From the NCBI RefSeq assembly GCF_014202505.1, contig NZ_JACHGW010000004.1:682001-746000 (forward strand): a DNA stretch of 64,000 nucleotides. The letters are read 5' to 3'. The notes under the pieces were generated by a model. That model worked only from the letters and a program-made list of their open reading frames with translations. It had not been told where the DNA came from and made no database searches. Shown in pieces: positions 1 to 64,000 of the stretch; position 1 is the first letter of the stretch; every line of letters begins with the position of its first letter. A program made the translations under genes and the position numbers. The DNA is from Armatimonas rosea (lineage in GTDB: Bacteria; Armatimonadota; Armatimonadia; Armatimonadales; Armatimonadaceae).

Positions 1-55
1 CTTCTTTATCATCCGCCGGCTGCCGTCGCCGCTCATGCAGAGGCTAAAGTTTTGA
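1..55 (+). CDS. 3' end of an unidentified gene (partial)
   Basis: An open frame enters from the left edge and ends at the TGA at 53-55, giving the tail FFIIRRLPSPLMQRLKF. The stop overlaps the TTG start of the next gene as TTGA, the arrangement expected for translationally coupled genes. The hydrophobic and basic tail would suit an SDR enzyme or a membrane protein. Either would fit beside a DprE1-like oxidoreductase, since DprE1 normally works with the SDR DprE2. Seventeen residues are too few to name the family. Confidence 0.4.
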   Translation, partial: FFIIRRLPSPLMQRLKF

Positions 56-1476
56 GCTGCCCCCTACCCAAAGACCGCATCGAGCGGGTGAGTGCGTGGG
101 GCATGAACACCCACACCACCGGCTATGTCTTCCGCCCCACGACGGTCGCGGGCATCCAAGAGGCGCTGGACACCGCACGCCAGCACGGGCGCTTTGTGGC
201 CCTGCGCGGCTCCGGCTGCTCCTACGGGGATGCATCGCTCGGCGCGGAGAATGTCGTGCTGGACATCACCCGCATGAACCGGATTCTCTCCTGGGACCCG
301 ATCAAGGGAGTCGCGGAGTGCGAGCCGGGCGTGACCATCAAGCAGCTCTGGCAGTACACCCTCGGCGATGGCTGGTGGCCCTACGTGGTCTCGGGGACGA
401 TGTTTCCGACCCTGGCGGGGGCCGCCGCGATGAATATCCACGGCAAGAACAACTTCCGGGTCGGAACAATCGGGGACCATATCCTGGAGTTTGATCTGCT
501 GCTCCCGTCGGGCGAGCTGCGCACCTGCAGCCGCGAGCAAGACCCCGAGCTCTTCCATGCCGCGATCGGGGGCTTCGGGATGCTGGGAGTCTTCACGCGC
601 ATCAAGATCGAGCTCAAAAAGGTCTACTCGGGCCACCTGCGGGTCACGCCTATCGGGGTCAAGAACTGGCGCGAGATGTTCTCCGAGTTTGACAAGCACC
701 TCCCCGACTCGGACTACCTGGTCGGCTGGGTGGACTGCTTCGGGGCGGGCGCGGCGAGCGGGCGCGGCCAGATCCACCGCGCGGACTACCTCAAGCCCGG
801 CGAGGACACGATCCCCGCACAGACCCTCCAAGTGGCACACCAGGAGCTCCCCGACACCCTCTTTGGGCTACTTCCCAAGAGCATCATGTGGAAGTTCATC
901 AAGCCCTTCACCAACGACCTTGGCATGCGCCTCATCAACAGCCTCAAGTACCTGTCGTCGGTGACCCTCACCCAAGGGAAGGTCCACGATGTCACCCATG
1001 CGGGATTTGCCTTTTTGCTGGACTACGTCCCGGGCTGGAAGTACGCCTACCTGCCCGATGGCCTGATCCAGTACCAGAGCTTTATTCCTAAGGAGACCGC
1101 CGAGAAGTGCTTCGCGGACCAGCTCGCGCTCTGCCAGAAGCGTGGGATCGTTCCGTATCTCGGGGTGTTCAAGCGCCACAAGACCGACCCGTTTCTCATG
1201 ACCCACTCGGTCGATGGCTACTCTTTTGCGCTGGACTTCAAGATCACCCAGAAGAACCGAGCGGCGCTCTGGGCGCTGGCGGCGGAGCTGGATGCCCTTG
1301 TCCTCGCCGCGGGGGGGCGCTTCTACTTCGCCAAGGACATCACCCTCCACCCCGACCGGCTCCAGAGCTATCTGGCCGAGGAGCGTGTCCAGCGCTTTCT
1401 CGCGCTCAAGCAGCAGCTCGACCCCGAGAGCCTCCTCCAGACCGATCTCTTCCGCCGTATCTTCGGAAAAAAATAA
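52..1476 (+). CDS. FAD-binding oxidoreductase, DprE1/GlcD-like
   Basis: This 474-residue protein has an N-terminal FAD-binding type 4 domain (about residues 22-200) with the glycine-rich loop ALRGSGCSYGD at residues 50-60. The C-terminus carries LQTDLFRRIF, like the end of decaprenylphosphoryl-ribose oxidase (DprE1) and related aldonolactone oxidases; DprE1 is of similar length. The family oxidises a sugar or lipid-linked sugar using FAD. The start is TTG at 52: the next ATG (103) would remove the conserved N-terminal SAWG segment, and TTG overlaps the upstream stop as TTGA. A DprE1-like role in making a lipid-linked pentose is inferred from sequence style only; the true substrate is unknown. 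Confidence 0.85.
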   Translation: MSCPLPKDRIERVSAWGMNTHTTGYVFRPTTVAGIQEALDTARQHGRFVALRGSGCSYGDASLGAENVVLDITRMNRILSWDPIKGVAECEPGVTIKQLWQYTLGDGWWPYVVSGTMFPTLAGAAAMNIHGKNNFRVGTIGDHILEFDLLLPSGELRTCSREQDPELFHAAIGGFGMLGVFTRIKIELKKVYSGHLRVTPIGVKNWREMFSEFDKHLPDSDYLVGWVDCFGAGAASGRGQIHRADYLKPGEDTIPAQTLQVAHQELPDTLFGLLPKSIMWKFIKPFTNDLGMRLINSLKYLSSVTLTQGKVHDVTHAGFAFLLDYVPGWKYAYLPDGLIQYQSFIPKETAEKCFADQLALCQKRGIVPYLGVFKRHKTDPFLMTHSVDGYSFALDFKITQKNRAALWALAAELDALVLAAGGRFYFAKDITLHPDRLQSYLAEERVQRFLALKQQLDPESLLQTDLFRRIFGKK

Positions 1477-1507
1477 GGCCGCGCACCCGCAGAACGGGAC
1501 ACGGCCT
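1465..1507 (-). terminator. Probable intrinsic terminator, leftward
   Basis: Read leftward, an interrupted stem (AGGCCG pairing with CGGCCT, then an inner CCCG/CGGG stem with a 5-base loop) is followed by TTATTTTTTTT. The T-run is the complement of the Lys-Lys-stop codons of the rightward oxidoreductase gene, so the terminator overlaps the end of that convergent gene. It would end transcription of the PEP-CTERM gene about 120 bases upstream. Confidence 0.6.
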
Positions 1508-1623
1508 GAGGAATCGTGTTCAGGTTAGACTTGGTGTGTGATCCTTGGGTTTTGCCGGCGAGGAAGGCTTTGTCGGCTTCGGCCTCTCCTTTTTGGGTGT
1601 CGGGCGGTCGTCCTCGATCTCCA

Positions 1624-2127
1624 TCATTCTTGCCCGAGAATACGCGCGGGTCGGCGACGGAGAACGACGAGCGTTCCGGCCAAGAGCAAGGCGACTGTCG
1701 TGGGCTCGGGAGCACTGCCCGCCGCGGAGACAACCGAGAGCTGCCAGTTTTGGGTGGTGTCTCCCGCCGATGTCTGCACGGTGAAGTCTCCAAAGTAGTC
1801 CCCCACAGAGATGGTCGCAGAGTCACCGATAAAGATATTAAAGAGCTCCCCAGTGAAGCTTGCCCCCGAGCCAAAGGTAGCGGGAAAGTTCAGAAAGAGC
1901 GGGCTATCGTCGATACTGAGTCCCGCCGGCGTGCCGATTACCGTAAAACCACTGCCCGTTATATCCAGTGCGCTACCGCCTAGGTTTGTCAGCGTTGCCT
2001 CGTAGGTCACCGTCCCGTTATGGAGTCCACTCTGAGCCGGTGTGAGAAGGGTCACCGAGAGCTGCGCGTGGGCCGCCGAGGCGAGGAGGGCAACAGTTGC
2101 CGAGAGCACGAGTTTACGAAGAGTCAT
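1624..2127 (-). CDS. PEP-CTERM sorting-signal protein, small secreted
   Basis: This 167-residue protein has a signal peptide ending in AHAQ (about residue 22). A beta-rich middle follows. The C-terminus, from about residue 139, reads APEPTTVALLLAGTLVVL followed by an arginine cluster. That tripartite tail (PEP motif, hydrophobic helix, basic end) is the exosortase recognition signal. Proteins with it are exported, cleaved and linked to the envelope or exopolysaccharide. The ATG is preceded by AAAGGA at good spacing. The gene lies 28 bases downstream of the SBBP gene on the same strand, so the two are probably co-transcribed. No exosortase is in the window. The mature function is unknown. Confidence 0.85.
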   Translation of the reverse strand: MTLRKLVLSATVALLASAAHAQLSVTLLTPAQSGLHNGTVTYEATLTNLGGSALDITGSGFTVIGTPAGLSIDDSPLFLNFPATFGSGASFTGELFNIFIGDSATISVGDYFGDFTVQTSAGDTTQNWQLSVVSAAGSAPEPTTVALLLAGTLVVLRRRPARILGQE

Positions 2128-2155
2128 GGATTCTGTTTCCTTTGGTTAGGACGAG

Positions 2156-5065
2156 TTAGGGCAGGAGCACGCGCAGTGTCCCGCCGAAGGTGCCGAGGGC
2201 ATGGGAGCCAGAGAGGCGAAGAAGGGCAGAGTTTCCCGAGACCCCCGAGCCCGCGGGAAATGCCAAGGTGGTTGTCGCTGCCCCGGAGGTGCCGATGGTT
2301 CCCAGCAGCTGCGGGAGGCTACTCGTTGTGGACGTGGAGCCAAGAGTCGCGGCGTTGAGGAGGGTACTCAGTGCAGCCGCGGTTCCTGAGTTCAGCACAC
2401 GGACATCGAGCAACCAGCCGCCCCCGGGTGCAACACGAGCAGTCGCGCTGAGGCTTAGTCGTGGCGTGCCGACGGTGAGCGGTGCCGCGGGCGACGTTCC
2501 CTCGGGAGTCTGAACCGTGATCGGGACCACGCCTGGCGCGCTGACATCCCCAGCCCGAACCTGTGCCCGGACCAGGTAGGAGTCTATGTAGGTCGTGGAG
2601 CGCAGGAGGCCATTGACCCGCACCACGGAGCCGGGGAGGAAGTTTTGTCCCCGTACCGTCAGCTCAAAATCGGGGCTACCCGCGGCGACTGCACTGGGGC
2701 TCAGGGAGACGATCCGAGGTCGGGTATCCACATGGGTCAGCAGCGAGGTGGTCGAGGTATTGTTGCGCGGGCGGGCATCCGTGGGCGTGGTCGCGACGAC
2801 CGCTTGGCTGAAGACCGCCAGGTTTGCCGTCTCCACGGTCATCCGTACCGAGACCCGAATGGTCGCGGTTGCTCCGGGCACCATCGTCCCCAGGTTGACG
2901 GTCACCACACGCCCGGAGATTGTCAGCGAGCCCAGGGTCGTATCCGCTCCCAGGAGTGTCAGGGTGGCGTGGTTGTCGGGGTCTGCGAGCTCCGTGCCCG
3001 AGATCGTGTCGGTCAGGGTGACATTGCTCGCGGCATCGGGGCCGATATTGGTCACCCGGATCGTAAACGTGGCGACATCGCCTGAGTAGTACGTGTAGGG
3101 CGCAGCGGTCTGGGTAACCTCAAGATCGACCGCATCGAAGTGAAGCCGACTCAGAAAGCCATCGCTGAAGCCTCCGCCAAAGCTTGGCTGAAAGGCATCG
3201 CGTGTCGGCATGGTAGTACTGCTGGTGCTCCCTGCGACCCACGCATCGCCCAGTGCCGTGGGAATCGAGACAATCCCGGCGACACCGAGCTGCCGATCGA
3301 GGAAGGTCGAGCCAGCCAGCGCCCCACTGGAGGTCAAGCGAAGCGCGTAGGCACCAGGATTGGTAAAGAACGCCCCGTCCAGGGGGAAGTTGTTTGAGCT
3401 CGACGTTCCGGTGATGTAGAGCATCCCACCGGCATCGGCAGAGACCGCGAAGGCACTGTCAAAGCCGCTCCCTCCCAGGTAGGTCGCCCAGTTCCGAAGT
3501 CCCGTTGGCCCAAGCTGAAAGACAAAGCCATCCATGCTCCCTTGGGGGGCCGACTGAAGTCCCCCGTAGACAGGAAAGTTTGTCGAGTTGGTCTCCCCGA
3601 CCACCGTGACATTCTCCAGGCTATCCACCGTGAGCGCCCCGCTGAACTTAGGCTGATCCTCGTTGGAGCCACCAAAACGGTTGATATAGCCCACCGAGTC
3701 GTCGGGGTTGAAGCGGGCCACAAACGTATCCGAGCCCCCACCCAGCCCGAGGTGGCTCGCGCCGGGTGGCAGAAGAATCGGGAAGTTGGACGAGTAGGTG
3801 CCCCCCGTGACATAGAGGTTGCCCGAGGCACTGTAGGTCGCCGCGGCGACAAAATCGAGGTCGTTGCCCCCCAGAAACGTCCCATAGAGCAGCCCATTTC
3901 CGCCGCTGGGGAAGCGGGCGATAAAGCCATCGTTTCCTACTCCACGTGCTCTCTGAAAGGCTCCCGGGGTAGTGGATAGATCGGAGGAGGTGGTCTGCCC
4001 GACAATCACCGGCTGGCCTGTGGGACTAACGGCAACCGCAGCGGGGAACTCGTCCTGCGTGCCGCCGTAGTAGCTCGCCCAGAGGAGTGCTCCGGTGGGA
4101 CTAAGCTTCACCAGAGCGGCATCGAGGCGCCCCCCCGATGTCGTCTGGAACGCGCCCGGAGTGGCAGGAAAATCCGTGGAGAACGTGTCGCTGGTCACAA
4201 AGGCATTTCCGGCGCTATCGACCGCGATCCCCCCCAGATCCGAGCCCCCCTCATTGTTGGAGCCCCCAATAAAGGTGGTGTAGACCAGTGTCCCCGCGGC
4301 GCTAATCTTGCTGACAAAGAGGTCTTTGCGCCCCGCCCCCCCGGATGTCGTTGCGCCCATGACATAGGCAGCCCCGCTGGCGTCTGTGGTGACCCCAAAG
4401 ACATACTCTTGACCCGAGCCCCCTAGAAAGCTACTGGAGACCAGAGCGGGGTCGATCACCAAGGGCTTTTTCCGGTCGTAGCGCCCCGTGGAGAACCCCA
4501 GGACTCCCCCCTTGCTCAGCGTGTACCGCACGGGTACCGAGACTCGCTTTCCGGCCTGGAGCTGGTAGGCGACGGGCGGCTTCCAGCGTAGCGTCCCCAT
4601 TGCCAGGGTTCCGTTGGGCAACAGGCGCGGGGTGGCTCCGTGGGTGCGAAAGCCAATCTTTCTAGGATCACTGCCGGGCGCGACGATCAGATCGTACTCC
4701 AGCTCCCCATTCTGGCTGTACCAGCACAGGTCGATTCCCTGCCAGAGCCCGCGCTGGCGTAGCGCACTGCTGGCATGGCGCCCGGTGCGCCAGGCCTCGG
4801 GCCGGTTCCCGTGGTAGGCGTTCATGATGCTACGTGCGCCGTCTGCCTCCAGTGGTACGGAGCGGGCTGCCACAGGAGCGAGCCCAACACGCCTCCCATC
4901 CGGGAGTGTCAGCCGTGCCCCTGCCCCACTCAGCCCAAGCTGGAATCCATGAGCGTGGGCGAGAAACTGTGCCGGTGCCCTCTCTTCAAAGATAATGGGC
5001 CGCTCCATAGCCTGTGCCTGGCTGCCTACTAGTGCCGCTACAAATCCCCAAGATACGCGCTTCAT
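2156..5065 (-). CDS. SBBP beta-propeller surface protein with DUF11 and IPT/TIG domains
   Basis: This 969-residue secreted protein starts at the ATG at 5065, where AAGGA precedes at good spacing and a clean signal peptide (MKRVSWGFVAALVGSQAQA) follows; an upstream in-frame start would bury the signal. The N-terminal 200 residues match the domain that usually precedes SBBP repeats. Seven repeats follow (about residues 205-650), each with a FxGGSxxE-like turn and a GxxYVxGxT strand, enough for one seven-bladed propeller. A DUF11-type domain (about 665-765) and an IPT/TIG-like domain (about 780-860) come next. The last 90 residues are a beta-rich tail without PEP-CTERM. It is probably a cell-surface adhesion or matrix protein, co-transcribed with the downstream PEP-CTERM gene. 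Confidence 0.85.
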   Translation of the reverse strand: MKRVSWGFVAALVGSQAQAMERPIIFEERAPAQFLAHAHGFQLGLSGAGARLTLPDGRRVGLAPVAARSVPLEADGARSIMNAYHGNRPEAWRTGRHASSALRQRGLWQGIDLCWYSQNGELEYDLIVAPGSDPRKIGFRTHGATPRLLPNGTLAMGTLRWKPPVAYQLQAGKRVSVPVRYTLSKGGVLGFSTGRYDRKKPLVIDPALVSSSFLGGSGQEYVFGVTTDASGAAYVMGATTSGGAGRKDLFVSKISAAGTLVYTTFIGGSNNEGGSDLGGIAVDSAGNAFVTSDTFSTDFPATPGAFQTTSGGRLDAALVKLSPTGALLWASYYGGTQDEFPAAVAVSPTGQPVIVGQTTSSDLSTTPGAFQRARGVGNDGFIARFPSGGNGLLYGTFLGGNDLDFVAAATYSASGNLYVTGGTYSSNFPILLPPGASHLGLGGGSDTFVARFNPDDSVGYINRFGGSNEDQPKFSGALTVDSLENVTVVGETNSTNFPVYGGLQSAPQGSMDGFVFQLGPTGLRNWATYLGGSGFDSAFAVSADAGGMLYITGTSSSNNFPLDGAFFTNPGAYALRLTSSGALAGSTFLDRQLGVAGIVSIPTALGDAWVAGSTSSTTMPTRDAFQPSFGGGFSDGFLSRLHFDAVDLEVTQTAAPYTYYSGDVATFTIRVTNIGPDAASNVTLTDTISGTELADPDNHATLTLLGADTTLGSLTISGRVVTVNLGTMVPGATATIRVSVRMTVETANLAVFSQAVVATTPTDARPRNNTSTTSLLTHVDTRPRIVSLSPSAVAAGSPDFELTVRGQNFLPGSVVRVNGLLRSTTYIDSYLVRAQVRAGDVSAPGVVPITVQTPEGTSPAAPLTVGTPRLSLSATARVAPGGGWLLDVRVLNSGTAAALSTLLNAATLGSTSTTSSLPQLLGTIGTSGAATTTLAFPAGSGVSGNSALLRLSGSHALGTFGGTLRVLLP

Positions 5066-5146
5066 GGTGTCTCGTTTCCTTCTTGAGGCAGTATCGGCCA
5101 TGTCCGCAACACAAACGCAACACCGGCGCAACAAGAAATTTTCAGG

Positions 5147-5176
5147 TACAATCGGCGCTAGCTTTCCTTGTGGAGG
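5147..5176 (+). promoter_or_regulatory. Promoter -10 box and ribosome site of the amidohydrolase gene
   Basis: TACAAT at 5147-5152 is a good -10 box. GGAGG at 5172-5176 lies 9 bases before the ATG at 5186 and decides that start over the earlier in-frame ATG at 5168. This gene therefore has a normal short leader, unlike the leaderless-type starts elsewhere in the window. Confidence 0.45.
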
Positions 5177-5185
5177 ACGCCTACG

Positions 5186-6070
5186 ATGGCTCGTTTGACT
5201 CTAGAGACCCTTCCCATTATCGACACCCACCAGCACCTCTGGGACTTCACCAAGTTCCAGCCGCCCTGGCTCAAGACCGAGCCCAAGCTCAACCACAGCA
5301 TGACGCTCAAGGACTACGCCAAGGCGACTGCGGGGCTGAATGTGGTGAAGACGGTCTACATGGAGGTCGATGTCGCGCCCAAGCAGCAGGTCGCCGAGGC
5401 CAAGTATGTCGCCGGGCTCAGTGCGAGCCGTAAGACCGTCATGGCTGCCGGGGTAGTCTCGTGTCGTCCGGCGCTACCGGGCTTTGCCGCCTACGCCAAG
5501 ATGCTCGCCAAGAGCCCCTACCACCCCTATATCAAGGGCCTGCGCCAGGTACTTCAGGTCCCGGATGCACCGCGCGGTCTCTGCCTCCAGCCGACCTATG
5601 TCAAGAATATCCAGCTACTCGGGGAGCTGGGGCTGAGCTTTGATATCTGCATCCGTCCCACCGAGCTCTCGGACGCGGCCAAGCTGGTCGATAAGTGCCC
5701 CAAGACCCGCTTTATCCTCGACCACTGCGGCAATGGCATGGCGGCCAACCCCAACCAAGCACAGTGGGAGCGGGATATCAAAGAGCTCGCCAAGCGCCCC
5801 AATATCGTCTGCAAGGTCTCCGGGATCGTCAAGACCGTCAAGCCCGGCATGAACGCGGTCGAGGCGCTCACCCCGGTGATTGTCCCCACCCTGGACGCGT
5901 TCGGCCCAGATCGGGTGATGTTTGGCGGCGACTGGCCCGTCTGTAATATCGCCACGACTTTCCGTGGCTGGGTAGAGACCCTTCGAGAGATCGTCAAGGA
6001 CCGCCCCGAGGACGAGCAGCGCAAGCTCTTCCACGACAATGCCGAGGCGTTCTACGGCCTGAAGAAGTAG
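5186..6070 (+). CDS. Amidohydrolase family 2 metal-dependent hydrolase
   Basis: This 294-residue TIM-barrel hydrolase has the family's metal motif THQHLWDF near the N-terminus, a mid-protein histidine in FILDHCGN and the late aspartate in MFGGDWPV. These are the positions used by L-fuconolactonase and 2-pyrone-4,6-dicarboxylate lactonase-type members of Amidohydro_2 (PF04909). The family opens lactones or decarboxylates small carbon compounds in the cytoplasm. The substrate cannot be told from the sequence. The gene stands alone, divergent from the SBBP gene and convergent with the regulator whose stop is only 3 bases away. Confidence 0.88.
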   Translation: MARLTLETLPIIDTHQHLWDFTKFQPPWLKTEPKLNHSMTLKDYAKATAGLNVVKTVYMEVDVAPKQQVAEAKYVAGLSASRKTVMAAGVVSCRPALPGFAAYAKMLAKSPYHPYIKGLRQVLQVPDAPRGLCLQPTYVKNIQLLGELGLSFDICIRPTELSDAAKLVDKCPKTRFILDHCGNGMAANPNQAQWERDIKELAKRPNIVCKVSGIVKTVKPGMNAVEALTPVIVPTLDAFGPDRVMFGGDWPVCNIATTFRGWVETLREIVKDRPEDEQRKLFHDNAEAFYGLKK

Positions 6071-6073
6071 GGC

Positions 6074-8578
6074 CTAGACGCAAAAACTCTGGGCGAGCGC
6101 CTGAGCCGCCTCCAGGCTCAGGCTCTTGCCCTCTTCCAGCAGGGTCGCCAGGCGCTCCGGGCCAAGCAACGTCTCCAGTGCTGCTTGTCGCTGGTCGTGC
6201 TCCCGCTGGTCCTCGGGGGCGAGCGGAAGGCCCTGGCGGCGACGCTCCAAGGCGGCGGCTCCCCAGAGCCGCGCGGCACTCTCCCCGTCTTGACGCTGGG
6301 CAGCCAGCTCGCCGATTCCCTCCCAGAGCTCGGGGAACCAGGAGGTCAGGTCGTTCTCCAGGGCGAGCTTTAGCCCCACCCCGAACTCTTGAGTCGCCAG
6401 CGTGAGGTCGTGCAGGAGGAGCCCCACCCAGCCCAGGTTGATATGCACCACCCCCGCCCCCACGGAGTTGGTCTCGTAGTAGGTCAGGCACTCCTGCAGG
6501 CTCTCCAGCGCCTCCGCGCCACGCCCAAGAGCCCGGTAGGTCACCCCAAGGTTGTTCAGCGAGGACCCCACGCCCGCAGTGTCTCCCAGCCGCCGTCGTA
6601 GGGCAAGCGCCTCCCGGTGCTGGCGGAGCGCCTCTTGCAGGTCGCCCGTCACCCGCGCCAGCACGGCCAGGTTGTTGTGCACCGCCGCGACTCCCGCCTC
6701 ATCGCCCACCGCCGTGTAGAGAGCGAGCGCGGTCTCTTGCCACTGGCGGGCCTGCTCACGATCGCCCGCGCGTCGGGAGAGAATCCCCGCGATCCGAAAG
6801 CCCTCCGCCCGCACCCCCTGAGCGCCCTCGGTCGCGCCTAGAGCCCGCTCCAGATAGGCGAGGCCCTCGCGCAGGTGCCCCCGGTAGAGCCAGAAGTCCT
6901 TCAGCCGGACACAGAGCTCCAGCGCGAGGGCAGGGTCCGCCAGCTCCTCAAACGCCGCCTCGACCGCGCCACGAAGGTTCGCCGTCTCCGCCGGGTCGGT
7001 GAGTAGGGTTGCCGCGTTCTCCCAGCAGTAGCGCGTGTGCCGTCGCAGAAGCCCCCGGCGCTCGTCGGGGGGGAGTAGCTCGGTGGCGAAGGCGCGCAGC
7101 AGCTCCAGCATCTTCCAGCGCTGGCTCGCCCCACGCTCCTCCACAAAGACCAGCGAGCGGTCGCGCAGGGTCGCCAACTCATCGAGGATCTCCCCCACTC
7201 CCTCGCCGCAGATCGCCTCCGCGGCCGCGAGGGTCCAGCCTCCCGAGAAGACCGAGAGACGGGCAAAGAGCTGCTGCTCCGCCTCGGTCAGCTCGCGGTA
7301 GCTCCCCTCCATCAGGGCGCGCAGGCTCCGGTGGCGGGCAGGGATATCCCGATCCCGGGCCTCGATCTCGTGGAGGCGCTGGGAGTAGCGCTCCAAGAAG
7401 GCCTCGGGGCTCAGCTCACGGCAGCGTCCCGCCGCCAGCTCCAGCCCGAGGGGGAGTCCCTCCAGCCGCCGACAGATCTCGCCAATTGCCTCGGCGTTGC
7501 GTGCGTTCAGCGAGAACTCGGGGCGCTTTGCCTGGATACGGTCGAGGAACATCCGCACCGAGGCACAGAGGTACATCCGCTCCGCTGTCAGCCCTTGTTC
7601 GGGTACGGCCAGGGGCATGACAGGAAGCTCCCGCTCTCCTGCCAGATCCAGAGGCTGTCGGCTTGTCACGATGCAGCGCAGGGTGGGGATAGTTGTCAGC
7701 AGGGTGCGTACCAGCTGCGGCGCTCCCCGGGGGACGAGCTGCTCGATGCCATCTAGAACGAGCAGCGGAGCCTCCAGCTGCTGGAGTATCTCCGTCGCCT
7801 GCTCAAGAGGGTCTTGGAGGGGCTGCCGCAGGTTTCCCGTGGCGACAATCACCGCCTCGGGGAGCCGGGAGAGCGCCTCCAAGTCGCCGCAGGAGACAAA
7901 GACCGGGGACGCGCTGTGGGCCCGCTGGAGCGCCCGTACGGTCTCGATTCCCAGCCGGGTCTTCCCGCTCCCGCCCGGGCCCGTCAGGCTCACCAGCCGC
8001 GTCCCCTCGGTGAGGGCCTCCACCAGCCAGTTTAGCTCACGCTCACGCCCAAAGAAGCGGGTGAGGGGCAGGGGCAAGGCCAGCGGAAGCGGAGCGGCGA
8101 CAAGGGGGACCGCCTCGGTGCACTTGCTCTGGGCGCTCTCTCCCAGGAGCTCCAGCCGCCCTCGCTCCTGTAAGACCCACTCGTCCCAGAAACCTTCCAG
8201 CAGGGGCTCCCGACCGAGGGTTGCCGCCAGCCGCCACTCGCCGGCACGGTAGGCGCGCTCAAAGGCGGCGACATCGGTGGTGAAGCTCCCCGGACGGAGC
8301 CCCAGGGTCAGCCGATCCGCGATCAGAAGCTCTTCCTGACTGGGAAGCTCCAGGGTCTTGCGGAGGACGGAGAGCTCCTGGCGCAGGCGTGAGCGGCCCT
8401 CTTCGAGGAGCGCATCGGGCCAGATGGCATCGCAGAGACGCTCACGGGAGTGTTGTTTTGGAAAGAGCGCCAGGTAGGCGACAATTGCACGGGCGCGCTG
8501 GGTACGGAAGTGCGCAATCGGCTCCCCGTCGCGCAGCACTTGAAAGGTCCCAAACAGTTTAATCTCGTAGTGTGACAC
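6074..8578 (-). CDS. SARP/AfsR-like transcriptional regulator (winged helix, NTPase, TPR)
   Basis: This 834-residue protein combines an OmpR-type winged helix and short BTAD domain (residues 1-150, beginning YEIKLFGTFQV), an AAA/NB-ARC-type ATPase and C-terminal TPR-like helices (about 590-780). The ATPase opens with FFGREREL and shows a Walker A GPGGSGKTR near residue 200 and a Walker B-like LLVLDGIEQL. This is the architecture of STAND-class transcriptional activators, which oligomerise on ligand or partner binding. The start is GTG with no clear Shine-Dalgarno. The VanZ-like gene ends 14 bases upstream on the same strand, suggesting co-transcription. The target genes are unknown. Confidence 0.85.
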   Translation of the reverse strand: MSHYEIKLFGTFQVLRDGEPIAHFRTQRARAIVAYLALFPKQHSRERLCDAIWPDALLEEGRSRLRQELSVLRKTLELPSQEELLIADRLTLGLRPGSFTTDVAAFERAYRAGEWRLAATLGREPLLEGFWDEWVLQERGRLELLGESAQSKCTEAVPLVAAPLPLALPLPLTRFFGRERELNWLVEALTEGTRLVSLTGPGGSGKTRLGIETVRALQRAHSASPVFVSCGDLEALSRLPEAVIVATGNLRQPLQDPLEQATEILQQLEAPLLVLDGIEQLVPRGAPQLVRTLLTTIPTLRCIVTSRQPLDLAGERELPVMPLAVPEQGLTAERMYLCASVRMFLDRIQAKRPEFSLNARNAEAIGEICRRLEGLPLGLELAAGRCRELSPEAFLERYSQRLHEIEARDRDIPARHRSLRALMEGSYRELTEAEQQLFARLSVFSGGWTLAAAEAICGEGVGEILDELATLRDRSLVFVEERGASQRWKMLELLRAFATELLPPDERRGLLRRHTRYCWENAATLLTDPAETANLRGAVEAAFEELADPALALELCVRLKDFWLYRGHLREGLAYLERALGATEGAQGVRAEGFRIAGILSRRAGDREQARQWQETALALYTAVGDEAGVAAVHNNLAVLARVTGDLQEALRQHREALALRRRLGDTAGVGSSLNNLGVTYRALGRGAEALESLQECLTYYETNSVGAGVVHINLGWVGLLLHDLTLATQEFGVGLKLALENDLTSWFPELWEGIGELAAQRQDGESAARLWGAAALERRRQGLPLAPEDQREHDQRQAALETLLGPERLATLLEEGKSLSLEAAQALAQSFCV

Positions 8579-8592
8579 AGCTAGCGCGGATT

Positions 8593-9123
8593 TTAACCGT
8601 TTTTAGGCTCGGTAAGCAACCAGCGCTCCAGTGCTTTCTGAAAAAAGAACACAACAGCCCCGATCAGGACCAGTCCGACCCCAATCCCATCGAGCAAAAA
8701 CTGCTCCGCACGGACATGGCGCGTCCCCTCAGAGTGGTAGCGGCGGACGTAGACCTCGAGCGCAAGAACCGCCCCGGCAACTAGCACCGCGAGCACCAAG
8801 GAGCGAAACCGGAGCTCGGAGCGGCCCCGCTGCGCAAGCCGGATCACTAAGATCGTCAGCACCGCATAGACCACGACATGGGCCAATTTACGGGTCGCCT
8901 GGGTGAGCTGGTACATCGAGACGACCGAGGGATCGCCGTAGTAGAAGCCCGGCTGGATAAAGTCGAGGAGCTGGTGGAGCAGTATCCAGGAGCGCTGGTA
9001 GCTTCCGAGCTCCGTGGCCACCAAGGCAGCCAGCCCAATCCAGAGAAGCAAGGGGAGGATAAAGATCAGGACTCGCAGAAGACTTCGCAGCACAGAGTAT
9101 AGAGTATACCGAATTCTCAGCAT
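8593..9123 (-). CDS. VanZ-like family membrane protein
   Basis: This 176-residue protein has about four transmembrane helices. The core RKLAHVVVYAVLTILVIRL and a later DGIGVGLVLIG helix match the VanZ-like family, whose roles are poorly known (teicoplanin resistance in one case). AGGAG directly abuts the ATG at 9123 with no spacer, so either initiation is unusual or the start differs. Only 29 bases separate it from the divergent moaA gene. Confidence 0.75.
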   Translation of the reverse strand: MLRIRYTLYSVLRSLLRVLIFILPLLLWIGLAALVATELGSYQRSWILLHQLLDFIQPGFYYGDPSVVSMYQLTQATRKLAHVVVYAVLTILVIRLAQRGRSELRFRSLVLAVLVAGAVLALEVYVRRYHSEGTRHVRAEQFLLDGIGVGLVLIGAVVFFFQKALERWLLTEPKNG

Positions 9124-9140
9124 CTCCTGGAAATATTGCG

Positions 9141-9155
9141 TATAATCAAGGGATG
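9141..9155 (+). promoter_or_regulatory. TATAAT-N6-ATG: predicted leaderless promoter of moaA
   Basis: A perfect TATAAT at 9141-9146 is followed by exactly six bases (CAAGGG) and the moaA ATG at 9153. Transcription normally starts about 7 bases after the -10 box, so the mRNA should begin at or next to the ATG. No good -35 box is visible. The same spacing recurs at six other genes in the window. Confidence 0.5.
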
Positions 9156-10160
9156 ACTCCCCTGCCCCTTGCCCTCTCAGACCGCTTTGGCCGACGGATC
9201 GAGTACCTGCGTGTCTCTCTCACGGATCGCTGCAACCTGCGCTGTGTCTACTGCATGCCGGAGGCGGGAGTGCCCTTTGAGAACCTAGACAACGTGCTGA
9301 GCTTCGAGGAGCTCGTGCGGATCATTCGGGTCCTGGCAAGTGTCGGGCTGAAGAAAGTGCGGCTCACGGGCGGCGAGCCACTGGTCCGCAAGGGGGTTCC
9401 CGAGCTGGCCGCACAGCTCATGGCGATCCCGGGGCTTGAGGAGGTAACCCTGACCACCAACGGTATCCTGCTGGAGCGGGATGCCCAAGGCCTCTGGGAC
9501 GCGGGGATTCGGCGGCTGAACCTCTCGATGGACACCCTCCAAGAGGCGCGCTTCGAGAAGCTAGCGCGGCGTGCGGAGTTTGCCCGTGCGTGGGCGGGGC
9601 TGGAGACGGCGCTGGCGATTGGCTTCTCCCCCATCAAGCTCAACTGCGTGCTCATGCGGGGAATCAACGACGATGAAGTGGCGGCGTTTGGGCGGCTGAC
9701 CCAGGAGCGCCCGCTCTCGGTGCGGTTTCTGGAGTACATGCCGATCGGGGAGGTGAGCCCCGCGCAGTGGCGTGCCCACTATGTCAGCAATGAGGAGGCG
9801 CTCGCCACGCTTCAGCGGCTCTGGCCTGATCTTGAAACGCTCAATGACTCCCCGGAGAGCACGAGCCGCAACTTCCGCATTCCCGGTGCCTTGGGAACGA
9901 TTGGGGTGATCAACCCGATCAGCCATAAGTTCTGCGATGGCTGCAACCGGCTTCGGCTTACCGCCAATGGCAAGCTCGTTCCCTGCCTCTCGGATAACTT
10001 TGAGTACGATCTGATCGGGCCGCTTCGGGCGGGCTGCTCCGATCAAGAGATCCTGGAGCACACCGCCGCCGCCCTCGTACACAAGCCCATTCAGAGTGAT
10101 TTTGAGGGACGGCTCTCCCGTGGGGGGAGCCTGCGGATGATGTCACAGATTGGTGGTTAG
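9153..10160 (+). CDS. moaA: GTP 3',8-cyclase MoaA
   Basis: MoaA is a radical-SAM enzyme that converts GTP to 3',8-cyclo-GTP, the first step of molybdenum cofactor synthesis. The 335-residue protein shows the radical-SAM cluster CNLRCVYC after LRVSLTDR near residue 20, the SAM-binding TGGEPL, and the second [4Fe-4S] site CDGCNRLRLTANGKLVPC near residue 265. It ends in Gly-Gly, as functional MoaA proteins do for catalysis. The length is normal. No other moa, moe or mog gene is nearby. It is divergent from the VanZ-like gene. Confidence 0.95.
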   Translation: MTPLPLALSDRFGRRIEYLRVSLTDRCNLRCVYCMPEAGVPFENLDNVLSFEELVRIIRVLASVGLKKVRLTGGEPLVRKGVPELAAQLMAIPGLEEVTLTTNGILLERDAQGLWDAGIRRLNLSMDTLQEARFEKLARRAEFARAWAGLETALAIGFSPIKLNCVLMRGINDDEVAAFGRLTQERPLSVRFLEYMPIGEVSPAQWRAHYVSNEEALATLQRLWPDLETLNDSPESTSRNFRIPGALGTIGVINPISHKFCDGCNRLRLTANGKLVPCLSDNFEYDLIGPLRAGCSDQEILEHTAAALVHKPIQSDFEGRLSRGGSLRMMSQIGG

Positions 10161-10163
10161 CCG

Positions 10164-10502
10164 CTACTCGTCGGCGCGGGGCTCGAACTCGGAGAGGAGC
10201 TCCTGAAGCCCGAGGCTGTCGAGCTGGTGGTGGAAGGCCGCTTGCTCCCGGAGCGTAATGGCTCCTTGAGCCGCAAAGCTGGTACGGGCAGGCACATCGA
10301 GCTCTAGGGTAGCGTCGGAGAGAATTCCCTGGTCCCACTCTTCCTGGCGAAGAAACTGCTCCCCACGTCGCCGGCAACGAGAGCAGCGGTAGCGCACGAG
10401 GACATAGCTTGGACCAAAAGGGCGCGGATAGTACCCGGCCCGCAGAACTTCCCGCTCACCAATACGCTGACCACAGGTGCAACGAAGGGCTGTCCGTCCC
10501 AT
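10164..10502 (-). CDS. Small zinc-ribbon-like protein of unknown function
   Basis: This 112-residue protein has CTCG near the N-terminus and CSRC about 30 residues later, a likely two-knuckle zinc ribbon. An acidic helical tail follows. The ATG at 10502 is chosen because GGAGGAG sits 3-5 bases before it; a TTG five codons upstream would bury that site. A TACAAT box about 45 bases further upstream could be its promoter. Its stop lies 3 bases from the moaA stop (convergent). No function can be assigned. Confidence 0.6.
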   Translation of the reverse strand: MGRTALRCTCGQRIGEREVLRAGYYPRPFGPSYVLVRYRCSRCRRRGEQFLRQEEWDQGILSDATLELDVPARTSFAAQGAITLREQAAFHHQLDSLGLQELLSEFEPRADE

Positions 10503-10558
10503 TGTCTCCTCCAGCAAGCGCTATAGCAACGCCATGCGCCACGCCAATTGTACCACTC

Positions 10559-11500
10559 CTAGTTTACATCCGCACGGACGACCGAGAGGCCGGTTCCCGC
10601 GGCTGTCTGACCACTCCGAGAGGCGGAGAGCGACGAAATATCGGGCGCTTTCTTCTTCCCCACCACGCTTGTCAGCATGCTACGGAGGGCACGGCTGGCC
10701 TCTTCGGTCTCCGACGCGGCAGTGGTCGGTGTGGACTCGGGCTCACTCGCACTGGCTAGCGCGGTCTCCAGGCGTGGGCTCCGCTTAGCGACCACCACGG
10801 GGCTAACCACCGCCGGAGCGGGAGTCGGTGCGGTCTCAGGCTCTAGCTTGGTGCTCCCGGTTCGCGCCGCGAGCTGTGTCGGGGCTACCTCATGAGTCAC
10901 CTGTCCGGTGGGCGAGGCGACAAGAGGTGCCGGTGCCCCCGCCGCGACTTGCGGCTTCAGGTCCCGATTAGGCTGCTCTTTCATGGGAGTCACCGCTGCG
11001 CGCGGCGCAGGGGTGGCACGCTCCAGCTTAGGCGCAGGCTTGGACTCTGGCGTCGCGGGCCGCTCGGTGCTCTTCGCAAGCTGTGTCGGCGCGGCGGCGA
11101 GGGCCGGGGCAGGCGTCGCGGGAGTCGGCGTAGCAGACACGGGAGCGGACGGCGTTGTAGGAGTTGTTTGCTTAGGGGCAGCAGACGGCGCAAGGGGCGC
11201 GGGCGTGCCAGGTGGTGGCGGCACGGTCACCTTTGAGAGCCGGGGCAGGAAGACCGCGCTGAGAGTTGCAGCGGTGAGCGCACCCGCAAGGGCAAAGCGA
11301 GCCGGAGCAGGCCGCAGAACCCGTGAGAGCTTGTCCCAAAGGGTCGGGCGTGCATAGGTCGAGGCGGCGATCCGCTCGGAGAGCCCTGGCGGTAGCATGG
11401 TCACCATCGGTGCCGAAGACGCCTGCTTCAGGAGAGAAGCAAAGGCCTCCTCGTTGCTATCGTCGGTCGTGATTTCCTCAGGGGTCATTTTTTTGCTCAC
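10559..11500 (-). CDS. Single-pass membrane protein with long Pro/Ala/Thr-rich exterior
   Basis: This 313-residue protein begins GTG-AGC-AAA-AAA-ATG, so the start could also be the ATG four codons later. Residues 1-65 are hydrophilic (LPPGLSERIAAST), about 68-87 form one membrane helix, and the rest is low-complexity Ala/Pro/Thr with scattered positive charges. The layout resembles anti-sigma factors or envelope-spanning linkers. No zinc finger is present and no sigma factor gene is adjacent, so it is left unnamed. Confidence 0.62.
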   Translation of the reverse strand: MSKKMTPEEITTDDSNEEAFASLLKQASSAPMVTMLPPGLSERIAASTYARPTLWDKLSRVLRPAPARFALAGALTAATLSAVFLPRLSKVTVPPPPGTPAPLAPSAAPKQTTPTTPSAPVSATPTPATPAPALAAAPTQLAKSTERPATPESKPAPKLERATPAPRAAVTPMKEQPNRDLKPQVAAGAPAPLVASPTGQVTHEVAPTQLAARTGSTKLEPETAPTPAPAVVSPVVVAKRSPRLETALASASEPESTPTTAASETEEASRALRSMLTSVVGKKKAPDISSLSASRSGQTAAGTGLSVVRADVN

Positions 11501-11612
11501 TTGGTCACACTCTGTCCCAGTCTTGCGTATACAAGCTGTATGCCGTTAGAATCGGTTGGTCCTCAAAAAGTTTCAAGATTCTTTTTCTGCGGCATGGTAC
11601 AAAGAGGCTACT

Positions 11613-11882
11613 ATGGCAGATCCTAGCAATTCTCCCAAGACCGAGTCCACGGGGCTCAATCTTAAGAAATTTAACTCCACCAGTGTCACCACCACCACCG
11701 ATGTGATCGTCCCCAAGCTCTCCAACGCCGACAAGGGCCGTCGGGCGACTATGGTTGCTGTCGTGATTCTTGCGGTTGGATTTCTGGGCATGATGGCCTT
11801 TCGCACCAGTGGCTTCAATCCCTTTGAAAAGACTCCAGAACACGGCGGCCTAGCACGCCCCGAACCGACGCTTCCTCAGTAA
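11613..11882 (+). CDS. Small single-pass membrane protein, unknown function
   Basis: This 89-residue protein has a polar N-terminus (about 45 residues) and one membrane helix (MVAVVILAVGFLGMMAF). A short proline-rich tail follows. The ATG at 11613 is preferred over an earlier in-frame ATG because GAGG lies 6 bases before it. It heads an apparent three-gene rightward run with the zinc-ribbon membrane protein and mnmE. No family is recognised. Confidence 0.6.
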   Translation: MADPSNSPKTESTGLNLKKFNSTSVTTTTDVIVPKLSNADKGRRATMVAVVILAVGFLGMMAFRTSGFNPFEKTPEHGGLARPEPTLPQ

Positions 11883-11891
11883 GGCTGCCCC

Positions 11892-12398
11892 ATGTCCAAC
11901 GAGCGTGTTGTCTGCGCCGCCTGCGGCTCCAATAACTTTGCCACCCAGGCTGCCTGCTGGAAGTGTGGCAAGGTCCTGAGCGCTCCGCCGCCTGCCGCCG
12001 CGCCTGCTCCGATGAGCGCCGTCCCCGCCGGAGCACCTCCACTGGCACGCCCCCTGCCCGCTCCCGAGCTGCGGAGTGAGTCCCCCGCTGCGTTTTGGTC
12101 GTCGGTGGCGATGGGCGTCCTCTTTCCCATGCTGGCGATCCCCGTGGGGCTGGTCTTTCTCATGCTCGATGAACGCCGGAAGCACCAGATCGGCTGGTGG
12201 AATATTCTCTTTGGCCTGGTCGGGACCCTGCTCAATGGGGTGATCGCCGTAGTCTCCCTCTATCCCCTCTTGATGAACGCCACCCGCCTGATCCCCAACC
12301 TAGGGGGGGCACGCACCGGGCAGTCACAGGACCTCAACTCCGAGGCTCCCCCCTTGGATATCCCCGGCCAGCGTCCCTTTGCCGCGCCGCCACGGTAG
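11892..12398 (+). CDS. Zinc-ribbon membrane protein, unknown function
   Basis: This 168-residue protein opens with a double CxxC zinc ribbon (CAACG and CWKCG, residues 8-25). A proline/alanine linker and two membrane helices (about 65-90 and 100-128) follow. N-terminal zinc ribbons on small membrane proteins are common in bacteria and generally lack assigned roles. The start lies 9 bases after the preceding stop with no obvious Shine-Dalgarno. The gene ends 9 bases before mnmE. Confidence 0.7.
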   Translation: MSNERVVCAACGSNNFATQAACWKCGKVLSAPPPAAAPAPMSAVPAGAPPLARPLPAPELRSESPAAFWSSVAMGVLFPMLAIPVGLVFLMLDERRKHQIGWWNILFGLVGTLLNGVIAVVSLYPLLMNATRLIPNLGGARTGQSQDLNSEAPPLDIPGQRPFAAPPR

Positions 12399-12407
12399 TC
12401 CGCTCGC

Positions 12408-13724
12408 ATGACTGACACCATTGCGGCAATCGCCACCGCCACCGGTGCCGCGGGCGTGGGGATCGTCCGCCTCTCCGGCCCCAATGCGCGGACAATCGCC
12501 GCGCAGGTCGTGCGTCGCTCCCTTCAAGACCAGCCACCTCGCCTGCTCAAGCGTGCCACGGTCTACGATCCGCAGAGCGGGGAATCCCTCGACGATGGCC
12601 TCTTGGTGCACTTTATCGGACCGCACTCCTTCACCGGTGAGGATGTGGTCGAGTTTCAGGGGCACGGGGGGATGCTCACCCTGGCTCAGGTCCTACAGGC
12701 GTTCCTGGCCGCCGGGGCTCGCTTGGCACGTCCGGGAGAGTTCTCGGAGCGGGCGTTTCACAACGGGAAGCTCGACCTCGCCCAAGCGGAGGCCCTCGCG
12801 GACCTGATCTCTGCACGCTCCGTGGCAGCACAGCGCGCCGCCCGCCGCCAGCTCGACGGGAGCCTCTCGCAGGAGGCGCACCGCATCGCCGCCGAGCTCC
12901 AAGAAGCCCTCGCCCGCTTGGAGGCGACGATCGACTTCCCGGAGGACGTGGGCGAGCTCGTGCCGGAGACTGTCGAGGCCCCGCTCGGCCGCGCCGCGCA
13001 GCGCCTGGAGCGTCTCCTGGCGGGAGCGGCGTACGGCAGGCGGCTCACAGAAGGGCTCACCGTCGCCCTGACCGGTGCCCCCAATGTCGGGAAGTCTTCG
13101 CTTCTGAACGCCCTCGCCGGAGCGGAGCGCGCCATTGTCACGGAGCTCGCCGGCACGACCCGCGACATTCTGGCCGAGGAGCTGGTCTTGGCCGGCGTAC
13201 CGGTACGCGTCCTCGACACCGCCGGGCTGCGCGAGACCGACGATCCCGTGGAGCGTATCGGGGTCGCCCGTGCCCGTGCCGCGGTCGCGACCGCCGATGT
13301 GGTGATTGTCGTGGTCGATGCCACCCGCCCCGAGCCCCTCGCCCTGCCCGAGCAGAGCTTTGTGATCGCGGTAAACAAGTCCGATCTGGCCTCCCCAGAG
13401 CTGGAGCGCTTTGCCCCCCACCCCGCCGTGGCGATCTCCGCCCGCACCGGGGAGGGGCTCGATGCGCTGGTCCAAGCGGTGATCGGGACATCGGTTCCCG
13501 CCAGCGACGCCCCCCTGCTCACGCGAGCCCGCCACGAAGATGCCCTCCGCCGCGCCGCTGCCCAAATCCACGACGCCCGCGTGACCCTCGCCCTTGGGCT
13601 CCCCGCCGAGCTGATCGCCGTGGACACGCACGGTGCCCTCGCCGCCCTTGGGGAGCTCACGGGCCAGACCACCCGCGAGGAGATCATCCAGGGAATCTTC
13701 TCCCGGTTCTGTATCGGCAAGTGA
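12408..13724 (+). CDS. mnmE: tRNA uridine-5-carboxymethylaminomethyl modification GTPase MnmE
   Basis: MnmE works with MnmG to place carboxymethylaminomethyl groups on wobble uridines of certain tRNAs. The 438-residue protein has the formyl-THF-binding N-terminal domain (TDTIAAIATATG, residues 2-120) and a helical domain. The inserted G domain carries GAPNVGKSS (G1, about 223), DTAGLRET (G3) and NKSD (G4). The diagnostic C-terminal FCIGK holds the catalytic cysteine. The length is typical. It is convergent with upp, with 3 bases between the stops. Confidence 0.97.
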   Translation: MTDTIAAIATATGAAGVGIVRLSGPNARTIAAQVVRRSLQDQPPRLLKRATVYDPQSGESLDDGLLVHFIGPHSFTGEDVVEFQGHGGMLTLAQVLQAFLAAGARLARPGEFSERAFHNGKLDLAQAEALADLISARSVAAQRAARRQLDGSLSQEAHRIAAELQEALARLEATIDFPEDVGELVPETVEAPLGRAAQRLERLLAGAAYGRRLTEGLTVALTGAPNVGKSSLLNALAGAERAIVTELAGTTRDILAEELVLAGVPVRVLDTAGLRETDDPVERIGVARARAAVATADVVIVVVDATRPEPLALPEQSFVIAVNKSDLASPELERFAPHPAVAISARTGEGLDALVQAVIGTSVPASDAPLLTRARHEDALRRAAAQIHDARVTLALGLPAELIAVDTHGALAALGELTGQTTREEIIQGIFSRFCIGK

Positions 13725-13727
13725 GCG

Positions 13728-14348
13728 CTAGAGCGTCCCGTAGAGCCGGTCGCCGAAGTCGCCGAGGCCGGGGCAGATGTACTTTTTCGCATTGAGCTCC
13801 CGGTCCAGCGCCGCGGCGTAGATCGGGACATCGGGGTGCGCCGCCTCGACCGCCGCCACGCCCTCGGGAGCCGCCACCACACACACGAGGCGGACATCGG
13901 TCGCGCCCGCCGCCTTTACATGGTCGATCGCCTGGCCCGCCGAGCCGCCCGTGGCCAGCATCGGGTCCACCACCAGGGTCGTGCAGCCCTGTACCTGTGG
14001 GAGCTTGCAGTAGTAGCTCGCCGCCACCGCGGTCGCATGGTCGCGCTCCAGCCCGATGTAGCCCACGGAGACATCGGGAAAGAGCTCCAAGAACGGCTCC
14101 AGCATCGCCAGCCCCGCCCGTAGGATCGGGATCACCACAATCCCATGGGCAAGGACCTGCCCCTCCATTGGCTCCAGAGGGGTGGTAATCGGGGAGGCCA
14201 TGGTCGGGAGATCAGCGGTCGCCTCCAGCGCGAGGAGTGTGGTCAAGCGCCGTGCGAGCGGGCGAAAGTGCTGGGGGTTGGTCTCGGTAGAGCGCAGGCC
14301 CGTGAGCAGGTGCTGGGCCAGCGGGTGGGAGCAGAGATGGATTGCCAT
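13728..14348 (-). CDS. upp: Uracil phosphoribosyltransferase
   Basis: Upp salvages uracil by joining it to PRPP to make UMP in the cytoplasm. The 206-residue protein has the PRPP-binding loop DPMLATGGSA, the preceding IPILRAGLAM segment, and the C-terminal PGLGDFGDRLYGT that contacts uracil. The length matches the family. The ATG is preceded by TAAAAT and exactly six bases, so a leaderless message is likely. Confidence 0.95.
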   Translation of the reverse strand: MAIHLCSHPLAQHLLTGLRSTETNPQHFRPLARRLTTLLALEATADLPTMASPITTPLEPMEGQVLAHGIVVIPILRAGLAMLEPFLELFPDVSVGYIGLERDHATAVAASYYCKLPQVQGCTTLVVDPMLATGGSAGQAIDHVKAAGATDVRLVCVVAAPEGVAAVEAAHPDVPIYAAALDRELNAKKYICPGLGDFGDRLYGTL

Positions 14349-14360
14349 ACCCCCATTTTA
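14349..14360 (-). promoter_or_regulatory. TAAAAT-N6-ATG: predicted leaderless promoter of upp
   Basis: Read leftward, TAAAAT (14360-14355) is followed by GGGGGT and the upp ATG at 14348. The six-base gap places the expected transcription start at the start codon. No Shine-Dalgarno site and no convincing -35 box are seen. Confidence 0.45.
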
Positions 14361-14370
14361 CACCGCCGGC

Positions 14371-15090
14371 TCAGAACGAGCGGGAGAGCGCCAGCGCCTC
14401 GACCCCCGCCGCCCCGGCCTTGAGGAGCGTAGCGGCGGCGCAGTGCAGGCTCGCCCCCGTGGTCATGACATCGTCGATCAGGAGCAGCCGCTTGCCCGCC
14501 AGCAAAGCCGGGTCCGTAACCTCAAAGTCCGTCGGGGAGAGGTTGGCGAGGCGCTGCGCCGCCCCCAAGGTCATCTGGGACTGCTCGGCACGCACCCGCA
14601 CAAACGCCCCTTCCGGTAAGACCGGGAGCGCGAGCTGCTCCGCAAGCGGCTGGGCAAGGAGCGCCGCCTGGTTGTAGCCACGCGCGCGCCGTTTACGCGC
14701 GGAGAGTGGGAGCGCGACCAGTAGCTCAGGCGGTGCCGTGCCACGGAGCTCCGTGAGATAGCGGTGCGCGAGCCACGCCCCCAGGGGCTCGGCAAGCGAC
14801 TCTTTCCCTCGGTACTTCAGCAAGTGGAGACCGTAGCGGAGCGCCCCGACATGCCGCCCCGCCGCACGTGCGCTCTCAAACGCCCAGCCGCCCCACCGGT
14901 CCGCCGCCGCCTCGCAGAGCCGGCAGACACGCTCGGGCTCACTCGGGTGCCCACAGACCACACACACCGGCTCTGGGACAGTGGGAAGCTGGGCCACACA
15001 CGCAGAGCAGAGCACCGGCTCCTCCCAGCTCTCACAGAGCAGGCAGCGGGGCGGGTAGATCAGGTCAAGAAAGCCAGCAAGTGCACGCAT
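14371..15090 (-). CDS. ComF family phosphoribosyltransferase-like protein
   Basis: This 239-residue protein has a double zinc finger at the N-terminus (CLLC, CSAC, CVVC, CRLC within residues 17-60). A phosphoribosyltransferase fold with LLIDDVMTTGAS near residue 195 follows. This is the ComF/GntX family, in which ComFC assists DNA uptake in competent bacteria. A leftward TATAAT (15107-15102) lies 11 bases before the ATG, so the leader would be only a few bases. Its stop lies 22 bases before the upp start, so ComF and upp share direction. Confidence 0.88.
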   Translation of the reverse strand: MRALAGFLDLIYPPRCLLCESWEEPVLCSACVAQLPTVPEPVCVVCGHPSEPERVCRLCEAAADRWGGWAFESARAAGRHVGALRYGLHLLKYRGKESLAEPLGAWLAHRYLTELRGTAPPELLVALPLSARKRRARGYNQAALLAQPLAEQLALPVLPEGAFVRVRAEQSQMTLGAAQRLANLSPTDFEVTDPALLAGKRLLLIDDVMTTGASLHCAAATLLKAGAAGVEALALSRSF

Positions 15091-15201
15091 CGGAGCGGAA
15101 CATTATACCTCCTGCAAAAGTTACCGGAACCACGCCTCGCCGGAACCATAAGACTTGTTCTCAGGGGCTCAGCGCCATGACTTCTGCAAGAGGTACATTC
15201 T

Positions 15202-16500
15202 CTACTGGACGGTAAAATCCACCTTGGCACGGTAGGACTTGCCCCCGATCTCACACAGCGCCTCCACGGGATAGCGGCCCGGTGCGAGCCCGGCGGGAGC
15301 GCTGAGCTTGAAGCTGACACTGCGGCGCTCGTTGGGGTAGGATAGGGAGATCGTGCGCTTTACCTCGCCCTCGACACTCCAGCCCGATGGCAGGATGAGG
15401 TGGACGAGGCCACTTGTCTTGCCCTCACGCCGCCCGGTGATCGTCGCGACCAGGAGCCGGCGACGCGCGGGGCCGTCGGGGGCCGCGCTGAGGATGGGCT
15501 TGATATCGTGGTCCAGGGAGAGCGCGTAGGGCTCCTGCCGCTCCACACTCGCCAGTGCGACAACACTCACCCCGCCCTCTTCGCGCTCGGCCCCGCCCCG
15601 GAGCACCACACTGGCGGGCTCAGGTCCCTCGGGCAGGACAAAGCGAAACTCTTTCTTGAGGCGCTCGCCCGGGTTGAGGATCATGATGGGGTCCTTGAGG
15701 TCCACGATCACCGTCCCATCGGGCAAGAATACTTGCTTCAGGAAGAGCGGCTTCAGCCCTGAGTTCGTGAGCTCCAGTGTCCCCCGGACGAGTCCCCCCG
15801 CCACCAGCGCCCGGTCGCGCAGGCTCAGGTGCGCCGCGAGCGGCCCCGCAAGCGCCTCGCTGTCGTCGGTGAGCTGCAGGCGGAGCAAGGGGAGCTCGGG
15901 CAGCGGCTCGGCGAGGGCGGCGCCCCCCCAGAGAGCCCGAAATCCCACCTCCGCACCGGGCTTCCGGCCCGTCCCGAGGAGCCCGATCGGCAGTGCAACA
16001 AGCTGGACAACTCCCTGCTCCGTGGTCAGCTGGTGCCCCCTCACACTGCCCTCGGGGAGCAATACCTCGGCCCAGACCGGGTGCTCTTTGTTCTGGACAT
16101 TGTCGAAGCGGCGCACCAGCGGCGTGACTCCGGTCGCGGACTTGAGGAGCCGGATGCTGAAGTTCTCTGCCCCCTGAAACCAGCCATCTCCATTGGCATC
16201 CAGATCAAACCGGACCTCGGTCTCGTCTTTGGTCTGCACCGCCAGGTAGAGAAACTGCGAGTCCCAGTCGAAGTAGACACGGCCCTCGGGGGTGTCGTAG
16301 AGGAGATCCCAGCCCTGCAGGGAGTCTAGCGTCACCGTGCGCTTGATCCGCTTGCGCTCGTAGGATGCCCCGCTGTTGGCAAGGGGTGCGGTCTGGCGGC
16401 CCTCCGGGGCCTGTGCGTGCGCCGCCAGAGCAAAGAGAAGACTACTCCAAGCGGCTAAAGCGATCCGAGAGCTGTGTGTCCTGAAGGAAGTTTTGAGCAT
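15202..16500 (-). CDS. Secreted protein with DOMON/CBM9-like and NEW3-like domains
   Basis: This 432-residue protein starts with a signal peptide (about residues 1-30, ending LFALAAHAQ). Residues 40-200 look like a CBM9/DOMON-type sugar- or ligand-binding sandwich (YFDWDSQFLYLAVQTKD, DLDANGDGWFQG). The C-terminal third resembles NEW3-type Ig domains (LPSGWSVEG, LAPGRYPVEA). These similarities are by eye, so the function is open. The ATG at 16500 lies inside the preceding gene: the two overlap by 59 bases in different frames, and no later start would keep the signal peptide. Translational coupling to the propeller/TPR gene is likely. Confidence 0.7.
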   Translation of the reverse strand: MLKTSFRTHSSRIALAAWSSLLFALAAHAQAPEGRQTAPLANSGASYERKRIKRTVTLDSLQGWDLLYDTPEGRVYFDWDSQFLYLAVQTKDETEVRFDLDANGDGWFQGAENFSIRLLKSATGVTPLVRRFDNVQNKEHPVWAEVLLPEGSVRGHQLTTEQGVVQLVALPIGLLGTGRKPGAEVGFRALWGGAALAEPLPELPLLRLQLTDDSEALAGPLAAHLSLRDRALVAGGLVRGTLELTNSGLKPLFLKQVFLPDGTVIVDLKDPIMILNPGERLKKEFRFVLPEGPEPASVVLRGGAEREEGGVSVVALASVERQEPYALSLDHDIKPILSAAPDGPARRRLLVATITGRREGKTSGLVHLILPSGWSVEGEVKRTISLSYPNERRSVSFKLSAPAGLAPGRYPVEALCEIGGKSYRAKVDFTVQ

Positions 16501-18142
16501 ATCTGAGCTTCTGAAGCGCCTCACCGTTGTCCGGGTCCAGACGCAGGGCTTTCTTGTACTGGAACAGCGCTGCGGCGTACTGCTGGTCTTGGTAGAGCGC
16601 GTTGCCCAGGGCCATCGCCTCCGTGACCCGTGCCTGACGAACAAGCTCGTTCAGGTCTGGCCCGGAGACTCCCTTCTGACGGGCCTCGGTGAAGGCCAGG
16701 ATCGCTCCGACAGCATCTCCCCGCATCAGGAGCCCCCTGCCACGGGAGAGCGCACTCTCCGCAGCGGCATAGCGCACCTGAGCGAGCCCCGTCCGAGCAT
16801 CAGTCGCGAGGGGGTTGGCCTGAATCGCCTCCAGAAAAGCCGCCTCGGCTGCATCGGTGTTCCCTTCGCTTAGAGCGGCCTGTGCCTGTAAAAGTTTCGC
16901 CTGATACCAGCGCTCCTGAAGCGCAGCGCTCGCCTGTGTCAGCACGAGGTCGTGGGGCAGGTCTTGCAGGGCCTGCGCGAGGTGCGCCGCCGCTCCCACA
17001 AAGTCCCCGACCGTCTCCGCTGTCTCTGCGGCACCAAGCGCACGCTGGCGCAGGTCCGCGAGCACGTCACTCAGCAGCTGGCACGCCCGCAGATCGGAGG
17101 GGACGGCGTCCAGACGCGCACGGAGCACCTCGGCGGCGACTGCCACATTACCCTTGTCCCACGCGCCACGGGCCTCGGCGAGGGTTGCCTCCTCCGAGAG
17201 CGAGGCCATGCGCTCCCCAAAGGTGAGCTCGTAGGCGATCAGGCTGCCATCGCGCAGGCTCACGGCCACAAAGCGTCCCCCCGGAGCCACGGAGATTCCC
17301 GTCGGGCGCGCGTCCTCAAAGTCGATATCCCAGATCGGCATGCCTTCGTCGTTGAGGAACACCAAGCGCCCGCTCCCATGGTCCAGCGCGAGCAGCACCG
17401 CGATACTCTGCCCGGTGGCGTCCATGGCCACATCAATGGGGGTGCCGACCAGCTCGGTGAACCAGAGGAGGACGCCATCGCTACCGACCAGCCCGACCCC
17501 GCCCGCTTCGACCTCTGGCCCGCCCGTGGCAAACGCGGTGCGCTCTGGCCCCGCTGTGGCGACCGCCAGCAGTGGCACCTCTTGGCGGTGGCTCCAGATC
17601 GTGGTGCGGGTGTAGTCTACCAGCGAGAGATCGCCGCTCTCCCCCGCGATAGCAAGGTAGCGTGCGCCCCGGTCGATACAGATGCGGCTGATGGGATAGG
17701 CGATATCTTTTGTCCAGAGCAAGCGCCCATCGAGCTCCCCGAGCGCGACCGAGTGCCCGGAGCCGAGCAGGTCACAGAACGCGGTCCCAAAGCGCGCGGC
17801 CTCGGCCCCAAGCGAGATATCGGTGTAGGAGGCGCGCCGGTCGGAGAGGAAGCGGGTTTTGCGCGCCTCGCGAAAGAGGTAGAGGTCATCGTCGGTGGTG
17901 CCGACATACGACGAGCCATCGGGGGTGATCTCGGTCTTGCGGAGGGTCTCGACGTTGTAGGTGTGGAGCGTGCGGCTCCGCCCTTGCTCGGAGTAGCGCA
18001 CGAGATGGAACGTGCGAACCTCCAGCTCATCGGGAACCGAGACCAGGAGCGTCCCATCGTCCTGGAGTGCGTAGCGAGAGAGCGGGGCCAAGCCGCGGGC
18101 TTTTCGGAGGAAGACGAGGTTGACGTTGGTGATGTCGGCCAT
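16442..18142 (-). CDS. Cytoplasmic beta-propeller plus TPR protein
   Basis: This 566-residue protein lacks a signal peptide. The first 315 residues are repeated beta strands typical of a quinoprotein/WD40-like propeller (GELDGRLLWTKD, GSDGVLLWF, LNDEGMPIWDIDF). The rest is TPR-like helix, including YAAALFQYKKALRLDPDNG near the end. Such proteins act as scaffolds. It overlaps the downstream secreted-protein gene by 59 bases. TATAAT lies 8 bases before the ATG, so the leader is one or two bases at most. Function unknown. Confidence 0.75.
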   Translation of the reverse strand: MADITNVNLVFLRKARGLAPLSRYALQDDGTLLVSVPDELEVRTFHLVRYSEQGRSRTLHTYNVETLRKTEITPDGSSYVGTTDDDLYLFREARKTRFLSDRRASYTDISLGAEAARFGTAFCDLLGSGHSVALGELDGRLLWTKDIAYPISRICIDRGARYLAIAGESGDLSLVDYTRTTIWSHRQEVPLLAVATAGPERTAFATGGPEVEAGGVGLVGSDGVLLWFTELVGTPIDVAMDATGQSIAVLLALDHGSGRLVFLNDEGMPIWDIDFEDARPTGISVAPGGRFVAVSLRDGSLIAYELTFGERMASLSEEATLAEARGAWDKGNVAVAAEVLRARLDAVPSDLRACQLLSDVLADLRQRALGAAETAETVGDFVGAAAHLAQALQDLPHDLVLTQASAALQERWYQAKLLQAQAALSEGNTDAAEAAFLEAIQANPLATDARTGLAQVRYAAAESALSRGRGLLMRGDAVGAILAFTEARQKGVSGPDLNELVRQARVTEAMALGNALYQDQQYAAALFQYKKALRLDPDNGEALQKLRYAQNFLQDTQLSDRFSRLE

Positions 18143-18172
18143 GCAGAGAGATTATAGCACGTCGGGGAGCAT

Positions 18173-18372
18173 AACCTCTCCGGTGACGGAGCCAACCTCT
18201 CCCCCAGCCCCTCTCCGGTGGCGATGCCAACCTCTCCCCCTGCCCCCTCCCCCGGGCGCTCATTCTTCGCTGGGGAAGGGGGTTCTGAGTCGGGCTCCCC
18301 TCTCTTCCCCAAGGAGGAACGACTGCCCGCACCCAGAGGGTACCCGGGGAGGGGCTGGGGGAGGGAGAGGTT
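18173..18372. repeat. Intergenic GC-rich repeat element with inverted ends
   Basis: The 321-base gap between 18142 and 18464 is largely this element. AACCTCTCC occurs three times in direct order (18173, 18194, 18229) and once inverted (GGAGAGGTT, 18364-18372). The right arm from about 18346 is complementary to the copy near 18194, so the segment can fold into a long hairpin. Rightward reading frames through it are low-complexity Pro/Ser and are not genes. Confidence 0.6.
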
Positions 18373-18387
18373 ACTCGGAGCAGGCGG

Positions 18388-18424
18388 GCAAAACAAAAAG
18401 CCCGAGGAACAAGTCCTCGGGCTT
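18388..18424 (-). terminator. Intrinsic terminator of the discoidin-like gene
   Basis: Read leftward, an 11-base perfect stem (AAGCCCGAGGA with TCCTCGGGCTT) with a 5-base loop is followed by TTTTTGTTTTG. It sits 40 bases after the stop of the 18464-19144 gene and is a textbook rho-independent terminator. Confidence 0.82.
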
Positions 18425-18463
18425 GAGAGGGCTACGGCTACCTTCGTAGCCAGTAATGGAGGG

Positions 18464-19144
18464 TTATTTGCTGGGAAGGCCGTAGACCTCGACCTCGGTG
18501 TAGCGGTTGAGCGGGTCGGTGTAGGTGCTACCGCGGCTGTAGAGACGGACGTAGCGCGCCTTTACTTTATTCGCAGCGATCAGGCGGCCCTCGCTCGTCT
18601 CGAAGTACTCACGGTCCTTGCCGATACCAAGACCGGCGCTATTGTCCGCGTCGTTGTTGTAGAGTGTCGTCACGCCCTCCACGAACTTAGGGTCGTTGGA
18701 GACCTGCACGATCACATCGCGAAAGACCACCGGCTGCTCGTGGAAGTGCCATACCAGGACGTAGGAGAGCTCAGAGGCTGCCTCCAGGTCGATCTGGACC
18801 CACTGCAGCTTGGGGTACATCTCGACCGCACTGCCCTGCTTGGCGTCCTTGACACCATCGGTGATGAGATCCAGCGAGCCCTCGTAGGGTGCCTTGCTGG
18901 CGGTGACTTTCTTCTTGAGGGCCAGGTTGACCGTTCCCTTGGGTACCTGGGGAATGGGGCGCGGTCGGCCTAGTGGCTTCTCGACATTGGCGCCTGCGGG
19001 TGCATCGGAGGGGGTTCCGATAAAGTTAGGCTTTGGCAAGACGGCGGGGAGCGGGATGGTGTCCTGCGCGAGCGCGGCACCGGCAAGGGCGAGGCTGGCG
19101 AGGGTGAAAAAGACGGCTCTCTCACGGGTTGGCTTGAAAAACAT
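18464..19144 (-). CDS. Secreted protein with F5/8-type (discoidin-like) domain
   Basis: This 226-residue protein has a signal peptide ending in GAALAQ (about residue 27) and a proline-rich linker. From about residue 70 a discoidin-like sandwich follows, with NLALKKKVTASKAPYEGS, LITDGVKDA, the strand WVQIDLEAASELSYVLVWHF and an ending in RYVRLYS and YTEVEVYG. Discoidin domains usually bind carbohydrates or surfaces. GAGGAG precedes the ATG at normal spacing. It stands alone with its own terminator. Confidence 0.78.
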   Translation of the reverse strand: MFFKPTRERAVFFTLASLALAGAALAQDTIPLPAVLPKPNFIGTPSDAPAGANVEKPLGRPRPIPQVPKGTVNLALKKKVTASKAPYEGSLDLITDGVKDAKQGSAVEMYPKLQWVQIDLEAASELSYVLVWHFHEQPVVFRDVIVQVSNDPKFVEGVTTLYNNDADNSAGLGIGKDREYFETSEGRLIAANKVKARYVRLYSRGSTYTDPLNRYTEVEVYGLPSK

Positions 19145-19213
19145 GGTTGTAAACTCTCCTCTAAAAAAATAACTGCCCCTGTTAGAGTGCCGCAGCGCCG
19201 TTTTGGTTTCCGA

Positions 19214-19228
19214 TATAATCCCCCCATG
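19214..19228 (+). promoter_or_regulatory. TATAAT-N6-ATG: predicted leaderless promoter
   Basis: Perfect TATAAT at 19214-19219, then six C residues, then the ATG at 19226 of the metalloprotease lipoprotein. The arrangement supports this ATG rather than one 13 codons upstream, which would lie before the promoter. Confidence 0.5.
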
Positions 19229-19846
19229 AGAAACAAACCTTTACTGACTCTGGCGCTGGTGCTGGTCCTCGCGGGCTGTGGCGGCGGCGGCACGACTCCC
19301 CCTCCCAGCACCACGGACTACTTCGATGAGCTCTCTCTGAGCCTGCGCTGGTCCAGCACCAAGACCGCCAACCCGCTGAAGGTCTTTATCGGCAAGGATG
19401 GCACCACGGACCGCTCCACCGAGGTCATGGCAGGCGCGACCTCGTGGTCGGTGGCGACCAGCAACCTGGTGCGCTTCACCCAGACCGATACCGCGGCGGA
19501 TGCGGATATCACGGTGACGTTTAGCGATACGGTCGATACCTCTGATGGTGGTGTCGGGCTGGCGTCGGTGAGCTTTGCCATTGTCCCAGGCAACCCGACC
19601 GCCGATGGCATTATCCAGTCAGGGGCGATCACCCTCAAGACCGGGATCGCGAGCAATATCATCCTCCCGACCATGCAGCACGAGCTCGGGCACGCGCTTG
19701 GGATTGTCGGGCGCAACAAGGGCGACAATGGGCACAGCTCCTACGATGGCGATGTGATGTTCCCGGTGATCAAGACCAGCTCGTCTCTGAGCACGCGGGA
19801 TGCCGCGACCCTGATCAAGCTCTACGCCACGAGCCGAAAGCGCTAA
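19226..19846 (+). CDS. Lipoprotein metalloprotease, metzincin/matrixin-like
   Basis: This 206-residue protein has a lipoprotein signal peptide with lipobox LAGC (Cys18), so it should be acylated and anchored to a membrane. The zinc site is HELGHALG (His152, His156), followed by VMFP (Met178), a metzincin-type Met-turn. The C-terminal LSTRDAATLIKLY is typical of matrixin-like proteases. The usual third ligand spacing HExxHxxGxxH is not met; His170 after an insertion is the likely substitute. It may cleave surface proteins; no partner is adjacent. Confidence 0.8.
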   Translation: MRNKPLLTLALVLVLAGCGGGGTTPPPSTTDYFDELSLSLRWSSTKTANPLKVFIGKDGTTDRSTEVMAGATSWSVATSNLVRFTQTDTAADADITVTFSDTVDTSDGGVGLASVSFAIVPGNPTADGIIQSGAITLKTGIASNIILPTMQHELGHALGIVGRNKGDNGHSSYDGDVMFPVIKTSSSLSTRDAATLIKLYATSRKR

Positions 19847-19873
19847 GCCCAACGGGGCTTGGAAGATCGCCCA

Positions 19874-19985
19874 GACGGACATCGTCGGGCTATAGGGCGT
19901 CGTTCCTCCGCCGCGCCTTCGGCGAAATTCTACCGACGAGGCACGAGGAGGCGGCCGAAGGCCCCATAGCCCGACGTTTACCGTC
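19874..19985. repeat. Intergenic inverted repeat with 25-base arms
   Basis: The arms at 19874-19898 and 19961-19985 match at 21 of 25 positions when one is reverse-complemented (shared core CGTCGGGCTAT). The enclosed bases contain a further GC-rich imperfect pair around CGCCTTCGGC. The element fills most of the 227-base gap between two rightward genes. No reading frame in it looks real. Confidence 0.65.
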
Positions 19986-20061
19986 GAGGCTAGCCGGACG
20001 TCTACCGTCCTGGCTGGCCGCATGATTTCCAACAAGAAGTAAATTTTTAATCTTTGCTACG

Positions 20062-20076
20062 TAGAATCACTCTATG
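20062..20076 (+). promoter_or_regulatory. TAGAAT-N6-ATG: predicted leaderless promoter
   Basis: TAGAAT at 20062-20067 is followed by six bases (CACTCT) and the ATG at 20074. No Shine-Dalgarno site is present. Confidence 0.45.
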
Positions 20077-20688
20077 CAAAGATCACAACAACTCTCTTTT
20101 CTCGTCGCCGCTGTCTGCCTGGCCGCTTCTGCGTCTGGGCAGCAGCGTGCCATCGAGGTCGGCAAGGCCCTTCCGGTCACCAGTGCGACAGCCGCAACCG
20201 GCCCCTGGCTGGAGCGAGCCCCCCTCAATCCCGCGACCTACGGGCAGACCCGTGGGGTGAGCCCCGCCACCTCCCCTGAGGCCAAGATCGTCCTCTACAC
20301 CCCGACCCTCAGCGAAGACTTCTTCAAGCTCGCCCGCCGCGTGGACAGCCTGATCGAGAAGCACCCCGAGCTGAAGTGGTCGTTTGTCCAGGTCAGCGAT
20401 CCCAAGGGCGCCCAGCGAGGGGGCTACACCGCCGACGAGCTCAAGACACGCCTCGCGGAGCTCAAGACCCTGGCGGAGAGCCATGAGCTCAAGCACCTCT
20501 CGCTTGTTGTCGCCGCCCCCGCAGCACGCCCGGGCAGCAGCACCATCACGCTCGCCTTTACCAAGCAGAGCACGGCGAAGTACCAGCACCCCGTTGTCGC
20601 CTGGACCGGGCAGACCGATGAGGCTAAGCTCGATCGCGCGACCATCGAAAAACTGATCGGGGAACTCTCTGCTACAATAGGCGAGTGA
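20074..20688 (+). CDS. Secreted protein of unknown function
   Basis: This 204-residue protein has a signal peptide (about residues 1-22, ending ASASGQ). The mature part is alternating strand and helix, with no cysteines and no known catalytic motif. Its pattern (LYTPTLSEDFFKLARRVDSL, then LSLVVAAPAA) hints at a thioredoxin-like or flavodoxin-like alpha/beta fold, but this is a guess. Its last codons hold the promoter of the next gene and overlap it by 4 bases (GTGA). Confidence 0.65.
   Translation: MQRSQQLSFLVAAVCLAASASGQQRAIEVGKALPVTSATAATGPWLERAPLNPATYGQTRGVSPATSPEAKIVLYTPTLSEDFFKLARRVDSLIEKHPELKWSFVQVSDPKGAQRGGYTADELKTRLAELKTLAESHELKHLSLVVAAPAARPGSSTITLAFTKQSTAKYQHPVVAWTGQTDEAKLDRATIEKLIGELSATIGE
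20673..20687 (+). promoter_or_regulatory. TACAAT-N6-GTG: predicted internal leaderless promoter
   Basis: TACAAT at 20673-20678, six bases (AGGCGA), then the GTG at 20685. It lies inside the 3' end of the previous gene, so the phosphatase gene could be both co-transcribed and separately started. Confidence 0.42.
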
Positions 20689-21476
20689 ATACTACCTACC
20701 TAGAAACCGCCGTCTCTCTCGCCCGGCAGGCGGGGGAGATCGGCCGGACGATCTTTCTCACCGCCCGCGAGAGCACCTGGAAGTCCGACAACACCCCCGT
20801 GACCGAGGCGGATATCGCCATCAACGATCTCGTGATCCGGGAGCTCTCCCGGCTCTACCCCGACCACGCGATTATCGGGGAGGAGTCCAGCCAGCCCCAC
20901 GCGGGTGCGAGCCATGTCTGGGTCTGTGATCCCATCGATGGAACCATCCCCTACGCGCTGGGAATCCCGACCTCGGCGTTCTCGCTTGGGCTGGTGATCG
21001 ACGGTGTCACGGAGGTGGGGGTCGCCTACGACTTCCACGCCGACCGGATGTACACGGCGGAGCGCGGCAAGGGGGCGTTCTGCAATGGTGTCCCCCTGAA
21101 GGCCTTTCAAGGCACCAGCCTGCGCGCCACGGTCTCCGATGTCGAGGGAATCTGGTGGAGCGGCTTTCCGGTCGGGGAGCTCACCCGCCTGCCCAGCCTC
21201 CTGGAGCGCGAGGGGAGCAAGATTTTGAAGGTCTGCTCGATGGTCTATGCCGGCCTGCTGGTGGCGCGCGGCGAGCTGGCGGGGATGATCAGCCGCGGCG
21301 ACAAGCCCTGGGATGTGGCCGCGATGGATATCATTGTCCGGGAGGCGGGCGGCTGCGTGACCGACCTGCAGGGCAACCCGCTCCGCTGCGATGGGCCGAT
21401 CCCGGGGAGCGTGGTCTGTGGGGCCGGGGTCCAAGACGCCTACCTCAGCCTGATCGATGAGGCCTTTGCGGAGTAG
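20685..21476 (+). CDS. Inositol monophosphatase family protein
   Basis: This 263-residue Mg2+-dependent sugar-phosphate phosphatase has the family motifs IIGEES (residues 63-68), CDPIDGT (81-87) and the late DKPWDVAAMDIIVREAGG. Members hydrolyse inositol phosphate, histidinol phosphate or 3'-phosphoadenosine 5'-phosphate. The start is GTG overlapping the previous stop as GTGA. It sits directly before the polysaccharide genes, so a role in making a sugar-alcohol precursor is possible but unproven. Confidence 0.9.
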   Translation: MNTTYLETAVSLARQAGEIGRTIFLTARESTWKSDNTPVTEADIAINDLVIRELSRLYPDHAIIGEESSQPHAGASHVWVCDPIDGTIPYALGIPTSAFSLGLVIDGVTEVGVAYDFHADRMYTAERGKGAFCNGVPLKAFQGTSLRATVSDVEGIWWSGFPVGELTRLPSLLEREGSKILKVCSMVYAGLLVARGELAGMISRGDKPWDVAAMDIIVREAGGCVTDLQGNPLRCDGPIPGSVVCGAGVQDAYLSLIDEAFAE

Positions 21477-21517
21477 AGGTGTTGGCCGCCTAGGTTTTGA
21501 CCGACAATACCCCTGAA

Positions 21518-22690
21518 ATGCGGCTGCTGATCGTCTCTCCCTGGTTCCCCTACCCGCCCGACAATGGGTCGCGCCTGCGGGCGTGGCACCTGATCCAGCG
21601 GCTCACGCAGCGCCACGAGGTCCGGCTGATTGTCGGGCGGCAGGACGATGCAACCGGCGAGGTTCCCCCCGGCATTCCCACGACCGTGGTCCCCTGGCTC
21701 TGGCACCAGCCCGGCGCGACCGGGAAGGCCGGTGCCCTCCGGGCTCTGTTTTCGTCGGTGCCGCGCTCGATCCTGGAGACCCCCAACCCCGCCTTTGTCG
21801 CCGCGATTGAGGCCGAGCTCGCCCTACAGCCCGATGCCGTGCTGGCGATGGAGCTGGGCAGCGATGCCTACCTCCCCGAGACCCTCCCCTGCCCGGTCTT
21901 CCTGGACCAGGTCGAGGTCTCGGGCCTGGAGCACGCCTGGCGGCAGGCAAGCCAGCCGCGGGAACGCCTGGCCCGCTGGCTGACGTACCAAAAGGGGGTG
22001 GGCTACTGGGGGCGACGGCTCCGGCGCTACCACACACTCACTGCGGTCTCAAAGGCCGAGGCGGCGGCGGTCGAGCGGGTCTCGGGGAAGGCGACTCTAG
22101 TCGTTCCCAACGGGGTCGCGACCGCTGAGTTTACCCCTGCCAATCTCAGCGAGACGGTCCCGGGGCGGCTGATCTACAACGGTGCCCTCTCGTACGGCCC
22201 GAATCGTGACGCGGTACTCTGGTTTGTGGAGGCGATCCTACCGAAGATTAAAGAGCAGGTCCCCGAGGCGCACTTGGTTGTGACGGGGCGGGCGGAGGCA
22301 GCTCCCGAGAGCCTTTGTCGCCACCCGCACGTGACCCTGACCGGGTTTCTCCCCGATCTGCGCCCCACGCTCGCGGTGGCGCAGGTCTGTGTCGTCCCGC
22401 TCCGTGCGGGCGGCGGGACTCGGCTGAAGATCTTAGAGGCTTGGGCCGCAGGGCTTCCGACAGTCGCCACGCCAATCGGGGCGGCGGGGCTGGAGGGAAG
22501 CGTCGCAGGCGAGCACCTGCTCCTGGGAGAGACCGCAGAGGCCTTTGCCCAGGAGACCATCACGCTCCTCAAGAGTGTTGAGCTACGGCAGCGGCTCGCC
22601 CGCAATGCCCGTGCTCTGGTCGAGGCGCGCTACGACTGGGACGTGATCGTGGAGGCACTCTCGGAGCACCTCGTGCAAGCAAGAAAATGA
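21518..22690 (+). CDS. GT4 glycosyltransferase, PEP-CTERM/XrtA-associated type
   Basis: This roughly 390-residue GT-B enzyme opens with MRLLIVSPWFPYPPDNGSR, the style of the sugar transferases linked to PEP-CTERM/exosortase loci. The C-terminal half has the nucleotide-sugar site with GGGTRLKILEAWAAGLPTVA, in which the glutamate is the usual GT4 catalytic or binding residue. It transfers a sugar from an activated donor at the cytoplasmic face. The start is uncertain: a TTG at 21497 is in frame, but the ATG at 21518 gives the normal N-terminus. It ends in a 4-base ATGA overlap with the ligase gene. Confidence 0.85.
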   Translation: MRLLIVSPWFPYPPDNGSRLRAWHLIQRLTQRHEVRLIVGRQDDATGEVPPGIPTTVVPWLWHQPGATGKAGALRALFSSVPRSILETPNPAFVAAIEAELALQPDAVLAMELGSDAYLPETLPCPVFLDQVEVSGLEHAWRQASQPRERLARWLTYQKGVGYWGRRLRRYHTLTAVSKAEAAAVERVSGKATLVVPNGVATAEFTPANLSETVPGRLIYNGALSYGPNRDAVLWFVEAILPKIKEQVPEAHLVVTGRAEAAPESLCRHPHVTLTGFLPDLRPTLAVAQVCVVPLRAGGGTRLKILEAWAAGLPTVATPIGAAGLEGSVAGEHLLLGETAEAFAQETITLLKSVELRQRLARNARALVEARYDWDVIVEALSEHLVQARK

Positions 22691-24327
22691 GTAAGGCAAG
22701 AGAAGAATTTTACGACGAGGCCACGATCTGGGGCGACGACTCCGACCGGCCCGTGCGCGATCTCATCAGCCAGGGAGCGGAGCAGAAACTCAAGCTGCTC
22801 GGGAGCGCCCTGGTGATTGGGACCGCGCTGGGAATCGGGGGCGTCCTGGCGTCGGGGGCGGGCACCAAGGGCCTGATCTGGCTTGCCATTGTCGTGCTGG
22901 GGATGGTGGGCGTGATCACGGTCGCCAGCTACCTGGAGGTGGGCGTGACCCTCTTTATCGCCGCCTGCTGGTTCCTCTTCAAGACCCCCGGCCTTGCCCA
23001 AGGCCAGGGGGGCGGTGGGGAGCAAGGGCTCGCGCTCAGCCAGATCGGCCTGGTCTTGCTCCTCTCCGCCTGGGGGCTGCGGCGCCTCTTCCGCCCCGAT
23101 GGCAAGCTCTTCCGCACCCCCCTGACCGCCCCGATCTTTGCCTATCTCTTTATCTGCGCCTGGTCGACCATCCACAGCCTGCTCTTCCCCGACAGCAATA
23201 TCGAGCGTGGCCTGATCACCGCTACCCCGATAGCGGTGAACGTCCTTGAGAACATCCTCCGGGTGCTGGCGCTGGGCGGCCTGCTTCTTGTCGCCAATGT
23301 GGTCACGCCGCGCGGAAAGGGCCGCATGGCCGCGATGTTTATTGCCGCCGGCGTGCTCTTGTTTCTCTTCTCGCTTCAGACCAAGACCAACAACATGGAC
23401 CACCCGGTCGGGCTGGCGCGCTATGTTCCGGGGCAGGGCTACGGCGCCTTTCCCCAGATGATGATTGTCGGGGTGCTGGCAGCGCTGGCGGTCTCGGGGA
23501 TCGGCAAGCGCTGGCAGCAGGCCGTGATGCTCACGGTCGCGCTGACGATCTTTGGCTGGGCGTTTGTCCGAAATGCGGAGTGGGTCTCAGGCTGGCTTGC
23601 CGGCGGCTTGGCGCTCGCCATAGTTGTCTTCAATGCCCGCCGCAAGCTCTTCTGGATCGGAGTGGGCGTGATCGCGGCGATTGTCTTGCTGAACTTTGGC
23701 TACTTCTGGGACAAGTTCTACAAGATGAACTTCTATGCGGGCGGGCACATGAACTGGGGAGTCGCCACCCTGCGTGGCCAGGAGATCGGTGCCCTGGAGA
23801 ACGACCGAAGCCGGATGCTACGCGCTGCCTTCCAGTACGCCGATGCCTTCCCACTCGGGGTTGGGCTGGGCAACTACAAGAACTACAACCACCACTACGG
23901 CTCCCCGACCGTCTGGAACTCCACGACCTTTACATCGGCGCACGGCACCTACGCCCAGACCCTCTCGGAGCTCGGCTGGCTGGGCCTGCTCGCCCTTCTC
24001 TGGCTCCAAGGCGCAACTCTCATGACTCTCTACCGCTTCTGGAGGGCTCTGCCTACGGGGACCTGGGAGAAGGCCTGGCTCCTGGCGACCTACGCCGGGT
24101 GCTGGGGGATCTTTGCCGCCACCTTCCTGGGGGACTATATCTTTCCTAGCTACCACAACGGCGCGATGGCCTCGTTTGGCGGGACGGTCTATGTCTGGCT
24201 CTTTGCGGGGTTTGGGATCGGGCTGGCGCGCCTGCGCGGCCTCACCTGGGCGAGCGCGACGGGCAAGGGGATCAAGAAACCCCGGCCCCAAGCGCACTGG
24301 GTTCGCCCCACGGAGGGCAGACCATGA
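22687..24327 (+). CDS. O-antigen ligase/polymerase family membrane protein
   Basis: This 546-residue protein has about ten to twelve membrane helices. The Wzy_C-type segment includes FPLGVGLGNYKNYNHHY and then TSAHGTYAQTLSELGWLGLL, the histidine-containing loop shared by WaaL ligases and Wzy polymerases. It polymerises or transfers lipid-linked glycans on the outer face of the inner membrane. The N-terminal 35 residues are hydrophilic and cytoplasmic. Start and stop overlap the neighbouring glycosyltransferase genes by 4 bases each, so stoichiometry is likely coupled. Confidence 0.85.
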   Translation: MSKAREEFYDEATIWGDDSDRPVRDLISQGAEQKLKLLGSALVIGTALGIGGVLASGAGTKGLIWLAIVVLGMVGVITVASYLEVGVTLFIAACWFLFKTPGLAQGQGGGGEQGLALSQIGLVLLLSAWGLRRLFRPDGKLFRTPLTAPIFAYLFICAWSTIHSLLFPDSNIERGLITATPIAVNVLENILRVLALGGLLLVANVVTPRGKGRMAAMFIAAGVLLFLFSLQTKTNNMDHPVGLARYVPGQGYGAFPQMMIVGVLAALAVSGIGKRWQQAVMLTVALTIFGWAFVRNAEWVSGWLAGGLALAIVVFNARRKLFWIGVGVIAAIVLLNFGYFWDKFYKMNFYAGGHMNWGVATLRGQEIGALENDRSRMLRAAFQYADAFPLGVGLGNYKNYNHHYGSPTVWNSTTFTSAHGTYAQTLSELGWLGLLALLWLQGATLMTLYRFWRALPTGTWEKAWLLATYAGCWGIFAATFLGDYIFPSYHNGAMASFGGTVYVWLFAGFGIGLARLRGLTWASATGKGIKKPRPQAHWVRPTEGRP

Positions 24328-26216
24328 CCCCCGATCTCTCGATTGTGATTGTCTCCTGGAACACGAAAGCGCTCCTCAAAGACTGCCTGGAGAGCATTCA
24401 AAATGTCGCCCGCGCCGAGGTCTTTGTCGCCGATAATGCGTCATCAGATGGCAGCCCCGAGCTCGTGGCGAGTGCGTTTCCCAACGTCACGCTGATCCAG
24501 ACGGGTGCGAATCTGGGCTTTGCCAAGGCCAACAACCTCGCGCTGAAGCAGGCGAAGGGCCGCTACTGGCTCCTGCTCAACTCCGACACGCTGGTCCCCG
24601 ACGGTGCCCTGGAAAGGCTGGTAGAGGCAATGGACGCCCACCCCGAGGCGGCGGTCGCGGGCTCGCTGCTGCTCAATGGCGACGGCACGCTCCAGCACTC
24701 CTGGGCACGCTTTCCCAGCTTCCAGAGCGAGCTCTCCGGTGCCCTAGAGCGCGGCCAGTGCCCCTACACCGACACGCAGCTCCTCGACGAGGCCACGCGC
24801 ACCTCCCTCGCCCCCTTTGCTTGTGACTGGGTAGGCGGGGCGGTCTTCTGTGTCCGTGCGAGCGCAGCGCAAAAGGCCGGTCTGCTCGACGAGAAGTTCT
24901 TCATGTACAGCGAGGAGACCGAGTGGTGCCACCGCCTGAAAAAGCGAACCGGCGGCACCACGCTTCTCATCCCCGCATCGGTCGTGATCCACCTAGGTGG
25001 CGGCTCCAGCCGCGCGGTTCCCAAGGCCACGCGTCAGCGCATGTGGCGCTCCAGCCTGCGCTTCTTCCGCCTCACCCAAGGCCCCCTCGGCGCGCTGCCC
25101 CCCAGCGCCGTCGCCACGGGGCGCTATCTCCTCTCCCCGCTCCGACGAAGCAAGCAGGCAGACACAGAAACGCCGCCCACGGATCCAAACGTTACCCTCG
25201 CACGCCTCAACCAGCGCGACCCTCTGACCAGTGCCCACAACCAGAAGGCGCTAGTGAGAGCACTGAACAGGCTCTCCCCAGGAACCGCACTCCTCTATCT
25301 CAATAAAGACGGTTTGATTTACTTCAACGACCAGTACGGGCACAGCTTCGGCGACCAAGTCCTGTGTGACCTTGTTGCTACCATCAAGCGCTCACTCCCC
25401 GCAGGCGCAGCTTACTTCCGTATCGGGAGCAATGAGTTTGCTATTCTGATCCCCCATGCCGAGTCTGCAAAGCTCGATGCATACGCCAAGACTCTTGTTG
25501 AGAACATTCCTGTGGCACTCCAGGAGCTCCTGGATGCCAACAACCTTGGCGGCTCGTCTTGCCCACTTGGGGTGCATATCGGCATTGCGCTCTCCGAGCC
25601 GACAGAGACGGGTGAGTCCCTCCTGAAGCGTGCCGACCTAGCCCACGACGTAGCCAAGCGCCTTGGGATTGGGCGTGTGGCCTGGGCACCCCCTCTCCTT
25701 CAAAACCCAGACCCGCTGACTGGGGTTGGGCATTGGGAGGCATTTCCGCTGCGGGGGCACGAGCCTGCAAACGGTGCGACCGTGCTTGCTCTGGATATCG
25801 ATCACCTCAAAGACTTCATGGATACCAATGGACTGACAATGGGTGATAGCTTGCTCCAGCGAGTTGGGGAGGTGCTCTTGCAGTCCACCCTTCGCGGCAT
25901 GGAGGTCTACAGAACGAGCGGTGGGACGTTTGCCCTGATTCTCACCTCCGAGTGGAGCGTCCATGTCCCGACCGTGGCACAGAAGCTCGGGGAGGCGGTC
26001 AACGCGGCGATCTTCTACTTCATTCAGAATAACAAGCTGACGTTTCCTCAGAAGCAAACGACACTGAGCATGGGAATCGCACAGGCACACGCCGAGGAGA
26101 CTCTCGAAGCCCTCACCCAGCGCGCGGAGGCAGCCCTAAAGCAGGCAAAGGCACAAGGGAAGAACCGGATCTGCTGGGCGGAGGAGCCGTCTGCGGCGAC
26201 GGAGCACGCGGCGTGA
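24324..26216 (+). CDS. GT2 glycosyltransferase fused to two degenerate GGDEF domains
   Basis: This 630-residue protein joins three modules. Residues 1-240 are a GT2 rhamnosyltransferase-like enzyme: SIVIVSWNT, ADNASSDGS, the donor/metal site LLLNSDTLVPD (Asp88) and the acid region MYSEETEWCHR. Residues 298-455 (RDPLTSAHNQKAL) and 462-618 (PDPLTGVGHWEAF) are GGDEF-type domains. Both are degenerate. In the first, GGDEF reads GSNEF (368-372) and the first metal aspartate is Asn327. In the second it reads SGGTF (532-536), although LDIDHLK is kept. No RxxD inhibitory site is correctly spaced. They are therefore probably sensory or structural, perhaps binding c-di-GMP or GTP to control the transferase. 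No membrane helix is clear. The gene overlaps both neighbours by 4 bases inside the polysaccharide operon. Confidence 0.88.
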   Translation: MTPDLSIVIVSWNTKALLKDCLESIQNVARAEVFVADNASSDGSPELVASAFPNVTLIQTGANLGFAKANNLALKQAKGRYWLLLNSDTLVPDGALERLVEAMDAHPEAAVAGSLLLNGDGTLQHSWARFPSFQSELSGALERGQCPYTDTQLLDEATRTSLAPFACDWVGGAVFCVRASAAQKAGLLDEKFFMYSEETEWCHRLKKRTGGTTLLIPASVVIHLGGGSSRAVPKATRQRMWRSSLRFFRLTQGPLGALPPSAVATGRYLLSPLRRSKQADTETPPTDPNVTLARLNQRDPLTSAHNQKALVRALNRLSPGTALLYLNKDGLIYFNDQYGHSFGDQVLCDLVATIKRSLPAGAAYFRIGSNEFAILIPHAESAKLDAYAKTLVENIPVALQELLDANNLGGSSCPLGVHIGIALSEPTETGESLLKRADLAHDVAKRLGIGRVAWAPPLLQNPDPLTGVGHWEAFPLRGHEPANGATVLALDIDHLKDFMDTNGLTMGDSLLQRVGEVLLQSTLRGMEVYRTSGGTFALILTSEWSVHVPTVAQKLGEAVNAAIFYFIQNNKLTFPQKQTTLSMGIAQAHAEETLEALTQRAEAALKQAKAQGKNRICWAEEPSAATEHAA

Positions 26217-27292
26217 GGGTGGTGATCGATGCGCGCCCGCTCTCGCACCCGCAGGCGGGCGGCTACCGCTCGTACGTGAGTGCGCTGGTGCGAGGGCTCG
26301 CGGAGGTGAAGCCGGCCGATGTGGAGGTGCTCCTCTACCTAGACCGCCCGACCGAGACAGCCTTTCCCTTCGAGACCCGCGTGCTCTCACCATCGCGCCT
26401 CAAGACCGACTTCTGGCTCTTTGCCCAACAAGTGCGCCGCGACAAGCCCGAGCTCGTGCACGGCACCGTAAACTACCTGCCGCTAGGGCTCTCGTGCAAG
26501 ACCCTTCTCCTGCTCTACGATGCCCTCTTGCTCAAGCGCTACCCGTGGGAAGGGAAGGTGCAGCGCTCGCTCCGGCAGCGTGTGCTCAATGGCTACTGGA
26601 CCACGCTCATGCGCCACTCCGCCCAGAGGGCGACCAAGACCTTCACGATCTCCCACGGTGCCGCGCAGGAGCTGGCATCGGTGCTGGGTGGGAGCCCCGA
26701 GCGCTTCCCGATTGTCCCGATTGGACTGACACTTCCCCTACCAAGCGCGGGAGTGCGGCATGAGAAGAACTCGATCCTGGCGATCGCGGCACCGGACGCC
26801 CGAAAGAATATCGAGGCGGTCTACGATGCCCTACCGCTCCTGGCAGACCTGGCACCGACTCTGAAGCTAGTGTGTACGTCGGCGCGGACAGCGGAGGTGG
26901 CCGAGGCGGAGGTGGCACGGCGTGGGCTAAAAGGGGTGAAGCTCCTGCGTAGCCTCGACAACCAGGCGCTCTCGGATGCCTACGCCGGCGCAAGTGTCTT
27001 TGTGTTTCCGTCGCGCCTGGAGGGCTTTGGCCTGCCCCCTCTAGAGGCGATGCAGGCAGGGACACCGGTCGTGGCCTCGCACGCTCTGCCGATGCCGGAG
27101 ATCCTCGGGGACGCGCCCCTCTACTTCGACCCGGAGCAGCCCACGCAGCTCGCTCAGGCCGTCCGCCGCCTCCTCACCGACCCGGCGGCTTGGACCGAGC
27201 ATGCCCGGCGCGGCACGGTGCAGGCAAGCCGCTACACGCTCCGGGCGATGGCGGAGGGCACGCTGGCGCTCTGGCGGGAGGTCGGCGCGTGA
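26213..27292 (+). CDS. GT4 glycosyltransferase (mannosyltransferase-like)
   Basis: This 359-residue GT-B enzyme begins VVIDARPLSHPQAGGYRSYV, like WbaZ/PimB-type mannosyltransferases. It has the C-terminal donor site with FPSRLEGFGLPPLEAMQAGTPVVAS, whose E-x7-E pattern marks GT4. The start is a GTG overlapping the previous stop as GTGA, and the end overlaps the next gene the same way. It probably adds one sugar of the repeat unit; acceptor and donor are unknown. Confidence 0.87.
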   Translation: MRVVIDARPLSHPQAGGYRSYVSALVRGLAEVKPADVEVLLYLDRPTETAFPFETRVLSPSRLKTDFWLFAQQVRRDKPELVHGTVNYLPLGLSCKTLLLLYDALLLKRYPWEGKVQRSLRQRVLNGYWTTLMRHSAQRATKTFTISHGAAQELASVLGGSPERFPIVPIGLTLPLPSAGVRHEKNSILAIAAPDARKNIEAVYDALPLLADLAPTLKLVCTSARTAEVAEAEVARRGLKGVKLLRSLDNQALSDAYAGASVFVFPSRLEGFGLPPLEAMQAGTPVVASHALPMPEILGDAPLYFDPEQPTQLAQAVRRLLTDPAAWTEHARRGTVQASRYTLRAMAEGTLALWREVGA

Positions 27293-28503
27293 GCAAGCCC
27301 AAGGTTCTCTTTCTGGCGCACCTGCTCCCCTGGCCCCTCGACGGCGGCGGGCAGATCAAGTCCTACCATGTCCTGCGTCAGCTCGCGCAGGCCTACGATA
27401 TCACCCTGCTGGCCCTGATCCGCACCCCCGACGAGGCCAAGAACACCGAGCCGCTGCGCGAACTCTGCGTGGGCGGAGTCGAGGCGATCCCCATCCACCG
27501 GACACGGGTTCGCAATGCGCTTGCGGCGGGACGAGCCCCTCTGACCGGCGAGTCGTTTATTGTCACGCGGGACAACACCCCCGCTTTCCATGCCGCGGTC
27601 GCGCGGGAGCTGGCCACGGGAGCCTATGTCGCGCTCCATGTTGACCACCTCCAGATGGCGCAGTTTGTCCCCGCCGCCACGCTGGGTGTCAAGGTGATCC
27701 TCGATGAGCACAATGTCGAGTACCGGATTCCCCAGCGCCTCGCCGAGACGGCAAAGAACCCGCTCTGGCGCGTCTACGCCGCGGGAGAGTGGAAGCGTCT
27801 GCGGGAGTTCGAGCGCGGTGCTCTCAGACGCGCCGATCGGACGCTGGCGGTCTCCGACGAAGACAAGACCACGCTAGAGGATTTACTTGGGCCAAATAAG
27901 GGTAGAATATACACGCTACCCATTGGCGTGGACACCGACTACTTCGCTCCGCGCCCCCGAAAACCCGCCTCGAAGACCCTTGTCTCCATCGGAACGATGT
28001 ACTGGCCGCCAAATATTGACGCGATGCGCTGGTTTTGCGCGGAGATTCTGCCGAAGATCAAAGCGGGAGAGTCCGACACCCGCCTGACCATTGTCGGGGC
28101 GCGGCCCACCGACGAAGTCCTTGCCCTCGCGGCGGACCCGGCGGTGACGGTCACGGGCTCGGTGCCCGATGTGCGGCCCTATGGGGAGGACTGCGGTGCG
28201 TTTATCGTCCCCTTGCGCTCGGGGTCGGGGATGCGGGTGAAGATACTCAATGCGCTGGCGATGGGCCTGCCAACGGTCTCAACGACGGTTGGTGCAGAAG
28301 GGATTGATGTGAGAGACGGCGAGCATATCTTGCTAGCAGAGACGGCGGAGGAGTTTGCGGCGGCGACGCTGCGGCTGCTCTCGGAGCCGGACCTGTCCGC
28401 ACGCCTCGCCGCCAACGGCCGCCGCCTGATGGAGGAGCGCTACGGCTGGGACGCCATCGGTACGCAGCTCCGCCAGAACTACAGCGAGGTGCTTGCGCGA
28501 TGA
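27289..28503 (+). CDS. GT4 glycosyltransferase, PEP-CTERM/XrtA-associated type
   Basis: This 404-residue GT-B enzyme opens KVLFLAHLLPWPLDGGGQIK and carries VPLRSGSGMRVKILNALAMG in the donor domain, the same layout as the first and fourth GT4 proteins of this cluster. Those three look like paralogues. The start is GTG at 27289, overlapping the previous stop by 4 bases; an earlier in-frame start would run 99 bases into the previous gene. It ends with an ATGA overlap. Confidence 0.86.
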   Translation: MSKPKVLFLAHLLPWPLDGGGQIKSYHVLRQLAQAYDITLLALIRTPDEAKNTEPLRELCVGGVEAIPIHRTRVRNALAAGRAPLTGESFIVTRDNTPAFHAAVARELATGAYVALHVDHLQMAQFVPAATLGVKVILDEHNVEYRIPQRLAETAKNPLWRVYAAGEWKRLREFERGALRRADRTLAVSDEDKTTLEDLLGPNKGRIYTLPIGVDTDYFAPRPRKPASKTLVSIGTMYWPPNIDAMRWFCAEILPKIKAGESDTRLTIVGARPTDEVLALAADPAVTVTGSVPDVRPYGEDCGAFIVPLRSGSGMRVKILNALAMGLPTVSTTVGAEGIDVRDGEHILLAETAEEFAAATLRLLSEPDLSARLAANGRRLMEERYGWDAIGTQLRQNYSEVLAR

Positions 28504-29699
28504 AGCTCCTCTTTGTCACCCCGTATGTGCCGTCGCTGATCCGCGTCCGCACCTACCAGCTCCTGCGGCACCTGGCCCGCCGTGGCTGCAAGATCACCCT
28601 GGTCGCACTGGAAGATGCTCCCGTCTCCACGGCAAGCCGTGCGGAGCTGGCCGAGCTCTGTGAGAGTGTCCATCTCGTCCCACTAGAGAAGCCCGCCGCC
28701 GCCCTCCGCTGCATCGCGGCGCTCCCGAGCCCCAAGCCGCTCTGGGTGGCCTACTGCGACACCCCCGCCTTGAGAGCGACCGTGCGCCGCTTAGTGCAGG
28801 CGGAACAATTCGATGCCGCGCACGTCGAACACCTGCGCGCTGCCTCTGTCCGCTCTGCCCTGGGAGACCTGCCCTGTGTGCTCGATGCGGTCGACTGTAT
28901 CACCGCGCTCCAACGCCAGATGTTTGACCAAGGAGAACGACTAAAGGACCGGGCACTCGCCGGGGAGGAGTGGCTCAAGCTCCGGCGCTGGGAGCCGCGT
29001 GCCTACGCCGGCTACGATGCGATCGGGGTCACAAGCCAGTACGATGCGACCGCGCTCCAGGCACTGGGAACCCGCCCACCGCTCCATGTCATTCCCAATG
29101 GGGTCGATCTGGACTACTTCCAGCCCAACCCCAAACTCGCCCCCGAGCCCGACACGATTATCTTCAGCGGCAAGATGAGCTACCGGGCCAACGACGATGC
29201 CGTGCTGTGGTTTGCCGCGCAGCTCTGGCCCACGCTCAAGCGGGCGCGTCCGGGCCTGCGCTGGACCATCGCCGGCAACGAGCCGTCGGCGGCGGTGCGT
29301 GCGCTGGCTGCCGACCCCGCGATCACGGTCACGGGCTATGTCGAGGACCTGCGCCCCTTTATCGCCCGCGCCAGCCTCGCGATCTGCCCCCTGCGGATCG
29401 GGGTGGGAATTCAGAACAAGGCGCTAGAGGCAATGGCTATGGGCCGCCCCGTAGTCGCCTCCCCCATCGCGGGCCGCGCTCTCCCAGGCGCGATTACCGA
29501 GGGGGGACTGAACGTCGCGGAGGGAGCTCAGGACTTTATCGCCGCCTGCCTCGCGCTCCTGGAGAGCCCCGCCCAGGCCGAGCTTGCAGGGCAGGCCGCA
29601 CGCCGCTATGTCGAGCGCCACCACCGCTGGGACTGTAGCGCAGGTGCCTTTCTAGAGCTCTACGCCCGAGAGAAACAGCAGACAACACCCCGTGTATAA
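28500..29699 (+). CDS. GT4 glycosyltransferase, PEP-CTERM/XrtA-associated type
   Basis: This 399-residue GT-B enzyme begins [20 protein letters not shown]. Its C-terminal half has [20 protein letters not shown] and [18 protein letters not shown], both shared in style with the two related GT4 proteins upstream. The ATG overlaps the previous stop as ATGA. The function is inferred to be addition of one sugar to a lipid-linked glycan. Confidence 0.86.
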
Positions 29700-29721
29700 G
29701 CAGGAACGAGATCACATAAGA

Positions 29722-30411
29722 ATGGAATCACAGGTTTATTCGCCTCAGACCAAGGTAGCGGTTACCCCCGTTGCGCTCCCCAACACCAACATGCTCTACC
29801 TTACGTTGAAGCGTCTCATTGATATTGCCGGCTCGCTTTTTGGGCTCGTCCTGCTCTTCCCCCTGTTCTCCGTTCTTGCCATTCTCGTTCGCCTCTCGTC
29901 CGCCGGGCCGATCCTGCACCGCCGACGGGTCCTCTCGCACCAGCAGTACGAAGGGGGCACGCCCCAGAGCTTCGATGCCTTCAAGTTCCGCACGATGATC
30001 ACCAACGCCGATGCCTTTCTCGCCCAGCACCCCGAGCTGATGGCGGAGTTCCAAAAGGACTTCAAGCTGCGCGACGATCCCCGGGTGACCAAGGTCGGGC
30101 ACAAGCTGCGGCGCTCCAGCCTCGACGAGCTCCCGCAGCTCTTTAATGTCCTCCGGGGGCAGATGACCTTGGTGGGCCCACGCATGATCTCCCCGCCCGA
30201 GCTGGAGATGTACGGCGAGTACGCCGCCAAGCTCCTCTCGGTCAAGCCCGGCCTGACCGGGCTCTGGCAGGTGAGTGGTCGTCAGAATGTCTCCTACGCC
30301 GAGCGCGTCAAGCTGGACATGTACTACATCGACAACCGGACGCTCGGGATGGATATCGAGATCCTCCTGCGAACCGTGGTGAGTGTGCTCAAGCGCCAGG
30401 GAGCCTACTAG
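29722..30411 (+). CDS. Polyprenyl-phosphate sugar-1-phosphate transferase
   Basis: This roughly 229-residue bacterial sugar transferase (PF02397) starts glycan synthesis by moving a sugar phosphate from a UDP-sugar to undecaprenyl phosphate. It has one N-terminal membrane helix ([20 protein letters not shown]), then [34 protein letters not shown] and [14 protein letters not shown], the family's active-site string. It is the short form, lacking the four-helix extension of WbaP/WcaJ. The start is uncertain: a GTG at 29692 overlaps the previous stop by 8 bases; the ATG at 29722 is used here. Confidence 0.92.
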
Positions 30412-30420
30412 GCACCGACC

Positions 30421-32154
30421 ATGCGCCTGGGCCGTCTGGTTCGTAATATCCTCACCCTGCTCCTGCTGGCGCTTCCCTGCGTCGTGCTGCTGCCACGCCT
30501 CAACGCGCCGATCGCCCTGCCCGAGAGTGCGCTTGACCAGCTCCTGACCGCACGCTACACCGCCGCGCACAACCGCCTTGGTACCCCTGTCCTGCGCCCG
30601 CTTGACGTGGCGCGCCTCACGTCGTTTGGGGACGGTGCCCTCCCGGACATGCGCCATGGGATGCTCTATACTGGCCTCTCAGCGGTTGCGATGAAGGTGC
30701 TCCACGAGACCCAGGGCGGCCAGGGCCAGCGTGCCGCGACTCTTCTCGGGATGGGGCTGCTCCTCACGGGAGGGCTCGTGACACTCTGGCTCTACCGGCG
30801 CTGGTTCCCGCAGCGAGACAACAAGCTGGCGGCGTTTTTCTATGTCTGGAGCGGCGGCGCGCTCCTGGCAGCCGTTCTCCCCGGTCCCGGCCTGCTCCTG
30901 GCGATCCTCGGGGGGCTTCTCTGCGCGGCCCTCGTCTCGCTCGATGTGACCAGTAGTAGTAGCCGCTCGTCGCTCTGGCTCGCCCTGGCAGCGGGAGCGC
31001 TCTGGGGGCTCTTATTTCTGTCGCTGTACTCCGCACTGCTGCTCTTGCCGTTTCTGCTCTGGCAGGTTGTGGTCACGACGCGGCGGGATATTCGCGCGGT
31101 GCTGGCGTTCGTCGTGGCGGCGGGAGTCGTGGCCGCGCCTCAGCTCCTGCGTGCCCAGAAGTTTGCGCACAACCCGCTCTACCACAGCCGCGGGATCGAG
31201 CTGATCATGCGCACGGAGTCCCACCCCGGAACCGCGCTCTACCATGCGGTCTCGCTCCCCCGTACGGTCAGCACCTACCTGACCCACGGTGGTTTTCTGG
31301 AGGTACTGTCCAAGTCCGCCAGCACACTGGTCGAGCTCTTGCCACGCTCGCTGGGGACAGTCGGGCTGTGCTTGTTGCTCTTTATCACCTCGGGGCTGAT
31401 GCGCTTCACCGACCAGCGCCTCAACCGGCTCCGTCGCCTGCTGTTTTTGATGATTCCCGTGCACCTGATCGCCCTGAGCCTCTTCTTCCCCGCCGACGAG
31501 TGTGCGAGTGTTCTTTTGCTCTACGGGCCGGCGATTGCGGTGCTCGGGGCGGCGTTTCTGCAGACCACGATCCATGCCCGGCGGCTTCCTCGGCTCCATG
31601 CACGCGGGGTGCGGCTCGCCTGGACCGTCCTGTGCTGTGGCGCGGGGCTGGCCCAGCTTCTTGCCCTCCGCCCCGCCCCCGCCCCGATACGGCTCTACGC
31701 CTTTTTAGGCAATAGTGGCGCGTACTTGGACCGCCTCCAGACCAGCCACGACGGCGTCCTCGCTGCCGATGCGCCCGAGACCATGGCGCTGTACGCAGAC
31801 GTGCCCGTCACGCTCTTGCCCACCAGCTCCACCGACTTTCAGGAAGTAGAAGCACGGCTCAATAAAGAGATTGTCGGCTTTAGCCTGACCCCAAACCTGC
31901 GCTGGGACCGCCCCGAGGACACCGCGCTCCAGGCCTGGGGCGATACCTACCGCCGCGTCTTGGGGCTCTTTGCACTGACCCAGCTCATGCCCAACAACGA
32001 GCGGGAGACCTTGCGCCAGTACGTCTCCTACCCCGACTCTCTGATCGCCTCGATCCGCAGCTTCCAGGTCACCCCGATCCAGGAGCCCCAGCAGGGCAAC
32101 GACTACTCCGCCCTCTTCTGGGACATGGACTACATCCGCGCGATCCCACGCTGA
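30421..32154 (+). CDS. Polytopic membrane protein, GT39-like glycosyltransferase
   Basis: This 577-residue protein has an N-terminal helix, then an extracellular loop with acidic residues (PESALDQLLTARYTA). About nine more helices follow, and a soluble C-terminal domain begins near residue 420. This is the layout of GT39/ArnT-type enzymes that use polyprenyl-phosphate sugars at the outer membrane face. Similarity is by topology and the first loop only. It closes the polysaccharide run and overlaps the convergent Nudix gene by 25 bases at the 3' ends. Confidence 0.65.
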   Translation: MRLGRLVRNILTLLLLALPCVVLLPRLNAPIALPESALDQLLTARYTAAHNRLGTPVLRPLDVARLTSFGDGALPDMRHGMLYTGLSAVAMKVLHETQGGQGQRAATLLGMGLLLTGGLVTLWLYRRWFPQRDNKLAAFFYVWSGGALLAAVLPGPGLLLAILGGLLCAALVSLDVTSSSSRSSLWLALAAGALWGLLFLSLYSALLLLPFLLWQVVVTTRRDIRAVLAFVVAAGVVAAPQLLRAQKFAHNPLYHSRGIELIMRTESHPGTALYHAVSLPRTVSTYLTHGGFLEVLSKSASTLVELLPRSLGTVGLCLLLFITSGLMRFTDQRLNRLRRLLFLMIPVHLIALSLFFPADECASVLLLYGPAIAVLGAAFLQTTIHARRLPRLHARGVRLAWTVLCCGAGLAQLLALRPAPAPIRLYAFLGNSGAYLDRLQTSHDGVLAADAPETMALYADVPVTLLPTSSTDFQEVEARLNKEIVGFSLTPNLRWDRPEDTALQAWGDTYRRVLGLFALTQLMPNNERETLRQYVSYPDSLIASIRSFQVTPIQEPQQGNDYSALFWDMDYIRAIPR

Positions 32155-32687
32155 GCCAGGACACGGGCGGCCATGGTGAGGCAGGCGACCGACTTCATGT
32201 CCAGGATGCGCCCGTCACTGATCGCGGCCAGGGCATCGTCGAGGGGTAGCGGGACGGTCTCCACAAACTCATCGGCATCGGTGTGGGCATCGGGGGCGGG
32301 GGTGAGGTCCTCGGCGAGGTAGCCCCAGATCTTCTCGGTGCAGTAGCCCGGCGCGACATAGGCCTCATAGAGCGGAGTCAGCTTCCCTGGTACAAACCCG
32401 ATCTCCTCCGCCAGCTCACGCCCTGCCGCGAGCGCGGGGTCCTCGCCCGCCTCGATCCCGCCCGCCGGAACCTCCAGCAGGGTCCCCCCGGTCGGCAGAC
32501 GGAACTGCCGCACCAGGAGCACATTGCCCTCGGCATCGAGCGGGACGACGGCAATCGCGCCGCTGTGCTCGACCACCTCGCGCTTGCCGGGCTTGCCGTT
32601 GGGCAAGAGCACGCTGTCTAGGCGCAGGCTCACCACGCGCCCCTCGTAGAGCCGCTGGCTCTCTGTCACTGTCTCTGTTAGGTCCAT
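32130..32687 (-). CDS. Nudix hydrolase, ADP-ribose pyrophosphatase-like
   Basis: This 185-residue protein has a complete Nudix box, GGIEAGEDPALAAGRELAEEIGF written across residues of the loop-helix-loop (Gly, then REL-EEIG). It is preceded by VLLVRQFRLPTGG and LLEVPAG, as in ADP-ribose pyrophosphatases of the NudF type. It splits nucleoside diphosphate sugars in the cytoplasm. Its start follows the preceding gene's stop by one base (TAA-A-ATG). The 3' end overlaps the convergent membrane-protein gene by 25 bases. Confidence 0.93.
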   Translation of the reverse strand: MDLTETVTESQRLYEGRVVSLRLDSVLLPNGKPGKREVVEHSGAIAVVPLDAEGNVLLVRQFRLPTGGTLLEVPAGGIEAGEDPALAAGRELAEEIGFVPGKLTPLYEAYVAPGYCTEKIWGYLAEDLTPAPDAHTDADEFVETVPLPLDDALAAISDGRILDMKSVACLTMAARVLAQRGIARM

Positions 32688-32688
32688 T

Positions 32689-33168
32689 TTATGCTTCTTC
32701 CTCGATAAAGACCGGGCTTGTCAGCCAGCCTGGAATCGGTAGCGGCTCTCCGCTTCGGTCAAACTCTCCCGCCAGTAGTCGATCCGGCAGCTCTCGCTCC
32801 GCCTTCGCCAGCACGTCTTCCAGCGCCGACTCCGGGAGCTCGTCCTCGCCGTCAAAGAGGCTGTACTCCGGTAAAAAGCGCGCCCCAAGGTCATCGACAA
32901 GAAACACCGCCCAAGGTAGATCGTCCTCGACACCGCTCGCATCCCAGACAGTCGCGGTGTAGCCCGAGTCCGACTGGTAGGCCAAGCTGCACTCGACATC
33001 CTCGATATCCAGCTCGGTTCCATCGGGGAGCAGCCCCAGCCAGTGGAGCGTGTCGGGGAGTGTGTCGGGGGTCTCGATCTCGTTCCAGCTTGCGAGCAGG
33101 ACATGTTCAAACCAGCGAAAGCGCGCCTCCAGGGCAGCGAACTCAGGGTCATCCGGCGTAAAGAGCAT
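32689..33168 (-). CDS. Acidic protein of unknown function
   Basis: This 159-residue, strongly acidic protein (many Asp and Glu, ending FIEEEA) has no signal peptide, helix bundle or known motif that I recognise. Two ATGs are possible, at 33174 and 33168. TACACT (33180-33175) lies exactly 6 bases before the second, matching the leaderless pattern, so that one is chosen. The gene is followed after one base by the Nudix gene, so the two are probably translated from one message. Confidence 0.6.
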   Translation of the reverse strand: MLFTPDDPEFAALEARFRWFEHVLLASWNEIETPDTLPDTLHWLGLLPDGTELDIEDVECSLAYQSDSGYTATVWDASGVEDDLPWAVFLVDDLGARFLPEYSLFDGEDELPESALEDVLAKAERELPDRLLAGEFDRSGEPLPIPGWLTSPVFIEEEA

Positions 33169-33180
33169 TGACATAGTGTA
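33169..33180 (-). promoter_or_regulatory. TACACT-N6-ATG: predicted leaderless promoter
   Basis: Leftward TACACT (33180-33175) and six bases (ATGTCA) precede the ATG at 33168. The box begins one base past the stop of the DUF3866 gene, giving the acidic-protein/Nudix pair its own start. Confidence 0.4.
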
Positions 33181-34212
33181 TCACAGACACCCAAAAGCCG
33201 CACTCACACGAAAGAACAGCGGGTCTTGCGCCGCGGTTCGTCCCATGCTCGTGACTCTCAGGTGGTTTTTCTCCAGTAGTGCCAGCCCCGGCTCCGGGTC
33301 CGCGAGGAGTGGGGTGGCTGAAAGATTCTCGGGAAGTGGCGTGTCGTGGGGCCAGCCGGCCTCGGGGCAGGTTCCAGCGAGGGCGAGTACGGTACGGCTA
33401 TGGTGCGAGAGCCCTTGGTGGCGCGGACGGGGGTCGGCGGACGAGGCCCGGAGACAGCAGAGCGCCCTGCCCCCCAGTGCGGCGGTCACCGAGAGGGTCC
33501 AGGCCTGCTCGATCCCGGAGAAGCCGTAGCGGGTGCCCGTCCCTGCGTTCCCCGGCCCTGGTGCGACAATCACCACATCGGCCTTCTCCACCGATCGCGC
33601 CGCCAGCAGCGCCGACGGTAGCGTCACGCACTCACGCTCGCCGCCAAAGGCCTGGCCGCAGGTCAGGGTGACATCGAGCAGCCCCAGCGCCCGGAGCTGC
33701 GCCACGAGCTTGGAAAATCCGAGAGGAAGCGCGGCGGAGTCGGTCATGACATAGGCGATTCGCTTACTCGGAGCCGCCGCCTTCACCGCCGCCGCCACCA
33801 GCGCGACCTGGCTATGGAGCAAGCAGGCCACCACGGGCAGCCCACTCAGCGTCGTGGTCTCGTCCCAGTCGGCGCTCTGCTCCACCACGGAGACCGCGTG
33901 CTGTAGCGGCGTGTAGCGTAGCTTGATAATGTGCTCATCGCCTGTTTCTTGCTCGGAGGGAAGGGACACAGGGATGGGTTCCGTGGACGCCGCGATCACA
34001 AAGTCCACGCCGCCCGTGCCCAGCGCAAGCCCCGTCGCGGTTGTATTGAGGAGCACCCAGTCACCCACCGCCAGCGGGCCAGTCAGCGACGGGTAGGCCA
34101 CGATGGCACGCTCTGGCGCTTCACTGTCGATCCGAGCGCGCCCCCACAGAGCCGTGGCTGTCACCCGCTCGATGGTCGTGACGCGCGCGAGACGCCGGTC
34201 TAGACGTGGCAT
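33181..34212 (-). CDS. DUF3866 family protein
   Basis: This 343-residue cytoplasmic protein matches the DUF3866 style: an N-terminal beta domain (VGDWVLLNTTATGLALGTGG), then HIIKLRYTPLQHAVSVVEQ, VACLLHSQVA, IAYVMTDSAALPLGFSKLV and the glycine-rich VAPGPGNAGTGTRYGFSG. The function is unknown. Its ATG directly abuts the LCP gene's TAG (no spacer), so translation is likely coupled to the LCP gene. Confidence 0.85.
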   Translation of the reverse strand: MPRLDRRLARVTTIERVTATALWGRARIDSEAPERAIVAYPSLTGPLAVGDWVLLNTTATGLALGTGGVDFVIAASTEPIPVSLPSEQETGDEHIIKLRYTPLQHAVSVVEQSADWDETTTLSGLPVVACLLHSQVALVAAAVKAAAPSKRIAYVMTDSAALPLGFSKLVAQLRALGLLDVTLTCGQAFGGERECVTLPSALLAARSVEKADVVIVAPGPGNAGTGTRYGFSGIEQAWTLSVTAALGGRALCCLRASSADPRPRHQGLSHHSRTVLALAGTCPEAGWPHDTPLPENLSATPLLADPEPGLALLEKNHLRVTSMGRTAAQDPLFFRVSAAFGCL

Positions 34213-35718
34213 CTAGCGGAGCGCGGACTGCTCGCCCAGGCGGGGAGCGAGGTCGCTGCCCAAGACAACCGTGATATCGGGAACATTCTCACTCAGGCTT
34301 CCACTCCGGTCCGGCCCCAGGTCCTTCTTTACCGTCCCCCCCCCGAGGAGCTTGGCGATCATCTCCGCACGGGGCTTGTTGACCGCCCGTGTGAACTGGA
34401 TAGTCGTGGCCGTGGCCTGTGTCTTGGGGCCATCGGTGACATAGTCGGCATCGAAGTTCCCCTCGGCGCGTAGCAGCTCCGCCGCCCGGCGCGCCGCCCC
34501 CGAGATATCGGTTGCGTTCTGAACCGCGACCGTGGTCACCCGGTTGGCCGCCTTTTCGTCCCCGTAGACCAGCCACTGGACAAGCGCCTCGGTCTTGCGG
34601 CGGTCCGGGATGAAGAAGAAGGGCTTGTGCTTCTCAAACGCCCCTGCCAGCGTTCCTGAGGCCACTTGATCCGGCTGGGTGTTCCGGTAGAGCGAGGCGA
34701 TCGCAAAGATCTGCGGGCGCTCCAGGTTGGTGTCAAACTGCTTCAGCGCCGTGTCCACGAGCGTGTCGGCGTGCAGGATCTGGCGCTTCCCCGACGCGAT
34801 CATCGCGCGGATCATGTTCTGCTGGCGCACCATCCGGCGCGTGTCGCCATTTTCCTGGCACTGGTTGAGCGCGGAGATCTCCGCCGGGGACTTGCGCTTG
34901 AAGAGAGGCACACCCCGGCTATCCTTACCAACAAAGACAGCGGAGCCATCGGCGTTGCGGACATACGGGTCGATCTCACGATAGCGGCAGTAGCCAATGG
35001 CCTCATCGGCGGTGGCGATATGCACCGGCCCCTTGGGAAGCTTGACATGGAGCCCCGCCTTGAAGTCGTTGTACTCAATGGCGTCGATCGTCTCCACATC
35101 GACTCCGCCCAGCTCCTTGACCAGGTTCCCCACGGCATCGGGCTTCACGGCGATGTAGTAGTCGGGCTTGATTCCCGTGATATCCTCGACCGCCTCACAG
35201 AGAAGCGCGGGGCCGCCGCGTCCTGGGTAGGTATCGTTGCTCAGGGTGGCGTTGATCTTGCCTGTGTTGCCCGCGACTCGCACCCGGGTGTCACGAGGAA
35301 TGGAGAGCGCGGAGACATGGCGGGTCTTGAAGTCCAGCGAGAGCAGCATGATGGAGTCAGCACGGCTCGACTTCCCCGTGTAGCGCTGGTAGTTCTTGTC
35401 GTAGGAGTAGTCCTTGCCAATGAGCAGGACCGTGATCTGGTCTTTCTTGGGGAAGAACTTCGCGGGGTTGTTGTAGAGATCTAAGATATCACGGACACTG
35501 CTGCCCGGAAGTAGCTTTGGGAACATCTTGCCCGCCCAGATGCCTCCTGCCACAACGGCGGCAAGAGCCCCCAGCCCGAGGAGCTTCCCCAAGGGGTTGC
35601 CGCGCTTCCGTCGGCGGCCCGTGCGCCGCCCCACGGGAGGTAAGGGAGCAGGGGCGCTTGCACGGCGGTGTTGTGGGGGGGGAGGTGTTTTTCCGTTCAC
35701 TTTACTTCGTCCGTTCAC
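34213..35718 (-). CDS. LytR-CpsA-Psr (LCP) family cell-envelope glycan ligase
   Basis: LCP proteins transfer undecaprenyl-linked polymers onto peptidoglycan outside the membrane. The 501-residue protein has a basic cytoplasmic start, one membrane helix (LGLGALAAVVAGGIWAG, about 45-62) and the LCP domain (about 90-300). That domain has SSRADSIMLLSLD, LSIPRDTRV, GGVDVETIDAIEY and the arginine-rich RRMVRQQNMI. A LytR_C-type domain (about 390-480) follows. The start is GTG; a leftward TATAAT lies 8 bases before it. It may attach the glycan made by the nearby polysaccharide cluster, which is inference. Confidence 0.92.
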   Translation of the reverse strand: MNGRSKVNGKTPPPPQHRRASAPAPLPPVGRRTGRRRKRGNPLGKLLGLGALAAVVAGGIWAGKMFPKLLPGSSVRDILDLYNNPAKFFPKKDQITVLLIGKDYSYDKNYQRYTGKSSRADSIMLLSLDFKTRHVSALSIPRDTRVRVAGNTGKINATLSNDTYPGRGGPALLCEAVEDITGIKPDYYIAVKPDAVGNLVKELGGVDVETIDAIEYNDFKAGLHVKLPKGPVHIATADEAIGYCRYREIDPYVRNADGSAVFVGKDSRGVPLFKRKSPAEISALNQCQENGDTRRMVRQQNMIRAMIASGKRQILHADTLVDTALKQFDTNLERPQIFAIASLYRNTQPDQVASGTLAGAFEKHKPFFFIPDRRKTEALVQWLVYGDEKAANRVTTVAVQNATDISGAARRAAELLRAEGNFDADYVTDGPKTQATATTIQFTRAVNKPRAEMIAKLLGGGTVKKDLGPDRSGSLSENVPDITVVLGSDLAPRLGEQSALR

Positions 35719-35726
35719 TATACGTT

Positions 35727-35778
35727 ATTATATCCTTAATTCGTTCCGAAGTTTACCCCCGTGAGGTAAACTCTCTGC
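35727..35778. promoter_or_regulatory. Divergent promoters of the LCP and hisC genes with a palindrome
   Basis: Leftward TATAAT (35732-35727) is 8 bases before the LCP GTG. Rightward TAAACT (35767-35772) is exactly 6 bases before the hisC GTG, so hisC should be leaderless. A perfect 7-base inverted repeat, GTTTACC (35751-35757) and GGTAAAC (35765-35771), overlaps the hisC -10 box and is a candidate operator. Confidence 0.5.
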
Positions 35779-36885
35779 GTGAACCCTGAACGCCTCGCGG
35801 TCTCGGACCGTATCTCGCGCCTCATTCCCTACCAGCCGGGTAAGCCTATCGACGAAGTCAAGCGTGAGCTGGGCATTGTCGGCGATGTCATCAAGCTGGC
35901 CTCTAACGAGAACCCTCTCGGCCCCTCGCCCGCCGGAATCGCTGCACTCCAGACCGTCTTACCGACCCTTGCGCTCTACCCCGATGGTGCCTGCCACACG
36001 CTACGGCTTGCAGTGGCAAAGAAGCACGGAGTCTCCCCCGACTCCCTGATCTTTGGCAACGGCAGCGACGAGGTCATTCACCTGCTCGGCCTGACCTTCC
36101 TAGAGCCCGGCGATGAGATTATTGTCGGCGACCCCACCTTTGTGCTCTACGAAGCTGCCGCCACCCTCGCTGGTGCCACCACGGTGAAAGTACCACTCAC
36201 CCCCGGCGACCTGCGCCACGATGCCGCCGCGATGGCCGCCGCCTGCACCGAGAAAACACGCCTGGTCTTTGTCGCCAACCCCCACAACCCCACGGGCTCG
36301 GTGATCTCCAAGGCCGATGTGGAGACGCTCCTCGCGGCCCTCCCTCCCCGCGCGTTTCTCGTGCTGGACGAGGCCTACGCCGAGTATGTCGAAGACGATC
36401 CGTCGCTCCCCCGCGCCCTCGACTACCTCGCGGCCGGTGCACCCGTGATCTGCCTGCGGACATTCTCCAAGCTCTATGGCCTGGCGGGCTTCCGGGTTGG
36501 CTACGCAGTCGCGGCCCCGGATGTGATCGCGCTGCTCAACCAGGGACGCTCGCCCTTTAATGTGAACCTTGCCGGTCAGGTCGCTGCCACCGCCGCCCTC
36601 ACCGACACGGAGTTTATCGCCCGGAGCAAGCAAAACAACGACGAGGGAATCGCGCAGCTCATCGCGGGCTTTCAGCGGCTTGGCCTGAGCTGGGTGCCCA
36701 CCCGCGCCAACTTTATCGTGGTCGATACCGGCCGCCCCGCGAAAGCCATGTTCGACGCGCTCCTGAAGCAGGGAATTATCGTCCGTGCCTTCCCCAAGGA
36801 CCTGCCCACCCACCTGCGCGTCACGATCGGCACCCCCGAGCAAAACGCCCGCTTCCTGGAGGCGCTGGAAGCGTGCCTGAGCTAG
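35779..36885 (+). CDS. hisC: Histidinol-phosphate aminotransferase
   Basis: HisC is a PLP enzyme converting imidazole-acetol phosphate to histidinol phosphate in histidine synthesis; some members also act on aromatic amino acids. The 368-residue protein has [41 protein letters not shown] and [16 protein letters not shown] with the PLP lysine. The GTG at 35779 is set by an in-frame stop shortly upstream and gives the normal N-terminus ([10 protein letters not shown]). It overlaps aroF by 13 bases. Pairing with DAHP synthase suggests an aromatic-transaminase role as an alternative. Confidence 0.93.
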
Positions 36886-37703
36886 CCTACCCCCTCGCTT
36901 CCCTCACGCACCACCCGACACCAACCGTGGTCACGGTCGGCTCGGTGCAAATCGGCGAGGGCTGCCCCGTCGTGGTGATGGCCGGCCCGTGCAGTGTTGA
37001 GAGCCGTGAGCAGACCCTGACCACGGCACGGGCTGTCAAGGCGCTCGGAGCCACCGTCCTGCGGGGCGGAGCCTACAAGCCTAGCACCTCACCCTACGGC
37101 TTCCAAGGCTTAGGAATCGAGGCCCTGGAGATTCTCGCGGAGGCCAAGGCCGAGACGGGCCTCCCCATCATCACCGAGGTCATGGACCCGCGCCGCGTGG
37201 AGCTGGTCTGCGGCTACGCCGATATCCTCCAGATCGGGACGCGCAACATGCAGAACTACGACCTCCTCCGGGAGGTCGGCAAGACCCAGACCGCCGTGTG
37301 TCTCAAGCGCGGCATGTCGGCGAGCCTGGCGGAGTGGCTCCAGGCGGCGGAGTACATCCTGCTGGAGGGCAACCCCAATGTCATCCTCTGCGAGCGCGGC
37401 ATCCGCACCTTCGAGACCTACACCCGCAATACCCTGGACCTCGCCGCAGTTGCCGCCCTTAAGTCCCTCACCCACCTCCCGGTGATCGTCGATCCGTCGC
37501 AGGGCACGGGCCGCTCGGCGCTGGTCTCAGCACTCTGTCGCGGCGCGGTCGCGGTTGGGGCCGACGGGCTCTTAATCGAGGTTCACCCCGCGCCCGAGCA
37601 GGCCCTCAAAGACGGTCCCCAGCAGGTCACCCCCGAGGGCTTCGCTACCCTCATGACCGAGCTAGCCCCCATCGCAAGCGCCGTGAACCGGGGGATCGCA
37701 TGA
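36873..37703 (+). CDS. aroF: 3-deoxy-7-phosphoheptulonate (DAHP) synthase
   Basis: This 276-residue enzyme joins phosphoenolpyruvate and erythrose 4-phosphate, the first step of aromatic amino acid synthesis. It has [46 protein letters not shown] and VDPSQGTG, the signatures of the KDO8PS-like DAHP synthase class. The N-terminal ferredoxin-like regulatory domain present in some members is absent or much shortened (about 25 residues precede the catalytic core). The start is GTG, 13 bases inside hisC. Confidence 0.93.
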
Positions 37704-38056
37704 AACGACGACTCCTGGGCCTGCTTGTGGCCCTCACGGTCTGTGCCCTCTCCACACTGATCGGACTGACCGTCCTTACCGCCGCCGCCACGGTCGGAAT
37801 GGGTGGCAACTACGACATGCCCCCCCCACAGACAGAAAAATTTGTCGCCGCCGCCGCCAGCAAGCTCGGCGGTAAGCCCGGCCTCGACACGGGCACTTAT
37901 AGCATCCCCGTGCTCCCTTGGTCCTCGGTCACCGTGAAAGCGACGGTCACGCCCAAGTCTACGGGGAGCCATGTGGAGCTCTACGGCCACGCGACCAAGG
38001 TAAAAGAGCTCAAGCAGCTCCTAGATCGCCAGCTACCGCCTTTTTCTGGACAATAA
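37700..38056 (+). CDS. Small membrane-anchored protein of unknown function
   Basis: This 118-residue protein has an N-terminal hydrophobic segment ([20 protein letters not shown], then [11 protein letters not shown]) that could be an uncleaved anchor or signal. A short beta-rich domain with a lysine-rich helix at the end follows. The ATG overlaps the aroF stop as ATGA. The last 47 bases overlap the 3' end of the convergent HNH gene. No family is recognised. Confidence 0.62.
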
Positions 38057-38450
38057 AGGGGCGCCCATTGCCCCGATTCTGAGCCCCATAGGTCGCCGTC
38101 AGTGCATGACAGTTCGGGCAGAGCAAGCGCAGATTCTCGGGCCGGTTGTTGCGCCAGTTGCCATCGATGTGGTCCAGATGAAGAGGAATGAGCCCCGTAT
38201 TCAAGTTTCTCTCCGCCCAGCCACACTGGCAACACTTCTCGCCGTAGGTATCTTTGAGCCATCGCTTGACGTGGTATGAAACCTCTACCACTCCTCGGGC
38301 TCCATCTTTTTCCCCGGCCAGCCAGGCTTTCACGTATTCGTGATGTTGGTGCTCCTGCTGACAACGATTGCTACAATAGAGATATCCAGGTCGTGAAACA
38401 CGATTTTCACAATCTCGGCACAGGCAAACAGGGCGAATTTTCAAACGCAT
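38010..38450 (-). CDS. HNH endonuclease with N-terminal zinc finger
   Basis: This 146-residue protein has two cysteine knuckles at the N-terminus (CRDC and CSNRC, residues 11-30). A classic HNH site follows: CCQCGW, then LHLDHIDGNWRNN, RPENLRLLCPNCH. This matches phage-type and free-standing HNH nucleases that cut double-stranded DNA and often spread as selfish elements. GGAGG lies 6 bases before the ATG. It sits just past the tRNA-Trp terminator, in the place where secE-nusG commonly lie after tuf in bacteria. Its base composition looks lower in GC than its neighbours. Confidence 0.88.
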   Translation of the reverse strand: MRLKIRPVCLCRDCENRVSRPGYLYCSNRCQQEHQHHEYVKAWLAGEKDGARGVVEVSYHVKRWLKDTYGEKCCQCGWAERNLNTGLIPLHLDHIDGNWRNNRPENLRLLCPNCHALTATYGAQNRGNGRPFIVQKKAVAGDLGAA

Positions 38451-38502
38451 ACGAAACCTCCATACGCGCTACTCCAGAAAAATCGACAAAACGGAATGCT
38501 CT

Positions 38503-38538
38503 ATAAAACAAAAATGACCGCATTTCTACGGTCATTTT
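38503..38538 (-). terminator. Intrinsic terminator of the tuf-tRNA-Trp transcript
   Basis: Leftward, a 10-base stem (AAAATGACCG with CGGTCATTTT, 8-base loop) is followed by a T-rich run ending TTGTTTTAT. It lies 5 bases past the tRNA-Trp 3' end. Confidence 0.8.
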
Positions 38539-38543
38539 CAAGG

Positions 38544-38616
38544 CGGGAGTTAGAGGATTTGAACCCCTGGCATCAGGTTTTGGAGACCTGCGCTCTACCA
38601 GCTGAGCTAAACTCCC
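38544..38616 (-). tRNA. trnW: tRNA-Trp (anticodon CCA)
   Basis: The 73-base cloverleaf has acceptor arms GGGAGTT and AACTCCC, D-arm TAGCTCAGCTGGTAGAGC, anticodon arm CAGGT-CTCCAAA-ACCTG with anticodon CCA, and T-arm GGGGTTCAAATCCTC. The discriminator base is G. The 3' CCA is not encoded. It lies downstream of tuf on the same strand. Confidence 0.97.
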
Positions 38617-38667
38617 ATTATTTAATTAGTACACGATACGTTTCCGTACGGTGGTAGATTCTACCAT

Positions 38668-38695
38668 GTCCGGCTCTGGGTTGCCAGAGCCGGAC
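38668..38695 (-). other. 12-base perfect hairpin between tuf and tRNA-Trp
   Basis: GTCCGGCTCTGG and its exact complement flank a 4-base loop, 12 bases after the tuf stop. No T-run follows, so it is not a standard terminator. It may be an RNA-processing or mRNA-stabilising structure that separates tuf mRNA from the tRNA. A leftward TAGAAT just beyond it could give the tRNA its own promoter. Confidence 0.6.
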
Positions 38696-38706
38696 AGAGT
38701 AAAGTC

Positions 38707-39897
<1,191 letters not shown>

Positions 39898-39970
39898 AAT
39901 TCTTCAGCTTCCTTTTAGTGTCGTTACACAGAAAGACGCAACGCCTCTATCCGAGTGCGTTGCGCCAGAA

Positions 39971-40045
39971 TGGAGCCCTCGATGGGAATCGGACCCATGA
40001 CCTCTTCTTTACCAAAGAAGTGCTCTACCACTGAGCTACGAGGGC
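39971..40045 (-). tRNA. trnT: tRNA-Thr (anticodon GGT)
   Basis: The cloverleaf has acceptor arms GCCCTCG and CGAGGGC, anticodon arm CTTCT-TTGGTAA-AGAAG with anticodon GGT, and T-arm TGGGTCCGATTCCCA. The discriminator is T and the 3' CCA is encoded at 39973-39971, unlike the tRNA-Trp gene. It is the first gene of the tuf transcript. Confidence 0.97.
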
Positions 40046-40072
40046 GTTACGGCCATCACTGACCGAGGAGAA

Positions 40073-40101
40073 AGTTTATCACCTCTCCAGATTTTTGTCA
40101 A
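40073..40101 (-). promoter_or_regulatory. Strong sigma-70-type promoter of tRNA-Thr-tuf
   Basis: Leftward, a perfect TTGACA (40101-40096), a 17-base spacer and TAAACT (40078-40073) lie about 28 bases before the tRNA-Thr 5' end. It is the best -35/-10 pair in the window and shows that TAAACT serves as a -10 box here. Confidence 0.85.
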
Positions 40102-40122
40102 TGGTTTCAGCCCTCTCTCACA

Positions 40123-41868
40123 TTAGGGACGAATTCTTAACAGAATCGGGGTGCGCTTCCCCATCGCATTCCGATACGCCCCTGCCGCGTAGAGAGCGCC
40201 TGAGTCGTCGCGCGTGCTACAGCCGTAGAGGAAACAGTCCCCCGCCGACCAGCCTGGGGGTGGGTTCAGGGGAAATGGTTGCGACACCGACACGCGACGG
40301 GCGAGATCAAAGCGCACCCAGCTCCACTGGTCCCGCACCTGAGCAAACCCCACAACCTCCCCTTCCCCCGAGAGCGCATAGAGCCCAGAAGCATACGAGC
40401 GGTCCTCGTTGTGGAACCAGCCGAGGTCCTCCAGACGACTGGGCTGCGTCTCGGCGGCGGGCACGACAATCCGAAAGAGACGCCCGGTGTGGGTGGTAAA
40501 GACAACGGAGTGATCCAGGAGGGTCTGGTAGGCGATAATGCCGTGGCACTGCTGTGCCGCGCCGTACTGGTAGTTGGGAAGGGGGTGCTCCGCGACCTGC
40601 TTCAGCTGGCGATTAAACTCCACGAGCGTGTGAGCAGCATCGTTAGGGCGGACATACTTAAGCCGTGGGACATAGACATGCCCTCGATAGTCACAGATCA
40701 GGTGCCGCGAGATGTGCCCCTCGACAGACCCGACCAGCACCCGTGTTGCCGTCCGCGCCTTGGTGTCAAACCGGAAGAGGGTATGGTGCGGGAACCCAAG
40801 GCCATACAAGTCGGTGCCATTGCCCGCAAGAGCGATCACCCCCTCAGGGATCGTCATCAAGTGCTCCCAGCTCGTCGTCCCCGGCTTGATGCGCCAGAGG
40901 TGCGAGCCCCACGGGGGTGCCTCCTCACCCACATAGCCCTGCCGGGGATCGTCCATGGTGGCGAAGTAGAGAAAGCCATCTTTTCCCGCAATAAACTTCG
41001 TATGGACCTTTACCTGTTGCTCCCTAGGGCGGTAGAGCTTTACCCGCTTTAGCTCAGAGAGGACATCCCCCACCCGCGCAACCGTCTCGTCGTCGGGATT
41101 GTAGCGAAACAGCTGCGCCGACTGGTCCTCCGTGTAGTGCGATGCTCCCGAGACCCAGATCTGCCCCCCGAGGTCGCTCCCCAGCGCTCCCCACACGGCA
41201 AATGCGCCTGGGTAGTCCGGAAACGTGATCACCTTCACCTGCGGTGCTCTGGTCGTGGAGTTGTTTGTGGGGCGGGTGAAGCGAGTTCCAGCAAACGGTG
41301 CCCAGGGCACCGTCCGTAGCGCAGACGTAACATCCCCCTTAAACGTGGTGGGGACAACCTTCATCTCCGCAGGGTCTAGGCCCGCCTTACCGATAATACT
41401 GCCCTCGCGGGTTAGCTGGATATCGCCCAGAAAGCCATCACAGCCGCCTTTTTGCGCCGGAAAGCAGCCCAGCCAGAGGGTTCCCGTCTCTTCGCGGGGG
41501 ACCACGGGCAGGCTGATCGCCGCCTCGGCCTTCTGCTTTCCATCCACAAAAATCCGAACGGTGTCTTGTGAGATCATTAAGCGAAGCTGGTGCCATGCTT
41601 GGTCGCAGAGGTCCTCACGTGAGACGAGCGAGACCGGGGGAACCCCATAGCGGGAGCTAGAGACAAAGGTCAGAAACCCCGTTCCTTGCTCTGTCACCAG
41701 GCGCCAGCTCTCCTTGGTCGCCAGCTCGGCCGCGATCAGGAAGTTGGTGGTCTGCTTGGATTGGAGCCGCACGAGCAAGCTCACGGAAAAGTCGGGGACG
41801 TGCCACAGGCCGCCTCCCTTGGTCTCGCGACCTCCCCTACGAGCATCGAGAACGCTGTCTAGGTACAT
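40123..41868 (-). CDS. LamG/concanavalin-like domain plus beta-propeller protein
   Basis: This 581-residue protein begins at the ATG at 41868. Residues 15-155 form a LamG/concanavalin-type sandwich (VPDFSVSLLVRLQSK, DQAWHQLRLMISQDTVRIFV, LWLGCFPAQKGGCDGFLGDI). The rest is a propeller-like repeat region (GFLYFATMDD, GNGTDLYGLGF, GLYALSGEGEVVGF). No signal peptide is seen, which is odd for such modules. The same sandwich, with a near-identical CDG-L-DI ending, occurs inside the ThuA-PQQ fusion at 53724. The gene lies 25 bases after the GH92 stop on the same strand, so a glycan-related function is inferred. Confidence 0.75.
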   Translation of the reverse strand: MYLDSVLDARRGGRETKGGGLWHVPDFSVSLLVRLQSKQTTNFLIAAELATKESWRLVTEQGTGFLTFVSSSRYGVPPVSLVSREDLCDQAWHQLRLMISQDTVRIFVDGKQKAEAAISLPVVPREETGTLWLGCFPAQKGGCDGFLGDIQLTREGSIIGKAGLDPAEMKVVPTTFKGDVTSALRTVPWAPFAGTRFTRPTNNSTTRAPQVKVITFPDYPGAFAVWGALGSDLGGQIWVSGASHYTEDQSAQLFRYNPDDETVARVGDVLSELKRVKLYRPREQQVKVHTKFIAGKDGFLYFATMDDPRQGYVGEEAPPWGSHLWRIKPGTTSWEHLMTIPEGVIALAGNGTDLYGLGFPHHTLFRFDTKARTATRVLVGSVEGHISRHLICDYRGHVYVPRLKYVRPNDAAHTLVEFNRQLKQVAEHPLPNYQYGAAQQCHGIIAYQTLLDHSVVFTTHTGRLFRIVVPAAETQPSRLEDLGWFHNEDRSYASGLYALSGEGEVVGFAQVRDQWSWVRFDLARRVSVSQPFPLNPPPGWSAGDCFLYGCSTRDDSGALYAAGAYRNAMGKRTPILLRIRP

Positions 41869-41893
41869 CTGTCTGTTCTTTACTCCCTTACGC

Positions 41894-44149
41894 TCAGGTG
41901 CCTGGTGCGCTCCCCCAGTGCAGGTTCGGCTCGGGCCCCATGACAAACTCCAGGGTTCCCCCCACGACAATCTCCGCGTGCTTGAGCCAAGCCCGCTCCA
42001 GCGGCTTGCCGTTGAGGCGGGCGCTCTGGATATAGAAGTTCTTCTCGCTGTTGTTGTGGGCAACCACAGTAAAGGTCTTGCCCTTGTAGTAGGCGGGATC
42101 GAGGCGTAGGGTGACTCGGTCAAAGAGCGGGCTCCCGATAATGTAGGTGCCATCGACCGGCGAGACCGGGTGAAAGCCCAGCGCACTCAGCAAGTACCAC
42201 GCCGACATCTGCCCGACATCCTCGTTGCCACAGAGCCCCTTCACTCCTGTTCCGTAGGCATTGTTGAGGATAAAGCGCACCCACTTCTGGGTCAGCCACG
42301 GCGCGCCGGCGTAGACAAAGAGATACGCCACCTGGTGCACCGGCTCGTTGGCGTGGTTGTAGTACGGGTTCCACTTGAAGTTGGCGGGTGTCTTCTCAAA
42401 GAACGCGGTGAGATAGTCTAGGAAGTACTGCTTGCCCATCAGCTGGATCAGGCCGGGGACATCGTGGGGGACAAACCAGCCCTGCTGATACGGATTGCTC
42501 TCGACACAGCCCTGGCCCTCCGTCGTCGCGCCGTGCCAGGTGGTCCAGGAGCCGTCGCGGTTGCGGGCGCGCATGTTGCCGACGCTGGGATCGTAGATCG
42601 TGCGGTAGTTCTGGGCACGCTGTTTGAGGAGCGTGGCATCGTCGTGCTTGCCCAGCGCGTCGGCGAAGCGCGCGGTGCAGTGGTCGAAGTAGGCGTTCTC
42701 CAGGGTCCAGGAGATGCTCCCGGGAACAAAGCCCTGGCGCTCGTACTCGGCCTGGCTGGGGCGCGATGTTGTATTTCCCATGACGCTCTGGCGGCAGAGC
42801 TGGTAGGCCTTGGCGGTATCGAAGCGGCGGATTCCCTTGAGGTAGGCATCGACGATCACCGAGACCGCCGGATCGCCGATCATGCAGCCCGACTCCGCCC
42901 CGAGAATCTCCCAGCGCGCCAGGCAGCCGCGCCCGCTGAGCTCAGCCTGCTGGATCAGGGAGTTGACTGTATCGTTGACCACATCGGGGCGGATGATGCT
43001 CAGAAGCGGGTACTGGCTCCGAAAGACATCCCAGCCGCTAAAGATCGTCCGGTAGGTAAACTGCCCCGTCTGGTGGGGCTTGCGGTCTGCCCCGATATAG
43101 CGGCCATCGCTGTCCGACGCCGCCCGTGGGTCGATCATGGTGTGGTAGAGCGCGGTGGAGAACGCCTCGCGCTGGGAGGGAGTCCCGCCCTCGATCTCCA
43201 CGTTTTGCAGTGCCTTCTCCCAGAGCCGGCGCGCGCTCTGGTGGACGCCCGCGAAGTCCCAGCCGGGGATATCCCGCTTGAGGTTCTGGCGCGCCCCCTC
43301 AACACTCACAAACGAGATGCCCGCCTTGACTAGCACCACCTCGCCCTCGGTTGTGGGAAACTCCGTGTAGAAGCCCAGGTGCTTGCCCTCGCGCGCCCGG
43401 CAGCCCTCCAGCACGTCGGCGGCCGCGACTCGGGCGCGGTAGGCGGCACTCTCGATATCCTCGCGCTTGCGCCGCTGGCTGTCGGGGATCTCCGCGGACC
43501 AGACCCCGAACTTTTTCAGAGGCTTGCTAAACTGCGCCGAGAAGTGCACCGTGTAGTGCGCCTTGCCATCGCCATTGCCCCACCCGCCACCATCGGGGGT
43601 GCACTCCATCCAGCCCTCGATCGTGTGGTCGTCGACCACGGTCACGGACTGCCGCACCGACGTGCCACCGACACGCCTCGCAAGATCAATCTGCACACGA
43701 GACTGGTCTGATTTCGGAAACGTAAACTTCAGCAGCCCCGCACGCGGCGCGGCGGTCAGCTCCGCCCGGATATTGTAGTCGTCGAGGGTGACCGCGTAGT
43801 ACCCCGCCTTGACCACCTCGGTCTCGTGGCGAAAGCGCGAGCGGTAGCCGTCCTCGGCCCCCTTGGTCCCCCGCTCGGTCTTGAGCTTGCCCGTGGTGGG
43901 CATGACCAGGAAGTTGCCCAGGTCGCCGTACCAGCCGATCCCGCTCATGTGCGTGAAGCTGAAGCCCTCGATAGTCTTGTGGTGCCAGGAGTAGCCGGGG
44001 CCGTTGTCACCGCCGGTGATCGTGTCCGGGCTGAGCTGCACGAGACCGAAGGGCGTGGTGGGACCGGGGAAGGTCTTGCCCTCGCCAAACTCCTGGCTCG
44101 TGCTCGCGCCGATCAGGGGGTTGATGCTGTCAACGAGTTTATTTTGCAT
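41894..44149 (-). CDS. Glycoside hydrolase family 92 (alpha-mannosidase-like)
   Basis: GH92 enzymes are calcium-dependent exo-acting alpha-mannosidases. The 751-residue protein has the N-terminal INPLIGAS and GKTFPGPTTPFGLVQLSPDT, the central GWDVFRSQYPLLSIIRPD, the active-site region NHANEPVHQVAYLFVYAGAP and GNEDVGQMSAWYLLSALGF. The last usually reads GN(D)D in the family, so the first acidic position is Glu here. The length is normal for the core enzyme. No signal peptide is visible, and no upstream in-frame start was found, so it may be cytoplasmic. It is divergent from the cytochrome gene pair across 193 bases. Confidence 0.93.
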   Translation of the reverse strand: MQNKLVDSINPLIGASTSQEFGEGKTFPGPTTPFGLVQLSPDTITGGDNGPGYSWHHKTIEGFSFTHMSGIGWYGDLGNFLVMPTTGKLKTERGTKGAEDGYRSRFRHETEVVKAGYYAVTLDDYNIRAELTAAPRAGLLKFTFPKSDQSRVQIDLARRVGGTSVRQSVTVVDDHTIEGWMECTPDGGGWGNGDGKAHYTVHFSAQFSKPLKKFGVWSAEIPDSQRRKREDIESAAYRARVAAADVLEGCRAREGKHLGFYTEFPTTEGEVVLVKAGISFVSVEGARQNLKRDIPGWDFAGVHQSARRLWEKALQNVEIEGGTPSQREAFSTALYHTMIDPRAASDSDGRYIGADRKPHQTGQFTYRTIFSGWDVFRSQYPLLSIIRPDVVNDTVNSLIQQAELSGRGCLARWEILGAESGCMIGDPAVSVIVDAYLKGIRRFDTAKAYQLCRQSVMGNTTSRPSQAEYERQGFVPGSISWTLENAYFDHCTARFADALGKHDDATLLKQRAQNYRTIYDPSVGNMRARNRDGSWTTWHGATTEGQGCVESNPYQQGWFVPHDVPGLIQLMGKQYFLDYLTAFFEKTPANFKWNPYYNHANEPVHQVAYLFVYAGAPWLTQKWVRFILNNAYGTGVKGLCGNEDVGQMSAWYLLSALGFHPVSPVDGTYIIGSPLFDRVTLRLDPAYYKGKTFTVVAHNNSEKNFYIQSARLNGKPLERAWLKHAEIVVGGTLEFVMGPEPNLHWGSAPGT

Positions 44150-44342
44150 AGCTGGGAGGTTTTTACCAGAAATTTTTGCGGGGAGGTTCTAATTTCTTGC
44201 ATATACCGCTTTTTGTGGGAAACCGCCTAGACGAATCCAGGGAGCTGTGCTATTATTTTTCTATCCAAAACAACCGCCGCCGCTTGCCAAGTCCTTGCCA
44301 AACTCCCCAAGGTAGCGCAGCGGGAAAGAGTCGCACGAATCG

Positions 44343-47300
44343 ATGAGCCGAACGTTCAGGTTCAGTCCCTATGGCTGGGGCGCCCTTGCCTCCACACTTG
44401 CCCTCCCCGCGATGGTCTTCTGGCCCTCCGCCACCGACGCCCGCTCCGCCCCCCTCGCTCCCACACGCGCGGAGCTTGAGAAGCAGTTCACCACGACGGT
44501 TCGTCCGTTTCTTGCGGCGTTTTGTACCGACTGCCACGGCAAGAACAAGCCCGCCGCCCAGCTCGACCTCGCGTCGTATGCCAATGTCTCGGCGGTGATC
44601 AAGGAGCTGCCCCACTGGACTCTCGTGATGGAGCGCCTGACCATCAAGGACATGCCCCCCGCCGAGTCTAGCAAGCGCCCCAGCGACAAGCAGCGCGATG
44701 CCGTGATTGCCTGGATTCGCGCCGTGCGCCAGTTCGAGATCGCGCGCACCGCGGGCGACCCGGGGCCGGTGCTGGCACGCCGCCTGAGCAACCGGGAGTA
44801 CGATTACACTATCCGCGACCTGACCGGCGTCGACCTGCGCCCCACCAAAGAGTTCCCGGTCGATCCCGCCAACCAGGAGGGCTTCGATAACTCCGGCGAG
44901 TCGCTGACCTTCTCCCCCGCGCTGATGAAGAAGTACCTGGCGGCGGCCAAGGAGATCTCGGATCACCTCTCCCTGACCTCCACGGGCTTCGCCTTCGCAA
45001 GCCACCCCGTCCTGGCCGACACCGACCGGGAGAAGTTCTGCTCCCAGCGCATTGTCGCCTTCTACAAGCGCCAGCCCACCGAGCTCGCCGACTACTTCTT
45101 CGCCGCTTGGAAGCTCAAGCACGGAAAGTCCGCTTCGGTGGCAGCGGCCGCGGCGGAGGAAAAAGTCAGCGCGAAGTACCTGGAGACGATCTGGAAGCTC
45201 CTGAGTGGCAGTGAGCATGCAGTCGGCCCCGTGGCGACCCTGCGCAAGAGGTTTGATGCGCTTCCCGGCGATCCCGAGGCAGCGCGCAAGGCCTGCACCG
45301 AGCTTCGGAGCTGGGTGGTGACCCTGCGTCGCGACAAGATCGCCTGGCGCTTTGGCAACCTCAATGTGCCGCGAGAGTTCCGCACGGGGAGCTTCACCAA
45401 TGTCCTCTGGAAGGACCGCCAGTACGCCACGCACCGCCTGAGCTTCAACCCCAAGCTCCTGCAGATCGGCGGTGTCCCCGCCATGCGCCCCGCACCGGTC
45501 AAGGGCGGCTCACTCGGCCAGGTGCAGGGGGCCCCCGTCATGGTCCCCGACCCCGTCGACCCCGATCTCTTCGCGCCTGCGAACGAGGATGAGCGCAAGG
45601 CCTACTTGGCGAGCTTTGAGACCTTTAGCCGCATCTTCCCGGATGTCTTCTATATCGAAGAGCGCGGCCTGATGGAGTCGGACAATATCTACCAGCACAT
45701 CGGGCGCTTTCTCACCGGCGGCACGCACAACGCGGTGAGCTACTTCCGCGATGATGTCCCGCTCCGGGAGCTGGTTCTGGACGAGAAGGGGCAAAAAGAG
45801 CTCGATGCCCTCTGGAGCGACTTTGGGATTATCGCGGCCTACAACCGGGAGACCTACCTCCAGGGGCTCTTCTACGAGGGACTGGAGGCGCAGACCATCC
45901 TCGCGGAGCGCGACCCCGAGTTCAACTTCGCTCCCTACACGGACAAGGCGACGGCCAGCGCCGATAAGATGCAGCGCTACTGCGACCTGTACCTGGCCAA
46001 GGCCAAGCGCATGGGCGCGACACCCGAGACCCTCGCGGCCTACGAGGACTACTTCAAGTGGTCGTCGGCCAATATCCGCCAGGAGGAGCGCGACCGCCTC
46101 GCCGCGGAACCGGTCCATAAGAAGGCAGTCCTTGAGTTCGCGAGCAAGGCGTTCCGACGCCCGCTCACGGAGACGGAGAAAGCGGACTACCTCGCTCTCT
46201 ACACCAAGCTTCGCCAGAAAGATGGCCTCTCGCACGAGAGTGCGATCCGAGACATCGTGGTCAATATCCTGATGTCGCCCTACTTCATCTTCCGGCTCGA
46301 TCAGGAGCTCCCCACGCAGCCAGAGAAGCCGGCCAAGGGCAAGATCCTCTCTTCCACGCAGGGCGCCGCACCCACGCAGAAGACCCAGGCTCTCTCCGAC
46401 TACGCCATCGCCAGCCGCCTGAGCTACTTTTTGTGGTCGTCGCTGCCCGATGACGAGCTCCTCGCCGCGGCGGCCAAGGGCGAGCTACGCAAGCCGGCGG
46501 TGCTGGTCGCTCAGGCACAGCGCATGCTCAAGAGCCCCAAGGCACGCGCCCTCGCCACGGAGTTTGGCGGCAACTGGCTGGACTTCCGGCGCTTCGAGGA
46601 GCACAACGCGGTCGACAAGACCCGCTTCCCCAGCTTCAACGACAGCCTGCGCCAGTCGATGTTTGAGGAGCCCTTGCACTTCATGCTCGACACCTTCCAG
46701 AACAATGGCTCGATCTTGGACTGGCTCTACGGCAAGCATACCTTTGTCAACGGCCCCCTCGCCAAGCACTACGGCATGGATAACCTCACGCTCCCTCCCG
46801 GAATGCGATTCGGTGCTGAGGACTGGGTTCGGGTCCCCGATGCGGATAAATACGGCCGCGGTGGGCTGCTCCCGATGGCGCTCTTCCTGACCCAGAACGC
46901 ATCGGGGCTGCGCACCAGCCCGGTCAAGCGCGGCTACTGGGTCGTGCGGCGCGTGCTGGGCGAGCAGATCCCTCCCCCGCCTGCCAAGGTCCCGGAGCTG
47001 CCCAAAGACGAGAGCGAGCTGGGCGAGAAGACCCTGCGGCAGGCGCTGGAGATCCACCGCAAGAACCCCGCCTGTAGCGGCTGCCACGCCCGCTTCGACT
47101 CCTACGGCCTGGTCTTTGAGAACTTTGGCCCGATCGGAGAGCGGCGCACCAAAGACGGCGGCGGGAAGACTGTCGACAACCGTGCTCCCTTCCCTGGTGG
47201 CAAGGAGTTTGCAGGAGTGGATGGGCTGCAAGCGTTTATCCGCCAGAAGCGCCAGCAGGATTTTGTTGGCACCTTTAGCCGCAAGCTCCTCTCTTATGCA

Positions 47301-47465
47301 CTAGGACGTACGCTGCTTCCCTCCGACGAGCCCCTGCTCGCGGAGCTGAGCAAGCGCCTGAGCACGAACAACTACCGTTTCAACACGCTGATCGAGGGCA
47401 TTATCACCAGCCCCCAGTTCCGTAACCGCCGAGTGGCACCTGTCACTCCCAAAAAGGATGCATAG
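44343..47465 (+). CDS. Planctomycete-type cytochrome c with DUF1587/1595/1592/1588/1585
   Basis: This 1040-residue exported protein has a signal-like N-terminus. A cytochrome c-like site CTDCH (residues 61-65) follows. The usual family domains come in order: DUF1587 (RRLSNREYDYTIRDLTGV, about 140-205), DUF1595 (FRRPLTETEKADYLALY, about 600-660), DUF1592 (ASRLSYFLWSSLPDDELL, about 690-815), DUF1588 (about 835-935, with CSGCH near 910) and DUF1585 (FSRKLLSYALGRTLLPSDEP, about 950-1030). The role is unknown; two haem sites suggest electron transfer in the periplasm. The DUF1552 gene follows at once, the standard pairing in planctomycetes. A TATTAT box lies about 90 bases upstream. Confidence 0.9.
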   Translation: MSRTFRFSPYGWGALASTLALPAMVFWPSATDARSAPLAPTRAELEKQFTTTVRPFLAAFCTDCHGKNKPAAQLDLASYANVSAVIKELPHWTLVMERLTIKDMPPAESSKRPSDKQRDAVIAWIRAVRQFEIARTAGDPGPVLARRLSNREYDYTIRDLTGVDLRPTKEFPVDPANQEGFDNSGESLTFSPALMKKYLAAAKEISDHLSLTSTGFAFASHPVLADTDREKFCSQRIVAFYKRQPTELADYFFAAWKLKHGKSASVAAAAAEEKVSAKYLETIWKLLSGSEHAVGPVATLRKRFDALPGDPEAARKACTELRSWVVTLRRDKIAWRFGNLNVPREFRTGSFTNVLWKDRQYATHRLSFNPKLLQIGGVPAMRPAPVKGGSLGQVQGAPVMVPDPVDPDLFAPANEDERKAYLASFETFSRIFPDVFYIEERGLMESDNIYQHIGRFLTGGTHNAVSYFRDDVPLRELVLDEKGQKELDALWSDFGIIAAYNRETYLQGLFYEGLEAQTILAERDPEFNFAPYTDKATASADKMQRYCDLYLAKAKRMGATPETLAAYEDYFKWSSANIRQEERDRLAAEPVHKKAVLEFASKAFRRPLTETEKADYLALYTKLRQKDGLSHESAIRDIVVNILMSPYFIFRLDQELPTQPEKPAKGKILSSTQGAAPTQKTQALSDYAIASRLSYFLWSSLPDDELLAAAAKGELRKPAVLVAQAQRMLKSPKARALATEFGGNWLDFRRFEEHNAVDKTRFPSFNDSLRQSMFEEPLHFMLDTFQNNGSILDWLYGKHTFVNGPLAKHYGMDNLTLPPGMRFGAEDWVRVPDADKYGRGGLLPMALFLTQNASGLRTSPVKRGYWVVRRVLGEQIPPPPAKVPELPKDESELGEKTLRQALEIHRKNPACSGCHARFDSYGLVFENFGPIGERRTKDGGGKTVDNRAPFPGGKEFAGVDGLQAFIRQKRQQDFVGTFSRKLLSYALGRTLLPSDEPLLAELSKRLSTNNYRFNTLIEGIITSPQFRNRRVAPVTPKKDA

Positions 47466-47469
47466 AACC

Positions 47470-48816
47470 ATGTCAAACGAAGAAGCAACGACAAAGCGAG
47501 CGCTCTCCCGGCGTCTCTTCCTACACGGCACCGGCGTGGCGATGGCCCTGCCCTGGCTGGAGTCCGCCGCGGTCTGGGGGGCACCTCTGACCGGGAAACC
47601 GACTCCGAGCACGCCGCCCAAGCGCTTTGTGGTCCAGTTCATGGGGACAGGAATCAGCCCCAACAACTGGTGGGCCAAGGGCGAGGGCGCCCAGATGGAG
47701 CTCAGCTCCTGCCTCGCGCCGCTGGAGCCACTCAAGACCAAGCTCAATGTGATCAGCGGCCTCTACAACAAGCCCTCGACCGGCGTGGGAATTCACCCAG
47801 GCATGACCGGTGGCATTCTCTCCGGTGCGCCCCTGACACGCGGCGCGGTGCTCCACGGCGGGATTAGCATGGACCAGGTGCTCGCCCAGAAGCTCGGGCA
47901 GGACACGGTTCAGCCTAGCCTCGTGCTCTCCTGCGAGAAGCCGCTCACGGGCTACCACGAGTCCAACTTCTCCATGGCCTATAGCTCCTACATCTCCTGG
48001 CAGGACGCCGACTCGCCCGTCCCCAGTGAGGTCTATCCGTCGCTAGCCTTCGATAGCCTCTTTGACAACAATGGCAACCAGCGCCTGGAGAGCGTGCTCG
48101 ATCGTGTGGGCTCCGAGGCAGCGAGCCTGCGCCGCAAGATCAGCCGCGAGGACCGTGGGAAGCTCGATGAGTACCTCAATAGTGTCCGCGAGGTGGAGAA
48201 GCGTGCCCAGAAGCTCCGCGCCGAGATGTTCAAGGCAGCGGAGAACGCCAAGAGCAAGGGCAAGCCGCTGGTGGCGATGAAGCGCCCCGACGATGGCCTC
48301 CCGGAGGACCTGCGCGAGCACATGCGCCTGATGTGCGATATTGTTGCCCTCGCGATCCAGACCGACAAGACCCGGATCGCGTCGATGCTGATGTGCCGCG
48401 ACCTCTCGGGGCTGTTCTACCCGTTCCTGAATGTCAACGACGGCCACCATATCGCCTCGCACAGCGACAACTCCGAGGGCTACCAGCGCATTGTCCACCA
48501 CTACGTGACGCAGCTGGCCTACCTGGCGGGCAAGCTCGACGCCATGCCCGAGGGCGATGGGACCACGGTTCTGGACAACACGGGGATTCTCTGGCTCTCC
48601 AACATGTTCTCCGGCTCCCAGCACGACAACTCGCACCTGCCCATCCTCACCGTGGGCGGCATGGGCGGGACCCTCAAGACCGGCCGCGTGCTCAACTACC
48701 GCGATAAGGGCGAGGAGAACCGCCGTGTCTGTAGCCTCTACCTCTCGCTAATGGACCGGATGGGCGTGCAGCTCGACCACTTCGGCGATGCCAGCACCCG
48801 CCTGGCGAACTTCTAG
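47470..48816 (+). CDS. DUF1552 protein, exported by a Tat-like signal
   Basis: This 448-residue protein starts with SRRLFLHGTGVAMALPWLE, a twin-arginine-like signal. It matches DUF1552 (VVQFMGTGISPNNWWAKGEG, PGMTGGILSGAPL, LSNMFSGSQHDNSHLP), related to the DUF1501 sulfatase-like fold. The function is unknown; it is nearly always paired with the DUF1592-type cytochrome, as here. The ATG at 47470 is chosen because AAGGA lies 11 bases before it; the ATG at 47458 would abut that site. Confidence 0.9.
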   Translation: MSNEEATTKRALSRRLFLHGTGVAMALPWLESAAVWGAPLTGKPTPSTPPKRFVVQFMGTGISPNNWWAKGEGAQMELSSCLAPLEPLKTKLNVISGLYNKPSTGVGIHPGMTGGILSGAPLTRGAVLHGGISMDQVLAQKLGQDTVQPSLVLSCEKPLTGYHESNFSMAYSSYISWQDADSPVPSEVYPSLAFDSLFDNNGNQRLESVLDRVGSEAASLRRKISREDRGKLDEYLNSVREVEKRAQKLRAEMFKAAENAKSKGKPLVAMKRPDDGLPEDLREHMRLMCDIVALAIQTDKTRIASMLMCRDLSGLFYPFLNVNDGHHIASHSDNSEGYQRIVHHYVTQLAYLAGKLDAMPEGDGTTVLDNTGILWLSNMFSGSQHDNSHLPILTVGGMGGTLKTGRVLNYRDKGEENRRVCSLYLSLMDRMGVQLDHFGDASTRLANF

Positions 48817-48823
48817 TCTAAGG

Positions 48824-48853
48824 GTAGGCCACCGGAGCGCTCCGGTGGCCTAC
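48824..48853. other. 30-base perfect palindrome between convergent genes
   Basis: GTAGGCCACCGGAGC is followed directly by its exact reverse complement. It starts 8 bases after the DUF1552 stop and covers the TAG stop of the leftward acyltransferase gene (48852-48850). With no loop or T-run it is not a typical intrinsic terminator, but it could act in both directions. Confidence 0.7.
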
Positions 48854-49833
48854 TTCACCCTCTCCCCCAGCACCCGTGCGAGCCGCACCGACGGCTTCTC
48901 GACCAGCAGGTAGAACCCATAGGCGATCCCCAGCGCCGCGCCGAGAGCCACAGGAACCACTCCCAGCGGCAACGCCTGCCCCTGCGCCTTAAAGACCCGA
49001 TCCCCCGCCCAGAGCAGCATCGGGTGAACCAAGTAGAGCGAGTAGCTCCAGGCTCCCAGGCTCTCCAGGCGCTGCGCCAGCGGCGTGCTCACAAACGAGC
49101 CCACCTCGGCCGCGATCCAGAAGTAGGCAGGGAACGCGAGCAGAAAGACCGTGCGCGGGAGCCCCACCGATGATTTCCAGGTCGCCAGAAGGCACAGGCT
49201 CGCCAGAATAACCATCGCCGCCCGCACCAGCCAGAGCGGGAGAGTACTGAGCTTGGGAAAGCGCGTGTTCTCCGCAAGCCGGCAGCCCAAAAGCCAGAGC
49301 GGGAGCCAGACTAGCCAGTTGAGAAACGGGCCAAACTCGTGCATGTAGCCGCGCGGCGCCCCCGAGTAGATCAGGAACGCAGAGAGCCCGCCAAAGACCG
49401 CCAGCAAGGGAGTCCAGGAGGTGCGCCGGCTCACCCAGAGAAAGAGCGGGTAGAGGGCGTAGTAGACAATCTCGCAGTACAGGCTCCACATCACGGAGCT
49501 CAGCGCCGCGTAGCAGCCGATCAGCAGGCTCAGCCCCAGCGCGACGAGCAGTGGCGTGCTGATGCGCACTAGGCGCCGGGTGTAGAACGCTCCCAGCGCG
49601 AGCGGCTTATCTTTCTTGCGGAACGGGAAGTGGATACAGAGCCCCGAGATAAGAAAGAACGCCACCACGGCCGCCTGACCGTTGAAGAGCCCCAGCAGGA
49701 GCGTGCGGAGCGCATGGGGCATCGCGACCTGGGCAAAGAACTCCGAGCGGGCAAGGTGGAAGCAGACCACGCAGAGCGCCAGGAAGAAGCGCAGGGTATC
49801 GATCCGGTAGAGCCGCTCGGCAACCTTACTCAT
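48850..49833 (-). CDS. Acyltransferase family 3 membrane protein
   Basis: This 327-residue OafA/YrhL-type protein has about ten membrane helices. It opens RIDTLRFFLALCVVCFHLAR with the catalytic histidine, and shows FFLISGLCIHF and SVMWSLYCEIVYYALYP, both typical of the family. It adds acetyl or other acyl groups to sugars in the membrane. GGAGAG lies 8 bases before the ATG. It is the last gene of a leftward group with a hexapeptide acetyltransferase and a glycosyltransferase. Confidence 0.9.
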   Translation of the reverse strand: MSKVAERLYRIDTLRFFLALCVVCFHLARSEFFAQVAMPHALRTLLLGLFNGQAAVVAFFLISGLCIHFPFRKKDKPLALGAFYTRRLVRISTPLLVALGLSLLIGCYAALSSVMWSLYCEIVYYALYPLFLWVSRRTSWTPLLAVFGGLSAFLIYSGAPRGYMHEFGPFLNWLVWLPLWLLGCRLAENTRFPKLSTLPLWLVRAAMVILASLCLLATWKSSVGLPRTVFLLAFPAYFWIAAEVGSFVSTPLAQRLESLGAWSYSLYLVHPMLLWAGDRVFKAQGQALPLGVVPVALGAALGIAYGFYLLVEKPSVRLARVLGERVK

Positions 49834-49858
49834 GCTTGAATCTCTCCTGCAAGTCCGG

Positions 49859-50401
49859 CTACCAGAGCAAGCGCCCGTAGTCCAGGGTGTAGGTCAGGTC
49901 CCGCGAGCGCTCCCCGATCGGCTTGGCGGGAACCCCGGCGACAATCGTGTAGGGGGCGACATCTTTGGTGACCAGCGCCCCTGCGGCTACCACCGCCCCC
50001 TCGCCCAGCGTGACCCCGGGGAGGATCATGGCCCGTGTTCCCACAAATACCCGGTCGCCGATCACCACGGGCTTCTCGCGGCCCGCGAAGCTCGGGCTCT
50101 GGATATCGTGGTCGGCCGTGAGGATCGTCACCTCGGCGGAGAGGGAGACATTGCTCCCCATCGTGATTCCGCCGCGGCCATCCAAGCGGCACTTCTGGTT
50201 GATCACCGAGTGCGCCCCGATCTCGATCCCCCCCTTGGTGTCGAACCAGGCGTCCATTAGGATATAGGCCCCCTTGCCGATCTTGATTCCGAGGATAGTG
50301 CGGTAGAAGGCGAGGCGGAGGGCGTGCGACGGTGTCTTGGCGATCACGCGGTTGGCCCAGTAGAGCACGCCTTCGTAGGCGAGGCGGCGGACAAAGCTCA
50401 T
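49859..50401 (-). CDS. Hexapeptide-repeat (LbH) acetyltransferase, WcaF-like
   Basis: This 180-residue protein has left-handed beta-helix hexapeptides (IGKGAYILMDAWFD, IEIGAHSVINQKC, GITMGSNVSLSAEV). It also has the active-site region ILTADHDIQSP with its histidine, and VFVGTRAMILPGVTLGEGAVVAAGALVTKDV. It acetylates sugars using acetyl-CoA. The ATG overlaps the upstream glycosyltransferase stop by 4 bases (ATGA). Confidence 0.92.
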   Translation of the reverse strand: MSFVRRLAYEGVLYWANRVIAKTPSHALRLAFYRTILGIKIGKGAYILMDAWFDTKGGIEIGAHSVINQKCRLDGRGGITMGSNVSLSAEVTILTADHDIQSPSFAGREKPVVIGDRVFVGTRAMILPGVTLGEGAVVAAGALVTKDVAPYTIVAGVPAKPIGERSRDLTYTLDYGRLLW

Positions 50402-51585
50402 TTCTCGAAGTGCCTCAGGAAGATGCGCTGCAGGGCTGTGCGGCTATGGCGCTGCTCGACCAGATCAAAGCCGGCTTGCTGGAGTGTCTTGGTGTACTCC
50501 GCGTCTTTTAGGAGCCGCAACAGCGCGGCCTTGACCGCCTCTTTGTCCATGGCCGTCACCACCGAGGTCGCGTCCTTGAAGTACTCCACCTCCGCAGCGT
50601 AGGGCGGCGAGACGACGAGTGTTGGGGTTCCGGTGGCGAGGTAGTCGATTGTCTTGGTGTAGATACTGGTGCGGATCATCTTGGAGATCACGGGGTGGTC
50701 CGTGAAGGAGATCAGGATGGTCGCGAGGTGGGCTTGGGCCAGCTTCTGGGGGATCTCCTCCATCGCCACAAAGCCTCCCCACTTCACCGCCGGCCCAAGA
50801 TAGCTGGTCGGCTCCTGCTGGGTGTAGATCGTCAGCTCCACCGGCTTGCCATCGAACTCCAGCCCCTGGTTGAGCCAGTCGCAGAACCACTGCATCGTGG
50901 ACTCAAACATATTGTTGATCGACCCTGTGTAGACCAGCGCGATCTTATCATCGGGGGGCGCAAGCTCCTGGCGGATGGTCTTGCAGGCATCGGCCTCCAG
51001 GAAGTGGTGCATGAACTCGCCGTCCACCCCGAAGCGCTCCTTGTAGACCCGGATCATCGACGGGCTAATCAGCCAGAGGCGCTCGGCGTGCTTGAGGAAG
51101 TCCGTGTGGTGCCGGTCGATAATCCAGTTAGGCAGCAGGTACGGGTTGGCCTTATCCCAGTCGTCGGTGATGAAGACATAGAGTGGGATATTGAGCTCCT
51201 TGCTCAGGTAGTAGGCCGCCATACTGAACTCGCAGCCGTATGGAGCCGTGAGAATCGCCTCCACTCCCCGCTTGGCGATCACCTCTTTGCCCTTGGCGAC
51301 AATGGTCTTGATACGGCCACAATCAATGCTGGACTGGATCGGGCTGAAGAAGCGCCGGGGCCGCAGGTCGAAGCGCTTGACACTCTCAAACGTGGTGTGG
51401 GGGCAGGGCAAGAAGCTCTGGGTCACCACGGGCTTCTGGTTCTCATGCCAGGTACGACAACAAAAAACATCCAGCTTCTCCATGTCGTAGTGACGGAGAA
51501 GCTGGCGAACAATCACGGGGGCTCCAGCAACCGTTCCGGGCGGGTAGTCGCTCATAAAGAGCAGCTGCTTATACACACCCGGCAT
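50398..51585 (-). CDS. Glycosyltransferase, GT4-like
   Basis: This 395-residue GT-B type protein has an N-terminal LLFMSDYPPGTVAGAPVIV acceptor domain. The C-terminal donor domain has IALVYTGSINNMFESTMQW and TIDYLATGTPTLVVSPPYAA. The usual GT4 E-x7-E motif is not clear, so this is a distant member. The start is ATG at 51585; a TTG three codons earlier is in frame. It lies 12 bases after the redoxin-monooxygenase stop and overlaps the acetyltransferase gene. Confidence 0.78.
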   Translation of the reverse strand: MPGVYKQLLFMSDYPPGTVAGAPVIVRQLLRHYDMEKLDVFCCRTWHENQKPVVTQSFLPCPHTTFESVKRFDLRPRRFFSPIQSSIDCGRIKTIVAKGKEVIAKRGVEAILTAPYGCEFSMAAYYLSKELNIPLYVFITDDWDKANPYLLPNWIIDRHHTDFLKHAERLWLISPSMIRVYKERFGVDGEFMHHFLEADACKTIRQELAPPDDKIALVYTGSINNMFESTMQWFCDWLNQGLEFDGKPVELTIYTQQEPTSYLGPAVKWGGFVAMEEIPQKLAQAHLATILISFTDHPVISKMIRTSIYTKTIDYLATGTPTLVVSPPYAAEVEYFKDATSVVTAMDKEAVKAALLRLLKDAEYTKTLQQAGFDLVEQRHSRTALQRIFLRHFEK

Positions 51586-51597
51586 GGTACCCAAATT

Positions 51598-53430
51598 CTA
51601 GCGCTTTTCCGTGAGCTGGCGTAGGATTTTTTCGGTCTGCCCACTCTTGCGGACACTGTTGAAGAGCTTCGCCATGGGATCGTCCTCATTGTCGGCGATA
51701 TAGCCGATAAAGGCGATACACATCTCGTCGGTGGTGGCCTCCCCCCAAGCGACACTCTTGGGCGGGTTGTTGGGCTGGCGCGGGTTGGCTGCGGAGTTGT
51801 CGTAGCGTGCCTTGAGGGTCAGCTGGGTTCCCTTGGGCAGCGCGACAAAGTCCTTGTAGTTGTAGGAGTCCTGCCAGTTGAAGTCCCAGTCGTTGATCTG
51901 GATGAGGGGCTTCTTCGTGCCATCGGGGAGCTTGGCCTCTACCCCGATCTCGCGGCCCAGCAGGTGCATGTGCGGGATCACAAAGACCGCCTTGGCATCG
52001 AAGGGCAGGGGGAAGGTCATGGCGGTGTTGTAGCTGGCCTCACCGGCGGGAATGTTGAGCGGGGCGATCAGCGGGAGAATCCCCAGGTGCTTGGTGATGG
52101 GCTTCTTGGCGAAGTAGATTCCGACCTGGGTGATGTCCTCCTCAGGCTTGCCATTGGAGTGGTAGTGGACCTGCATCACCAGGTCGCTCCCCTTGGGCAA
52201 GGGCCGCGCGATCCCGTCGGGGAGGAAGTACGGGAGCTTGCCCGGCGCCCAGCCGTCGAGCTCGCCGTCGGGGAAGAAGCCCGGGCCGCCGAAGCTGGTG
52301 TAGCCCGGCCCGGCCTCGGCCTCGTCCATCTTGCGCGCCCGGCCCTGGGTGTCCAGGTAGCCGATCACGTGGTGGACCACCGCCTTGTTGCCCGCCCGGT
52401 ACTCCACCGCGACCACCTCTTTGTCCTCGGTGACGCCCGTGGGGAGGACAAAGCAGCGGTAGACATCGGCCCCCGACGGTGCCACTTGGTAGCTCTGGGG
52501 CATCTTGAGGACCAGATCGGGCTCGCCGAGCGTCCAGCCCTTCACAAACTTAGGCGGCGCGGGTGCCTTGGCAAGATTACCTGCGGGCGCGCCGGACTTG
52601 GCCCAGAGGGAGATAAGCTGGATCTGGGCATCGCTGAGCTTGCGGACTCCCGTGAACTCGCCGTGGCCCTCGACCGGCTTCCAGGGCGGCATGAGCTTCT
52701 TCTCGGTCACCTGAGCGATATTGGCCGCAACCGCCTTCGCGCCGGCGTAGCTGTCGAGCTTCATCGGGCCGATCTCCCCCGCCCGGTGGCAGGAGACACA
52801 GTTGGCATTGAGGATCGGGGCGATATGCTCGGCGTAGGTCGGAGAAGCCCCCTGGCCCCCACTCGTGGGGGAAATTGGCTCGATGGTGCAGCCCACGGGC
52901 TCGGTCTTGGCGACCTTGACGGGCTTGCCTGCCAGCGCCGCGGTCAGGGCATCGGCCAGCTCGTGGTGGAGCGCCGCCGCGCCACGGGACTTGGCCTGCC
53001 CCACACTGTCATCGCTCACCCGCCCCGAGTAGAGCACCTTGCCATCGGCGTTGAGCACAAAGGCCTGGGGGGTCACGGTCGCCCCGAGCGCACTCTTGAG
53101 CTTCTGGTCGGGGTCACAGACAACTACAGCCTCGCTGAGGCCATACCTTGCCGCGTGGGTCTTTGCGGTCGCTTGGTCGCCGGGGTTGCTATAGACCAGC
53201 ACGAGCCGCCCTCCCCGCGCCTTGGCGGTCTTGGCCAGTGTGGCGAGCTCCGGAGCGTGGCGGTTGGCGATCGGGCAAGACACCCCGACAAAGACAATCG
53301 CGGTCGCCTTCTTCGCGAGATACGAGCCCAGCCCCGCAGGTGGTGCGGGCTTTGTGGCACTTGCCAGCACCGCGCCCCCCAAAAGAAGCGCCGACATCCC
53401 CAGCGTCCAGACAAAACGGTTCCGTACCAT
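51598..53430 (-). CDS. Redoxin, cytochrome c and copper monooxygenase-like fusion
   Basis: This 610-residue exported protein has a signal peptide (residues 1-25). A thioredoxin/redoxin domain follows (FVGVSCPIANRHAPELA, about 45-165), with one cysteine rather than CxxC. Next is a cytochrome c-like segment (ILNANCVSCHRAGEIGPMKL, about 210-280), then a large C-terminal part resembling copper type II ascorbate-dependent monooxygenases. Candidate copper ligands there are KAVVHHVIGYL, VMQVHYHSNG and VFVIPHMHLLG. This order is known in planctomycetes and related groups. The substrate is unknown. GGAGG precedes the ATG. Confidence 0.87.
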   Translation of the reverse strand: MVRNRFVWTLGMSALLLGGAVLASATKPAPPAGLGSYLAKKATAIVFVGVSCPIANRHAPELATLAKTAKARGGRLVLVYSNPGDQATAKTHAARYGLSEAVVVCDPDQKLKSALGATVTPQAFVLNADGKVLYSGRVSDDSVGQAKSRGAAALHHELADALTAALAGKPVKVAKTEPVGCTIEPISPTSGGQGASPTYAEHIAPILNANCVSCHRAGEIGPMKLDSYAGAKAVAANIAQVTEKKLMPPWKPVEGHGEFTGVRKLSDAQIQLISLWAKSGAPAGNLAKAPAPPKFVKGWTLGEPDLVLKMPQSYQVAPSGADVYRCFVLPTGVTEDKEVVAVEYRAGNKAVVHHVIGYLDTQGRARKMDEAEAGPGYTSFGGPGFFPDGELDGWAPGKLPYFLPDGIARPLPKGSDLVMQVHYHSNGKPEEDITQVGIYFAKKPITKHLGILPLIAPLNIPAGEASYNTAMTFPLPFDAKAVFVIPHMHLLGREIGVEAKLPDGTKKPLIQINDWDFNWQDSYNYKDFVALPKGTQLTLKARYDNSAANPRQPNNPPKSVAWGEATTDEMCIAFIGYIADNEDDPMAKLFNSVRKSGQTEKILRQLTEKR

Positions 53431-53510
53431 AACACCTAGCCTCCGCCTCTAAAGACAGTGAAACGATCTGTTTAGATTCCAGTTTTTCCTTGAATTACCT
53501 TCGGTGGCCT

Positions 53511-53622
53511 GAAAGTCCACCTCTGGGCCGCGCTCCGCGCGAAGCGGGCCGAGCCCGCAGAGAAGCCGAGTCCACGCGGCCCCGGGCCGCTTCGCCGAAG
53601 GCGGCCACAGACGGGGACTTTC
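53511..53622. repeat. Intergenic inverted repeat with 21-22-base arms
   Basis: The arm at 53511-53531 and the reverse complement of 53601-53622 align with three differences and one gap (both start GAAAGTCC). The centre is GC-rich and partly self-complementary (GCTCCGCGCGAAGC, CGCTTCGCCGAAGGCGG). It lies in the 293-base gap between divergent genes, with AT-rich flanks that may hold promoters. No gene is seen in the gap. Confidence 0.65.
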
Positions 53623-53723
53623 ACCCCCAGCGAAAACGAATTTCTAAATTGTACCATTTTTCACAAAGATAACCGTGCTCTATCTGGGCAGGAGATTCCT
53701 CCCCCTAGCACGAACCAGACTCC

Positions 53724-56700
53724 ATGACAAAGATCGTCTTTCTGGCAGGCACGAAGAGCCATGGCCCCGGTGACCACGAGTACGAAAAGGGCATGCGGCT
53801 CTTTGCCAAGGCACTGGCCCCCTTTGCCCACACCGAGGTGCATCTCTACGGCTGGCCGGACGACGAGACAACCCTCCGCGACGCGGACTGTATCGTGCTC
53901 TATGCCGATGGCTCCGATCACAATGAGCGCGACCATCCCCTCCTCATCGGCAACCGCATGGCCGTACTCGAGCAGCAGATGAAGCGCGGCTGCGGCCTGG
54001 TGACCCTGCACTACGCGACGTTCTGCCCACTCGTGCACAGCCAGAAATATCTCGCGTGGGTTGGCGGTCACTTCGACTACGAGAGTGGCCCTGGGGCCAA
54101 CCACTGGGCCTCGGCGATCCAGCACTTCGAGTCCACGCCAAGCTTTATCGCGCACCCCATCACCGCGGGAGTGGTGCCCTTCACGGTCAAAGAGGAGTGG
54201 TACTATCGGATGCGCCTCAACCCCAAGACCGTCCAGCCGCTGGTGCAGGTCACCCCGCCAGGGGAGAAGCAACCGGAGACAGTTGCCTGGTGCGTGAGCC
54301 GCCCCGACGGCGGCCGTGGGTTCGCTTGCACGGGCGGGCACTTGCACCAGAACTGGGCGCTCCCCGGCTACCAAAGGCTGATCGCGCAAGGGATTCTGTG
54401 GGCAGCCAAGGCACAAGGGACGCCCGCCTTTGTCCCGCTCGACGATCCGCTGCGCGTGCAGATTCTCACCGGCAAGCACCACCCCGCCCACAACTGGCAG
54501 CAGACCACCCCCGCGCTCCAAGAGATCCTCGGCACCGACACGCGTGTCCAGACCACGGTCTGTGAGAACCCGGAGGCGCTGGAGCTGGCCCGCACCGATG
54601 TGCTGGTCCTCAACTACTGCAACTGGGAGAGCCCCAGCCTGAGCCCGGCCAAGCGCACCCAGCTTCTTGAGTTTGTCCGTCGCGGCGGCGGGCTGGTCCT
54701 CGTCCACTTTGCCAACGGTGCCTGGCGCGACTGGCCCGAGTACTTTGGCGGCCTCGCCCGTCGGGTCTGGGTGGATGGCAAGGCCAACCACGATGCCTAC
54801 GGCCCCTTCACGGTGACTGTCGCGCAGCCCACGCACCGGCTCACTGCGGGCCTTCCCACGAGCTTCCCCACCACCGATGAGCTCTACTGCTCCCAGGTCG
54901 GTGAGCTTGCCGTCGAGCCGCTCCTGACCGCACGCTCTAAGGTGACCGGCAAGGACGAGCCACTGGCCTATGTCTATTCTGAGGGTAAGGGCCGGATCTT
55001 CCAGACCCTCCTTGGCCACGATGCCGGAGCGCTCCGAACGCCCGCCCACGCCGAGCTGATCCGCCGCGCGGTCGCGTGGGTGGGCGGGCGAGAGGTGCTT
55101 GCCACCCCCCTAGCACCCGCCGGGCGGGGGGACATTCCCCCGTCGGACGGGGGCCGAGGGGGGGCCTACGAAGCCAAGGGCGATGCGCGGTGGCAGGAGC
55201 CGCCGCTGACGATCTCGTGCCGGGCGCGGCTCTTCTCCAAGAGCGGCTTCAATATCTTGATCGCGAGCAGCCACAAAGACTCGCCGCGCCACTGGGAGCT
55301 CTACACGGAGGCAGGGACGGGAAAACTCGCGGTCTATCTGCCCGGCGCGGCCCCGACCAATGTGGTGGCCGACACCGATCTCTGCGACGGCAAGTGGCAC
55401 GCGGTGCGCTTTGAGTACCTGCCGGGGAGCGCGACTCTCTTTGTGGACGAGAAGCGGGTCGTGGAGGTGCCGCTGGGGATGGCGCACGTGACGGCGGCGG
55501 TGGGGCCGCTCTGGATCGGGTGCTACCCCCCGCAAGGGCTGGGTTGTGATGGCCAGCTTGAGGACATTCAGATCGCCAGCCGGGGGAAGGTGCTGGCGCG
55601 GTTTACGCTGAAAGGAAATGAGGGCTTGAAGAGAGTGGACGGACGAACCAATACCAGCGATGCGGCTCCCTGGAAGCTGGAGCTGACGGGCAAGTGGCCC
55701 AAGGTAGAGAAAAAGACCAGCATGGACTGGCGCGAGTCGGGCAACGACGCCGGGCGAATGCGACACGCCAAGCTCACGCAGGTGAACAAGAAGACCGTGA
55801 AGGGCCTCAAGCCTGCCTGGGAGTTTCGGACGGGCGATGCGGCGGCAGGGACCACCATCGAGTGCACGCCTATTGTCGTGGAGGGCGTGATGTACCTGAC
55901 GACCGTCAAGCTGCGGATTGTCGCGCTGGAGGCCGCGACTGGCAAGCCGATCTGGGTCTACGATCCCAAGTCCAGCGGGGTGCACCGGGGGCTGACCTAC
56001 TGGAGCGATGGTAAGGTCGCACGAATCTTGGCGGCGCTTCCGACGGGCCAGCTCCTCTCACTCGATGCACGCACCGGAATGCCGGACCCCGCATTTGGCA
56101 AGAACGGGATCGTGCAGCTCCGCGACGGCTACACGCGCGATCTCTCCAAGCTCAACTACGGGTGCACATCGGCGCTGGCGCTCTTTGAGAACACCGTGAT
56201 CGTCCCCATCATCAACTCCGAGGGACAGCCCGGTGCTCCCGGCGATATCCGCGCCTTCGATGTCCGCACCGGCAAGGAGGTCTGGCGCTTCCACACCGTC
56301 CCCGAGCCCGGCGAGTTTGGCAACGACACCTGGGCCAAGGACTCCTGGCGCGAGCGCTCGGGCACCAACGCCTGGTCGGGCTACACGGTCGATACCAAGA
56401 ACGCAATTGTCTTTGCGTCCACGGGCTCCGCTGCGTCGGATTTCTACGGCGCGGACCGGCACGGGCAGAATCTCTTCGCCAACTGCCTGATCGCACTGGA
56501 TGCCCGCACCGGCAAGCGCCTCTGGCACTTCCAGACCGTCCACCACGATCTCTGGGACCACGACAACCCCTGCCCCCCCACCCTCTGCACCGTCAAGGGC
56601 AAGGAGTGTGTCGCGCTGCCCACCAAGACGGGCTTTGTCTATGTCTTTGAGCGCAAGACGGGCAAGTCGCTCTTTCCGATTGTCGAGAAGCCGGTGCCAC

Positions 56701-57401
56701 CCTCGGACATTCCCGGCGAGATAGCCTGGCCGACCCAGCCCATGCCGCTCGCGCCGCCCCCGCTCACGCCCCAGGTCATCACCGATGCCGACCTCACCGT
56801 TCCCACCAACGGGCGGCGCTACGGCACCTGGCGGCTGCCCCCGAGCCTGGAGGGGACGATCTGTACGCCGGGCTTCCACGGCGGGGCGAACTGGAGCGGC
56901 GCTTCCTTTGACCCCGCCACCGGCTATCTTTTTGTCAATACCAACAATGTCCCCAGTGTCGTCCAGCTCAAGGCCAACGGCAACGGCGGCTATGATTTTA
57001 TGGGCTACAACTGGCTCCGCGACAAAGACGGCCGCCCCGGTGTGAAGCCGCCGTGGGGCAGCCTGACCGCCGTCGATCTCACTAAAGGGACTTTTGCCTG
57101 GCGCATCCCCCTGGGCCACTACCCCGACCTCGCTGATAAAACCACGGGCACGGAGAACTTTGGCGGCTCGATTGTCACGGAGGGCGGCTTGGTCTTTATC
57201 GCCTCCACCCGCGACGAGCACCTGCGCGCTTTCGACAAAGACACCGGCAAGCTCCTCTGGGAGCACAAGCTGCCTGCAGGGGGCTATGCCTGCCCCGCCA
57301 CCTACTCGGTCAATGGGAAGCAGTTTATTGTGATCGCGGCAGGCGGCGGCGGCAAGCTGGGCACCAAGTCCGGCGATAGCTACGTCGCGTTTGCCCTCTA
57401 G
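53724..57401 (+). CDS. ThuA-ThuA-LamG-PQQ quinoprotein fusion
   Basis: This 1225-residue protein carries four modules. A ThuA-like domain (1-235, KIVFLAGTKSHGPGDHEY, VTLHYATFCP) comes first, then a second ThuA-like domain (244-455, RVQILTGKHHPAHNW, GGGLVLVHFANGAW). A LamG/concanavalin sandwich (480-655) is third. A PQQ-dependent dehydrogenase-type propeller (665-1225) is last, with MDWRESGNDAGRMRHAKLTQ, FHTVPEPGEFG, DARTGKRLWHFQTVHHDLWD and GGLVFIASTRDEHLRAFD. ThuA proteins are linked to sugar catabolism; PQQ enzymes oxidise sugars or alcohols in the periplasm. No signal peptide is present, and an in-frame TAG at 53706 rules out an upstream start. A 20-codon repeat-derived linker separates ThuA and LamG. 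No Shine-Dalgarno site is seen. Confidence 0.88.
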   Translation: MTKIVFLAGTKSHGPGDHEYEKGMRLFAKALAPFAHTEVHLYGWPDDETTLRDADCIVLYADGSDHNERDHPLLIGNRMAVLEQQMKRGCGLVTLHYATFCPLVHSQKYLAWVGGHFDYESGPGANHWASAIQHFESTPSFIAHPITAGVVPFTVKEEWYYRMRLNPKTVQPLVQVTPPGEKQPETVAWCVSRPDGGRGFACTGGHLHQNWALPGYQRLIAQGILWAAKAQGTPAFVPLDDPLRVQILTGKHHPAHNWQQTTPALQEILGTDTRVQTTVCENPEALELARTDVLVLNYCNWESPSLSPAKRTQLLEFVRRGGGLVLVHFANGAWRDWPEYFGGLARRVWVDGKANHDAYGPFTVTVAQPTHRLTAGLPTSFPTTDELYCSQVGELAVEPLLTARSKVTGKDEPLAYVYSEGKGRIFQTLLGHDAGALRTPAHAELIRRAVAWVGGREVLATPLAPAGRGDIPPSDGGRGGAYEAKGDARWQEPPLTISCRARLFSKSGFNILIASSHKDSPRHWELYTEAGTGKLAVYLPGAAPTNVVADTDLCDGKWHAVRFEYLPGSATLFVDEKRVVEVPLGMAHVTAAVGPLWIGCYPPQGLGCDGQLEDIQIASRGKVLARFTLKGNEGLKRVDGRTNTSDAAPWKLELTGKWPKVEKKTSMDWRESGNDAGRMRHAKLTQVNKKTVKGLKPAWEFRTGDAAAGTTIECTPIVVEGVMYLTTVKLRIVALEAATGKPIWVYDPKSSGVHRGLTYWSDGKVARILAALPTGQLLSLDARTGMPDPAFGKNGIVQLRDGYTRDLSKLNYGCTSALALFENTVIVPIINSEGQPGAPGDIRAFDVRTGKEVWRFHTVPEPGEFGNDTWAKDSWRERSGTNAWSGYTVDTKNAIVFASTGSAASDFYGADRHGQNLFANCLIALDARTGKRLWHFQTVHHDLWDHDNPCPPTLCTVKGKECVALPTKTGFVYVFERKTGKSLFPIVEKPVPPSDIPGEIAWPTQPMPLAPPPLTPQVITDADLTVPTNGRRYGTWRLPPSLEGTICTPGFHGGANWSGASFDPATGYLFVNTNNVPSVVQLKANGNGGYDFMGYNWLRDKDGRPGVKPPWGSLTAVDLTKGTFAWRIPLGHYPDLADKTTGTENFGGSIVTEGGLVFIASTRDEHLRAFDKDTGKLLWEHKLPAGGYACPATYSVNGKQFIVIAAGGGGKLGTKSGDSYVAFAL
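55105..55164. repeat. 60-base palindromic repeat inserted in frame within a gene
   Basis: CCCCCCTAGCACCCGCC (55105-55121) and GGGGGCCGAGGGGGGG (55149-55164) are nearly complementary, with a further GGGGG/CCCCC pair inside. The 60 bases equal 20 codons and translate to a linker, LAPAGRGDIPPSDGGRGG, between two domains. The low-complexity, palindromic sequence resembles intergenic REP-like elements. Confidence 0.6.
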
Positions 57402-57408
57402 GCGTCGT

Positions 57409-58068
57409 ATGGTCCAGAAAGAGGCACGGAAGGAAGAGACGCCCACAGAGCTCTACCAGCGGCTGCGTCGCACCACCGCGCCTCTGCTGTTTTTCCTGGC
57501 GGGCATCGCCCTCCTCGGAGTCACGCTCGTTCTCAAGCACGACGAGCTCCCCACAGTACTATTCCGGATCGCGTCTCTGGCCATCTTTGGGGTCTACTAC
57601 CTGTACTTCCGGGAGGCGCGGCTCACCCTACTCGGGCGGCTCCAGGCCTACGTCACCGACGCACCCGAGCGCCACGATGTGGACTGGATCCTGCGCCTGC
57701 ACCACTCCTGCAAGCCCGTGCTCCCCGAGGACGGGCGCACGCAAGAGTGGTGTCAGTCCGCCCTTCGCCAGCTCCTGCCCCGCCTCACCAGCGATGAGCT
57801 ACGACACCTCTCGCCGCAATCAAAGCACTCCCTGGTCCTCCTCACCCGCACAACACTCCGCCGGGACTGGTGGGAGGTCTTCTTTCTCCGCCCCTACACC
57901 GAGCCCAGCAACCGCCGCATCGACTTTGGGATTATTCTCCTGCTCTCGCTTGCCACGCTCCGGCAGCCCGGTGTCGAGAGAGAAGCCCGCGAGATCTTGG
58001 GGAAAGTCCAAGACGAGCGCCTGCGCGAGGCGGCGCAAGAGTACTTGAGCGCACTCGGTAGGCCGTAA
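57409..58068 (+). CDS. Two-helix membrane protein with helical cytoplasmic domain
   Basis: This 219-residue protein has two adjacent membrane helices (APLLFFLAGIALLGVTLVL and VLFRIASLAIFGVYYLYF). About 140 residues of helical, HEAT-like sequence follow (LLPRLTSDELRHLSPQSKH, REILGKVQDERLREAAQEYL). The ATG is 7 bases after the PQQ fusion's stop; a TTG overlapping that stop is an alternative. No family is recognised. Confidence 0.65.
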   Translation: MVQKEARKEETPTELYQRLRRTTAPLLFFLAGIALLGVTLVLKHDELPTVLFRIASLAIFGVYYLYFREARLTLLGRLQAYVTDAPERHDVDWILRLHHSCKPVLPEDGRTQEWCQSALRQLLPRLTSDELRHLSPQSKHSLVLLTRTTLRRDWWEVFFLRPYTEPSNRRIDFGIILLLSLATLRQPGVEREAREILGKVQDERLREAAQEYLSALGRP

Positions 58069-58095
58069 AAAAACGGTGCCCGTTGCCGGGCACCG
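58067..58095 (-). terminator. Intrinsic terminator of the prepilin gene
   Basis: Leftward, a 9-base stem (CGGTGCCCG with CGGGCACCG, 4-base loop) is followed by seven Ts. The T-run abuts the stop codon of the convergent membrane-protein gene. Confidence 0.85.
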
Positions 58096-58123
58096 TGAGG
58101 GGGAATCTTGTAGTAACCGAGTC

Positions 58124-59029
58124 CTAGTAGGTGTTCCAGAGCACCCAGGGGGCGTGGTGCGATGGGTTGCTCCCCGAGTAGCCGGCGGGGTTTAGGAGAA
58201 CCTCCCCATCCTCGACATACTGCCCGTTGACCACCGGGGCGAGCTGGAACGCCTGGCCCACACTGAGGTTCTTGGAGTGACCGTCGAGGAACGCAAAGTT
58301 GGCGCGTCCTTCGGTGGCGATCCTCAGGCCCGCGGGGTTGTCGGTGCGGAACTGGGTGGCGTTGTGGCGGAACTGCGGGATGAGCCCGGCTGCGGTCGTG
58401 CCCGCGGGGATTGTGCTGCGCGGGTCGGTAACCCACATTCCCCAGCCCGTGCCGTTGGGCGTGCCGTCCTGGTTGGGATAGCCCGTCTCCCCAATGCAGA
58501 GCGTCTCCGCCGGCTTTGCGATCTGGGAGAGCGAGAGGCCCGGTGCGGTGTAGGCGCTGGGGGGGCCTCCGCCGTTGTTCTCGTAGGCATGGGAGAGCCC
58601 GTAGCTCCAGCCGTAGCCGCCGTTGTTGTCGGCTCCCACCATCACGGTCGTGCCGGGGCAGCCACTGTTGGCCACGCCCGTATAGGCGAACTGGGTCGCG
58701 CGCCAGGGCTGGTTGATGTTGGGGCAGGTAAAGACCTTCTCGTTCTTGACATAGGGATAGATCTGCCACTGCCAGCGCCCGCGGCACATCTGGTTGTAGC
58801 CAATCACGGGCAGGGTCTCGTCGTAGTCCTGGGAGTACATGATTACCCCGAGGGAGAGCTGCTTGGTATTGGAGAGACACGCGGCAGAGCGTGCCTTGTC
58901 GCGTGCTTGCGCAAAGACAGGGAAGAGAATAGCAGCCAAGATGGCGATAATAGCAATGACAACAAGAAGCTCGATGAGGGTGAAGCCTCGCCGATTGTGG
59001 TGTCTTGTCGTAGACGATAGTGACAACAT
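58124..59029 (-). CDS. Prepilin-type N-terminal cleavage/DUF1559 protein
   Basis: This 301-residue protein has a type IV prepilin leader (RRGFTLIE) processed by prepilin peptidase. The hydrophobic helix [19 protein letters not shown] comes next, then AQARDKAR, and a DUF1559-type body ending with [11 protein letters not shown] (the H-x9-DG type ending). Such pseudopilins are highly multiplied in Armatimonadota and planctomycetes and are thought to form surface or secretion fibres. AGAGG lies 9 bases before the ATG, and a strong terminator follows the gene. Confidence 0.93.
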
Positions 59030-59046
59030 AGTACGTTTCCTCTTTC

Positions 59047-60198
59047 TTAGGGAGTGCGCCAGCCGTCGGCGCTGGGATGGTAGACAAAATCTACCCCGAT
59101 CGTGATGCTCCGCGACGGAGCCGAGGGGGTGCTTGCCACGAGGCGCTCATGGAGAAGCTGTGCGGCTTGCTTGCCCAGCTCCTCGTGCCACTGGCGGATT
59201 CCCAGAAACGGCTCCTGGACATGGGCAACCCAGTCCGAGCGGTTGAGAAACCCTACCAGCGCGAGATCGGGGCCGACCCGCACCCCACGCTGCCGCAGGG
59301 TCAGCAGTGCAGACTGGAGCGCACGGTCGTTGGCGCAGAAGATCGCGGTGGGTGGCTCCGGCTCGGAGAGCCAGCTCTGGAGGATCGCGTTGCAGTCGTC
59401 GAGGGGGCACGCCGGGCGCTCCTGCCCACTCTTGCGTGCCCACTCCGCACGGCGTATCCACTCCGGGCGAATCTCTAGACCAGCCTCGCGCAAGCCGCGC
59501 TCGTAGCCTGTCTGGCGGTCACGGATCACGGCATTGGGCAAGGGGTAGGAGCAGAGAAACGCGATCCGCCGGTGCCCCAGCGCGACCAGCTCCGCGATAG
59601 CCTGCGCCGTAGCGCTCTCGTTGGCCGAGGTCACCCGATCCGACGCAATCCCGGTCAGGTACCGATCCACAAAGACAAGCTTGCAGCCCGCCGCAACCAG
59701 TGCCGCATAGGCATCCCGGTTCTCATTCTGGCCGGCCGGCAGAGCGATCAGCCCCCGAATCTTCCCTTGCAGCACCTGGGTGTGAATCCGGCGCAGGCAC
59801 TCTGCCTCCTGGTCCAGCTCATCGCGGCTATCGTAGAGGGCAAAGCGGCCACTGCCATCGTCGCCAAACGCCTCCGCGATCCCGCTCACCAGTAGCGCCG
59901 TGTCCCGGTTTCGCGTGTAGCCACTCAGCACCGCCACCTGCTCAACCAGCGACGTAGAGGGGGGAGTCTGTTCTATGTGCCACTCCCGTACAAAGGTCCC
60001 CGCCCCCGTCCGGCGCTCCAGAAACCCTTCCTGGGTGAGCCGTGCCAGCGCCTTGGCGACCGTGATGCGGGTCGTGGAGAAGCGCACCGCCAGCTCGCGC
60101 TCGGTCGGAATTCGGCTCTGGGGCGCGAGTAGCCCCCTCTCCAGCTCCGTACGAAGCTCTTTGTAGATCTTTAGATATAGGGGCGCGGACTCGTTCAG
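59047..60198 (-). CDS. GntR/LacI-type sugar-responsive regulator, start irregular
   Basis: This roughly 383-residue regulator has an N-terminal GntR winged helix ([20 protein letters not shown], then [22 protein letters not shown]). A periplasmic-binding-protein-like sensor domain follows ([52 protein letters not shown]). The winged helix extends upstream of the first usual start (GTG, 60087). The only in-frame options are CTG at 60198 (GGAG 8 bases before) or ATT. An ATG at 60212 is out of frame by one base: adding one C to the CCCC run at 60201-60198 would join them into a normal GntR N-terminus. The downstream lyase gene is the likely target. Confidence 0.85.
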
Positions 60199-60210
60199 GG
60201 GAATATCTCC

Positions 60211-60241
60211 ATTGGTCTATTCCAATTACGGACTGAGTATA
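60211..60241 (-). promoter_or_regulatory. Promoter and candidate operator of the GntR-type regulator
   Basis: Leftward TATACT (60241-60236) has TTGCAT 16 bases upstream, a fair sigma-70-type pair. The perfect inverted repeat ATTGG-6 bases-CCAAT at 60211-60226 lies between the start site and the ATG. It is a candidate autoregulatory operator. Confidence 0.5.
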
Positions 60242-60265
60242 CACCAATTTATCCAAGATGCAAGC

Positions 60266-63200
60266 TCACTCCGGGTAGTAACATCCCCGCTCCGCAGTCG
60301 TGGGGCGGCGAAAGGGCTCGCCGGGCTTGGGGTCCCAGTTTCGCCACGAGGCCGGGTCGGTGTTGGCGAGGTGCGAGCGGGCGCTCTCTCCATTGCCATT
60401 GCAGGCCGTGACATAGTATTCAACCGTGTGTGCGTCGCTCACCGGGACTTCCTGCCCCGGACGAGCGTTGCACGGCACGATGCTCGCTCGCCTATCCACA
60501 TACGACCGGGCGGCTCCCCGGTAGAGCAGCCGAAACGCTGGGGTGTTTTTTGAGCGCGCATAGAGCCGGTACTCCGTCACACCGAGAATCTCACCCCAGG
60601 TGACAGTCGCGGCACCGCGGGCAAGCGCCACCCGCAGGCCGTCCGGTGGTGTGGGAGGCTGGCTGGTGACATAGAGCGGGTACTCCGGGCCAGGGGCACT
60701 GGCGTGCTGGGCATTGAGAGCACGGGCGCGCACATGGACTTTCTCGCCGTCGCCTAGCCCACGCACCTCCCCGACAGGCACGCTCTGCGGCGGCAGCGGC
60801 GTCCATGTCGCGCCACTATCTTTGCTGAGCTCCAGCCGGTACTGAGCCGCGGCGACAACGGGCTCGATAAACACCCGCCCGCCACCCGCGAAGTTCTCCG
60901 TTCGCAAGACACGTGGGGCGACGGGAACCGGCAAGGTCTCTGTCAGCTCCCAGTGGTGGCGTCCGGGCGGGAGACGCACGATAAGCGCCCCAGACTCGCG
61001 CTTGCAACGCGCCACTGCGCCGTCGGTATAGAACACCAGCTTCTCCGTGAGGTTTGGCAGTGTCAGGCGAATCGACGTGGCCTTCGGGGCGAAGAACTCC
61101 CCAGAGAGTGCCCGCCCCTCGACCACCGTGCCACTGATCCCCAGCTCCGTGTCGGTGGTGGTGAGGACGATCCCCGCCACGCCGATGCGCGTGCCGTGAA
61201 AGAGCGCGAACTCTGTCTTGTCCTGCGTTGTCCGAATCAGGCCTGCCGTGCCCTCAAAAACAAGAGTGCTCTCGGCAAAGCGCACGGGGGCGGGATTGCG
61301 GAAGACTAGGTCCTGAGTGCCGGGCAGGTACACGCGACAGCCAAAGGAGGTCGCCTCGGCCTGAATATCCTTGCGGTGGCTGACCACGGCCAGTGAGTCG
61401 CCGAGGCCATCGAACCACGCGCCGGTCACCGACGACGTACTCACGTCGGTGCGCTGGGTCTCTCGCGTGCCGTCTGCCCCCCGCAGGAGCAAGATCGTCG
61501 GGAGCGCATCGCCCTTGCGCACGAACCACGTCAGCCGGTGCGTCAGCGCCTGGTTTGCCACACTGTCGTAGAGGACAAAGTAGTCACTGCCCGCCAAGAG
61601 CACGCTCCGGCTGAGGTACTCAGGCGCGGCGTAGGCAGTCGGCCCTTCCCGTGGTACGAGCTCGGCAAACTGGCCCGTGCCCAGGTTATAGAACGGCCGC
61701 GAGAGGACATTCATCCCAATCGTGCGAAACTGGCCGTCTTTGTAGACACCAAAGTTCGTGCAGAAGTCCGTGTCCTGATCGTCGCGATCCCCCACATCCT
61801 CGGGGGCGGTGTAGCTGAAGGACTTGCCCCCCGCGTAGAAATACAGCGCACCACAGCCGCCCTCCCCAGAGCGCCCCCAGCGGTAGTTCGGGCCTTCGTC
61901 GAGCTGCTGGAGGTGCACCGAGAGCTCGTCGGGGGTGTCCACAGCCGCGCGCAGGACAATGCCGTAGCCGGTGAACTTTCGGCTGCGCAGGTGGGGATTG
62001 GTGCCCCGGTTGTCCGGCACAGCGTACAGCACGTCCCAGGCCTCTTTGCGCCCCGAGCCGTTCTCCGCATCGGGATCGGTGGGGCGGGCGGCCCAAAAGG
62101 CGTGCTCCGCGGCGAGCGGGGCGTAGCGCTCCAGGCACTTTCCCAGGTACCACAGTGAGCGGGGCGGAATCCGCTGCTCCGCGTGCGCTCCCTGCGGCGG
62201 GTGGACGCGCCGGGGGCCTTTGCCTGGAGCGACCACCCCCCACTCGCGTCCCTGATCGACCACCATCAGGTTTTTGTAGCCCGCCTCGGACTCCCCGTTG
62301 AAGGGAGCCGAGAGCGCGCTGACCAGCCAGTCGGCCAGCTCGGCGAGCTGGGGCGAGAGAAAGCGCTCACGGCCATCGTACTGGCGCAGCAGAAACTCGG
62401 TGCGGAGCGACGGGCGCAGAAAGGCCCAGACATACGTCCCCAGGTTCTCCGTCCAGCGCCCCCCCGCTGCGTCCCAGGCCGTAACCGCGGGCCGCGTGTT
62501 GAACCGCGTGTTCAGCTCGACACACTTCTCCCACAGGTCCGCCCAGGTCGCGGCCAGCGGGTGCTCGGGGAAGAGAAACGCCATCCCCGGCGGCACGGCC
62601 TTGACATCGGCGAGGAAGTTCGGGTGACCACTGAGCATCCCGACCAGCGGCATGAACTCATCGGCGGCATGGACATGGGCCAGCAAGAGAAAGATCGCAG
62701 TAAGCCGTCGGCGCTGGCGCACGCTCATCGAAGCGCGACACTGGTTGAATCCCTCGATCCAGCTGGTCACCTGGCGGGTCGGGACGGGGCTAAAATTGAC
62801 AATGCTCCGGCCGGGGATCGGCCCGTGCCCCGCCATCTGCCGGGTCCCCGTGACCGGCAGGGTGCAGACAAACGGTGACGCCAGGACACGGCGCTCCAGC
62901 TCCGCGGGGTCTGCGGGCGTTGGACTCGCCAAGATCACCGGCGGACGGCGCGCGGTCTCGGGATACTCCAGCACCCAGTCCTTCACGCGATTCAGGTCAA
63001 GGCTGCCGTAGCGGTTCTGCAAAAAGAGCGTGTGCGACGTGAAAGTCAGCGGGACGGCATAGGTCAGCGCATCGGGGTGCGGGACTTTCTGAAAGCACTT
63101 CTCCAGCGCGTGCATCGCCTGCTTGTCCTTGGCATGATCGTAGAAGGCAAGGCAGGTCGAGCGGCTCCCCTTCACCAGTGGCCACTTCCAGAGTAGCTTC

Positions 63201-64000
63201 CCCACTTGGTAGTGGAAGCGCACTTGCAGGGTCGGGGCCTCGACTTCGTAGGCGTACTCGTGGTCTTGCCAGCCCTCCACACAGTCGATAAACACCCCCA
63301 AGGCATCGCCCGAGCGCTGGTTCCAGAAGTTGGCCCAGGTCCCCGTCTTGAAGTTCCCCGGTGCCCGCTCGTAGACTCCCAGGCTAAAGGGCAGGCGCCC
63401 CTCGGGCAGGCTGTGCGGCTCAAAGATCCAGGGCGCATCGACCTGCTCCCACGGGTAGTCATCGTAGTTGCGAACCTCGTCCGTGAGGGGAAACGGGTGG
63501 TTCGGTGCCTGCCGGTGCGTGATGCCTAGGCCCGCCCAGTCAAGGACAAGGCTTCCCGTCACCCCCGGCCGCAGCCCCTCCATGTCCTCCTGGAAGCGCA
63601 CAAAATCCAGCCCGCCCTCACACTGCACCCGCGCGACATAGCGACTGCCGCCCTTGGTCTCGTAGGTCAGCGCGTAGGCAAGAAACAGCGGCCCGTCGGC
63701 GACGCGCTTGGCGGTGATACGTGTCACCTTGTCGTTGGCAAAACGCAGGGTCGAGGTACCAAACCACTTTCCCCCGCGCGATACCTGGAGAATCGGGCCA
63801 GGCGCGTCGCCCTGCACCTCCTGGCTCGCCGGGATGCGCACTCGCACCGCCCCCGAGTCCAGAACAATCGTCCGCCCCTCCCGCCGCTCGGTCACCTGCG
63901 CAGGATGCACCACGGGCGCACTTGTTGGCGTCAGTACAAACGCGCGCCGTCCGCCGCTGGGCAGGTCCGAGAAGAAGCTCAGGGTCGCCCGAGTCGCGCC
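60266..64000 (-). CDS. Large heparinase-like protein with FN3-like tail (5' truncated)
   Basis: The frame is open to the right edge, so the N-terminus is missing; at least 1244 residues are present. An N-terminal beta domain (SGAVRVRIPAS, LVLDWAGLGITHRQ) resembles RIFT-barrel domains of exo-acting polysaccharide lyases. The middle is helical and Trp/His-rich (MPLVGMLSGHPNFL, FPEHPLAATWADLWEKCVEL), like an alpha/alpha toroid. A heparinase II/III-like beta domain follows (VLLAGSDYFVLYDSVANQ, LTHRLTWFVRKGD). The end has fibronectin III-like repeats (PPDGLRVALARGAATVTW). A polysaccharide lyase or hydrolase is inferred. The regulator gene follows 67 bases downstream on the same strand. Confidence 0.72.
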   Translation of the reverse strand, partial: GATRATLSFFSDLPSGGRRAFVLTPTSAPVVHPAQVTERREGRTIVLDSGAVRVRIPASQEVQGDAPGPILQVSRGGKWFGTSTLRFANDKVTRITAKRVADGPLFLAYALTYETKGGSRYVARVQCEGGLDFVRFQEDMEGLRPGVTGSLVLDWAGLGITHRQAPNHPFPLTDEVRNYDDYPWEQVDAPWIFEPHSLPEGRLPFSLGVYERAPGNFKTGTWANFWNQRSGDALGVFIDCVEGWQDHEYAYEVEAPTLQVRFHYQVGKLLWKWPLVKGSRSTCLAFYDHAKDKQAMHALEKCFQKVPHPDALTYAVPLTFTSHTLFLQNRYGSLDLNRVKDWVLEYPETARRPPVILASPTPADPAELERRVLASPFVCTLPVTGTRQMAGHGPIPGRSIVNFSPVPTRQVTSWIEGFNQCRASMSVRQRRRLTAIFLLLAHVHAADEFMPLVGMLSGHPNFLADVKAVPPGMAFLFPEHPLAATWADLWEKCVELNTRFNTRPAVTAWDAAGGRWTENLGTYVWAFLRPSLRTEFLLRQYDGRERFLSPQLAELADWLVSALSAPFNGESEAGYKNLMVVDQGREWGVVAPGKGPRRVHPPQGAHAEQRIPPRSLWYLGKCLERYAPLAAEHAFWAARPTDPDAENGSGRKEAWDVLYAVPDNRGTNPHLRSRKFTGYGIVLRAAVDTPDELSVHLQQLDEGPNYRWGRSGEGGCGALYFYAGGKSFSYTAPEDVGDRDDQDTDFCTNFGVYKDGQFRTIGMNVLSRPFYNLGTGQFAELVPREGPTAYAAPEYLSRSVLLAGSDYFVLYDSVANQALTHRLTWFVRKGDALPTILLLRGADGTRETQRTDVSTSSVTGAWFDGLGDSLAVVSHRKDIQAEATSFGCRVYLPGTQDLVFRNPAPVRFAESTLVFEGTAGLIRTTQDKTEFALFHGTRIGVAGIVLTTTDTELGISGTVVEGRALSGEFFAPKATSIRLTLPNLTEKLVFYTDGAVARCKRESGALIVRLPPGRHHWELTETLPVPVAPRVLRTENFAGGGRVFIEPVVAAAQYRLELSKDSGATWTPLPPQSVPVGEVRGLGDGEKVHVRARALNAQHASAPGPEYPLYVTSQPPTPPDGLRVALARGAATVTWGEILGVTEYRLYARSKNTPAFRLLYRGAARSYVDRRASIVPCNARPGQEVPVSDAHTVEYYVTACNGNGESARSHLANTDPASWRNWDPKPGEPFRRPTTAERGCYYPE

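Follow-up and report, generated by a model that had tools for sequence, protein, structure and literature searches.

A glycosyltransferase of an Armatimonas rosea polysaccharide operon carries two predicted GGDEF folds with degenerate active sites

The DNA analyzed here (the window, 64,000 nucleotides) is taken from contig 4, positions 682001-746000, of the 6.3 Mb genome of Armatimonas rosea, phylum Armatimonadota, and contains a polysaccharide operon on the forward strand. The operon starts with an inositol-monophosphatase family protein (20685..21476; PF00459), a GT4 glycosyltransferase (21497..22690; 70% identity to its counterpart in the sister operon of the same genus) and a membrane protein of the Wzy/O-antigen-ligase type (22687..24327; PF04932; sister identity 73%). 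These are followed by a GT2 glycosyltransferase fused to two GGDEF domains (24324..26216), three more GT4 enzymes, the first directly downstream of the fusion (26213..27292; 75%) and the other two within 27190..29699 (at about 27286-28503 and 28500-29699), a WbaP-type bacterial sugar (priming) transferase (29692..30411; PF02397; 82%) and a 577-residue protein (30421..32154). The latter has about nine hydrophobic spans, matches no Pfam or NCBIfam model and is kept in the sister operon (62-69%); it is possibly a membrane glycosyltransferase or an export protein. Immediately upstream of the operon lies a gene for a 219-residue protein with similarity to matrixins (Peptidase_M10; 19187-19846, forward strand), and near the operon end a convergent gene (34213-35718, reverse strand) encodes a LytR-CpsA-Psr (LCP) family protein of the glycopolymer transferase type.

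The fusion gene is a single open frame of 630 codons that runs from ATG to TGA with no internal stop. A preliminary description of this DNA had read it as a complete GT2 enzyme with an Asp88 donor site, followed in the same frame by two GGDEF-type domains, and the uninterrupted frame, the Pfam matches and the LNSDT motif bear this out. The GT2 domain (residues 1-275, 24324..25148) contains DNASSDGS and, within LNSDT, the acidic donor-site residue Asp88; PF00535 matches residues 6-133 at 3.2e-24 (86.2 bits, where the cut-off is 23.3), no NCBIfam equivalog reaches its cut-off, and a simple hydropathy scan sees no membrane span in the domain. A linker (residues 276-298, 25149..25217), in which homology to the sister gene stops at LSPLRR, forms the left edge of the inserted segment; at the far end, the stop codon shares a GTGA (26213..26216) with the start codon of the GT4 gene that follows. 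A frameshift that fuses two neighboring genes, raised earlier as a way in which the reading could fail, finds no support, given the single open frame, the lack of a start codon at the junction and the stop/start overlap. There is no in-frame start between residues 256 and 310, and the first one after the GT2, a GTG at residue 311, is already inside the first GGDEF domain, which also speaks against a separately translated complete pair; the complete pair is thus produced only within the transferase.

The two domains, GG1 (25218..25688) and GG2 (25689..26183), were assigned by Pfam, structure models, Foldseek and a residue table. PF00990 matches the fusion twice (2e-40 for the whole protein), and the halves searched alone score 74.4 bits (1.2e-20) and 71.2 bits (1.1e-19), so far over the curated cut-off of 23.8 bits that the match is not due to chance. 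GG1 has a DPLT at residue 299, a Pfam match over residues 299-448 and the signature GSNEF at 368-372, and GG2 has SGGTF at 532-536; both signatures sit exactly where they had been reported. Because full-length and tandem alignments aligned single-GGDEF rows to either the GT2 or just GG1, each half was folded separately with AlphaFold2 from a 14-row alignment, giving mean pLDDT values of 90.4 for GG1 and 89.6 for GG2; the top Foldseek matches of both halves are all diguanylate cyclase GGDEF domains, at a probability of 1.00. By profile and predicted structure, GG1 and GG2 are GGDEF folds, the opposite of the outcome (residues 298-620 lacking this fold) that had been considered to speak against the assignment.

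Their active sites are a different matter. Residues D327, K332, N335, D344 and E371, in PleD numbering, are invariant across 33/33 GGDEF domains collected for comparison from the same genome, its relatives and fetched loci, and positions from this invariant set are changed in both GG1 and GG2. GG1 reads N, I, N, D, E at the five positions and has the further changes G369S and E370N and an Ile (I449) at the position of R446; it keeps the base-binding N335 and D344 while losing both metal ligands (D327N, E370N), the Lys (K332I) and a phosphate residue (R446I). GG2 reads D, K, M, D, T, with G368S, E370G, E371T and a Leu replacing a conserved His: the first metal Asp (D491) and the phosphate Lys residues are retained, and the base-binding Asn (M499 in protein coordinates), the His (L504) and both acidic signature residues (G534, T535) are gone. 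Neither domain combines the metal Asp, the base-binding Asn/Asp and a GG(D/E)EF signature, the set of residues by which a diguanylate cyclase was judged. Work on PleD has established that each half-site of a cyclase dimer binds one nucleotide through its own residues; the losses in GG1 and GG2, though complementary, therefore cannot make up for each other. With both sites broken, diguanylate cyclase activity appears very unlikely. The partial loss of metal and base residues noticed at the outset is therefore confirmed, with a different set lost in each domain, the metal/phosphate side in GG1 and the base side plus the acidic pair in GG2; the suggestion that the two may have split roles would fit these differing losses.

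An inhibitory site would show as an RxxD whose last residue lies five positions ahead of the signature, and neither domain has one, again in line with the earlier reading. At positions -9 and -6 relative to the signature, GG1 has P/A and GG2 has L/M, and an RGME in GG2 is one residue out of register. Since the motif is missing at this spacing, binding of c-di-GMP at the known I-site would not be expected.

Comparison with relatives points to when the pair arrived. The same-genus operon is collinear (GT4, Wzy-type, GT2, GT4, GT4, GT4, WbaP-type, 577-residue protein), with 62-84% identity per gene, and its GT2, 83-84% identical to the GT2 domain of the fusion, is free-standing: it has 279 residues, ends LSPLRRQQGA-stop and overlaps the next start in an ATGA. 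In the fusion, SKQADTETPP comes after LSPLRR and leads into the GGDEF pair, behind which the GTGA provides the stop/start coupling to the next transferase. Two further genera of the family (L012 and L013) likewise have a GT2 gene that leads to the same GT4 gene, leaving no room for GGDEF domains. The absence of the pair from the same genus and from two others marks absence as the ancestral state and places the gain on this lineage; about 1 kb encoding the pair appears to have entered the 3' end of the GT2 gene in frame. Conservation of the architecture in related genomes, named earlier as something that would support the reading, is not seen here. Among 291 genomes of the phylum, the pair has no relatives at E<=1e-16 besides itself, and none of the GT2 relatives at E<=1e-52 matches past residue 284; no record covers 80% of the fusion protein among 72,556 plasmid and 50,697 phage records. 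GT2-GGDEF-GGDEF is an architecture known from one genome, and the pair looks like a control or docking module that was grafted on recently.

The two domains share features that are rare elsewhere. The spacing between DxLT and the metal position is 28 residues in both GG1 and GG2 and in 0/33 of the comparison domains (31-52), and the 48-residue spacing after the signature, common to both, is reached by 2/33. Together with a 28% identity between GG1 and GG2, these spacings suggest a tandem duplication; in the tree, which does not settle it, the GG1 and GG2 branches are very long (2.85 and 3.55 changes per site). The best matches of the pair in its own and related genomes are generic GGDEF domains at about 27-40% identity, and viral contigs contain no relative of the pair. 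The GC3 of the GG1 and GG2 segments is 0.665 and 0.709, as compared to 0.80 +/- 0.05 in same-length segments of window genes (1/44 as low) and 0.75-0.86 in nine other GGDEF segments of the genome, which fits either an outside origin or relaxed codon selection; only the low GC3 suggests that the pair came from outside. The one candidate for an insertion scar is an 18-nt direct repeat with imperfect copies (78%; 25152-25169 and 26139-26156), the right one of which lies some 70 nt within the right-hand junction; it was not accepted as evidence of mechanism.

As to whether the module is being kept, the GGDEF part adds 350 open codons with normal codon-position bias. Hydrophobic core columns are retained at 29/33 positions in GG1 and 28/33 in GG2 (comparison range 29-33), and conserved polar and Gly columns at 17/21 and 15/21 (comparison range 18-21); in this one sequence, the pattern appears to be that of a fold kept without its chemistry. 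Recent insertion alone may account for the conserved core, and the very long branches fit relaxed constraint as well as they fit a new function.

We consider it about an even call that a free-standing GT2 of a Wzy-type operon gained, in a single lineage, a C-terminal two-GGDEF module that has lost cyclase chemistry and serves in dimerization or docking. In such a scenario, the ancestral enzyme would have been a free-standing GT2 within a Wzy-type polysaccharide operon, a probably tandem-duplicated module would have been inserted in frame between its last codons and the stop, and the diguanylate cyclase chemistry would have been lost in both folds. The module would then have been kept for its fold, as a dimerization or docking surface that positions or tunes one transferase, a role suggested by the fold family. 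GGDEF domains commonly pair with others of their kind, and a dead C-terminal pair could therefore make the transferase dimerize or let it dock to any of the 34 other GGDEF domains of the genome. The intact base-binding residues of GG1 may leave room for weak guanine-nucleotide sensing. Overall, the pair is most likely a non-catalytic accessory module that acts in dimerization, docking or weak guanine-nucleotide sensing.

One alternative holds that the pair is a passenger, a functionless and slowly decaying C-terminal insertion that is tolerated while the GT2 works as it does in relatives. The presence of the pair in one genome and its absence from the syntenic genes, the long branches, the low GC3 and the two broken catalytic sites would all be expected of such a passenger; by contrast, the 350 additional codons have stayed open with their codon-position bias intact, the fold core is largely retained where the active-site residues are not, both halves are modelled with high confidence, and translational coupling to the next gene persists. 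We consider a passenger improbable, although it deserves serious attention.

A nucleotide switch is likewise an unlikely alternative, though also one to be taken seriously. According to this model, the remnant pocket of GG1 would bind GTP or another guanine nucleotide, or the pair would bind c-di-GMP at a non-canonical site, to control the GT2 allosterically. The retained N335 and D344 of the GG1 base pocket are compatible with the switch, as are precedents in NfrB (MshEN), BcsA (PilZ) and degenerate GTP-sensing GGDEFs. The genome has 36 GGDEF matches, 34 of them besides GG1 and GG2, 13 EAL matches and one PilZ match; c-di-GMP turnover enzymes thus far outnumber PilZ receptors, making receptors of other kinds likely. 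Against the switch, GG1 has lost its two metal ligands and a phosphate residue, which weakens the case for GTP sensing, GG2 lacks the base-binding Asn, RxxD is found in neither domain, and the fusion is not conserved among relatives. The preliminary description had proposed a sensor or switch built into the transferase; the fusion itself and its place in a polysaccharide operon stand, c-di-GMP sensing through an I-site finds no support in the motifs, GTP sensing by GG1 is possible in the weakened form, and dimerization, which it also named, may act as a switch. A more elaborate version, in which the duplicated and catalytically dead pair forms an internal pseudo-dimer, either as a sensor of a guanine nucleotide or as a docking site for active cyclases, and thereby controls one non-processive step of Wzy-dependent assembly, seems rather doubtful; if true, the fusion would be a recent, single-lineage allosteric glycosyltransferase under direct signal control.

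The join between a GGDEF gene and the GT2 could be suspected to be an artefact of assembly or sequencing, since it is seen in a single genome and the sister locus lacks the segment. This is highly improbable: the segment keeps the frame at both ends and has a stop/start overlap as in the sister, no in-frame start precedes GG1, the segment matches other GGDEFs of the genome only generically, and the contig around it is 866 kb long and belongs to a 19-contig genome that is 98% complete and 0.43% contaminated.

Several known systems share parts of the logic of this fusion. NfrB of E. coli, a GT2 with a C-terminal MshEN that has been shown experimentally to be a c-di-GMP receptor (PMC8669469), likewise combines a GT2 and a C-terminal c-di-GMP-signalling domain in one chain of a polysaccharide system; however, NfrB is membrane-anchored, has processive-GT signatures and an intact receptor, whereas the GGDEF folds of the fusion show no known binding motif and its GT2 lacks a membrane span in the hydropathy scan. 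In the BcsA cellulose synthase, the GT2 is fused to PilZ (PMC8461298), again a signal-family domain C-terminal to the GT2, but the domain is a different one and BcsA is a membrane synthase that works processively and is conserved in many bacteria. PelD and BcsE are degenerate GGDEF receptors of polysaccharide systems (PMC8461298) and, as would be the case in the fusion, their catalytically dead folds serve polysaccharide synthesis, yet each is a protein of its own and binds c-di-GMP at an I-site of the RxxD type, the motif missing from the fusion. Finally, degenerate GGDEFs have been reported to act as GTP-sensing domains on EAL phosphodiesterases (PMC10333796); GG1, likewise an inactive GGDEF, could also have kept the ability to bind a guanine nucleotide, but those domains sit on a phosphodiesterase of the same pathway while GG1 sits on a sugar transferase and has lost both metal carboxylates. 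In logic, the fusion resembles known GT2-receptor and degenerate-GGDEF systems; by its motifs, it has neither what marks an active cyclase nor what marks an I-site receptor. No GT2 of Wzy-type assembly that carries GGDEF folds was found in the literature searched, which is weak evidence as coverage was partial. Rare GT2/GGDEF architectures may be listed in domain databases.

Receptor domains fused to glycosyltransferases are thus already familiar from the membrane synthases BcsA and NfrB. Here, the collinear same-genus operon without the module provides a natural with/without comparison, which makes it directly testable how the fold of a second-messenger enzyme is turned into a component of a metabolic enzyme that takes no part in catalysis.

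Two other genes of the window, both on the reverse strand, encode an 834-residue NACHT/AAA-type ATPase with TPR repeats (6074-8578), a layout known from regulatory and defence proteins, and a 992-residue protein (2156-5134) with matches to DUF7948, a beta-propeller (SBBP) and DUF11, which is probably surface-exposed or secreted.
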